From contig JAITQC010000052.1 of NCBI GenBank assembly GCA_031289115.1, forward strand, positions 1 through 42,617: DNA of 42,617 nt, written 5' to 3'. The DNA is from Planctomycetota bacterium (GTDB taxonomy: Bacteria; Planctomycetota; SZUA-567). Each line of letters begins with the position of its first letter. The first letter of the stretch is position 1. The position numbers and the translations under genes are program-made. Below the pieces are notes generated by a model. The model searched no databases, was not told the DNA's origin, and saw only the letters and a program-made list of their open reading frames with translations. Below, in pieces: positions 1 to 42,617 of this stretch.

Positions 1-852
1 CGGGACGCCAATGGCTGGAACAAAACCCTTTTTGGCGGCATCGACGGCGCCTGGGTCAGGTTAAACACTGGTTCGCACGTTAATGTTGTCGCCTCCACAT
101 TGCTAACCGGGGTGGCGGCTAAAACCCGGGCCCTAAACGGCACTTTCCTGGCTGGCGCTTTCCTTGAAGGCGGCTATGGCAAGTACGACACTTACAACCA
201 TTTCTACCTGGAACCGCAGCATGTAAACATCCGCGGCAAAGGTAACCTCACCTATTTCGGGCTTGGTTTCATGGCCAGGCAAACCTGGGACAATGGCGTC
301 TGGGCTGAGGCGTCGATTCGGGGTGGATTTATGCAAAACCGCTTCCACTCCGGCGACTACATTATCTACCTCGCTGGCGACCGGGTGACTACGGCGCGTT
401 ACCGCCTTGACACTCCCTATGTGGCGGGTCACCTGGGTCTAGCCAAGGAATGGGAGGTTGACGAGCAAAACCACTTTACCTTACTGGGACGTTACTATTA
501 CGCCCTCCAGGGGGGAAAGAAAATCAACATCGCCGAGGAGCCGGTGCGTTTCAACGCTGACGATCTCCACCGGGTACGGGTGGGCGGACGCTACACCCGG
601 GTCCGCGACCCCTATTTTTCCGCCTATGTCGGCGCCTACTATGAATACGGTTTTTCCGGAAAAGTCCGTGGCTCGAGTCAAGAACTCCATTTCCCAGCCC
701 CTGACCTGGGAGGTTCCACCGGGGTGGGGGAGATTGGCATAATCGCCCGTTCCCACCGTAACGAGCGTTTCTCCGCCGAGTTTGGCCTCCAGGGTTATGT
801 TGGAGAACGTCTGGGAGTGACTGGCGGGGTGCGGTTCGGCTGGGAATTCTAA
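1..852 (+). CDS. Autotransporter outer-membrane beta-barrel domain protein, C-terminal part (5' truncated by window edge)
   Basis: Frame 1 is open from base 1; alternating aromatic/hydrophobic beta-barrel pattern (GxGYGKYDTYNHFYLEP..., YVGAYYEYGFSGKVRG) ending in a C-terminal aromatic residue (..RFGWEF). Confidence 0.8.
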   Translation, partial: RDANGWNKTLFGGIDGAWVRLNTGSHVNVVASTLLTGVAAKTRALNGTFLAGAFLEGGYGKYDTYNHFYLEPQHVNIRGKGNLTYFGLGFMARQTWDNGVWAEASIRGGFMQNRFHSGDYIIYLAGDRVTTARYRLDTPYVAGHLGLAKEWEVDEQNHFTLLGRYYYALQGGKKINIAEEPVRFNADDLHRVRVGGRYTRVRDPYFSAYVGAYYEYGFSGKVRGSSQELHFPAPDLGGSTGVGEIGIIARSHRNERFSAEFGLQGYVGERLGVTGGVRFGWEF

Positions 853-942
853 AGACTAGCGAAGCGGGGTGAAGGGTGACTTGTTTTTCCCGCCAGACGA
901 CTAGCGTCCGGCGGCGAACGATGCTGTTTTCACCAGGGTAAA

Positions 943-1650
943 CTAGGGGTTGGCTGGTGTGAACGGGCGCAGGAAAAGTTCCCGGCTTTGCCCCGCCGCC
1001 AGGGCGTCGGGGTGCAGGGTGAAACCGGGGATGACCCGTAGATAAGGGATGTCGCCACAGTTGTTTTGCCCGCATTCCGCCTGGTGGGCCGGGCAGGGGG
1101 AGAAGGCGCAGAGGCGTCCGCGGTAATTCCCCGACTCGGCCGCGAAAAGAAAAGTGTCGATCTGCCGCGGGGAAACGCGTAGGCCAATGTGGAACCGGGG
1201 CGAAGCCAGTCCCCGGCGCTGGGCCAGTTGGAGGTTTTTCAACTGGGAAAAATCGCTAAGCCATACCGCCAGGTCAATGTCGTTACACTCATGCGGCAGC
1301 GCCACTTTCCAGCGGCGGTACCGGGCGTAGCGGGGTATTTCCTCCCGCAAGGGATTAGCCACCGAGCCAAACAACACTACCCGCTGCACCGCGCTTATCT
1401 CCGCCAACCGCAACGCCACTTTCTGGGCGGTCTGGCGAAAAATCCTTTGTTTCTCAATAAGACGCTGCCGGTCCTCGTGTATCTCCTGGAGTTCCGGAGG
1501 GGTGCTTAACTTTTTTTGGCCGCCCAGAGTGGCGAAATTGTCCAGCTTCTCCCCCACCCTCTCTTCCGCGTTTTCCCACTCCCCGTCCAGCCGCGACGCT
1601 TCATCGTTACTGTTCTCTTGGTCAAACCAGCTGTCCTGATCCATAGACAT
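943..1650 (-). CDS. Nucleotidyltransferase-domain protein
   Basis: GSVANPL ... NDIDLAVW matches the GSx(n)DxD pattern of the NTP_transf_2 superfamily. Confidence 0.6.
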   Translation of the reverse strand: MSMDQDSWFDQENSNDEASRLDGEWENAEERVGEKLDNFATLGGQKKLSTPPELQEIHEDRQRLIEKQRIFRQTAQKVALRLAEISAVQRVVLFGSVANPLREEIPRYARYRRWKVALPHECNDIDLAVWLSDFSQLKNLQLAQRRGLASPRFHIGLRVSPRQIDTFLFAAESGNYRGRLCAFSPCPAHQAECGQNNCGDIPYLRVIPGFTLHPDALAAGQSRELFLRPFTPANP

Positions 1651-1770
1651 AATCCGCCGCTAAATTTTTCGCCACCGGTTTCACCGCTTGGGTGGCGTCA
1701 GGTTGCTTGGGGTAAAAATTATTGCCACCTAACCCGGCCAAGTAAAGCAGGGGAAGGCGTGTTTACTGCG

Positions 1771-3738
1771 TCAGCTTGGGGAAGGCAGAGCCGGAGTCAG
1801 GCGGTTGGCTTCGGCCAGGAAAAACTCCCATTCGGTTATAAACGCCTGCCGGGAAACGCGGGAGAGGTGGCGGTAACGCGTCTCCGCCTCGGCCTGGATA
1901 CGCTGGCGGGTCGCCTCAATTTCACTTAGCACCACCAGAGCCCGCTGGTAGAGAAAACGCACCTCTTCCGACGCCTCAGCCAGGGTGACAGGGGTTAGGT
2001 GGCTTAACCAGACCGCTAGCCAGTCCCCGCCTGAACGGGCTCCCTCGGGAATCTCCTTGATGAAAATTTCCCCCAATCGCCGGCGTTCCGCCTGGATAAA
2101 GGCGGAAAATTCCGCCAGGCAAGCATGGAGATAATGCCGCATCCCTTCAAGTTCAAAAGCCTGCCGGGTTATAGCCCAGAGATGGTGCCCTTTGACTCCG
2201 AGAGTGATCGCCTCTTCGAAGAAAGATGGTTTGTAGAAGAGGGTGGCGAGTAGGAACCGCAAGGCTTGCCAACGGTAGCTACTCCGGAGGGTGGTAAGAA
2301 GGTAGCGGCCAAAAACCCAGGCTTTCCAACCTAGACTTAGTCCCGAGCGGGTGGCCGCCGCGGTCCGCCGCTGGGGCCAGCGCCGGCGTAGGACGCTGGC
2401 GCGTTCAAAATAGCTCTTCATGTCAGGTGAATAGGCGTTGTGGAGTATTTGCTTGTAATCTTCCACCACCCGCTCGGCCGGGCGGGCCGGCTGGAAATTC
2501 AGGGCGAAATGGTGGGTGTTGTTGCCGCTGGTGTCACCCCGGAGGCGACCCTCCTTAGCCAGGCGGTCGTAAAGGTCGGTGTCGGGAAGAGCGTTAAGAA
2601 TGCCCAGCATCGCCAGGGGTATGCCCATTTCCTGGATGCAGTCGCTCATTCGCCTGGCAATGTCCTCTGGGTCGGCGTCAAAGCCGATGATAAAACCAGA
2701 CATTATCTGAATTCCCCGCGACTGGATAAGCGCCACTTTGTCCGCGATGGAACCCCGGGTGTTAACGTGTTTCTTGGTTTCCCTGAGGCTTTCGGCGCAG
2801 GGGGTTTCGATGCCGACAAACACCGAGTCAAAGCCGGCCGCCACCATTTGGTCAAGTATTTCCGGGTTGTCAGCGAGAGTAAGAGTGGCTTCGGTGAGGA
2901 AGGTGAAGGGGTAGCTGTGCTCGCGTTGCCAGGCGGAAAGGTCGGTAAGGAGCCCCAGGGCGCGTTCACGGTTGCCGATAAAATTATCATCCACCAGGAA
3001 GACAGAGTCGCGCCAACCCAGGCGGTAAAGTTCGTCCAGTTCCCGGCGTAGGTACGGGATGGGTTTGTTCCGGGTCCGCCGGCCAAAACGGCGCCAAATG
3101 TCGCAAAACTCGCAGCCAACCGGGCAGCCGCGGGAAGCCTGGACCGGCATCACCGCGTAGTGGTCGAAGTCAATAAGGTCGAAACGGGGTAGCGGGGTGT
3201 TTTGCAGGGTGGGAAACTCCCCGGCCGTGGCGATAACGGCGGTAGGGCCGAAATGCTGGCGGATATCCGCCGCCTCCGCCGTAGTGGTCGGGGCGGCGTA
3301 AGCTTGACGGAGCTTGTCCTGGCGTAAGTCAGCCAGGAACTCGGGCCAAAGGGATTCTGCCTCGCCAATGAAATAAGTGTCGACCGGACCAGTCTCGCGA
3401 TAGGCGGTGGTGAGGTAGGGGCCGCCTAGCACGGTTTTTTTTCCGGCTGAATGGAGTTGTTCCAGTACCTCTAGCAGGCTCTTTTTCTGGGTTATCATGG
3501 CTGACACCATGACCAGGTCAGCCCAGGCGAGGTCGGCTGGACTTAGGGGTGAAACGTTAAGGTCAACCAATTTGAGGGAAAACTCCTCCGGCGGCAGGAG
3601 GCCAGCCAGGGTGAGGAGTCCCAGCGGTGGCATGCTGGATTTTTTACCAATCATGCCAAGGGAATGGGAAAAACTCCAATAAGTGTCAGCGGGTGTCTCG
3701 GGGTAGAGAAGAAGGATGTGGCGGGGGGTGGCGGGCAA
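1771..3738 (-). CDS. B12-binding-domain radical SAM protein (DUF4070-type)
   Basis: N-terminal Rossmann/B12-binding-like region, RGCPVGCEFCDIW (CxxxCxxC) cluster motif, and a long C-terminal extension. Confidence 0.85.
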   Translation of the reverse strand: MPATPRHILLLYPETPADTYWSFSHSLGMIGKKSSMPPLGLLTLAGLLPPEEFSLKLVDLNVSPLSPADLAWADLVMVSAMITQKKSLLEVLEQLHSAGKKTVLGGPYLTTAYRETGPVDTYFIGEAESLWPEFLADLRQDKLRQAYAAPTTTAEAADIRQHFGPTAVIATAGEFPTLQNTPLPRFDLIDFDHYAVMPVQASRGCPVGCEFCDIWRRFGRRTRNKPIPYLRRELDELYRLGWRDSVFLVDDNFIGNRERALGLLTDLSAWQREHSYPFTFLTEATLTLADNPEILDQMVAAGFDSVFVGIETPCAESLRETKKHVNTRGSIADKVALIQSRGIQIMSGFIIGFDADPEDIARRMSDCIQEMGIPLAMLGILNALPDTDLYDRLAKEGRLRGDTSGNNTHHFALNFQPARPAERVVEDYKQILHNAYSPDMKSYFERASVLRRRWPQRRTAAATRSGLSLGWKAWVFGRYLLTTLRSSYRWQALRFLLATLFYKPSFFEEAITLGVKGHHLWAITRQAFELEGMRHYLHACLAEFSAFIQAERRRLGEIFIKEIPEGARSGGDWLAVWLSHLTPVTLAEASEEVRFLYQRALVVLSEIEATRQRIQAEAETRYRHLSRVSRQAFITEWEFFLAEANRLTPALPSPS

Positions 3739-4029
3739 AATAAACCTCCTGTGGTGGTAAAGTACCTTGGCTAAGTGTCGCGGCTTAGCCTCATCTGGCG
3801 TACCGGAATCATCCGGGTCGGGATAGGGCGTTCTAGACCGGGAGACAGGGGAAAACCTGGGTTAACCAGTTGGAAAAACCTGGCTACCCGATAGGAAAAA
3901 AACACCCGACCGGGGCTCCCGGTGGAGGTTAACCCTGGTCTCTAGGCGGGGATGGTTTGTGGTGTCCTCGAGTCTCGTCCCGGCGTGACTTGGCGGTGGA
4001 AACGGCCCGCCCGGGCGGGGGTGAGTAGT

Positions 4030-4884
4030 CTATTCCTCCTCCACCCGCAGGAGCTTGCGGGTTTTGTCAGTCCGGTAACGCTCCAGAGCGCGGTTCTGGT
4101 AACCGGCGTGACTGGCGGTAAGGTGGTCAAAAAAGGCGCGCACAAAGGGGTCCTGGGCGATTTCCAGGTCGGCTAATTCCCTTAGGGCCTCTTCCCGGGT
4201 TCGTTTCCCCCGGTACACCAGGCGGAAGGCGGCCTTGAGAGACTTGATCGACTCTTCCGGCACCTGGTGGCGACGCAGGCCCTCCAGGTTGATGTTACGC
4301 ACCTTGGCCACGTCCTGGTTGTAACCATCCGCCACCATGTAGGGCGGGATGTCGGTTCTTACCCCGGAACAGGGAGCGACAAAGGAGAGGGTGCCGACAG
4401 TGACAAAATGATGCAGTAGGCAGGCCCCGGAGATCCAGGCCTGGTCCTCGATATGGACATGGCCAGCCAGCTGGGAATTGTTGGTGATAATAACGTTGTT
4501 ACCAACCTGGCAATCGTGGGCGATGTGGACATAGGCCATAATCAGGTTGTCAGAGCCAATGCTGGTGGTGCCGCCGCCAATCCCGGTGCCACGGTTGATA
4601 GTGACAAACTCGCAGATCCGGGAGCGGTCGCCAATAACCAGGTTGGTGTCTTCGCCCTTGTATTTAATGTCCTGGGGGTCGCCGCCGACCACTGCCGCCG
4701 TACCGACTTGGCAATATTCGCCAAGACGGGTTCGGGTGACAATGTGGCAGTGTGGCGACAACCGCGATCCCCTACCAATGCTTACCCCGGGACCAACGAC
4801 GGCAAAGGGCCCGATAACCACCTCCGGACCTATTTCAGCGCTGGAGTCGATACAGGCGCTAGGGTGAATGGATTTACTCATCAA
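4030..4884 (-). CDS. lpxA: Acyl-ACP--UDP-N-acetylglucosamine O-acyltransferase LpxA
   Basis: Left-handed beta-helix hexapeptide repeats: IHPSACIDSSAEIGPEVVIGPFAVVGPGVSIG...; GDPQDIKYKGE and AYVHIAHDCQVGNN are LpxA hallmarks. Confidence 0.95.
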   Translation of the reverse strand: MMSKSIHPSACIDSSAEIGPEVVIGPFAVVGPGVSIGRGSRLSPHCHIVTRTRLGEYCQVGTAAVVGGDPQDIKYKGEDTNLVIGDRSRICEFVTINRGTGIGGGTTSIGSDNLIMAYVHIAHDCQVGNNVIITNNSQLAGHVHIEDQAWISGACLLHHFVTVGTLSFVAPCSGVRTDIPPYMVADGYNQDVAKVRNINLEGLRRHQVPEESIKSLKAAFRLVYRGKRTREEALRELADLEIAQDPFVRAFFDHLTASHAGYQNRALERYRTDKTRKLLRVEEE

Positions 4885-5067
4885 TTTTCGTTCCTAAATC
4901 CCCCATGGTTGACTGGAATAACCTCTGGTTCACACCAGGTCTGGCCAAAAAATACCGCTCCCCCGCCGCCACCTGGATTATCTACCGGAGGTTCCCCTGT
5001 TTTTCCTGTTTCACCTTTACGCTACCCGTTTTTGGCAAGGGCGAAAACAGGGAAGACAAAAAATTAC

Positions 5068-5085
5068 CCCCGCCCGAAGGCGGGG
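5068..5085 (-). terminator. Intrinsic terminator with TTCG loop between lpxC/fabZ and lpxA
   Basis: Minus strand: CCCCGCC-TTCG-GGCGGGG followed by GTAATTTTTT. Confidence 0.8.
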
Positions 5086-5104
5086 ATGACAAGTACTATT
5101 ATAA

Positions 5105-6397
5105 CTACAGGGATTGTCCGGCGTCAATCATGGCAAATTTAATTATTGCCTCAACCGTGTTTTCCCCCTCCACCGTGGCCCAGGTGCGGACAATCCCGAT
5201 CCGCCCTTTCATCTTCACCGCCTCGGCGTGGAGGTGCATACAGTCGCCCGGAACTACTTGCCGCCTCCACTTAACTTCTTCCGCAGTCATGAGTACCGCT
5301 AATTTGTTTTGGTCGCGGTATTCTCCTAGCATCATGATCGCACCCGCTTGCGCCAAGGCTTCGATCTGGAGCACCCCAGGCATGATCGGTTGCCCGGGAA
5401 AGTGTCCCTGGAAGAAATGTTCGTTACCGGTGAGGTTCTTCAGGGCGGTGATGCTTCGCTTGGGTTCCAGGGCGATAACCCGGTCGACCAGAAGGAAGGG
5501 ATAGCGGTGGGGCAGGAGTTGCATGATTTCGCGAATGTCCATCAACCCCTTCGGGTGTTCGACCCGGCTAATCTCCTCTTCCAGACGCCGGGTTAGTTCG
5601 AGGTTAAGGCGGTGCCCGCTTTTCACCGCCACCACATGCACTCCCAGGCGGCGGTTGAGTACGGCCAGGTCGCCCAAGAGATCCACCAGTTTGTGGCGGA
5701 CACACTCGTCAGGGAAGCGCAGTTGATTGTCAACCACCTGGTTGCCGTCCAGGATTATGGTGTTTTGCGGGTTGGCTCCCTTGCCAAAACCAGCCGAGAG
5801 CATCGCCTCGGCCTGGGCCCGGGTCGCGAAGGTGCGGGCGGGGGCGAGGTCGGCCTGGAAAGCGCCGTCAGTCAGGGTGAAAGTGAAGTTGCCCCGGGCC
5901 AGGGGAGAATCGGGGTAGTCGAGTAGATAGGTGAGGGTGAGGTTTCCGTCAGCGGCGGGATAGGCGGTAAGTCCAGCGCTGGCGGAACCCACCGCCAGCG
6001 ACTGCTTGGGGATAAACACCGATTGTTCCGCCGCCTGCTCTTCCAGGCCAGCCGCCAGGATTTGGCCAGTGAATTCACCCGCCGAGCCATCGAGACCTGG
6101 CACTTCCGACCCCTCGGCGGTAATGCGGAGGTTGTCGATACCTAAGCCCCAAACCGCGGCCAGGAGGTGTTCGAGGGTGGCGATTTTAGACTTGTACTTG
6201 ATAGTCGCGCTGGTGCAGTGGCCTTGGCCGTCGACTATGCCTGGCCGCAGGCGTTCCTGGCCATCGGCGTTTGCCACTACCAACCCGCTACCAACCGGGG
6301 CGGGGGACAGGGTGACCCGTCCCGGTTCACCGGCGTGGAGTCCGATACCGCTAAACACCACCTCCTGCGAGATGGTGCGTTGCTTAAGCCCCATCAT
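5105..6397 (-). CDS. lpxC/fabZ: Bifunctional LpxC deacetylase / FabZ dehydratase fusion
   Basis: LpxC part: QRTISQEVVFSGIGLHAGEPGRVTL, EVPGLDGSAGEF, HKLVDLLGDLAVL. FabZ part: LLPHRYPFLLVDRV, GHFPGQPIMPGVLQIEALAQ. ATG at 6397 overlaps the lpxD stop (ATGA). Confidence 0.95.
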   Translation of the reverse strand: MMGLKQRTISQEVVFSGIGLHAGEPGRVTLSPAPVGSGLVVANADGQERLRPGIVDGQGHCTSATIKYKSKIATLEHLLAAVWGLGIDNLRITAEGSEVPGLDGSAGEFTGQILAAGLEEQAAEQSVFIPKQSLAVGSASAGLTAYPAADGNLTLTYLLDYPDSPLARGNFTFTLTDGAFQADLAPARTFATRAQAEAMLSAGFGKGANPQNTIILDGNQVVDNQLRFPDECVRHKLVDLLGDLAVLNRRLGVHVVAVKSGHRLNLELTRRLEEEISRVEHPKGLMDIREIMQLLPHRYPFLLVDRVIALEPKRSITALKNLTGNEHFFQGHFPGQPIMPGVLQIEALAQAGAIMMLGEYRDQNKLAVLMTAEEVKWRRQVVPGDCMHLHAEAVKMKGRIGIVRTWATVEGENTVEAIIKFAMIDAGQSL

Positions 6398-7485
6398 GTC
6401 TGGTTCCCTTCCCCGCCAGTCAGCCGCTCCGCCATTTCCCGTACTTTCTTGCGAAGCCGCGCCAGTCCTTTCAGGTTTTGCCATTCCTTGAGTTGCTCGC
6501 GCATGGGCTGGGCCGGGGTGCCGATCCATACCCGATCTTTTTCGGGAACCCCCGCCTCCGCCCCCGGGATGCTTTTGGTCACTCCCGACTGGCCGACAAT
6601 GGTCAGGCGGTCGCCCAGGGTGATGTGACCCACCACCGCTGTCTGGCCGCCTATTTGGACTCCGTTACCGATCCGGGCCGAGCCAGCGACCCCCACCTGG
6701 GCGGCAAAGGCGCAAAAAGCGCCCAGACGCACGTTGTGGGCGATCTGGATAAGGTTGTCAAGCTTGCTCCCGCGTCCTATTCGGGTTTCCCCGAAACGGG
6801 CGCGGTCGATACAAGTGTTGGCCCCGATTTCGACATCGTCCTCCAGGACCACCACTCCCGCCTGGGGAATCTTGAAATACTCACTGCCGGTCCAGGCGTA
6901 ACCAAAGCCGTCCGCCCCGATTACCGCTCCGGCGTGGATGATACAGCGTTTTCCCAGCTTTACCTGGTGGTAGAGAGTGGCCCGGGGGTAAAGGACTGAG
7001 CCTTCGCCCACCTCGGACTCCACCCCTACGTAGGCCTGGGGATAGATGCGACAGTGGTCAGCGATTACCGCTCCCGCCTCGATTACCGCTCCCGCCCCTA
7101 CCGACACGTCTTGGCCTAGGCGAGCGGAGGGGTCCACCACCGCCCGGGGGTCTATCCCGGGGAGGGGATGGGGCGGGGGAGGGAGGATAAGGGCAGCCGC
7201 CTTGGCGAAGGCGAGGTCGGGGTTTTCTACCCGGAGGAGGGTAAGGCCAGTCGCGTTTACCCCAGGCGCTACTATCACCGCCTCGGCTTTGGTGGTGGTG
7301 AGAAGGTGTTGATAGCTGGGGTTACTGAGGAAGGACAGCTCGCCTGGCTCTGCTTCCGCAAGCCCAGCTAAGCGTGACACTGTTTGACCCGGCCTGGCGT
7401 TAACCAGCTCCGCCCCCAACTGGCGGGAAATATCCTCCAGGGGGGTGGGAGCTGGTTCCCGGCGCTTTGCGGAAACGGTGGTCAT
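6394..7485 (-). CDS. lpxD: UDP-3-O-acylglucosamine N-acyltransferase LpxD
   Basis: Hexapeptide repeats; GADGFGYAWTGSEYFKIPQAGVVVLEDDVEIGANTCIDRARFGET is diagnostic. Confidence 0.95.
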   Translation of the reverse strand: MTTVSAKRREPAPTPLEDISRQLGAELVNARPGQTVSRLAGLAEAEPGELSFLSNPSYQHLLTTTKAEAVIVAPGVNATGLTLLRVENPDLAFAKAAALILPPPPHPLPGIDPRAVVDPSARLGQDVSVGAGAVIEAGAVIADHCRIYPQAYVGVESEVGEGSVLYPRATLYHQVKLGKRCIIHAGAVIGADGFGYAWTGSEYFKIPQAGVVVLEDDVEIGANTCIDRARFGETRIGRGSKLDNLIQIAHNVRLGAFCAFAAQVGVAGSARIGNGVQIGGQTAVVGHITLGDRLTIVGQSGVTKSIPGAEAGVPEKDRVWIGTPAQPMREQLKEWQNLKGLARLRKKVREMAERLTGGEGNQT

Positions 7486-8135
7486 AGGGGGTTTTTCTGG
7501 GGGTCTTGCTTGTACTGCTGGTAACGGTGGTTCATCAAATCGGTTATCGATTTGGTGAGGTTGGCCTTGTCGTCCACGAACTGGATGCGGCGCATAAGAA
7601 TTTCCTGCTGCACCGCCATCGGGTCCATGGCCTTCATGGCTTCCTCGGAAATAGCGGGGTCGGGTGAGGCGATAATGATGTCGTACTTGTAGTATTCAGC
7701 TAGCAGTTTACAGGCGCGCTGAAAGGCGTTGTAGGCGTTTTGCCAGAGCGAAGCCTCTTGCTCACGCAGGCGTCGGGCGAAATCCTCCTGCATGGACTGG
7801 ACATCCACCCGGGCTGACTGGATCTCCATCATTGATTTACGCCAGGCGGGCGAGTCCTGGGGTTTCAGGGGGTTGTTCTGGAGCGCACGCTCCTGCTCGC
7901 CAATACGTTGTATTTCAGCGTCGATCTTTTGAGTCTCGGGCTGGAAAGTGTTGCGGATTTCGTCACCGGTATCCTTGATATATTGGTAGTTCAGGAAAAC
8001 CTGTTGGATAAAGACAACACCAATACGCTTGGTTTCCGGAGCCTGGGGAGCTGCTTCACCAGCTTGGCTAGGGGTAGTGACTATTCCAAACAGGGTTAGT
8101 AACGCAAAGGCGATAGGCACCAACTTCCGCATCAT
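7482..8135 (-). CDS. OmpH/Skp-family periplasmic chaperone
   Basis: Signal peptide MMRKLVPIAFALLTLFG; helical KIDAEIQRIGEQERALQ region; located upstream of lpxD and overlapping it by ATGA. Confidence 0.8.
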   Translation of the reverse strand: MMRKLVPIAFALLTLFGIVTTPSQAGEAAPQAPETKRIGVVFIQQVFLNYQYIKDTGDEIRNTFQPETQKIDAEIQRIGEQERALQNNPLKPQDSPAWRKSMMEIQSARVDVQSMQEDFARRLREQEASLWQNAYNAFQRACKLLAEYYKYDIIIASPDPAISEEAMKAMDPMAVQQEILMRRIQFVDDKANLTKSITDLMNHRYQQYKQDPQKNPL

Positions 8136-8205
8136 ACTCTCCTCTTGAAAAGATAAATACACAAGGCGAAGGTGGTTGTACCCTGCTCCCCCACCCCGCC
8201 GGCGG

Positions 8206-8253
8206 TTGTTTAAAGCAATCTTAACCGTATTGTTTAAAGCAACCTTAATCGTA
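8206..8253. repeat. Tandem 24-bp direct repeat (2 copies, 22/24 identical) upstream of ompH-lpx
   Basis: TTGTTTAAAGCAATCTTAACCGTA followed directly by TTGTTTAAAGCAACCTTAATCGTA. Confidence 0.85.
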
Positions 8254-8280
8254 TGGTTACTGATGGTAAACGCAAGAAAA

Positions 8281-8299
8281 AACCCGGTCCGGCCGGGTT
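8281..8299 (-). terminator. Intrinsic terminator after the FliK-like gene
   Basis: Minus strand AACCCGG-CCGGA-CCGGGTT followed by TTTTCTT. Confidence 0.75.
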
Positions 8300-8360
8300 A
8301 TTCAGGAAATTCTGTTATAGGTCGCCAGTGTCAAGCGGCGGAGTGGCCCCGGGGGGAAGG

Positions 8361-11267
8361 CTAACCCTCGATATCCAGTCTTCCATCAAGACGGCGGGGA
8401 AGCCGGATGACTGGAGCGGTGGGAGGCGTGGGAGAGGGCGGCTCCGGGGGATTAGCGGGGGGTGGAGGCGGGGGGGGAGGAAGAAGCAGGAACTTTGGCT
8501 TCAGGCGGAAGCCTTTATCCCGGAGAGCCTGGCCAAGCTCTTCTTGGTGGCTAGAGAGACGCTCGACCGTGGCGGAGTCGCTGGCGAAGAGGTTTAGTAA
8601 CAGATCGTGGCCAAAGAAACGCAGGTCACCTAAAACCGGCCCCATATGGGTAGTGGCTAGGTCAAGGATAACCCGGGCTGACCAACCTCCCTCGCGCTGG
8701 GAGCGCTGGCGGTAAAACATCTGCATACGCCCTTCGCCGCCAGTTTGTCCCGCCAGGCTAAAAGGCACTTCGGCTAGCATCACCGCTGGTTCCCGGAGGG
8801 TTCCGGCCAGGTTTTCCGCTTTGGTGGCTATTTCCTGCCGCCCCAGGTCACGTAGAGCGCTAGCCGCGTCAGCCAGGCGGTTAAGGACAGGGTCGGCCGC
8901 CAGGGTGGCGCGTTCAGTTTCCATAAGGCGGGTGGTGGCTAGGCGAAGGACGCTAGGCGGGAGGTTGGCCAGGCTATATCTTGCCCCCGACGCCTTGGCT
9001 GGCTGGTCGGAAAGGAGGTTTTCCACCAGGCGGTCAACCACTTGTCTTAAGGCTGCTCGTTCCTCCGGCGGGTCGCTTAGTAACCAGCGTTCCAGGTTTC
9101 CCGCTGGTCGGAGGATATCAGCTTCCGGGGAGTTTACGCCGGGGAGGGAGAAACCGTGGTTGGCTGGTTTAAGGAGGGTTTCCGGCCGTGGCAGCCCGGC
9201 CCGTTCCGGGTTTTCCTTCTCGCTTGGTGCCGGAGGCGTCTTTTCGCCAGTCGCCGCCGCCTCTTCTGGCGTCTCTACCTCTGGAGTTGTCCCAGGTGCC
9301 GGAGGCGGGGGAGGAGAACTTCCTTCCTGGGAGCCAACCTTGCCAAGTTCACTAAACAGGGCGGTAAGCGCCTGGTCGATACGGGGAAGCAGTGGGTGAC
9401 GCTCCAGCACCGCCTGGGTGGCGGTTTCGATTAGCGCCATCGCCTGCCCCAGGTTTTCCCGGCCAAGGCCGGCCAGGTGGTTAGCCAGGCTTTGCGCCGA
9501 ATCCGGCTGGTCAAGCTTAATCGACAAGTTGTCAAGAAGGCGGGTGGCGGTTTGTAAAAGCGTTTCCACATTAGCTGGCACAGGTAAATTCGCCAGCGCC
9601 TGCTTTACCTGTTCCACAAGCCGCGCCGTGGTGGCTTGCCGCCCGAGGATGTCAGCCATACCCCCCACCAGGGGAGGGGAAAGGGGTATGTCGTGTCCGG
9701 ACAGGCGGGCGGCGGCCTGGATAAAGGCATCCCGATCGTTTTCTCCCGCCAGAGCGGAAAAAGCGAGGATGTTTTGCATGTTTTGCCGGTTGATAGGAAG
9801 GCCCTGGTGCATCAGGGCGATGGCGGCGCTGTTACTGGTCGGGCCTGGGGTAAGTCCCCCGGCCCGGATAAGGATGGCGGCTGCCCGTTCGGCAATGTTA
9901 GCAGGAACCTGGCCTTTTCCCTGGGGAAGCAGGGAGTCGATATTTTGCCCCAGCGGCAGTTCCGCGCCTTTAATGAGTTGCCCCAGAGCTTCCGTCAGGC
10001 TGGTCCCGGCGAGGTCGGGCGGAGTCAGGCTGGTGAAGGGGATGAATTTACCCTCGCTAGCCGTGGCCATCTCCCCGCCCGGGGGAGTGGGTATGGGTAT
10101 GGGGGAGTCGCTTGGTTTGGCGCTGGCGGCCGCCGCCGCCGTCGCCGCTGGCGGTGGTGTTTCCAAAGCGCCAGGTGGCCAGCCCGCCAGGAGGGTGGAG
10201 GATGGTTCGTTGACTGGAGCGGCTGTCCCCAAGCCTGGCGTTGTTACGGCTGCGCTTTGGCCCGGCAGAGGTAGTGGACTAGCTTTCGCCAGGCCACTGT
10301 TTTCGGGAAGCGGCCCGGGAAGGTCGGGGCGGGTTATGCCTGTACCGCCCGGGGGGGTCGGGTTTTCCGCCTGGCCAGTCTCTGGCGGTGGAGCGGTTGG
10401 CGTGGGAATAGTCGCCACCCCGTCGGCCGCCGCGGGCAAAGATCCTGGCAGGGTAACGCTGTCTGGCATAGCCAAGTCGCCGGGAAGAGGAGTGGCGACC
10501 AAGCCGCCGGGGAGAGGACTAGTTATCAGGCCGCCCGGGAGAGGAGTGGCGATCAAGTCACCGGGGAGAGGACTAGCAACTACGCCGCCCGGGAGAGGAG
10601 TGGCGACCAGGCCGCCAGGCAAAGGAACAGCGGCGGCTTCCCCGCTTGTGACTAGGCTAGCGTCAGGCAGGGTGACGACTGGCCCCAGCACACCCGGCAA
10701 TACAACTGGGGAACTACCCGGGGTCAGGGTCAGGCTGGGGTTGGCTACCGCAGGGAGGGGGCGGCTAAGTTCAAGCGCCGCCTTTTCCAAAAGCTGGCTA
10801 GAGCGGAGCGCAAGTTCCGGCAGGGTTTCTAGAAGTGGCTCTAGGACCAGACCGGCCGGGATTGGGGTAGGCGGTTTTTCCGGAGTGACGCTGGCTATGC
10901 CTTGGCCGGGGACCAGTACTTCCCCGGAGACCGGATTATCGCCAGAAGCGGGGCGGGTGTTAGGGCCGTAGCCAGCCGGGATGGGGGTGCCGGCCGCTGG
11001 CAGGGCTGGTCCCTGCACCACTAAAACGGGTTTCCCCTCCTCTGACACGTCGGAACGAAGAATTAGGGTTTGTCCGGGGGCAAGGGGAGTGCGGGAAGTG
11101 ACAGCGAAGCGGTTGCCTGACCAGCGGAGAATGTAAAGGCCGTTTCCGCTGTCTTCCTCGACTGAGGCCATCACCACGCTACCGGGTGGCGGCAGGGAGT
11201 TTCCGCCACTGGAGGAGGGACGGTTGTCCATCCGGCCAACTAAGGTCCGCTGGAGGTTTTCCGGCAT
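8361..11267 (-). CDS. Flagellar hook-length control FliK-like protein, very Pro-rich
   Basis: C-terminal WSARVILDLATTHMGPVLGDLRFFGHDLLLNLFASD resembles the FliK C-terminal domain; low-complexity Pro/Gly N-terminal half. Confidence 0.6.
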   Translation of the reverse strand: MPENLQRTLVGRMDNRPSSSGGNSLPPPGSVVMASVEEDSGNGLYILRWSGNRFAVTSRTPLAPGQTLILRSDVSEEGKPVLVVQGPALPAAGTPIPAGYGPNTRPASGDNPVSGEVLVPGQGIASVTPEKPPTPIPAGLVLEPLLETLPELALRSSQLLEKAALELSRPLPAVANPSLTLTPGSSPVVLPGVLGPVVTLPDASLVTSGEAAAVPLPGGLVATPLPGGVVASPLPGDLIATPLPGGLITSPLPGGLVATPLPGDLAMPDSVTLPGSLPAAADGVATIPTPTAPPPETGQAENPTPPGGTGITRPDLPGPLPENSGLAKASPLPLPGQSAAVTTPGLGTAAPVNEPSSTLLAGWPPGALETPPPAATAAAAASAKPSDSPIPIPTPPGGEMATASEGKFIPFTSLTPPDLAGTSLTEALGQLIKGAELPLGQNIDSLLPQGKGQVPANIAERAAAILIRAGGLTPGPTSNSAAIALMHQGLPINRQNMQNILAFSALAGENDRDAFIQAAARLSGHDIPLSPPLVGGMADILGRQATTARLVEQVKQALANLPVPANVETLLQTATRLLDNLSIKLDQPDSAQSLANHLAGLGRENLGQAMALIETATQAVLERHPLLPRIDQALTALFSELGKVGSQEGSSPPPPPAPGTTPEVETPEEAAATGEKTPPAPSEKENPERAGLPRPETLLKPANHGFSLPGVNSPEADILRPAGNLERWLLSDPPEERAALRQVVDRLVENLLSDQPAKASGARYSLANLPPSVLRLATTRLMETERATLAADPVLNRLADAASALRDLGRQEIATKAENLAGTLREPAVMLAEVPFSLAGQTGGEGRMQMFYRQRSQREGGWSARVILDLATTHMGPVLGDLRFFGHDLLLNLFASDSATVERLSSHQEELGQALRDKGFRLKPKFLLLPPPPPPPPANPPEPPSPTPPTAPVIRLPRRLDGRLDIEG
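10476..10637. repeat. Six 27-bp tandem units (9-aa [TS]PLPG[GD]L[VI]A repeat) inside the FliK-like gene
   Basis: Protein segment LPGGLVATPLPGGVVASPLPGDLIATPLPGGLITSPLPGGLVATPLPGDLA; DNA units counted by eye. Confidence 0.85.
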
Positions 11268-11303
11268 AACCAGTCCGCCCTTGTCTCGCTTGTGGGCCGG
11301 AAA

Positions 11304-13589
11304 TCAATTCCGGCGGGTTATCTGGCAGAAGAGGGGGGTATAAGAACTCGGGTCGCCCTTGGCTGACTGTGTCAGGCGGAAACGATCCATCAAAAGACTC
11401 AGTTCCCCGCTCTGTTGGTAGATAGTCTGGGCCGAAGTGGCGGTATCGGCGGCGTAGCGGTAATTCATCTGGGTGGACTGGTCGATCTGGATGAGGCGCT
11501 GGGATATTTGCTCAAAGTTGGCTGACTGTTCGCTACTGGCAGCGGCTATCCTCCCATAGATCTTGGTCGACTCCTGGACATTGTCAAGTATCTCCTTGAA
11601 GGCGTGGTCAGTTCGGACTGCCAGCGCGACGCCGTTTTCCACCTGTTGGGTAGTGTTCTTGATTAATTCCGCGGTTTCCCGGGCCGCCTTGGCGCTGCGG
11701 GAGGCCAGCCGGCGCACCTCTTCCGCCACTACGGAAAAACCTCGTCCATGCCAGCCAGCCCGGGCCGCCTCCACCGTGGCGTTAAAGGAAAGGAGGTTGG
11801 TTTGGAAAGAAATGTCGTCAATTAGTTTGACAATTTTAGCAATTTGTTCACTGGCGCTACGGATGTCCTGCATCTTGGTCACCAATTCCCCCATGGCGGT
11901 GTAACCGCGTTCCGCCAGGAGATGGCTGGAAATGGCGAATTGGTTAGCTTCCTTGATGTTGTTGGCGTTGCAGTTGCTCTGCTCCTGAAGTTCCCGGGTG
12001 CGGGTAGAGATGTCCTCCAGGACCTTGGAGGTTTCCTTGGCTCCTTTGGAAAGAGAGTTACTGATGATGGAGAGGGCTTCGGCCCGCTCAAAAAGGACCC
12101 GCACGTTATAGCCAACTTGTTTCAAGTCATAATTGGTGTTGTGGAGAAGTTTGACCAGAGCCAACCCCAGCTGGTCCCGGGGGCTACGGAGTTGTGGCGA
12201 GACGGTGAAGTCACCTGACGCCATGCGGTTGGCCATCCGCACCTCGTTACGCTGCGCCACCAGAAGGTCCTGCACGGAACCCAGGAGCATCCCGATTTCA
12301 TTATGCCGTTTTATCGGGGTGTCCTCGATGTCAATTTCGCCTCTGGCGATACTGTGTATCCGGGTGGCGGCCAAGTGCAGGGGTTTCGAGATCATTCGGG
12401 CCTGCCAGAAAGCGAGAACGAGGGACAGAAATAAGCCTAGCAGGGCGGACAAAAGAAAATACCCCTGGGTCCGGGTGGAGTTGGCGAGGTTGGCGTTGGT
12501 GGCGGTGATGATTTGGTCAAGTTCATGGTTGACCAGGGTCATCATTCCCTGAAAGTCATTTATCTCCCGGGCGGCCTGGTCCATTTCCTGATTGGTGTCG
12601 CTAGTGGTGCGGAGGGTTTCTTGGCCCAGACGGTTGGCTTTTTCCCGCGACTCCAGAACAGCGGCTTTGACCAGGTCGACAATAGCCTTGAGGTTTTCGT
12701 TCGCCTTCGCCCGGGCCAGCTGGCTTTTGCCAAAAGTGAGGTCGCTCGCTTGGTTGAAGGCTATCTGGTAGGCGGCGTTGTCGAGGTCGTCCGCCTGGAG
12801 CAGATCCTCGATAAGCTCTATCGCCTGCATCACCTGCTGGTGGATGTCCAGCCAGTTGTTCCAGGCCAGGATAAATTGCCGCCAGTGCTCGCGGTGGCTG
12901 GGGGAGAGGGCGGTGACCAGGCGGGAAACGCTGTTAATAGCCTGGTCAGCCTTGGCCAGTTCCACCTTGATAAAGTCATGCAGGTTTTTCCGGATTACCC
13001 GATTGTCATACTGGTGCAGCATCAGGGTACGCTCAGCCAGGGTGACATTGGTGATAGTTTCCCTTATCAGGGCGGAGTTGATGATGGAGGGAATTTCCAG
13101 TTCGTTAAGTTCGTCCATATGGGAACTGATGCTGTGCATAGCATTGACCGCGTTGTCCAGGCTTTGGTTGGCGTTGTTGATAACCTGGGCGGAGTTTATT
13201 AGCGTCTGGGTGGAATGGTTGAAAATATTGGCTGCCTGCTGGAAAGAGTTACGCGAGGCTAAAAGGGAATCCAGCGACACTTCCAGACCATGGAGGCCGA
13301 CCAGGGACACCAGAATGGAGATCAGGGTCACACCGGAAAAAGCCAAGAGCAAATAACTGGCGATACTGCTGCCAAAACTGGTTTTCCTCGGCGGTTTTGC
13401 CGCTAGCGTTTCTCCTTTGGCCTTCCCCGGGTCTCCCAGGGGAGTGTTGTATTGAGGCGGTGAAGGAGGGAAAGCGGACGGCGGGGGATTGTTTTCTGTT
13501 TCTCCCGCCGCTACCTGGATTGACCGATGTTTTGGGTTAGATGGGCTCTTGACCTCTCCCGGAGGGAAAGTTGATTTTCTTTGCTCCAT
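11304..13589 (-). CDS. Methyl-accepting chemotaxis protein
   Basis: N-terminal TM, periplasmic helical domain, second TM, HAMP, and the signalling hairpin IVKLIDDISFQTNLLSFNATVEAARAGWHGRGFSVVAEEVRRLASRSAKAA. Confidence 0.95.
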   Translation of the reverse strand: MEQRKSTFPPGEVKSPSNPKHRSIQVAAGETENNPPPSAFPPSPPQYNTPLGDPGKAKGETLAAKPPRKTSFGSSIASYLLLAFSGVTLISILVSLVGLHGLEVSLDSLLASRNSFQQAANIFNHSTQTLINSAQVINNANQSLDNAVNAMHSISSHMDELNELEIPSIINSALIRETITNVTLAERTLMLHQYDNRVIRKNLHDFIKVELAKADQAINSVSRLVTALSPSHREHWRQFILAWNNWLDIHQQVMQAIELIEDLLQADDLDNAAYQIAFNQASDLTFGKSQLARAKANENLKAIVDLVKAAVLESREKANRLGQETLRTTSDTNQEMDQAAREINDFQGMMTLVNHELDQIITATNANLANSTRTQGYFLLSALLGLFLSLVLAFWQARMISKPLHLAATRIHSIARGEIDIEDTPIKRHNEIGMLLGSVQDLLVAQRNEVRMANRMASGDFTVSPQLRSPRDQLGLALVKLLHNTNYDLKQVGYNVRVLFERAEALSIISNSLSKGAKETSKVLEDISTRTRELQEQSNCNANNIKEANQFAISSHLLAERGYTAMGELVTKMQDIRSASEQIAKIVKLIDDISFQTNLLSFNATVEAARAGWHGRGFSVVAEEVRRLASRSAKAARETAELIKNTTQQVENGVALAVRTDHAFKEILDNVQESTKIYGRIAAASSEQSANFEQISQRLIQIDQSTQMNYRYAADTATSAQTIYQQSGELSLLMDRFRLTQSAKGDPSSYTPLFCQITRRN

Positions 13590-13960
13590 CTGTCAACCTC
13601 CCGGTTTAGTTAACTCCCACCGGCTGCCGGCTCGGAGTGACTCGGGCAGAAGATACGGAGAAAACCACCCCTCCCGGGTGTTTTTTTTCCGGCAAACCTT
13701 CCCGGCTGGCTCCTAGCCAGGAAGGGTGTCAAAGGACAGCCGGTGTCTTCCCGACAAAAAACCCTCTAGCGTCTCGAGGGGTGTCGGGGGGCGGAGAAAG
13801 TCCCGGGTGGTTTTTACCCACTACCGGAGGTTCTCCCCCCGACAGCGCCTTGGCTCGATTTGGCGCTGCTTTTAACCTAAAAATCGGGAAAAAGCGCGCT
13901 TCACCCGAGCCTGGCGTCTTGGACTTTTCCCTAAGACCCGGCCTAGAGCCTAACGCTAGC

Positions 13961-14074
13961 TCAACTCTTTTTGGGTCCGTGCTTCTGGTGGCCTGACTTG
14001 GATTTACGCGCTTCCTGCCAAAGACAGAAGAGAATCAAGCCAACCACCAGCAGCGTGAAGGTAGAGGACAGCAT
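13961..14074 (-). CDS. Candidate 37-aa single-TM small protein (not in the ORF track)
   Basis: MLSSTFTLLVVGLILFCLWQEARKSKSGHQKHGPKKS: one hydrophobic helix plus a basic tail; purine-rich GGGAAGG upstream. Confidence 0.5.
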   Translation of the reverse strand: MLSSTFTLLVVGLILFCLWQEARKSKSGHQKHGPKKS

Positions 14075-14496
14075 AACGTGCCTTCCCTTTGCTAATTCTT
14101 GTGAATTATACTCCATGCCTGGCGAGTCGGGCGGCGGGTTGGGTTTTCCCCGTTGTCGGTAAACGGCGGGGCGTGACCCATTTCCCCAACCCCCAGCGAA
14201 GCGGGGTTGGGAGTTGGCTGGGGATTAGCGGGATGGATAATTCGGAACACCGCTGGCTAGAAGGGAGGTGGTGGGTGGGCGCTGATGTTTTACGCCTTTT
14301 CGGCGTTGTTGATTGGCTTTACCGCGTCGAATAACGCCCGAAGTTTCGCCAGGCCAAGACTCAGGCGCGAGTAGTAATTGTCAGGCAAAGCTCTTTTCAG
14401 TCTTGATTTGCTTTTCTCGTTTGTGAACAAGGTGGAGTCGATTTTAAGCCTGGTGTCGCCCGGCTTGGCGTTCTCCATAATGAACGCCCAAGGCGA

Positions 14497-14925
14497 CTAG
14501 GTAGGCAGGAAAAACACTTTCTTCATGATGTAGTGTGCCGCTATATCGATAAATAGCTCCTTATCCTCGGCGCTTAGCTCCTGCCGCCACGCCGCAAGCA
14601 TTCCCGAACAGAATAACGCGCCAGGAATCAACCTATTGGGCGGTTCGGAGCGGTGGGTGGTAAACCAGTCTTCCCCTGACCAAAGTTCTGGAAACGTCCG
14701 TTGTTGTCGATGCTTTCCCGGTCGGTGAAAACTTTTTACTACATCGGTATGCCAGCGCGGTAATCCCGCTGGAAAAGGATTGGTGCTAATGGAAGGGGGG
14801 ATTTTCTCGGGGGAAAGGTACGGGCGAGGCGGGGTTTGGCGAGAAAGGGCGGGTGGGGCGGCGGGAATGCCCCCCGGATTCAACCGAGAAGCGCGGGAGA
14901 AACTTAAAAATAGGCACTCCGCCAA
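14497..14925 (-). CDS. Hypothetical protein (doubtful)
   Basis: 142-aa ORF; the C-terminal half (GALFCSGMLAAWRQELSAEDKELFIDIAAHYIMKKVFF) looks protein-like; no family recognised. Confidence 0.3.
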   Translation of the reverse strand: MAECLFLSFSRASRLNPGGIPAAPPALSRQTPPRPYLSPEKIPPSISTNPFPAGLPRWHTDVVKSFHRPGKHRQQRTFPELWSGEDWFTTHRSEPPNRLIPGALFCSGMLAAWRQELSAEDKELFIDIAAHYIMKKVFFLPT

Positions 14926-14933
14926 ACCCGGCC

Positions 14934-16766
14934 TTAGTTTTTGGCAGCCAGGCGAATATCCCGTTCCAGTTTTTTTCTCTCGCTTTCGATACGCAGACGC
15001 TTACGCATGCGTAGCGACTGCGGCGTCACCTCCAGAAGCTCGTCATCCTCGATGTATTCCAGGGCGGCTTCCAGCGAGAAATCCCGGGGGGGAATGAGAT
15101 CGGCGTTACGGTCATGGGCGCCACTGGCCCGGACATTGGTCAGTTTTTTCTCGCGGCAAACATTCACCTCTAGGTCGCCAGGGCGGGAGTTCTCCCCCAC
15201 CACCATTCCCTCATAGACATCGGTGCCGGGGTGGATAAAGAACTGTCCTCGCAGTTGCAGGCCGTCAATGGCGTAGGAGGTGGACTTGCCCTGGGAGGAG
15301 GAGACTAGGACACCGTTGGAGCGTCCTGTAACTTCGCCCCGGAAAGGTTCGTATTCCCAAAACACATGGTGCATCACCGCCTCCCCGCGGGTAGCGGTGA
15401 GGAGTCGGCTCCTAAGGCCAATCAGGCCGCGGCTGGGGATTTTAAAGGTCAGGTGCTGCGCCCCGTGGCGGCGTTCGATTTTCTCCAAGAGACCCTTGCG
15501 GGCCCCCACCAGTTCCATGACCCGGCCGGCGTGGTCTTCCGGCACATCGACTGAGAGCATTTCCACCGGTTCATGTTTTTCCCCTTTAATGGTGCGGAAC
15601 ACCACGTGGGGACGCCCGACGGAGAATTCGTAACTCTCCCGGCGCATGGTTTCGATTACGATACCCAGGTGGAGAAGGCCGCGTCCGCCGACCAGGAAGC
15701 CTTCCGGGGTGGGTTCCATGCGTAGGGCGACGTTACTGCGGAGTTCCCGTTCTAGCCGCTCCTTCAGGTGGCGGCTGGTGACATACTGGCCCTCACGCCC
15801 CAGAAACGGGCTGTCGTTAGGGAGAAACTCCATGGTCATGGTGGGTTCGTCGATGTCAACTACCGGCAGCGCCTCGGGGGTTTCCGGGTCGGCGACAGTG
15901 TCATAGATCTCAATGTCGGGGATGCCAGTGAGGATGGCGATGTCGCCAGCTCCGACTTCCCGCACCGCCTTGCGACTGATGCCGTCGAAAATCTGGAGCG
16001 ACTCCACCCGGGCCAGACGGCGGGAGCCAGTACGCCCCAGCACCATCACCTCGGATTTTTCCCTGACCACCCCGCGTCTAACCCGGCCGATAGCGATACG
16101 ACCGACATAGTCGTTGTAATCGATGGAGGCGACTTGGAGCTGCAGGGGAGCCATCCGGTCAGCTTCGGGAGGTGGGATGTTCTCGAGAATCGCGTCGAGG
16201 AGGGGCCGGCAGTCGGTGGCGGTTTCATCCATCTCCCGCTTGGTTATTCCCTGGCGTCCCGAGGCGTAAATGACGGGAAAATCCAGCTGGGCCTCGTTCG
16301 CCTCCAACTGCAGGAACAAGTCAAACACCTCGTCCAAAACCTCGTGGGCGCGTTCCCCGGCGCGGTCAATCTTGTTAATCACCACCAGGGGTTTAAGACC
16401 GGCCTGAAGGGCTTTTCTTAGGACAAAGCGGGTCTGGGGCATGGGGCCGTCGAAGGCATCGACCAGGAGCAGCACGCCATCGGCAAGGTTAAGGACCCGT
16501 TCAACCTCGCCACCGAAATCGGCGTGGCCAGGGGTGTCGATAACGTTAATTCGGATGTCCTGATAGCGGATAGCGGCGTTTTTGGAGAAAATGGTAATGC
16601 CGCGTTCGCGTTCGATAGCGTTGGAGTCCATGACGCAATCGACTATTTCCTGGTTTTGCCGGAATACGTTGGTTTGCCGGAGAAGGGCGTCCACCAGGGT
16701 GGTTTTGCCATGGTCGACATGGGCGATGATGGCGATATTGCGCAGGTCTTCAAAACGTTGCAGCAT
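14934..16766 (-). CDS. typA: Translational GTPase BipA/TypA
   Basis: [50 protein letters not shown]; typical C-terminal [36 protein letters not shown]. Start taken at [10 protein letters not shown]. Confidence 0.95.
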
Positions 16767-16812
16767 TGGGCTCAGTCTGTAGGCTTGGGGTCGGCGTCTG
16801 GTGTCCGAATAA

Positions 16813-16843
16813 AAAAAATACCTGGCCCGAACCAGCGGGCCAG
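16813..16843 (-). terminator. Terminator-like hairpin in the bipA 5' leader
   Basis: Minus strand CTGGCCC-GCTGGTTC-GGGCCAG-GTATTTTTTTTATT, about 45 bp before the bipA start. Confidence 0.65.
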
Positions 16844-17417
16844 ACGCTTGTGATGTATCATTTTTTGCCGTAAAAGGCGAATCTGTCAAGGAAATTCACT
16901 CCCGCCCCCGCTGGCTACGCTATCGGCGTTTTGCCGTTTGACTCGGCAAGCGCCAGGAAGGCTGGCGGCCAAGCGGGGTTCGCGGCCCTTCGGATGAGAC
17001 TAACCCGGGTGGCGGGTGGAACCTTGGCTTGCGGGATAAGGCTTGCCGACTCAGGCTTTTTGACCTCTGTTCCGGGTAAGGGTAGCTAGCTAACTGTGGC
17101 GCCAAATAAGGCGGGTCGGTAGGCCCAGGCGGCCTTGTCTTTCCTGGCGAACTGGAGACAAGTCGACGGGGAGTGTGGGTGATGCCTATCTTCCGGCTGA
17201 GGTTAGTTTACCCCAAACCCATGTCCGCCTGGGACGACGGTCGCTAGGGGTGACGGCCGGGAGGGCGTCAGTTTTCACCGCCGACTCTAACCTGGCGTGC
17301 CCCGGAGAGGCTGGCTATGGTATTATTGACAGGCGCCGGGAAAGCGCCGGCGCTCGTCCTACCCCGGGCTTGGGGTGACGCTGTCTTAACCACTGTCCGG
17401 GTCGGAATGACTGAGGG

Positions 17418-18248
17418 GTGAAGTGGCTGACCATGACGGTTTTCGAATATAACCAGACTGACCTCTCTTTTCCCCGCGACGGCCGCGGCTTGGTGTTTGA
17501 CATTAAGGAATTCGCCCTTTTTGACGGACCAGGCCTACGCTGCACTGTCTTTATGAAGGGTTGCCCACTTGGCTGCTCCTGGTGTCACAATCCCGAAGGG
17601 CAGGCTTTCCGGCCGGAAGTCATGCGCACCGCCGCTGGCGAACGAACAGTCGGGGTGTTTTACCGCCCGGAGGAATTGGCGGATAAGCTTCTAGGTTACC
17701 AGGAGGTGTTGAAACTCGCGGCGGGTGGGGTCACTTTTTCGGGTGGAGAACCCCTGTGGCAAGGTGATTTTGTGGCGGAAGTGATGCGCCGCCTCACCGG
17801 CCGGCTGCATTTGTTGCTGCAAACCTCGGGTTATGCCCCTAGCGCCCTTTTCCGCCAGGTGAGCGACCTTTCCGACCTGGTTTATTTTGACCTGAAGCTA
17901 GTCGACCCGGTCCTGCACCGGCGTTACACCGGCCAGGACAACGCCCTAATTCTGGAAAATCTGCGCCGTCTCGACCGCTCTGGACGCCCCTATCGCCTGC
18001 GGGTCCCGTTGATTCCTGGCCTCACCGACAGCCGGGAAAATTACCAGAACCTCCGAGACTTACTGGCGGGGGAGTTAAACCAGACGGACGGGCTCCAGGG
18101 ATTGGATTTTCTCCCCTACAACCCGGCTACCGGGGGGAAATATCCCGCCTTGGGCCGGGTTTTCCAGCCAGGTTATGACGAGACGCGTCCCCTTGATTTG
18201 GCAGTCGATTTTTTCCGCGAAGTAGTGAAGGAGGTGAAAGTCCTATGA
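17418..18248 (+). CDS. Glycyl radical enzyme activating enzyme (radical SAM, short form)
   Basis: FDGPGLRCTVFMKGCPLGCSWCHNPEGQ (CxxxCxxC) and GGVTFSGGEPL; no extra Cys-rich ferredoxin insert after the SAM cluster. Confidence 0.9.
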   Translation: MKWLTMTVFEYNQTDLSFPRDGRGLVFDIKEFALFDGPGLRCTVFMKGCPLGCSWCHNPEGQAFRPEVMRTAAGERTVGVFYRPEELADKLLGYQEVLKLAAGGVTFSGGEPLWQGDFVAEVMRRLTGRLHLLLQTSGYAPSALFRQVSDLSDLVYFDLKLVDPVLHRRYTGQDNALILENLRRLDRSGRPYRLRVPLIPGLTDSRENYQNLRDLLAGELNQTDGLQGLDFLPYNPATGGKYPALGRVFQPGYDETRPLDLAVDFFREVVKEVKVL

Positions 18249-20350
18249 GCCAATATTCAGCCAGTCCACGCATAACCGCCCTCAGGGATGCTATTGTCGA
18301 GGGTAGGCACAAAAAACTCCGCACCGGCCAGGTCCCGGATGTAGTGGGGGTTGCCGAACAGGAAGGGAGGGACTGGCCCCAGCGCGCCTCACTACTCACC
18401 CGGTTGATGTGCGAGGCGGAACAGCCGTTGATCCTAGCGGGTGAACGCCTGGTTTTCACCCGGACCATCCCGGCGGTTCCTCCCTATTACCCGCCAGCCG
18501 AGTGGCGGGAGAAATTCGCCGGGCAGGCCATGCATGAGTCCGGCCCTATCTCCAACATCTGCGCCGACTGGGGATTGGTTCTTGGCGAAGGACTTAGGCA
18601 GCGCCAGACCGTGATACGCCAGCGTTACGCTAGGGAAGGAGGGGAGGAGCTTAAGGTTCTTTGTGACACGGTGTCGGAGGCGATAGACGCGGTCCTTGGT
18701 TTAGCTGAGCGTTACCGCCAGGAAGCACTGCGCCTGGGGGAGAGTGAGATAGCCGACACTCTGGCGGTGGTGCCAGCCGGCCCGGCGGAAAATTTCCGCC
18801 AGGCTCTGCAGTCGCTTAAATTCGTCCATTCCGCCCTCTGGCTTTCTGGACACTACCATGTCGGGCTTGGGCGTTTCGACCAGTATATGTGGAAATACGC
18901 CGAGGCTGACGTGCTGGCGGGCCGCCTGACCTGGGATGACGTGGCTGACTTGGTGGCCGAGTTTTTCCTGTCCCTCAACAAGGATTCCGACCTTTACCCT
19001 GGTATCCAGCAGGGAGACAACGGCCAGTCCCTGATGCTGGGGGGAGTTGACCGCCAGGGCAAGACTTCGGTAAACCGCCTGACCCACATCGTTCTAGAAG
19101 TTACCCGGACTAATCGCCTGATCGACCCCAAGGTCAATTTACGGGTAACCCCAGATACGCCGCTGGACTTGCTTCACAAGGCGGTCGAACTTACCAAAAT
19201 CGGCCTGGGTTTTCCCCAGTATTCTAACGACCAGGTGGTTATACCCGGATTGGTGCGCCTGGGTTATAGCCTGGAGGATGCCCGCGATTACAGCGTGGCG
19301 GCCTGCTGGGAATTCCTTATCCCAGGCTTAGGAATGGACGTGGTGAACATAGGAGCTGTTTCCTTCCCCTACGCGGTCGATAGCGCCATCCGGACCGCGC
19401 TAAGCGAGGGAGGGGATTTCTCCCGCGTCCTGGCTCTTTGCCGGGAGGATATTTTCCGGCAGGTGGACCGCCTGGTGGAAGATCGGCAAAAGATAATCCT
19501 CCCGCCCGCTCCCCTCTACTCCGCCCTTATGACTGGGCAACTGGAAGAACGGGGGGACCTTGGCGCCGGAGCCAAATACAACAACCTTGGCATACACGGC
19601 TCCGGGTCGGCCAACGCCAGTGACGCCTTGGCGGCGGTTAATAAACTGGTCTTTAACACCCGGGAAATCAGTCCCGAGCGCTTGCTTGGGGCGCTCGACA
19701 ACGACTTTACCGAGGATCAGGTGCTTCTCACCCGCCTACGCCAGGACACTCCCAAAACCGGCAACAACGACCCCGCCACCGACGACCTCCTGCGGGAGCT
19801 TTTCGCTTATTTTTCCGAAGCTTGCGAACGCTTCCAGCCGGTTAACTCGCGTTGGAACCGGGTGCGTCCCGGCACTGGTTCAGCCATGTATTATGTCTGG
19901 CTAGCCCAAGGCCACCCCGGCATGCTAGAGCCAGTGGTCGGTGCTACCGCTGACGGACGGCGGCGGGGTGATTTCTTCAGCTCCTCCCTGGCGCCCTCCC
20001 AGGGGGTCAAGGTGTCGGGGCCGTTTGGCATCCTGCAGTCGTTCGCCAAACTTGACTACCGCCGCGTCTGTAACGGTGGTCCCATCACCCTTGAACTTTC
20101 TGACAGCGTGTTTCGTAGTAGCGAGTCAATTGGCAAGGTGGCGGAACTGGTGCGTCTTTTCGCCGGGTTAGGCTGCCAGCAACTGCAGCTTAACACCCTG
20201 GATATCGACAAGCTTAGAGACGCCAAGGTACACCCCGAGCGCTATCGTAACCTGGTGGTGCGGGTATGGGGCTGGAGTGGCTATTTCTGCGAGCTTTCCG
20301 AAGAATACCAGGACCACATTATCCGTCGCCATATGCTGGGGGTGGGTTAG
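18245..20350 (+). CDS. Glycyl radical enzyme of the pyruvate formate-lyase superfamily, subtype unknown
   Basis: C-terminal LVVRVWGWSGYFCELSEEYQDHIIRR glycyl-radical loop; QLQLNTLDIDKLRDAKVHPERYRNL; putative active site YSVAACWEF. Overlaps the activase stop. Confidence 0.9.
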   Translation: MSQYSASPRITALRDAIVEGRHKKLRTGQVPDVVGVAEQEGRDWPQRASLLTRLMCEAEQPLILAGERLVFTRTIPAVPPYYPPAEWREKFAGQAMHESGPISNICADWGLVLGEGLRQRQTVIRQRYAREGGEELKVLCDTVSEAIDAVLGLAERYRQEALRLGESEIADTLAVVPAGPAENFRQALQSLKFVHSALWLSGHYHVGLGRFDQYMWKYAEADVLAGRLTWDDVADLVAEFFLSLNKDSDLYPGIQQGDNGQSLMLGGVDRQGKTSVNRLTHIVLEVTRTNRLIDPKVNLRVTPDTPLDLLHKAVELTKIGLGFPQYSNDQVVIPGLVRLGYSLEDARDYSVAACWEFLIPGLGMDVVNIGAVSFPYAVDSAIRTALSEGGDFSRVLALCREDIFRQVDRLVEDRQKIILPPAPLYSALMTGQLEERGDLGAGAKYNNLGIHGSGSANASDALAAVNKLVFNTREISPERLLGALDNDFTEDQVLLTRLRQDTPKTGNNDPATDDLLRELFAYFSEACERFQPVNSRWNRVRPGTGSAMYYVWLAQGHPGMLEPVVGATADGRRRGDFFSSSLAPSQGVKVSGPFGILQSFAKLDYRRVCNGGPITLELSDSVFRSSESIGKVAELVRLFAGLGCQQLQLNTLDIDKLRDAKVHPERYRNLVVRVWGWSGYFCELSEEYQDHIIRRHMLGVG

Positions 20351-20397
20351 CGGGGGGGGAGTCCCTAGGTAATTCCTGGCGGCTGGCCGGGGTTAGC

Positions 20398-20460
20398 AAA
20401 CTTTTAGAGTCTGACCCTTGATATAAAAGGGCTTGATTTCTGAACTGGGGAACTTGGGTT
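20398..20460. repeat. Dispersed element copy A (inverted relative to 31721..31784)
   Basis: Reverse complement AACCCAAGTTCCCCAGTTCAGAAATCAAGCCCTTTTATATCAAGGGTCAGACTCTAAAAGTTT; aligns to copy B with about 10 mismatches. Confidence 0.8.
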
Positions 20461-20546
20461 GGCGGGTAGAGTCCTTGCCGTCCTCCCGTGCGGATACGGG
20501 TGGTGCTTTCGGCCGTAGGGGTAAGCGGGTCAAAGGGGTAATGAGG

Positions 20547-20572
20547 AAGCCGGCGTGGCGTCACGCCGGCTT
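20547..20572. terminator. Bidirectional terminator between the convergent GRE gene and permease gene
   Basis: AAGCCGGCGTG-GCGT-CACGCCGGCTT: perfect 11-bp stem, 4-nt loop. Confidence 0.75.
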
Positions 20573-20697
20573 TCTCGCTAAGCCGTGGTCCCCCTGGTAA
20601 ATCAAGACACCCATCTGTGTCTCTCTCGCGGGTGAAAGGGAAACACCAGGGCGGGTTTTCCGGATGGAAACAGTGTTTTACCCCGTCCCCACCGGGA

Positions 20698-21660
20698 CTA
20701 TTCGCGCCGCGAGCGGATTTCGTTAATAAACACGGCTATGACAATGAAAAGGCCGGTGATGATCTTCTGCATGAAGGGGTAGATTCCTAGGAGGTTAAAG
20801 AGGTTCTGGATCATGCAGATGAAAACCGCTCCGCCAATCGCCCCGAAAATCCTGCCTTCTCCCCCCATCAGGCTAGCGCCGCCGATGACGGTTGCTGCGA
20901 TCACGTCCATCTCCATGTCGAGGCCAATCCCCGGGTAGGAGGAGCGGATGCGAGCGCAGAGGATTATGCCGGCAATGCTAGCCAAAGCGCCGTTTATGGT
21001 GTAGACCGCCAATTTCACCGCTCGCACGTCAAGGCCAGCCATGCGGGCGCCATTCTCATTTCCGCCGATGGCGAGGACACTGCGGCCGAAACGGCGGTGG
21101 TTAAGCAGGAGGTAAAAAAGTAACCCCAGGACAAACATGACAATGACCGGAATGGGAAGCCGATACAACATGCCGTTTCCCAGGTATTCAAACCAGGGCG
21201 GGAAATCGCCGATGCTTCCAGGGGTGAGGGCGAAGGCGAATCCAGCGCCAGCGCTCATCAGGCCGAAGGTGGCGATAAAGGGCGGCATCAGGCAATAGCC
21301 AACCAGGAGGCCGTTAGCCAGGCCAGTCAGGGTGCCAGCGAGAAGAGCCAGGAAAAAGGCCAGCCAGATGTTGCCAGTGGCTTGCCACACAGTGCCGAGG
21401 ACCGCGCTGGTGAAGGAAATAACGCTCCCCACCGACAAGTCAATGCCGCCGGAGGCGATGACTAGCGTCATTCCTACCGCCATGATGGCGAAGATGGAGG
21501 CTTGCCGGAGGATGTTACGGAAATTGGCGTAACTCAGGAAATAGTCGCTTAGCAGTGAAAACAGCAGAGCGAAAACAACCAGCCACAGCCAGATGCCCAG
21601 GTGGTCGTAAAGAGAGAGCAGTTTGGCGCCAGTTTTCCGGGCGGTTGGGGAAGAAGCCAC
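20698..21660 (-). CDS. Ribose-type ABC transporter permease (RbsC family)
   Basis: Multi-TM; MAVGMTLVIASGGIDLSVGSVISFTSAV and IGGASLMGGEGRIFGAIGGAVF are BPD_transp_2 signatures. Confidence 0.92.
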   Translation of the reverse strand: MASSPTARKTGAKLLSLYDHLGIWLWLVVFALLFSLLSDYFLSYANFRNILRQASIFAIMAVGMTLVIASGGIDLSVGSVISFTSAVLGTVWQATGNIWLAFFLALLAGTLTGLANGLLVGYCLMPPFIATFGLMSAGAGFAFALTPGSIGDFPPWFEYLGNGMLYRLPIPVIVMFVLGLLFYLLLNHRRFGRSVLAIGGNENGARMAGLDVRAVKLAVYTINGALASIAGIILCARIRSSYPGIGLDMEMDVIAATVIGGASLMGGEGRIFGAIGGAVFICMIQNLFNLLGIYPFMQKIITGLFIVIAVFINEIRSRRE

Positions 21661-22668
21661 TTATTCTCCTGTGTCCCGTTTTTTATGCCATTGATCCAGA
21701 AGCACCGCCATGACAATGAGACCGCCGAGCACGGGTTTCATGTAGGCGACCGGGATATTTAGGATGTTGATGACGTTTTGGACTTCCGCCATGAAGATGG
21801 CGCCCAAGATGGCGCCCGGGATGCCTCCCGCTCCGCCCATCATGGAGGTGCCACCGATGACTGAAGCTCCGATGGCGGAAAGCTCGTAGCCTGTCCCGGC
21901 ATCGGGATGGACCTGGTTACCGCGGGCAGAGAGGATGACGCCGGCTATGGCGGCGAACACACCGGAAAGGACGTAGACACTGATAAGAAGCCGGTTGACG
22001 TTCATACCGGAGAAACGGGCGGTTTCCCGGTTGCCGCCGACCGCGAAAAGGGTAATCCCGAAAACGCTGCGGGTGAGGGCGAGGTGGACGATCAACCCCA
22101 GGGCCAGCATGACTAGTACCGGTATCGGTATGAAGGAGATGCTTCCCTGGCCAACGTAAACCAGGGAGGTTGGCATGCCGTAGGTGGGGATGCCGGCGCT
22201 AATATAGGCGGCGGTGCCGCGGGCGGCAGCCATAAGGCTCAGAGTTGCTATAAAGGGGGGCAGTTTAGCCCAGGTTATCATGCAGCCATTGAGGAAACCG
22301 CAGACCGCCCCGGTTCCGAGGCAGAAAATCAGCGCTTTCAGGATGATCCAGAAATCATTGGGAAGAACCAGCATGGCGGCGGTGTCACGGAAGAGTTCGG
22401 GAGGAATGATGGTCATCGCCATCACCACCGAGGAAATGCCGAGAATGCTTCCGGCGGAAAGGTCGATGCCGCCTCCGCCAGTGATGATAACCATAGTCAT
22501 TCCGATAGCCATTATTCCCACCACCGCCGACTGGGCGAGGATGTTGACCAGGTTGTTGGGAGTGAGGAAATTGGGGCTGAGGATACTGCTGACTAGTCCC
22601 ACTAGCAGAATCCAGGCTATAATGCCCGCTTCCTTGGCTTTCAGAACACTGGTAAAACGGTTTATCAT
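21661..22668 (-). CDS. Ribose-type ABC transporter permease (RbsC family), second copy
   Basis: MAIGMTMVIITGGGGIDLSAGSILGISSVV, IGGTSMMGGAGGIPGAILGAIFM. Confidence 0.92.
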   Translation of the reverse strand: MINRFTSVLKAKEAGIIAWILLVGLVSSILSPNFLTPNNLVNILAQSAVVGIMAIGMTMVIITGGGGIDLSAGSILGISSVVMAMTIIPPELFRDTAAMLVLPNDFWIILKALIFCLGTGAVCGFLNGCMITWAKLPPFIATLSLMAAARGTAAYISAGIPTYGMPTSLVYVGQGSISFIPIPVLVMLALGLIVHLALTRSVFGITLFAVGGNRETARFSGMNVNRLLISVYVLSGVFAAIAGVILSARGNQVHPDAGTGYELSAIGASVIGGTSMMGGAGGIPGAILGAIFMAEVQNVINILNIPVAYMKPVLGGLIVMAVLLDQWHKKRDTGE

Positions 22669-22725
22669 GCGCTCCTTTCCTCGCCCGGAGGCGGGAAAAG
22701 CCGGTCATGGGAGGTGATTTAAAAA

Positions 22726-22756
22726 TCCCCGGGGCTATCCGTGGACAACCCCGGGG
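22726..22756 (-). terminator. Intercistronic hairpin between the SBP and permease genes
   Basis: Minus strand CCCCGGGG-TTGTCCACGGATAG-CCCCGGGG followed by ATTTTTAAAT. Confidence 0.6.
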
Positions 22757-22768
22757 GAGGCGATTCGT

Positions 22769-23719
22769 TTAGAAAGCGTCGGCCAGGGAGGCGTCGGCGT
22801 TTTCACTGGTGATCAGTTTGGTGCCGGAGTCAATGAACTTGGGTAGCGAGGCGGGGTCTATGGTTTTATTGTAGACGCCTAGGCCCGTTTCGGCAGACAT
22901 GCGGCCGATTTTGATGGGGAACTGGGCGACATCGGCGATGATGCTGCCACTTTTTATCAGCTCAATCCCGAAGCTGGAACCGTCAAAACTGATGACTTTT
23001 ATTTTGCCTTCCTTGCCAGCCAGCTTGACCGCTTCCAGGATGCCGCCGGTCATGCCGTCGGAGCAGGAAAAGATGAGGTCGACATTGGGGTTGGCCTGGA
23101 GGATGTTCTGGGTGGCGTCCATCGCTTTTTCATTAGTCCAGAGGCCGGTTTGCGAGGCTACCACTTTTATCTGGGAACCCTTGACAATGTTTTCGGCAAA
23201 CCCGTTCTTGCGGTCATCCCCGACTGAACTTCCCGGCGCACCCTCGATAACCACCACATTGCCCTTGCCACCCAGGACGGTCTTGGCGAATTCCGCGCCT
23301 AGGGCGGCGGCGGCGTAGTTGTCAGTGGAGATAAAGGTGACGTAGTCGTCACCCTCGGCAACCTGGTCCATACAGACGATGATGATGCCTTCTTCCTTGG
23401 CCTGGCGGAAAACCGGCACTACCGCCTTGGAATCAAGAGGGCTGATGATGATGACATCGGTCTGCTGGACAATGAGGTCCTCGATTATCTGGACCATTCG
23501 CTGGACAGCGGTTTGTCCACCCGCCTGGTAGATGGTGGCGTCGGCGCCAAGCTGAATCGCCTGGTCGCGGGCCGCCTCGGCCATTTTCAACTGGAAGACG
23601 TCGCCAGTCAGGGTTTTCACCACCACCGCCACTTTCGGTTTCTTATCAGCCGCCAGAATGGGCATGGCCATAATTCCCACCAACAGCAGGCAAAGAGCCG
23701 GGATTAAAATTCTACGCAT
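22769..23719 (-). CDS. Sugar ABC transporter periplasmic substrate-binding protein (RbsB family)
   Basis: Signal peptide MRRILIPALCLLLVGIMAMPILAA; periplasmic-binding Rossmann pattern (DVIIISPLDSKAVVPVFRQAKEEGIIIVCMDQ; GKGNVVVIEGAPGSSVGDDRKNGF). Confidence 0.92.
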   Translation of the reverse strand: MRRILIPALCLLLVGIMAMPILAADKKPKVAVVVKTLTGDVFQLKMAEAARDQAIQLGADATIYQAGGQTAVQRMVQIIEDLIVQQTDVIIISPLDSKAVVPVFRQAKEEGIIIVCMDQVAEGDDYVTFISTDNYAAAALGAEFAKTVLGGKGNVVVIEGAPGSSVGDDRKNGFAENIVKGSQIKVVASQTGLWTNEKAMDATQNILQANPNVDLIFSCSDGMTGGILEAVKLAGKEGKIKVISFDGSSFGIELIKSGSIIADVAQFPIKIGRMSAETGLGVYNKTIDPASLPKFIDSGTKLITSENADASLADAF

Positions 23720-23851
23720 GTTACTTCCTCCTCCAAAAAATAGTGAATAACCGCTTGCCACTGGCGACTACCAGCGGGTGATTTAGCTGGTAAAACAGGA
23801 TCCCGGGTTTGGCGCGAGGGAGATCCCGGCCGGGTAAAACAGGCGCCGGGA

Positions 23852-25393
23852 CTAGGCTACCTCGTCACCCCCCATGGCGTACCGAAGAATTGTCTCGCCG
23901 TTTATTTCCTCCCCCGCCAGGATTTTGGCGATCCGGTTGGAGCGCATGACGTAGACCCGGTCACTCATGCCAACCACTTCCTGCAGTTCCGAGGAAATCA
24001 TCAGTATCGCCACGCCCCGGTCGGCCAGTTCTACCATCAGCCGGTAAATAGCGGATTTGGTGATCACATCGATACCCCGGGTAGGCTCGTCGAAAATGAG
24101 GATGCGGGCATTGGCGGACAGCCATTTTCCCAGGATCGCCTTCTGCTGGTTGCCACCGCTGAGGTAGCGGATTTCCTGCCTTAGGGAGGACGCCATAACT
24201 TTCAGCCGCTCGACATAAGTGCGGGCCAGGCGGCTGCGGGAAGCGATACTGACCCAGCCTAGACGGGAGAGTTGGCGCATAGTCACATGGCAGATGTTTT
24301 CCCGCACCGCCAGGCAGGGGACAATACCCTGGCGTTTACGGTCCTCGGGGATAAAGCCGATGCCGGCCTGGATAGCGGCCTGGGGGTTTCCCTTGGGAAG
24401 GCTTTTTCCAAACACCGTGACACTTCCCGAGTGGTAGGAGTCGATGCCGAATATGCGACGAATAAACTCGGTGCGTCCCGCTCCGACAATACCGGCGACA
24501 CCGACTATTTCCCCCTGTTTGACCGTGAGGTTGAGGGCAGGGGAGGCTGGGTCAGACTTAAGGTCCAGTACTTCCAGGGCGGTTTCCCCAACCTGGTGTT
24601 TCCCTTTGTTAAAGAGGTTGTCAAGTTTGGAACCAATCATCAGCTGGATCAGGTCGTCGATGTTTCCGCTTTCCGCCACCGCCACTGTCCGCATGCTCCG
24701 TCCGTCCCTAAGGACAGTCACCCGGTCCCCCACCTCGAAGATTTCCTTCAGTTTATGGGTGATATAAATCATGCTGACGCCAGAATCCTTAAGGGCGTGG
24801 ATAACGCGGAAAAGTATTTCGACCTGGTTGTCAGTGAGGGTAGAGGTGGGTTCGTCCAGGATAAGGACCTGGGGATTGGCGGCTAGGGCCTTGGCAATTT
24901 CCACCAGTTGCTGTTCCGCCACCGGCAGGTGTTTGACCTTGCGGTTGACATCGATTTGTCCGGCTCCCAGGCGGTTAAGCTGGTGGGTGGCGAGGGCGCG
25001 CATGGCCGGGAAGTCCAGGAAGCCGGCGAAATTGTACTTGGTCCGGCCCAGGCTAATGTTTTCCGCCACGGTCAGGTTGGGGCAGAGGCTAAATTCCTGG
25101 GAGACAGTGGCGACACCCGAGGCCAGCGCTTGCTGGGGATCGTTGGCGGTCATTTCCTTTCCGTTGATAAAGATTTGTCCGCTGTCGGGACGTATGGCGC
25201 CGCAGATCATTTTCACTAGCGATGATTTGCCTGCCCCGTTTTCACCCAGCAGCACATGCACTTCCCCCTGTTCCAGGCTGAAATTGACCTGGGAAAGCAC
25301 CAAGTTGTGACGGTTAAGGGTTTGTCCGTTTAGGTCGTAAAGACCCTTGGAGACATTGACCAGCCGGATTATTTCCGTGGGAGAGTCAGGCAT
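23852..25393 (-). CDS. Sugar ABC transporter duplicated ATP-binding protein (RbsA family)
   Basis: Two ABC modules: LLGENGAGKSSLVKM with LPVAEQQLVEIAKAL, and the degenerate VAGIVGAGRTEFIRRIFG with YLSGGNQQKAILGKWL. Confidence 0.95.
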   Translation of the reverse strand: MPDSPTEIIRLVNVSKGLYDLNGQTLNRHNLVLSQVNFSLEQGEVHVLLGENGAGKSSLVKMICGAIRPDSGQIFINGKEMTANDPQQALASGVATVSQEFSLCPNLTVAENISLGRTKYNFAGFLDFPAMRALATHQLNRLGAGQIDVNRKVKHLPVAEQQLVEIAKALAANPQVLILDEPTSTLTDNQVEILFRVIHALKDSGVSMIYITHKLKEIFEVGDRVTVLRDGRSMRTVAVAESGNIDDLIQLMIGSKLDNLFNKGKHQVGETALEVLDLKSDPASPALNLTVKQGEIVGVAGIVGAGRTEFIRRIFGIDSYHSGSVTVFGKSLPKGNPQAAIQAGIGFIPEDRKRQGIVPCLAVRENICHVTMRQLSRLGWVSIASRSRLARTYVERLKVMASSLRQEIRYLSGGNQQKAILGKWLSANARILIFDEPTRGIDVITKSAIYRLMVELADRGVAILMISSELQEVVGMSDRVYVMRSNRIAKILAGEEINGETILRYAMGGDEVA

Positions 25394-25905
25394 TTTTCTA
25401 ACACCGTCTTCCTGGGTTGATTAGTCAAACAGTAAAACCCTTCCCGGGACACCGAGCCGGGAGCGGGTGGAGGAAAACCAGTTTAGGGCAGACGCTATCC
25501 CGGTGCCGGGATTGACTGGGTGCCCGGGTAAGGGTCAAAGTGGGAGTGATTGATTGCCCGGTAACCCCCGGTTGCCACCCGGAAAAAAGGCGGTGTTTCC
25601 CGATCGGCCATATCACCCATGAAGGGTTGGGGGGCGGCTGGGAAGAACGGGCTAGGGGGGTAGAATGGGGCGACAGAGGATTAGGTTATCGGCCGAGCGC
25701 CAAGTGAATGGTGGTTTAATCACTACCAAATTTAAAGCCGGCTGTCAAGGTCACCTCTTGGCAAAAAATCCCCGGGTCACTGCTACCCCGTTCGTCCTCC
25801 CGGGCGCTTTCTTTCCCAGGTGACGGGTTAGGGAGTTTACTGGTATTCCTGAACCGGGTTAGGCAGGTAGACGCGGGTAAAGACCAGGAAAAAACCAGAA
25901 TAACC

Positions 25906-25925
25906 CGGGGAGAGGCGCCTCCCCG
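25906..25925 (-). terminator. Probable mcsB terminator
   Basis: Minus strand CGGGGAG-GCGCCT-CTCCCCG, then GGTTATTCTGGTTTTTT. Confidence 0.5.
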
Positions 25926-26017
25926 CGGGTGAGGGGTTACGATTTTTGCCCAGGCGGGCGGGAGACGCCAGTGGCGGTACTAGGCCGCTTGTCCCCGGGA
26001 ATTTTACCCCTCACTGG

Positions 26018-27073
26018 TTAGCGTGTCAGTGACAGGCTGCCCCGGAGGAAGGTGGCCCTGGCGATGTCACGTTCATCGCTTTCCAGGTTGTGGCCCTCAA
26101 TCTGCTGCAGATGGGCAGGCTGGCAAAGAAGGAGCAGACGCTGTATCGACTCCAGGGTCAGGCTGTCAAGGATTTTGGTCACCACCCCCAGGCGGAGGTT
26201 GGAGAGGTGGCGCATCGCCTCCTCGGAAGTTATCTGGCGGGCGTATTCAAGAATGCCCCAGCTGCGCCAGATGACATCCTCCAGGCGTGGACGTTCCCTT
26301 TCCAGGAGTTCTTCGCGGGCCCGATTCTCATAGGAGATGATAGCCTTGATCGAGGCCTCCATGTCAGCGAGGATGTCGTTTTCCGAGCGGCCGCAGGTTA
26401 TCTGGTTGGATATCTGGTAAAAATCCCCCATGGCCTCGGTGCCTTCGCCGTAAAAACCCCTTACCGCCATGTGCATTTCATAAATAGCGCGAAACACCTT
26501 TTCAATATGGCTGGTCATCACCAGGGCCGGGAGGTGGAGCATCACCGAGGCCCGTAGGCCAGTGCCGACATTGGTGGGGCAGGAGGTGAGGTAGCCGAAG
26601 AGTGGAGAGTAGGCGAAGGCGAGGCGGCTAGCGATGGCGTTATCAAGCTGGTCGACGCTGGCGAAGGCGTCCTTTAAGCGTAGCCCAGAACACAAGGCCT
26701 GCATACGCAGATGATCTTCCTCGTTTACCATGACGGAAATGGACTTGGCGGGGTTGAAGGCGAGGGCCCGGGGACCAGTGCCGTCCGCCAACTCCCGGCT
26801 AATCAGGTGGCTTTCCAGGAGCAGGTGGCGCTCGAGGTTGGACTGGCGGTCTATTTCACACCAGGTGTAGCCATCCCCGTCGGGAAGGGATTGGAAGGCG
26901 TTACGGACATCGGAAAGAACTGAACTCCGGTCCGACTGGTCCGGATGCGTGGGAAAGTTGTGGTTGGCAAGGTTCCGGGCCAAGCGCACCCGACTGGTGA
27001 CGGCGATGGCGGCGTCAGGACCGCCACCGGCCAGCCACGCCGCCGCTGGGTCGAAGGGAAGGGATATGTCCAT
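26018..27073 (-). CDS. mcsB: Protein arginine kinase McsB
   Basis: AIAVTSRVRLARNLANHNFP, NEEDHLRMQ, SCPTNVGTGLRASVMLHLPAL phosphagen-kinase motifs; C-terminal RDIARA. Confidence 0.93.
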   Translation of the reverse strand: MDISLPFDPAAAWLAGGGPDAAIAVTSRVRLARNLANHNFPTHPDQSDRSSVLSDVRNAFQSLPDGDGYTWCEIDRQSNLERHLLLESHLISRELADGTGPRALAFNPAKSISVMVNEEDHLRMQALCSGLRLKDAFASVDQLDNAIASRLAFAYSPLFGYLTSCPTNVGTGLRASVMLHLPALVMTSHIEKVFRAIYEMHMAVRGFYGEGTEAMGDFYQISNQITCGRSENDILADMEASIKAIISYENRAREELLERERPRLEDVIWRSWGILEYARQITSEEAMRHLSNLRLGVVTKILDSLTLESIQRLLLLCQPAHLQQIEGHNLESDERDIARATFLRGSLSLTR

Positions 27074-27148
27074 ATTGTTCCTTGGTGGGGGTGGATTAAC
27101 CAGCCGGGAGGCGACGGGTGGTTGCTCTGTAAACCGCCCTACAGCTTC

Positions 27149-27661
27149 TTAAACAACTTTCAGCCGGCTGATCTCGCTTTTCAGCCGGGCCGCCTCCTCG
27201 AAGTGCTCCATTTCCACCGCCTGGCGGAGCTCCCGCTCCAGGTTATGGATGCGGGTAAGCTGGCGGGAAAGGTCAGGGGGGGCGCCGGGGGGAACTTTGC
27301 CACTGTGTAGACTGACTTCACCAGGGTGCCAGGAGGAAAGTTGCGACTCTACCAATTTCCTCAGGCGCGGCTCAAAAGCCTGGTAGTCGTTGGGACAGCC
27401 AAGCCGCCCGCGGGAATTAAAGTCTGACCAGCGTTGCCCACAGACCGGGCAGACAATATCCTCCTCCACGGCCTGGGGCGAGGCCACCTTCTTTTTACTG
27501 GCCAGACCCAGGAGTTGGGGTATGTCGGCGGCGGACTGGAGGCTGAAACCTTTTTCGCTGGCGCAACCCTCACACATGTGCACCTCTTTTTTGACATTAT
27601 TGTGAATGTCGGTGAGGTGGATGGTGGCTTGTTTTTTTTTGCATATTTGGCAGATAAGCAT
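27149..27661 (-). CDS. mcsA: McsA-like zinc-finger/UVR-domain activator of McsB
   Basis: MLICQICKKKQATIHLTDI...HMCEGCASEKG and CPVCGQRWSDFNSRGRLGCPNDY (CxxC pairs) plus a C-terminal UVR-like helix pair. Confidence 0.9.
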   Translation of the reverse strand: MLICQICKKKQATIHLTDIHNNVKKEVHMCEGCASEKGFSLQSAADIPQLLGLASKKKVASPQAVEEDIVCPVCGQRWSDFNSRGRLGCPNDYQAFEPRLRKLVESQLSSWHPGEVSLHSGKVPPGAPPDLSRQLTRIHNLERELRQAVEMEHFEEAARLKSEISRLKVV

Positions 27662-27687
27662 GTGGTCAAAGTCCTTGTCGGGAAATG

Positions 27688-29010
27688 TCAATGCCGGTCC
27701 CAACGCTTGAGGTTAAACACTTCTCCCAGGGTCTTTCCCGTCCGGATTTCCTCCGCTACCCGCTCCTCGTTTTCCGCCACGTCGACCGCCCGGTTGGCCC
27801 AGGACAACGCCCCCTCGCGGGGGAGAACCATGACTCCGTCGTCGTCGGCGAAGATCCAGTCGCCAGGACGGATAGCCTGCCCGGAAAGGTTTATTTCACA
27901 GTTTATCTCGCCAAAACCGTTGGCCTCGCCAGCGTCGGAACAGACGCCAGTGGCGAAAAGCGGCAAACCCAGGCGGGTGGAGACGTCGCTGTCGCGGATA
28001 TAACCGTGGATAACTACCCCCGCCAGGCCCCGTCCCTTGGCGGAAAGGGCGGCGAGTTCACCAAACACCGCCGGCGGCACGCCGCCGCAGTCAGCCACCA
28101 GGACGTTACCCGGGCGGGCGTGGTCAATCGCCTGCACCACTTTACTCCAGTCGCCAGGGGCGGAACGGACAGTGATGGCTTCCCCAGCCATTTTCAGGCC
28201 AGGTGCCCGGCTCGCGATGTTACGTAGGCACGGGCGGTGGTGCATGGCGTCAGAAAGGTTGGAGGTGGAGGCGCGTAGAAGCGTTTCCGCTAGCGCAGCG
28301 CCACTGGCCCGGTGTCCCAGGCTGGAAGCCGAAGCCTGGCCGCTGTCCATGGCGTCCCTAAGGGCGCGGGCCGCCTGGCGGGCGTCCTTGGCCTTGTGCA
28401 GGGCGCCACCGACAATAACCACGGCGGCGCCGGCCGCCACCATGGCGGGGGCGGTTTCCGAGGTTACTCCGCCCGCCACCGCCAGCGGAGTGTCTACCGC
28501 CGCCCGCACGGCTTTCAGCCGGGCGAGAGGGTCATGGCCTAGCATTTGCTCGTCAATGGGGAGGTGGACGCCGATAAAGTCCACTCCCAGTTTTTCCACC
28601 TGGCGGGCGCGCTCGGCCTGCTGTTCGGGAGGGATATTAATAGTGTCGCAGCAAGTTTTAATACCGTATTTCCGGCCCGCTTCCACGCATTCGGCAATGG
28701 TGGAGTCAGCGGCGGCGGCGAGAACGACCGCCACTTTCGCCCCGGCCTTGGCGGCCGCCTCGAATTCAAGGCGCCCGGCGTCCATGGTTTTCAGGTCAGC
28801 CACCACGGTATGTTCGGGAAAGGCGGCGCAAAGGCGGCGCACCGCCTCCAACCCCTCCGACTTGAGGAGGGGGGTGCCGGCTTCCAGCCAGTCGGTGCCG
28901 CCCGCCACCGCTTCGCCAGCGAGTTTTAGCGCCCTTTCCAGGTCAAGGAAGTCTAGCGCCACCTGGAGAACGGGAAATGGACCATCGGTGCCACGGGGCT
29001 TAACAGTCAT
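27688..29010 (-). CDS. Fusion of 3-hexulose-6-phosphate synthase-like (OMPDC-fold) and RraA-like domains
   Basis: LQVALDFLDLERALKLA...VVADLKTMDAGRLEFEAAAKAGA (HPS), then GELAALSAKGRGLAGVVIHGYIRDSDV (RraA-like). Confidence 0.88.
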   Translation of the reverse strand: MTVKPRGTDGPFPVLQVALDFLDLERALKLAGEAVAGGTDWLEAGTPLLKSEGLEAVRRLCAAFPEHTVVADLKTMDAGRLEFEAAAKAGAKVAVVLAAAADSTIAECVEAGRKYGIKTCCDTINIPPEQQAERARQVEKLGVDFIGVHLPIDEQMLGHDPLARLKAVRAAVDTPLAVAGGVTSETAPAMVAAGAAVVIVGGALHKAKDARQAARALRDAMDSGQASASSLGHRASGAALAETLLRASTSNLSDAMHHRPCLRNIASRAPGLKMAGEAITVRSAPGDWSKVVQAIDHARPGNVLVADCGGVPPAVFGELAALSAKGRGLAGVVIHGYIRDSDVSTRLGLPLFATGVCSDAGEANGFGEINCEINLSGQAIRPGDWIFADDDGVMVLPREGALSWANRAVDVAENEERVAEEIRTGKTLGEVFNLKRWDRH

Positions 29011-29381
29011 GTGATTTAGGCCTTTCCTGGTAAACCCAGCGCTTGACCAGAGTGGGTTTAAAAGCCAGGCAATGGGCAACAGGTTAATTCAGTATACTCG
29101 TTCCAGCTTAAAACCGGGTAGCCGCCAGCGATAATCGACCCCGGGTTTTCCCTTGGCTTAGGCGAGCCAGGGAAAGTTAGTAGAAACCGCTACCCCGTCC
29201 GCTTTCCGGTAGCGGGGGAGGATATATCAACCTTGGTAGTAAGTATAGACTATGCTTTCCCGGAATGCAACCTTAGCTTCACTAAACATTCACGGGGGAC
29301 AAGGCTAACCGGCTGGGGAAACGCCTAACGCGCTACCCTTGTTCTTGCCCGGTCGGAGTGGCGCCAGGGACGGGTAAAAGG

Positions 29382-29410
29382 GACGCCGGGGCGTCTAAGG
29401 CCCCGGCGTC
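29382..29410 (-). terminator. rpsU terminator
   Basis: GACGCCGGGGC-CTTAGAC-GCCCCGGCGTC, followed on the minus strand by CCTTTT. Confidence 0.75.
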
Positions 29411-29443
29411 TTCGGTATTGCTATTATAATACCGTGTTAAACT

Positions 29444-29719
29444 TTACTTGCCATCGGGAGTCGTGGCTAATTTTTTCAGGGTTTTGGCCCGGGCTTTCCT
29501 GGCTTTGCTTTTACGCTTTTCCGCCACCCGGATAGCCTTGGCCCTTTCCTTCTCCCGCTCCCGGTCTTTGCGTTTCTTCTTCTCCGAGGGTTTCTCGTAG
29601 TAGGAGTGTTTACGCATGTCACGGGTCAGACCCTCGCGGTCGCAAATTTTCTTGAAGCGGCGCAGAGCCTTGTCCAAGCCTTCATTAGGCTTCAGTTCCA
29701 GACGAATCAGTTGATTCAC
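29444..29719 (-). CDS. rpsU: 30S ribosomal protein bS21 with long basic C-terminal tail
   Basis: NEGLDKALRRFKKICDREGLTRDMRKHSYYEKPSEKKKRK is the S21 core; Lys/Arg/Ala-rich extension. Confidence 0.93.
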   Translation of the reverse strand: MNQLIRLELKPNEGLDKALRRFKKICDREGLTRDMRKHSYYEKPSEKKKRKDREREKERAKAIRVAEKRKSKARKARAKTLKKLATTPDGK

Positions 29720-30064
29720 CCCCTTCCGGAGACACTAACAAAGATGACGATGGATAATTGATCGGCCAAGGTCAAGTAAAACACCACTTGCCTGGCGCGG
29801 CAAGAAAAAAGCTTCCGTCCCGGGGGGTTGGCCAAGAGGCGCATTCGACGAAACCCGGCGGGTTGAGTTGTTGCCACAAGACAATTTGGAACATCCTAGC
29901 AGTTTGACTTGGCGGCGGCAAGGTTATTTTATCCGGTTCCTGGCGTTTCTCCTGGTTTAAGTAAAAGCTCGCCAATAATCAGGCGGATAATTTTATCTAA
30001 GGAAGCCACGGTATCGAACTAAAATTTCCACTTCCAGCAAAATATACGCTGACCACCACACCTC

Positions 30065-30429
30065 TTATTGCGGGCGCATTCTTTAGTTCAGGGTAAATTG
30101 AAGGGTGGGGTCGGGGTATTGAAAAGATTACGAACGCCGGCAAAGAGTGGGGCAAACCCGAACCGTTTTACCGTGTGCGCCCGAACGAAGTGGTGCTTGG
30201 TTTTAACACCGAATCGCCGTTCGGAGAAAAGTGCGGAGAAAATCAGACCAAGGAAAAGATTTTAGAGCTTTTGCGCCAAAATCCGAAGATAAACGCAAAG
30301 ACTATTGCCGCCGAGATAAACCTTATCCCGTGCAGGGTCGAAAAAGCAGACCACCACAAACCCTCCTGTTTTGGCGCTTACTATCACTGCACAAACTTGC
30401 ATAAAAAGAAATGGTTATGCAGTGTATAG
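30065..30429 (+). pseudogene. C-terminal remnant of an AlbA_2/RecG-related ATP-binding (winged-helix) protein
   Basis: Frame reads IEKITNAGKEWGKPEPFYRVRPNEVVLGFNT ... KEKILELLRQNPKINAKTIAAEINL with no N-terminal domain and a disrupted C-terminus. Confidence 0.55.
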
Positions 30430-30489
30430 CACAAATATTGATTTTATGTCTGGTTTATGCTATGCTATTGAGTAAATGGAGGTATTTTT

Positions 30490-31710
30490 ATGAGCCAACT
30501 ACTTGCGCGCCCGCAATATCTTGACCAGCTTATCAGATTCAAGGACAAAGACCTGATTAAAGTTGTAACCGGAATCCGCCGATGCGGCAAATCAACCTTG
30601 TTTGATCTCTTTACGCAATACCTGAAAGCGCAAGGTGTGGAGGGCCGGCAGATTATCCGGCTCAATTTGGAGTTTCCCGAATACCACGAACTGCAAACCT
30701 ATAGGCAACTTTACGATTATATCAAGGCGCAGTTGCAGGATGATTGCCCGAACTATATCTTCATAGATGAGGTTCAGACCGTGCCGGAGTTTCAGCGGGC
30801 GGTGGACGGTTTATATGTCCGCAAAAACTGCGATGTCTATATCACCGGCTCAAACGCCCACATCCTTTCGGGCGATTTGGCGACCCTGCTTTCGGGACGG
30901 TATGTGGAAATCAAAATGCTTCCGCTGTCCTTCCGCGAGTATATTTCCGCCCTTGGCGAGAGAAACGACCTTAGCGCGAAATACCGGAACTACTTGGAAA
31001 ATAGCTCGTTTCCCTACGCCTTGGAGCTTTCCCAAAAGAAAGACATTCGGGCATATCTCGGTAGTATTTTTGATTCGGTCATACTTAAAGATATTGTCAC
31101 GCGAAGGAAAATAGCCGATGTGACGGGACTTCAAAGCGTGATCCGTTTTGCCTTTGACAATATCGGGAACCTGACGAGTGCGACGCGGATCGCCAACACA
31201 ATGATTTCCGGCGGCAGGAAAATTTCCGTCCATACGGTGGAGAATTACCTGGAAGCACTGACCGGGAGCTTCATTCTGTATAAGGCGGGACGGTATGACG
31301 TGAAGGGTAAGCAGCAGCTTGTCACGGGGGCGAAATATTATGTCTCCGACATTGGCTTACGTTACTACCTTCTGGGTAGCAAGAAAGCTGACATGGGGCA
31401 TATTCTTGAAAACGTGGTGTATTTGGAGCTTTTGCGACGCGGTTATGAGGTTCACGTTGGCAAGGTCGCCAGCGCCGAGGTGGACTTTATCGCTAGCGGC
31501 GAAGACGGCGAGGAATATTACCAAGTCGCCTACACGGTGGAGGGCGAACCGGGTAAGGACGGAAAAACTATACTGGAGCGTGAGCTTGCGCCACTAAAAT
31601 CTATCCGCGACCACAATCCAAAGTATCTTTTAACCATGGATTTTACACCGAAAACCTCTCACAACGGCATCAAGCAAATCAACGCTTTGGCTTGGCTTTT
31701 GGGCGAGTAG
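30490..31710 (+). CDS. AAA ATPase with C-terminal DUF4143
   Basis: VVTGIRRCGKSTLFDLF (Walker A), YIFIDEVQTVPEF (Walker B), YITGSNAHILSGDLATLLSGRYVEIKMLPLSFREY; C-terminal DFIASGEDGEEYYQVAYT. Confidence 0.93.
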   Translation: MSQLLARPQYLDQLIRFKDKDLIKVVTGIRRCGKSTLFDLFTQYLKAQGVEGRQIIRLNLEFPEYHELQTYRQLYDYIKAQLQDDCPNYIFIDEVQTVPEFQRAVDGLYVRKNCDVYITGSNAHILSGDLATLLSGRYVEIKMLPLSFREYISALGERNDLSAKYRNYLENSSFPYALELSQKKDIRAYLGSIFDSVILKDIVTRRKIADVTGLQSVIRFAFDNIGNLTSATRIANTMISGGRKISVHTVENYLEALTGSFILYKAGRYDVKGKQQLVTGAKYYVSDIGLRYYLLGSKKADMGHILENVVYLELLRRGYEVHVGKVASAEVDFIASGEDGEEYYQVAYTVEGEPGKDGKTILERELAPLKSIRDHNPKYLLTMDFTPKTSHNGIKQINALAWLLGE

Positions 31711-31720
31711 AGAACGCTCT

Positions 31721-31784
31721 AACCCAAGTTCCCCAGTTTAGAATCCAAGTCCTTGTATACCAAGAGTCCGACCCCAAAAGTTTT
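31721..31784. repeat. Dispersed element copy B
   Basis: AACCCAAGTTCCCCAGTTTAGAATCCAAGTCCTTGTATACCAAGAGTCCGACCCCAAAAGTTTT; begins 11 bp after the DUF4143 gene stop. Confidence 0.8.
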
Positions 31785-32050
31785 GACTACATTTACCCTG
31801 GCAAACCGATTTACCGCACTCATTCGGGGTAGCCAAAGGTAGTCGTTCCTGGCGGATTTGTTGACTTTCCCGGGGGACTATGACACAGGTTTTTGTATAT
31901 CTATTCCAATAAGAGTTGGTAGGCCACTTCCAGCATGTCGATTTCCGTCAAGTCACCTAAAACCCGGCTCGGTTCTATTCACCGCCGCTTACGCCAGCCG
32001 GAAAGGCTTCAAGAATAGGCTGGGGTAACTCTTCCGGGGCCTGGGTGTTT

Positions 32051-32338
32051 TCATACCTCGCCAGCGTCGTCTTTCGCTAAAATATCCGTAAACATCTCTT
32101 TCGTATTTGAATACCGCTTAAGTTTGCCATTGGCAAACGCTTCGTCACCCTCACGCAGAGCCGCCTCCGTCACCGCGTTGTACCGCGGTAACTTTAACTC
32201 GAACGGCAAGCCACCGTGGAGAATTGACTGACGTAGAAACATGTTGATCGCATCGGACATCGTGATGCCGAGCTGATGAAAGATTTCAACCGCTTGCGCT
32301 TTGGTGGTAGCGTCGGTGCGAAACTGAATAGTAGGCAT
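32051..32338 (-). CDS. RelB/DinJ-family antitoxin (no adjacent toxin found)
   Basis: MPTIQFRTDATTKAQAVEIFHQLGITMSDAINMFLRQSILHGGLPFEL is the classic DinJ N-terminal RHH. Confidence 0.88.
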   Translation of the reverse strand: MPTIQFRTDATTKAQAVEIFHQLGITMSDAINMFLRQSILHGGLPFELKLPRYNAVTEAALREGDEAFANGKLKRYSNTKEMFTDILAKDDAGEV

Positions 32339-32629
32339 TGTATCAGCTCCCTTCGTGATCACGTGCGAAGAGTAATCTATCGGGGGTTCGTGACATAAAC
32401 TAGCTTGCCGCAGCGACACATTTGCCAAGCCCGCATCCAGGGATTGATGATCGCTACGAGCCAAACAAGGAACCGTGCCAGAGCATTCTGTCGCGCCGTC
32501 TACGCCACATCCCGCAAATTGGAGCGCCGCGAAAGCGGTTCAAATCCCGTCTTCCGGGAGTTAGGACCCAAAATGGGCAACAACATAAGTGCATGACGGA
32601 GAAAATATGCCGCCCACACTTCCTCCGGT

Positions 32630-33012
32630 TCATTCGGCGGGATTGACGATTTGCAGACCGGGCCAGCCCAAATCGACAAGGCGTTGAGCGCGAATGATGC
32701 GGGTGGATTGCGTAGGCAGAGCGGAAGCGACGACAATGGCGTCGGGCAACTTCAATTTGGTAGAACTTCGTAGAGAGACGGCAATCACCTCCACATCATC
32801 GTTCAAGGGAAGCACCGTCAGTTCGGAAAGAAATTCTTTTACTCGCTTTTCGCCGGTCGGGGACAAGCCCGGCCATGCAGGCAATTCATTCGAGTGATGA
32901 CGCTGGCATACCGTTCATAAAAGGATGTTCCTTCGACAAAACGCACTCAAGGCTCCATCCCCTTCAAAAAGTATATGCTGGTGTTCGTGTCGAAAATACA
33001 CTTACCATTCAT
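32630..33012 (-). pseudogene. Disrupted VapC-type PIN-domain toxin
   Basis: MNGKCIFDTNTSIYFLKGMEP(stop)VRFVEGTSFYERYASVITRMN, then a frame change to NELPAWPGLSPTGEKRVKEFLSELTVLPLNDDVEVIAVSLRSSTKLKLPDAIVVASAL. The pieces jointly cover a PIN domain. Confidence 0.8.
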
Positions 33013-33238
33013 CCCGCATCTCCCGCTGAATTTCCAGCGCGTCCCCGGCAAAGTCCCCCGTTTCCGCCAAACTTCCCGCAAGACCAGAGAACGGCTTTTG
33101 GTTCGGGCGTAGAGCGGTGGACGGGGTAATGGTTACCGTGACTTCCGCTCTTCCCGGGGGGATATCCGCCGGGATGGTCAGATCAAGCAGGAGGCGGTGG
33201 TTTTCCGGGATATTCACCTTTTTTTCGATTGTCGTCAT
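33002..33238 (-). CDS. VapB-like antitoxin partner of the disrupted PIN toxin
   Basis: MTTIEKKVNIPENHRLLLDLTIPADIPPGRAEVTVTI ... GDALEIQREMRDEW; stop overlaps the vapC start. Confidence 0.65.
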   Translation of the reverse strand: MTTIEKKVNIPENHRLLLDLTIPADIPPGRAEVTVTITPSTALRPNQKPFSGLAGSLAETGDFAGDALEIQREMRDEW

Positions 33239-33619
33239 GTGTTGCATCCTTGTCGGTTGGTAATGTGAACCACCGCAAGAAAGAAAACCGCACTCTTCCA
33301 TTATACGGGAGGGCGTGGCGGATAGCCATAATTGCCTGCCGCCGAGAATCGGCCTGGAGTTCGTCAAAACGACAATTCTGACGCGGCATTCACATTGTCA
33401 GGCGCCGAAGACACAAGGGAAATCGCAAACAGGTGTACTGTTCCCGGATATTACGGTCAACTCCATATTAAGGGCGTTCTTGATGTCGCCCGCGGATTGA
33501 CCAGTTGGCGAACTTCACTTTATCCAACGCGCTGTGAACCCCCTCCTTTTAGGGAGGGGAGGATGTCAAGGCCTTGGAAAGTACGAGGCACTTTTCGTTG
33601 GCGTATGGAAAGCCATGTT

Positions 33620-33637
33620 CGTCACTTTTCATAGGAG
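33620..33637. repeat. 18-bp direct repeat, left copy
   Basis: CGTCACTTTTCATAGGAG, identical to 34955..34972. Confidence 0.85.
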
Positions 33638-33740
33638 CAACGACACAGCGTCCAGGCGAGGCGGGAAAAGCTCTTTTATCAGAGCATTCACTTTTGCGGT
33701 TAGATTATTTAAGTGGCGGCGAGAATTATGACGCTGGCAA

Positions 33741-33974
33741 TTATTGCTTGGCTTTATTTATATCAGCAGTTTCAGTCTGTTCGCGCAATAATTCCTCCGC
33801 GAGATAGCCATCGCTTCGGCAGTGCATATCGGAAACGCCGCGTCTAATCTCGCTGTATAGACGTGACTTGTACAGTTTATCAAAAGCGTCGCGGAGAGGA
33901 ACTCCGGCAAGTTTGGCGTATTCGTTCACTACGCCGTCATAGACGTAGTTTTTTATATAAGTGTCTGTTTTCAT
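33741..33974 (-). CDS. Small protein, possibly DUF3791-related, downstream of the DUF3990 gene
   Basis: MKTDTYIKNYVYDGVVNEYAKLAGVPLRDAFDKLYKSRLYSEIRRGVSDMHCRSDGYLAEELLRE; start shares a base with the DUF3990 stop (TAATG). Confidence 0.6.
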   Translation of the reverse strand: MKTDTYIKNYVYDGVVNEYAKLAGVPLRDAFDKLYKSRLYSEIRRGVSDMHCRSDGYLAEELLREQTETADINKAKQ

Positions 33975-34462
33975 TATGTTTCCCTTGCTTCCGTAAATTT
34001 AATGTACGCATCGATTACCGCTTGCGTTTGGAAGCAGTATTGAAAGTTCGGCTTATTGTAGCGCAGCCGCTTGATTGCTTCGCGCGCCGAAATAATATTT
34101 CTGAAATACAGCTGCAAGGTCTGAATCACCTTATCGTTCGCAACACCACCGATTACAATGTCATATTCGGGTACGGTTTTGCCCAGGCGGCAGTCGGTAA
34201 CAAACCGTAGCCATTGTTGCGAGTGGGTATTGAACTCCAACACGCGAACGTCGTCGGAGAGCGTTTCAACCGCCGGTCTGTGCAGAAACGTATACGCCGA
34301 CACAACTCCCGTGCCCCGCTCCTCTTTGAACCGCTCTGCCCAGCGGACGGCTTGGTCTTCGAGCGCCGTAAGATAGAATCCCTTGCCGAAATCGGTTTTC
34401 TCACGCGAAAAGGCGAGATTTGGCTTCTCTATCGCTGTATATGAACCGTGGTACAATATCAT
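33974..34462 (-). CDS. DUF3990 protein (predicted ADP-ribosyltransferase-like fold)
   Basis: MILYHGSYTAIEKPNLAFSREKTDFGKGFYLTALEDQAVRWAERF ... VPEYDIVIGGVANDKV. Confidence 0.8.
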   Translation of the reverse strand: MILYHGSYTAIEKPNLAFSREKTDFGKGFYLTALEDQAVRWAERFKEERGTGVVSAYTFLHRPAVETLSDDVRVLEFNTHSQQWLRFVTDCRLGKTVPEYDIVIGGVANDKVIQTLQLYFRNIISAREAIKRLRYNKPNFQYCFQTQAVIDAYIKFTEARET

Positions 34463-34698
34463 TGGAAGACACCTCGCTTTTTCATAAGTTCAAGCAAGTC
34501 GGCGACAATCCACTCCTTGCCTTGCGTGTGGAGAATATCGTAGAAAGGCAATATATAACTGTCAAAAATATCGCTGTCCTCCGTCAGCATTTGGTAAACC
34601 TTATCACCGGTCGTTTTTAACTCCTCCGCCAACGCCTCTACACAGAACACCGAGAATAGCGATTGTTCTGCCGACATTTCCGCACGTTTTTTACTCAT
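34459..34698 (-). CDS. DUF3791-family small protein upstream of DUF3990
   Basis: ELKTTGDKVYQMLTEDSDIFDSYILPFYDILHTQGKEWIVADLLELMKKRGV; ATGA overlap with the DUF3990 start. Confidence 0.7.
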   Translation of the reverse strand: MSKKRAEMSAEQSLFSVFCVEALAEELKTTGDKVYQMLTEDSDIFDSYILPFYDILHTQGKEWIVADLLELMKKRGVFQ

Positions 34699-34880
34699 CA
34701 CCGCCACCTCCTAACTCCATCGGGCGAATCATACTATCGCTAAAGGCGATTTCGGCCTCAGTGATACCGTACTTGAGATGGCGCTTCGCGTCTGCCCACG
34801 GTTCGCTAAAGTATTGCCGGGGAACGAAGGCAAAAATTTGCTTTTGCCAAGTGTGGCGTAGATGAGATTTACGCCATAAA
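34691..34880 (-). pseudogene. Fragment of an unidentified gene upstream of DUF3791
   Basis: Start-less frame ...HLRHTWQKQIFAFVPRQYFSEPWADAKRHLKYGITEAEIAFSDSMIRPMELGGGGDE(stop), ending over the DUF3791 start (GATGAGTAA). Confidence 0.35.
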
Positions 34881-34954
34881 AAAGCGGACGATATTTATTC
34901 TCAAATACTGATATAGTTTTTTAGTTCTTTCCTTGTCCGCGAATGCATCAATGG

Positions 34955-34972
34955 CGTCACTTTTCATAGGAG
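34955..34972. repeat. 18-bp direct repeat, right copy
   Basis: CGTCACTTTTCATAGGAG, identical to 33620..33637. Confidence 0.85.
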
Positions 34973-35227
34973 GAAACAATAATCTGGGAGAATATTCTGG
35001 GTGTGAGATTGGAGTTGAGCGGCGAAAAATCTCTAATAAGCTTTTCCTGGCATTTGTCGGGAGTGGGAATTGCGGAGAACAGGCAATCCCCCACAATCTA
35101 ACCCACGACGCTGATATATCAACGAAAAGCCAACTTGACGGAATACCCGATGGAATGGATCTGCGTCGTGCGACGAAGATGTTTGAGGGAAGACTTTACT
35201 CTCCCTTGTCTCGAATAACCCCCGGAG

Positions 35228-37741
35228 TCATTTCTGGTTTACCGTATAAACGCCGTCCCACTCGGGGGGAGGGGGAAGGGCGGAATAAACCGCCAGACGG
35301 TTCATGTAGAGGTCATAGATGGGGGAGGAGCGGATAGAAATAAGTTCCTGGAGAAGCGAGGTGGCGGCGACAAACTCCCGCTTCTGGTAGAGGGTGAAGA
35401 CCCGGTCAAAAGCCACCACCTCTTCGTAGAGCGCCTCGTCGGGGATACCTTCGCCAAGGAGTTCGTAAATAGTCACTGGGCCAAGGCGGCCGCTAACCCG
35501 CACCTTGTCGAGAACCCGACAGAAAAAGGAGGCGCCCAGTGTTTCGCGGGTCGACTGGGAAATGATGATATTGGTGGAATAGAGCTTGTTAAGCCCTTCC
35601 AGCCGGCTGGCGATGTTGACATTGTCTCCCATGACGGTGTAGTTTTTCCGCTGTTCCGAACCCATGTAGCCGGCAAACATCGGGCCGGAATTGATGCCGC
35701 AGCCGATGGATATCTTTGGCAGTCCGCGTTGACTCCAGCTTTCCTGCATGTCCTCCAGGCATTTAAGCATCTCCAGGGCGGTGCGGGCGGTGTTTTTGGC
35801 GTGCTCGGGATCGTCGGTGGGGGCGTTCCAGAAAGCCATGATGGCGTCGCCGATAAACTTGTCCACCGTCCCCATGTTTTTCATCACCAGGTCAGACATA
35901 GGGGTGAGGTATTCGTTGAGGAAACGGGCCAGCTTACCGGCGGTCATCACCTCGGAAATGGCGGTGAAGCCGCGGATATCGGAAAAAAGGACAGTCATGT
36001 TGCGCTGTTCGCCGCCGATGGAAGATATGCGCTCGGGATTCTTGGCGAGAAACTCAAGAATAGAGGGGCTGACACTGCGGGAAAAGGCGTTCCGGATGAA
36101 AGAGCGGTCGTTCTTGTCAATGAAGTAGGAAAGAAGGAACTGCGAGAAAATGACCACCATGCTGGCAAATATCGGCATGGTTTGCCCGGCCAGGGCGCCG
36201 CGGCGGAAGACCAAGACCTGCACTCCGACGGTGGCGACGACAATGATGCCGAAAAAGGAGATGACGCCGGCGAAGTTGCCGCCATAGGTGAAGGCGAGGG
36301 AAATGGCGATACCGCTAAGAAGGATGAGAAACTGTTGCCAATAGTAATCGTTTTCAAGGCGGTGGGTGATGAAGTTGCCTTGGACTATATCGTTGATCAT
36401 CCTGGCTTGGACAAAGACGCCAGGTATGGAGTCGGCGGAGAGGAAGGATGTCTGGACGTTACTGGTGCTAAGGGCGGTTACGTCGAAAAGGACGTAGCTG
36501 TCGCTAAAGTCGCTATTGTGGCGGCCATCCAGGACCTCCCAGGCGGGATAGATCTGGAAAGTGTCTGAGCTGAAGAAACGCGGCCTAACTATCATTTCCC
36601 CGAATTCGTTGACCCTGATGTCGAGGAGGTTTTCACTGGTGTCCCCCACTCGCCGCACCAGGGAGATGTGGTCCATAAGAAACGGGCCGACACTGGGGTC
36701 GATGGCGGAGTTGGTGCCGGTCTGGCGCCGGCCCAGGAGGTTGATGACCTGCTGGCGGCCGGTGAGGTGGATTACATAGTCAGTCGCCCCCAGGTTCATC
36801 CGCACCATCTCCAGGGGGAGGCTCGGGTAAATGCCACTCTCGTCCTCCGGGGTGCGGGTGTCATCGGTGTGGGAGATAAAGAGGGGGATTGATTGCACCA
36901 GACCAGAATAGTTGGCGAAAAGATTGACAAATCCCTCGCTGGAAATTTCGTTACGCAATCGGCGAAGCACCGGCAGGTTGGCGATGGCGGCGTTGGCCTG
37001 GCGGAAAAACACGTTCGCCAAATCCACCTTGTCCCCGCTGGGGAGAACGGCGGATATGTTGAAGGGCAGTTTGGCGCCTTTCGGATGGAGATGGCTGCCA
37101 TCCGAAAGGTTGAAGAGAAACAAACCCTCCACGGTTTTTAGCCGGGTCAAGGTGCGGCTGAAGAGAAGGTCGTTGTCAAGTTCAAGCGGGTCGACCAGGC
37201 TAATGTCCTGGGCGATATCCAGGCCGAAGAGGTTGGAGATGGATTCGACATAGTATTTTAGGGAAGTGCGGTCATCCTCGTTAAGAATGCTGTTAAGACC
37301 GATCACCGCCGCGCTCTTGAGGTGAGAAAAAAGGTCGGTGAGGGTGCGCCGGGACCAAGGCCAGGCCCCGATCTGGTTAAGGCTGGCCTCGTCCACGGTG
37401 ATCACCGCGATTTTGACATTATCGCCGGTATCCAGGTAATGGGTGTAGGATATCAGTATTTCCGAGGCACCGATGTCTAGCATCAGGATTACGCGGCAGA
37501 GACCGTCGAAAAGGGCACTAAACATACCCCGTTCCTCAGTGCTGCTTTCCGGCGTGGTCGGATTGGAACGGTAGATAAGGGAGGAGGCGGAGTCGGAGAG
37601 GGAATTACTGGGGAAGTTGTGGATAAAAACAATATGGTTGAAGGCGGCGATGACAATAACTACCAATAACCCAAGCAACAGGGGGTGGGGTAAAGTTTGG
37701 CGTTTGTTGGGAGAGATTATCTTGGTGGTGCTGGCCGGCAT
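35228..37741 (-). CDS. CHASE2-type sensor class III adenylate/guanylate cyclase
   Basis: N-terminal TM, extracellular region with IAVITVDEASLNQIGAWPWSRRTLTDL, three TMs, then cyclase VLFSDIRGFTAISE...DKFIGDAIMAFWNAP...NYTVMGDNVNIASRLE. Confidence 0.93.
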   Translation of the reverse strand: MPASTTKIISPNKRQTLPHPLLLGLLVVIVIAAFNHIVFIHNFPSNSLSDSASSLIYRSNPTTPESSTEERGMFSALFDGLCRVILMLDIGASEILISYTHYLDTGDNVKIAVITVDEASLNQIGAWPWSRRTLTDLFSHLKSAAVIGLNSILNEDDRTSLKYYVESISNLFGLDIAQDISLVDPLELDNDLLFSRTLTRLKTVEGLFLFNLSDGSHLHPKGAKLPFNISAVLPSGDKVDLANVFFRQANAAIANLPVLRRLRNEISSEGFVNLFANYSGLVQSIPLFISHTDDTRTPEDESGIYPSLPLEMVRMNLGATDYVIHLTGRQQVINLLGRRQTGTNSAIDPSVGPFLMDHISLVRRVGDTSENLLDIRVNEFGEMIVRPRFFSSDTFQIYPAWEVLDGRHNSDFSDSYVLFDVTALSTSNVQTSFLSADSIPGVFVQARMINDIVQGNFITHRLENDYYWQQFLILLSGIAISLAFTYGGNFAGVISFFGIIVVATVGVQVLVFRRGALAGQTMPIFASMVVIFSQFLLSYFIDKNDRSFIRNAFSRSVSPSILEFLAKNPERISSIGGEQRNMTVLFSDIRGFTAISEVMTAGKLARFLNEYLTPMSDLVMKNMGTVDKFIGDAIMAFWNAPTDDPEHAKNTARTALEMLKCLEDMQESWSQRGLPKISIGCGINSGPMFAGYMGSEQRKNYTVMGDNVNIASRLEGLNKLYSTNIIISQSTRETLGASFFCRVLDKVRVSGRLGPVTIYELLGEGIPDEALYEEVVAFDRVFTLYQKREFVAATSLLQELISIRSSPIYDLYMNRLAVYSALPPPPEWDGVYTVNQK

Positions 37742-37839
37742 CTTTCTGGGTTCCTAAATCTGACTTTGCCCCCAACCGGCTGGCCGGAAAAGCCGGGAAA
37801 ACATAGGCTAACTCAATATTCCCGGAAGTTTGGAAAAAC

Positions 37840-37869
37840 AGCCGTGCCCGAGTTGCCAGGGGCACGGCT
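37840..37869 (-). terminator. Terminator of the FlgC-like gene
   Basis: Minus strand AGCCGTGCCC-CTGGCAACTC-GGGCACGGCT-GTTTTT. Confidence 0.85.
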
Positions 37870-37882
37870 GGAATACCTTCAA

Positions 37883-38308
37883 TCAAACATTGATATCCAC
37901 CACTGTCTGGGACATCTGGTCGGCGGTGCGTCCGGCTACGGCGTTGGCGGCGTAAGCGGTGCGCGCCTCCATCATGTTGGTCATTTCCCGGGCCAGGTCT
38001 GTGTCGGAAGCGTAAGCCGCGGCGGCGGGGGTTTCTGGGGTGGCCGCCATCACGTTCGCCTGTCCGCCCTGGGGTCCGGCGTAGAGTTCAGTAAGGGAGA
38101 GGGGGGAACTCGGTCCCTGGCTTTCTGGGGTGGCTGAGACCCGGGTACCCTGGCCAATCCCGTTCTGGTAGGGCTGGTCGGTGGTCGAAACCTGGCGGGA
38201 ACGGAAATTGTCAGTGTTGACATTGGCGACATTGTTGGCAACTGTATCCAAGCGGAACTGGTTAGCCTGGAAACCGGTAACGGCGCTGTTGAGGCTGGTA
38301 AGAGCCAT
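37883..38308 (-). CDS. Flagellar basal-body rod (FlgC-like) protein
   Basis: N-terminal SAVTGFQANQFRLDTVANNVANVNTDNFRSRQ and C-terminal TDLAREMTNMMEARTAYAANAVAGRTADQM flagellar rod/hook motifs. Confidence 0.75.
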   Translation of the reverse strand: MALTSLNSAVTGFQANQFRLDTVANNVANVNTDNFRSRQVSTTDQPYQNGIGQGTRVSATPESQGPSSPLSLTELYAGPQGGQANVMAATPETPAAAAYASDTDLAREMTNMMEARTAYAANAVAGRTADQMSQTVVDINV

Positions 38309-38456
38309 GGGTTACCTCCTTTCCGGATAAGGGGCAAATCCCTATTATCCGATGATTGAATTTATATTAAAACAATTTGCCGAAAAAAGCAATAATTTAA
38401 TTTCCAGCGGGAAACGGCATTTATATTTCCCGGATCACCCGCAACTACGGGCGTAA

Positions 38457-38492
38457 AACCGGCCGGGGTGATTTTCACCTCCCCGGCCGGTT
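38457..38492 (-). terminator. Do/HtrA protease gene terminator
   Basis: AACCGGCCGGGG-12 nt-CCCCGGCCGGTT with TTTTA following on the minus strand. Confidence 0.75.
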
Positions 38493-38547
38493 GGTAGCTT
38501 ATGCAAATGGCTGCTAGGCAGTTGTTTACTAGAGATAACCTTATATC

Positions 38548-40080
38548 TTACCGGAGGTTAAGCATAACATAGGTAGAGATGTTACCTCGCTTAACATAAG
38601 CGAGTATTTTATCGCCGGAAAATTCCCGAATAATTCCCCGGAAATCGGAAAGGTTCTGCACCGGACGGTTGTCCAGCTCCAGAATGACATTACCTGGCTC
38701 CAAGGGTTTCCCATAGGCGGGACCGGCGGGGTCGATTCGGGTTATGACTACCCCCGCGTTTATCTCCGCGTCGATGTTAAAGCGTTGGCGGATACTGTCG
38801 GTAATGTCACTTAGGTCAAGTCCGAGTTGTTCACTCGCCTCTTCGCCATTATTCCGGCCGTTTTGTTGGGAGCGGCCAAAACGGGCGCGCCTGAACAGGT
38901 CTTCCGGCTGGGCTTTGATAATAATTCCGAGCTGGATCCTTTCTCCGTTACGGATAACCGTCACCGGCACCTCTTCATCAGGAATAGTGTCAGCCACCAG
39001 GTAGCGGAGGTGGTCGTTGTTGGTGATGAGAGTATTGTTGAAGCTGACTATGAGGTCGCCCTTCTGGATGCCGCCGCCGAAGGCGGGGCCTTCCGGATCG
39101 ACATCGGTGACTAGGACGCCGCTACCATCGTGGCCAAGGGCCTGGCTAATTTCGGCGTCCTCCGGGTTCATGGTGATACCCAGCCAGCCGCGGGTGACAC
39201 TGCCGCTGGCGATAAGCTGGCGGATAATGCTTTTAGCCTGGTTGATCGGAATGGCGAACCCGATGCCGTCGGAACCGCCGGAACGGGTGGAAATCAGGGT
39301 GTTAAGGCCGATTACCTCCCCGTCAAGGTTTACCAGGGGACCGCCGGAGTTACCGGGGTTGATGGCGGCGTCGGTCTGGATAAACTGCTCATAGTTTATT
39401 TCCCCTAGTGAGCGTCCCTTGGCTGACACCACGCCAGTGGTGATGCTTTGCTTGAATCCCATGGGGGATCCGATGGCTATGACAATGTTACCCGGTTTCA
39501 TTAGGTCAGAGTCGCCTAGGACGGCGGAGGGGATGTCGGCGGGGGCATCCTTCAGGCGGATAACCGCCAGGTCGGAACTGGGGTCCCGGCCAACCACTTC
39601 CGCCTCGTATATTTTGGTCCGTCCCACCAGTTCCACCCGGATTTTGTCCGCTTCGGCCACAACGTGGTTGTTAGTGAGGATATGTCCCTGACGGTCAATA
39701 ATGACCCCACTACCGATTCCCCGCACCTGGCGGTCAGGTTGACGGAACCGGTCGCCAAACTCCCGGGGCAACTGGCGGAAGAAGCGCTCGAAAAACTCCT
39801 GTTCAGACGGCTCTTCCGAGTCGCCTTCCCCAGCCTGGGGGCGGGAGGGAAATTTCTCAGTCTCGATACCAACCACCGCCGAGCCTACCTTTTCGACCAC
39901 CGCGGCGTAGGCGTTGGAAAGCGCTTTGGCTACCGCCAGGTCGCTCTCGGCTGACATGGCGCTACCAGCAAGGACAAGCAGCAGCAGGGCCAGGATGGCG
40001 GGAACAAAGGCGGCGGCTCCCCGGCGGGGGGGGAGGGAAAGGACACGGGTAGTGGCTTGGGGGTAAGACCGTAGTCGCAT
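38548..40080 (-). CDS. Do/DegP/HtrA-family periplasmic serine protease with two PDZ domains
   Basis: GSGVIIDRQGHILTNNHVV (His), SSDLAVIRLKD (Asp), TDAAINPGNSGGPLVNLDGEVIG (Ser); two PDZ-like regions. Confidence 0.95.
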   Translation of the reverse strand: MRLRSYPQATTRVLSLPPRRGAAAFVPAILALLLLVLAGSAMSAESDLAVAKALSNAYAAVVEKVGSAVVGIETEKFPSRPQAGEGDSEEPSEQEFFERFFRQLPREFGDRFRQPDRQVRGIGSGVIIDRQGHILTNNHVVAEADKIRVELVGRTKIYEAEVVGRDPSSDLAVIRLKDAPADIPSAVLGDSDLMKPGNIVIAIGSPMGFKQSITTGVVSAKGRSLGEINYEQFIQTDAAINPGNSGGPLVNLDGEVIGLNTLISTRSGGSDGIGFAIPINQAKSIIRQLIASGSVTRGWLGITMNPEDAEISQALGHDGSGVLVTDVDPEGPAFGGGIQKGDLIVSFNNTLITNNDHLRYLVADTIPDEEVPVTVIRNGERIQLGIIIKAQPEDLFRRARFGRSQQNGRNNGEEASEQLGLDLSDITDSIRQRFNIDAEINAGVVITRIDPAGPAYGKPLEPGNVILELDNRPVQNLSDFRGIIREFSGDKILAYVKRGNISTYVMLNLR

Positions 40081-40295
40081 GGCATTCTCCTGGAAGGTTA
40101 ATGGGTCAGTTCAATAAGAAGGTTAAGATAGCCGTTATAACAAATGCTTGTCACGTTTGGCGGCTCTTCCCTTGAAAAAAAAGGGTTTATTTTTTTCTGG
40201 CGAAAAAAACAACTGGCGGAAAAAGCTGTCAAGAACCCTGAAACATGGCGCTATGTTTAAGTTTACCACCTGAATTGAGGGGCGGGAAGGGAAAA

Positions 40296-40403
40296 GCCCC
40301 ATCCCCGCCAGGATGGGGCCAGGTGTTTTCTTGAAAGAAAACGCCCCTGTCTGGCAATTGTAGGGGTGTGACTGTGTCCGTCTTCCCTCCTCCGGAGGGA
40401 AGA
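40296..40403. promoter_or_regulatory. Four consecutive hairpins upstream of the lipoprotein gene
   Basis: Stems 40296-304/311-319, 40325-331/336-342, 40342-348/362-368 (one G-U; shares base 40342 with the previous stem) and 40381-390/394-403. Confidence 0.55.
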
Positions 40404-40425
40404 TAGATAGCTAAAAGGGGAAAAT

Positions 40426-41554
40426 ATGTCGGTTAATACTAACGTCCGTGGGTTTGGACATCGATCGGGTCGGGAGCTCCTCCTGTTGTCGACACTGTTT
40501 GCGACAGGTTTGGCTTTTTATTTGTCCGGCTGCGGGGAAACTCCTTCGGCGGTTGGCAACCGTAACGCCACCGCTGGCGGGACAGGCGAGGCGCGGGTGC
40601 GAGTTAACATGCTTCCCCTGTCTATACCCCCGCCCCCCCCCCCCGCGCCCGCCCGCCGCAACATTTGGAGCGCCTACACGGTCACCCCGCGCAGGGAAAC
40701 CCCCCCCGGCGCCGCCACGCAGCAACTTTGGCAACGCTTACACTGACACCACGCTCTGGCAACCCACCCCGGTGGTTACCAGTTCCGGCGTCATCTATTC
40801 AACCTCCACTCCCGAACCGTACCCCCAGGGTGTAACGGTTGGGCCGGTTTACTCTTCCGACGTCATCTATTCCACACCCACTCCGGAACCGTATCCGCAG
40901 GGTGTAACGGTTGGGCCGGTTTACTCGTCCGACGTCCTCTATTCCACACCCACTCCCCAACCATACCCGCAGGCGGTGACGGTTGGGCCGGTCTACTCAC
41001 ATGTGTACCAAACAAGCCCAACTTCGACCGATGGGGTGGTAATCGGGCCAGTTTATTCCAGCGACCCCAGTTCTTCCACTCCCATGGTTGGCGTAGTGGC
41101 CTGGGACCCGCTTAATCCGGTGGCGGCCGAATCTGGCGTCGCGCCAGCGGGTGGGTCACTGGTGAGTTCTAGCCCGAATTATCCAGTCTTACCTGCCTCA
41201 ACCCAGTCAGTCATCACAGCCCAGGCTGGCGTGACCGGCTTGGGTGGCGGCTACCAGTTGCGACCCGCCACTGACATTCCTCCCGGTAACCACCCTAGTG
41301 ACGCCGCCCCCTCGCAGTGGTTTGAAATAATCCGTCCCGGCGGAGCTCCTCTCCGGATTGGCCGGGTGACTTCCGCCTGTGTCTGTGTCGGGGTAAGGGT
41401 ACCCAAGCGGGTGATTGGCCAAGGAGAGCGGGCCCTGATTGAACTGCGGGCAGTCGCCAAGCCACCCCGCTGGGGTCTTGAATACGCCTTCTTCGTCAAT
41501 GTGGCGGAGCCGGTCAAGGAAACCCTGGAGGCAGGTGTGGCCTTTAACGGTTGA
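40426..41554 (+). CDS. Exported lipoprotein with DUF1573-like C-terminus, split across two frames at poly-C tracts
   Basis: Frame 1 (40426..40746) carries the leader LLLLSTLFATGLAFYLSGC; frame 2 (to 41554) carries the repeats and TSACVCVGVRVPKRVIGQGERALIELRAV. C12 at 40633-40644, C8 at 40700-40707. Confidence 0.65.
40790..41005. repeat. Three 72-bp tandem units (24-aa VIYSTPTPEPYPQGVTVGPVYSSD repeat)
   Basis: Units at 40790-40861, 40862-40933 and 40934-41005; the third is degenerate at its end. Confidence 0.9.
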
Positions 41555-41571
41555 TTCCCGGAGGAAAACGG

Positions 41572-42546
41572 ATGCCGACAGGGCATAAACTGGGGATACT
41601 GGTGCTTTTGCTAGCTCTTCTAGCCGCCCCCGTCCGGGCGGCGGGAGGAGCGGTAGGGGAAATCGCCAGTCTCTACGCTGATTTCACCGCCGCCATCGCC
41701 CGCGGCGACTATCCCGTTTCCTACCGCCTCTTTTCCGAACAGTCACGGGCGGCTTTCTCCTACGCCGATTTTGTCCGCGACTACGGCCCCCTGTCTGCCG
41801 CTCGCGAAACCATACTCCTGGAGATGGACAACTATTCCAGCCGAGTGGAGGGTGACTGGGGCGAGGTGCGTTACCAGGTGCGCCTACCGCGCTCTGGACA
41901 GAGCCTGGCGGTGGTTGTCTCCTTTGTCCGTAACGATGGGGTTTGGAGCCTGGTGGCGGCCCGTAACGAGGGGCAGGAACGGCTGGAGGCGGTGGCCCGC
42001 AGCTTATTGGCCTGGCTTGCTGGGAGACGGGATGTGGCGGCTGGGTCGGCGGATGAACTCGCCGTCCTGGAGGGAAACCCGGTCCAACGCTTTTATGAAA
42101 TCAATCGCCAGCAGGGAGTGCTCCAGGCGCGGCCGCGCCTGGCTGGTTTACGAGCTTTTTATGTCGACGCCTGGGGTCGGATAAGGCAGGGTAACGCTTT
42201 GGCGGCGGCGCGAATTGATAAACTGGGGGAAATGCCAGCCGCTTCCCCGGCGCCAGTCGCTTCCCCGGCGCCAGCGGCGTCAGCGTCCCTGGCCTCACCC
42301 CCCACCCGGCTTCCGGAACCGCGTTCCTGGGTTGGGAGTGACGAGCTGGAGGCGCCGCTTATCGCTTTTCCCAGCCTAGGGGAAATCCCTGATCCGGGGG
42401 AAAGGGCAAACCAGGCGACAGGCACGCCGCTCCTTCCCCCGCTTGACCTTCCTGACCCGGGGGAGGCGGTGGCGAGGCCAAGGCCAACGCCTACTCCCAG
42501 CCAGTCTGACCCCCTACGGGTCAACCTTCCTGACCGCATATTTTAG
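41572..42546 (+). CDS. Exported hypothetical protein with NTF2-like N-terminal region and Pro-rich tail
   Basis: Signal peptide LGILVLLLALLAAPVRAAGG; IASLYADFTAAIARGDYPVSYRLFSEQSRAAFSYADFVRDYG. Confidence 0.7.
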   Translation: MPTGHKLGILVLLLALLAAPVRAAGGAVGEIASLYADFTAAIARGDYPVSYRLFSEQSRAAFSYADFVRDYGPLSAARETILLEMDNYSSRVEGDWGEVRYQVRLPRSGQSLAVVVSFVRNDGVWSLVAARNEGQERLEAVARSLLAWLAGRRDVAAGSADELAVLEGNPVQRFYEINRQQGVLQARPRLAGLRAFYVDAWGRIRQGNALAAARIDKLGEMPAASPAPVASPAPAASASLASPPTRLPEPRSWVGSDELEAPLIAFPSLGEIPDPGERANQATGTPLLPPLDLPDPGEAVARPRPTPTPSQSDPLRVNLPDRIF

Positions 42547-42570
42547 GCCCCTTTACGGGGCCTTTTTTTT
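42545..42570 (+). terminator. Intrinsic terminator overlapping the stop codon
   Basis: AGGCCCC-TTTAC-GGGGCCT followed by TTTTTTT. Confidence 0.9.
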
Positions 42571-42617
42571 ATACCCGTAGCTGTCCCTCGCCATCGACTA
42601 GCCACTTGTAGGTAGTC

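What the first reader, a model, noticed from the sequence alone, without database searches (positions are those of the whole stretch)
33620..34972. DUF3791-DUF3990-small protein cassette bracketed by an 18-bp perfect direct repeat
Seen: CGTCACTTTTCATAGGAG at both 33620-33637 and 34955-34972, enclosing three minus-strand genes joined by ATGA and TAATG overlaps. An 18-bp exact repeat is unlikely by chance in 42 kb. Knowledge: DUF3990 is predicted to be ADP-ribosyltransferase-like and is often found near DUF3791. Inference: a mobile toxin-antitoxin or anti-phage cassette in which the ART-like protein is sandwiched between two small proteins, either of which could be the antitoxin. The repeat could be a target-site duplication or recombination scar.
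Basis: partly seen in the sequence, partly recalled or inferred. Interest (0 to 1): 0.65.

Follow-up and report, generated by a model that had tools for sequence, protein, structure and literature searches.

The report
Mobile ADP-ribosyltransferase defence toxin cassette
A three-gene cassette, probably an ADP-ribosylating toxin held in check by two related small proteins, sits between two copies of an 18-letter repeat; relatives spread between bacterial phyla and sit inside other antiviral systems, so it is a mobile candidate phage-defence module that has not been tested at the bench.

Summary
The 18-mer is exact at 33620-33637 and 34955-34972 and brackets DUF3791 (34459-34707), DUF3990 (33974-34462) and a 77-aa gene (33741-33974), with the overlaps described. 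All three match PADLOC's candidate system PDC-M13, so the cassette is an instance of a listed but unvalidated kind.

DUF3990 has an invariant or near-invariant H5, Y30 and Q141, the HY-[E,D,Q] pattern of diphtheria-type ADP-ribosyltransferases, and a confident fold (pLDDT 94). The 77-aa protein is a divergent DUF3791 paralogue. In other genomes the two small proteins are fused in either order, and one phage contig fuses an HTH to DUF3791. I therefore read them as a paired antitoxin rather than two alternatives.

The window's clade mixes six phyla, so the unit is horizontally mobile. Relatives lie inside a type III-B CRISPR operon and inside hsdM-hsdS.

The 18-mer is not shown to be a target-site duplication: near-copies lie on other contigs of the same genome. 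Bracketing direct repeats recur at 9 of 82 other cassettes (about 1% of control positions; 0 of 136 control genes). Their sequences are unrelated and 17 to 177 nt long, which suggests recombination at host repeats. No empty site could be found.

The parts
34955..34972 (+). upstream copy (relative to the genes) of the 18-bp direct repeat CGTCACTTTTCATAGGAG
   Evidence: exact match; 248 nt before the DUF3791 start
34459..34707 (-). DUF3791 protein, 82 aa from GTG (internal ATG a few codons on): first half of the proposed antitoxin pair
   Evidence: Pfam PF12668 E 7.6e-19; PADLOC PDC-M13A E 5.7e-28; 74% identical to the L019 homologue
33974..34462 (-). DUF3990 protein, 162 aa: predicted ADP-ribosyltransferase (H5, Y30, Q141)
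   Evidence: Pfam PF13151 E 5.9e-47, weak ART-PolyVal E 6.8e-5 below its cut-off; PDC-M13B E 3e-56; conserved residues; AlphaFold2 pLDDT 94.4, pTM 0.87
33741..33974 (-). 77-aa protein, PDC-M13C family, divergent paralogue of DUF3791: second half of the proposed antitoxin pair
   Evidence: PADLOC PDC-M13C E 3.4e-21; profile comparison with DUF3791 prob 81%, E 1.2e-5
33620..33637 (+). downstream copy of the 18-bp direct repeat
   Evidence: exact match; 104 nt after the 77-aa gene
34708..34954 (.). 247 nt between repeat and operon, 45% GC, no recognisable gene; not conserved in the homologous loci

Best explanation
The cassette is a chromosomal member of the candidate phage-defence family PDC-M13. 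It is a latent ADP-ribosyltransferase toxin (DUF3990) translated together with, and held inactive by, two paralogous small helical proteins (DUF3791 and the 77-aa protein) that act as one paired antitoxin or trigger. When the pair is lost or displaced, most plausibly during phage infection or when a partner immune system is inhibited, the enzyme would transfer ADP-ribose from NAD+ to an essential target and arrest or kill the cell. The three genes move between phyla as a unit and in this genome lie between two copies of a host-dispersed short repeat, probably the trace of recombination at that repeat. Shown by sequence: gene content, conserved triad, paralogy of the small proteins, fusions, cross-phylum spread, recurrent bracketing repeats. 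Inferred: toxicity, neutralisation, target, trigger, route of integration.
For: Family identity of all three genes. H5, Y30, Q141 conserved in 94-97% of 101 homologues and invariant or nearly so in A2; the characterised phage-defence toxin CmdT belongs to the HY-[E,D,Q] group (PMC11618068), and Pfam places DUF3990 in the ART clan (PMC7955679). Confident fold matching viral ART-PolyVal models (E 1.7e-4), with ART catalytic domains among the best though non-significant PDB hits. In 90 loci, 54 have DUF3791-DUF3990-M13C and 19 DUF3990-M13C-DUF3791, and the rest include fused small proteins. Fusions occur in both orders. HTH_3-DUF3791 fusion directly before DUF3990 in a phage contig. Cassette embedded with 4-nt overlaps between hsdM and hsdS on Moraxella plasmids and between a CARF gene and csx20/cas1 in a type III-B operon of a related genome, with the same Cmr6-CARF-cassette order in a second. 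Window clade = six phyla, support 96; DNA homology to L019 limited to the three genes. Bracketing repeats at 9 of 82 other loci versus 0 of 136 control genes, P = 1e-4.
Against: No experiment on any DUF3990-DUF3791 pair was found in the papers searched. Best PDB fold match is not significant (E 0.47, TM 0.42-0.44). Flanking genes of about 80 loci show no recurrent defence partner. The window copy stands alone, not in a known defence operon. The window's small proteins carry no DNA-binding domain. The single-chain model of the three proteins has only pTM 0.60.
Confidence: 0.68

Rival explanations
1. An addiction or maintenance toxin-antitoxin module of mobile elements: the same toxin and antitoxins, but the selected function is stabilising plasmids and islands rather than stopping phages.
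For: 71 plasmid records carry DUF3990, 28 of them predicted conjugative and 42 from Bacteroides; pBF9343 has it next to a zeta toxin; in the window it lies near a RelB/DinJ gene and a broken PIN gene; no recurrent defence neighbours.
Against: Embedding inside hsdM-hsdS and a type III-B CRISPR operon is hard to explain by maintenance alone; most copies surveyed are chromosomal singles without other mobile-element genes.
Confidence: 0.22
2. The 18-mers are a true target-site duplication made by a transposase acting in trans on the cassette.
For: Exact short direct repeat around a three-gene cassette; cassette and surroundings are AT-rich.
Against: Near-copies on at least three other contigs of the genome; repeats at other cassettes range from 17 to 177 nt and several are only 93-98% identical, unlike a fixed-length duplication; no transposase and no terminal inverted repeats at the cassette; the low-GC region runs past both repeats.
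Confidence: 0.12
3. The flanking 18-mers are a coincidence of a dispersed short intergenic motif and have nothing to do with how the cassette arrived.
For: Motif also lies at single sites on C66, C98, C201 and C202; the closest homologues L019 and L020 have no bracketing repeat of 15 nt or more; intergenic-matched controls are too few to exclude this (0 of 24, P = 0.09).
Against: Bracketing repeats at 9 of 82 other cassettes against 1.0% of 3553 control positions and 0 of 136 control genes; in L052 the repeat is the 3' part of a tRNA-Val gene, a classic integration trace.
Confidence: 0.35
4. DUF3990 is not a toxin but a regulatory or inactive ADP-ribosyl-binding protein, since the third catalytic residue is Q instead of E.
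For: Q141 in 94% of homologues; no characterised member found.
Against: HY-Q is included in the pattern reported for CmdT homologues (PMC11618068); H and Y are almost invariant, which suggests catalysis.
Confidence: 0.1

Closest known systems
PDC-M13 (PADLOC-DB v2 phage defence candidate)
   Same: All three proteins match its models; same gene content; PDC candidates were defined by a guilt-by-embedding approach (PMC12988326, citing Payne et al. 2024), which fits the embedded copies seen here.
   Different: Activity of PDC-M13 is unvalidated as far as found; here it is a stand-alone copy between direct repeats.
PDC-M10 (PADLOC-DB v2)
   Same: The second copy in this genome (C102) has a DUF3990 and a 153-aa partner that matches PDC-M10B (E 4e-56); that partner is DUF3791-like in its first half and M13C-like in its second.
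   Different: The antitoxin pair is fused; the data suggest PDC-M10 and PDC-M13 are two forms of one system.
CmdTAC
   Same: Three-gene phage-defence system with an HY-[E,D,Q] ADP-ribosyltransferase toxin (PMC11618068).
   Different: Uses an antitoxin plus a SecB-like chaperone; the small proteins here are paralogues of each other and matched no SecB model.
ParST, DarTG and RES-Xre ADP-ribosyltransferase toxin-antitoxin systems
   Same: ART toxin with a neighbouring antitoxin; the single-chain model's best PDB match is ParT of the ParT-ParS complex, not significant (E 0.26).
   Different: No macrodomain or Xre/ParS antitoxin in the window cassette; different antitoxin family.
PrrC-type toxins embedded in type I restriction operons (recalled, not tested here)
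   Same: Toxin gene placed inside an hsd operon, as in Moraxella.
   Different: PrrC is an anticodon nuclease; no homology claimed.

Membership tests
PDC-M13 | DUF3990-type component | tested here: met
   PDLC04438 E 3e-56 over residues 1-160
PDC-M13 | two small protein components next to it | tested here: met
   PDLC04434 E 5.7e-28 and PDLC04442 E 3.4e-21
PDC-M13 | anti-phage activity | not testable with these tools
   needs phage challenge; none found in the papers searched
ADP-ribosyltransferase superfamily (HY-[E,D,Q] group) | conserved H, Y and E/D/Q | tested here: met
   H5 96%, Y30 97%, Q141 94% of 101 sequences
ADP-ribosyltransferase superfamily (HY-[E,D,Q] group) | ART fold | tested here: inconclusive
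   model pLDDT 94.4; viral ART-PolyVal model E 1.7e-4; PDB best PARP10 E 0.47, TM 0.42-0.44
ADP-ribosyltransferase superfamily (HY-[E,D,Q] group) | NAD+-dependent transferase activity | not testable with these tools
   biochemistry needed
type II toxin-antitoxin systems | small overlapping genes in one operon | tested here: met
   ATGA and TAATG junctions
type II toxin-antitoxin systems | antitoxin with DNA-binding domain | tested here: not met
   no HTH in the window proteins; present in the L106 relative, HTH_3 E 3.5e-12
type II toxin-antitoxin systems | toxicity and neutralisation | not testable with these tools
   needs expression tests
CmdTAC | SecB-like chaperone gene | tested here: not met
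   no SecB match in the cassette or the adjacent genes scanned
DarTG | macrodomain antitoxin | tested here: not met
   no macrodomain in the cassette
transposon or IS with target-site duplication | transposase or integrase inside the repeats | tested here: not met
   only the three genes lie inside
transposon or IS with target-site duplication | empty site with a single repeat copy | tested here: inconclusive
   nearest genomes held are of other genera and not syntenic; the same test at L044 also failed for lack of near relatives

The most novel reading that the evidence does not exclude
PDC-M10 and PDC-M13 are one system in which a heterodimer of two paralogous small proteins controls an H-Y-Q ADP-ribosyltransferase. 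The module is a plug-in effector inserted into type I restriction and type III-B CRISPR operons, where a CARF protein encoded just upstream could release it on cyclic-nucleotide signalling, and it spreads by integration at host repeats or tRNA ends, leaving locus-specific bracketing repeats of variable length.
Probability: 0.3. Interest if true: 0.75.

Novelty: new member of a known kind. Interest (0 to 1): 0.48.

Why it matters
PDC-M13 is reported as abundant (3,324 occurrences in rumen genomes, PMC13356809), yet its mechanism is unknown. The conserved triad, the paired and fusible antitoxin, the HTH-DUF3791 fusion and the embedded copies give concrete, cheap tests. If the type III-B copies are signal-controlled, they would add an ADP-ribosyltransferase to CRISPR ancillary effectors; one combined search of the open papers held found none described. 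The recurrent bracketing repeats bear on how small defence cassettes without a recombinase of their own move.

Tried and rejected
(1) Empty site of the window: the nearest genomes are other genera in the same family; the cyclase gene next to the cassette has matches in 14 of the 16 family genomes searched (own included), but its downstream neighbours are not syntenic. (2) Empty site at L044 (112-nt repeat): 39 of 41 genus genomes have the downstream gene, but in the loci examined none has the upstream gene beside it or the repeat. (3) The 18-mer as an IS end: C98 and C202 share 64 nt at 91% starting at the motif, but no transposase or terminal inverted repeat was found and the window copies share only 21 nt. 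(5) Alignment of the three-protein read-through chain with single small-protein fragments misaligned, so a reduced set was used; the resulting model (pTM 0.60) is too uncertain for an interface and its coordinates could not be read. (6) Recurrent neighbours: none beyond chance; the Cas1_IIIb hit among neighbours is probably a reverse transcriptase, since CRISPR queries found nothing at those loci. (7) The 'fused' label of L075 is an artefact of an over-long ORF. (8) Sequence search of the PDB with all three families: no credible relative.

Full report
OBSERVATION. The 18-mer is exact at both stated places and nowhere else in the window at up to three mismatches. Simulated windows of the same composition hold any 18-mer direct repeat in 3 of 200 cases and one within 3 kb in 1 of 200. 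The three genes, their strand and their overlaps are as described.

WHAT THE GENES ARE. DUF3791 (PF12668, E 7.6e-19) and DUF3990 (PF13151, E 5.9e-47) are confirmed. The third protein has no Pfam or NCBIfam match but matches PADLOC's PDC-M13C; the other two match PDC-M13A and PDC-M13B. The cassette is therefore an instance of a listed candidate phage-defence system. PDC candidates come from a guilt-by-embedding approach and most are unvalidated (PMC12988326); PDC-M13 is reported 3,324 times in rumen genomes (PMC13356809). Only five held papers mention DUF3990 or DUF3791; no functional study of the pair turned up among them.

THE PUTATIVE TOXIN. Over 101 homologues H5 is kept in 96%, Y30 in 97% and Q141 in 94%; in a 66-row alignment H5 and Y30 are invariant and Q141 nearly so. 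This is HY-Q, part of the HY-[E,D,Q] pattern described for CmdT, an mRNA ADP-ribosyltransferase of a phage-defence system (PMC11618068). AlphaFold2 gives pLDDT 94.4 and pTM 0.87. Foldseek finds viral ART-PolyVal models (E 1.7e-4) and a closer unnamed viral model (E 1e-11). Against the PDB the best hit is PARP10, with other ART domains below it, but none is significant (best E 0.47). I take the ART assignment as likely, not proven.

THE TWO SMALL PROTEINS. Profile comparison of DUF3791 with the 77-aa family gives 81% probability and E 1.2e-5, and iterative searches merge them: they are paralogues. In 90 loci the order is DUF3791-DUF3990-M13C in 54 and DUF3990-M13C-DUF3791 in 19. In L055 and the B. 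fragilis plasmid pBF9343 (L111) the two are fused as M13C-DUF3791; in L060, L064, L066, L071, L083, L104 and the second copy of this genome they are fused as DUF3791-M13C (in L060, L071 and L104 one half is supported only weakly by the single-family profiles, and the assignment leans on their similarity to the others). Fusion in opposite orders implies at least two independent events and a physical pair. In phage contig L106 an HTH_3 domain (E 3.5e-12) is fused to DUF3791 (E 6.5e-13) directly before DUF3990, the layout of a self-regulating antitoxin. The DUF3791-M13C fusions tested match PADLOC's PDC-M10B, so PDC-M10 and PDC-M13 look like two forms of one system.

SPREAD. The window protein groups with homologues from Bacillota, Lentisphaerota, Spirochaetota, Kiritimatiellota and Pseudomonadota with support 96; the best is 80% identical over the protein, from an Oscillospiraceae MAG. 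Several of these MAGs seem to be from termite guts, judged by their names only. DNA similarity between the window and L019 begins and ends with the three genes (34712-33777), and the 18-mer is absent there. Only 6 of 392 genomes sampled in the phylum have DUF3990. It occurs on 71 plasmid records. MAG binning errors could inflate the apparent cross-phylum spread, but the plasmid and cultured-strain copies do not depend on binning.

EMBEDDED RELATIVES. In two genomes of one related genus (G009, G004) the cassette is part of a type III-B CRISPR locus: cmr1, cas10, cmr3, cmr4, cmr6, a CARF protein, then DUF3990-M13C-DUF3791, and in G009 csx20 and cas1. The two CARF genes belong to different families. 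On Moraxella plasmids it sits between hsdM and hsdS with 4-nt overlaps at every junction. This supports a role alongside immune systems; control by CARF is only a suggestion.

THE REPEATS. In this genome the motif also occurs, with 2 mismatches, on C66, C98 and C202, and as 15 bases on C201; the 15-mer core gives 5 places against 0 for the control and its 14-mer core none in 30 relatives. The other copies lie within about 1 kb of contig ends. C98 and C202 share 64 nt from the motif onward. The low-GC stretch reaches from about 30.0 to 35.2 kb, beyond both repeats, so the repeats do not delimit a compositional island. I then asked whether other cassettes are bracketed. Exact repeats of at least 17 nt within 500 nt on each side occur at 9 of 82 other cassettes, against 1.0% of 3553 positions of equal span in the same loci and 0 of 136 single genes (P = 1e-4); against the 24 control genes with non-coding DNA on both sides it is also 0, but P is only 0.09. 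The repeats are unrelated in sequence: 46 nt in L032, 112 nt at 94% in L044, 58 nt at 93% in L028, 177 nt three times in L084, around the cassette and the next gene. In L052 the 3' part of a tRNA-Val gene with its terminator (92 nt, 98%) is repeated 2.08 kb further on, around the cassette and a kinase-like gene. Variable length and imperfect identity argue against a fixed target-site duplication and for integration by recombination at host sequences; the mechanism is inference.

VERDICT. Observation confirmed. Interpretation partly supported: ART-like toxin, mobility and a defence or toxin-antitoxin role are likely; the antitoxin is probably the pair; a target-site duplication is not shown. 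The cassette is a new member of a known candidate kind. The points I did not find described are the paralogy and two-way fusion of the small proteins, the embedding in type III-B and hsd operons (embedding as such is how PDC candidates were defined), and the recurrence of bracketing repeats.

Noticed in passing
L152 (G009:C50) 19-10719; L153 (G004:C80) 74-8571: In two genomes of a related genus the DUF3990-M13C-DUF3791 cassette lies in a type III-B CRISPR locus right after a CARF gene (TIGR02221 in one, Cas_APE2256 in the other); csx20 and cas1 follow in G009.
   Followed up: partly
L161 (Moraxella osloensis plasmid NZ_CP014236.1) 4454-8001: The same cassette is inserted between hsdM and hsdS of a type I restriction operon, every junction a 4-nt overlap.
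   Followed up: partly
G000:C102:10665-11111 and downstream (L018, L142): A second DUF3990 gene in the same genome, followed by a single fused DUF3791-M13C partner (PADLOC PDC-M10B).
   Followed up: yes
L106 (IMGVR_UViG_3300029946_000060) 2092-3271: HTH_3-DUF3791 fusion, DUF3990 and a short M13C-like ORF just before a gene that looks like a phage MuF-type head protein (the last by eye).
   Followed up: partly
L026, L028, L032, L044, L048, L049, L057, L084, L090, L052: Unrelated, locus-specific direct repeats of 17 to 177 nt bracket the cassette; L052 has a duplicated tRNA-Val 3' end and L084 a three-copy array that also brackets the next gene.
   Followed up: partly
G000: C98:127, C202:869, C201:17981, C66:19897: All other copies of the 18-mer core lie within about 1 kb of a contig end, as if near repeats that broke the assembly; C98 and C202 share 64 nt.
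   Followed up: partly
window 32051-33367: RelB/DinJ antitoxin gene and a PIN-domain gene that is broken (in-frame stop and change of frame), with a weakly RelN-like antitoxin reading frame before it.
   Followed up: partly
window 30000-35227: Low-GC stretch (about 0.47-0.53 against 0.58-0.59) with an AAA_14/DUF4143 ATPase and toxin-antitoxin remnants: probably an accessory island larger than the repeat bracket.
   Followed up: partly
L111 (pBF9343) 3555-5615: On Bacteroides plasmids the fused-antitoxin form is followed by a small gene and a zeta toxin gene.
   Followed up: no
window 10473-10634 and 40774-40989: Tandem repeats of 27-nt and 72-nt units.
   Followed up: no
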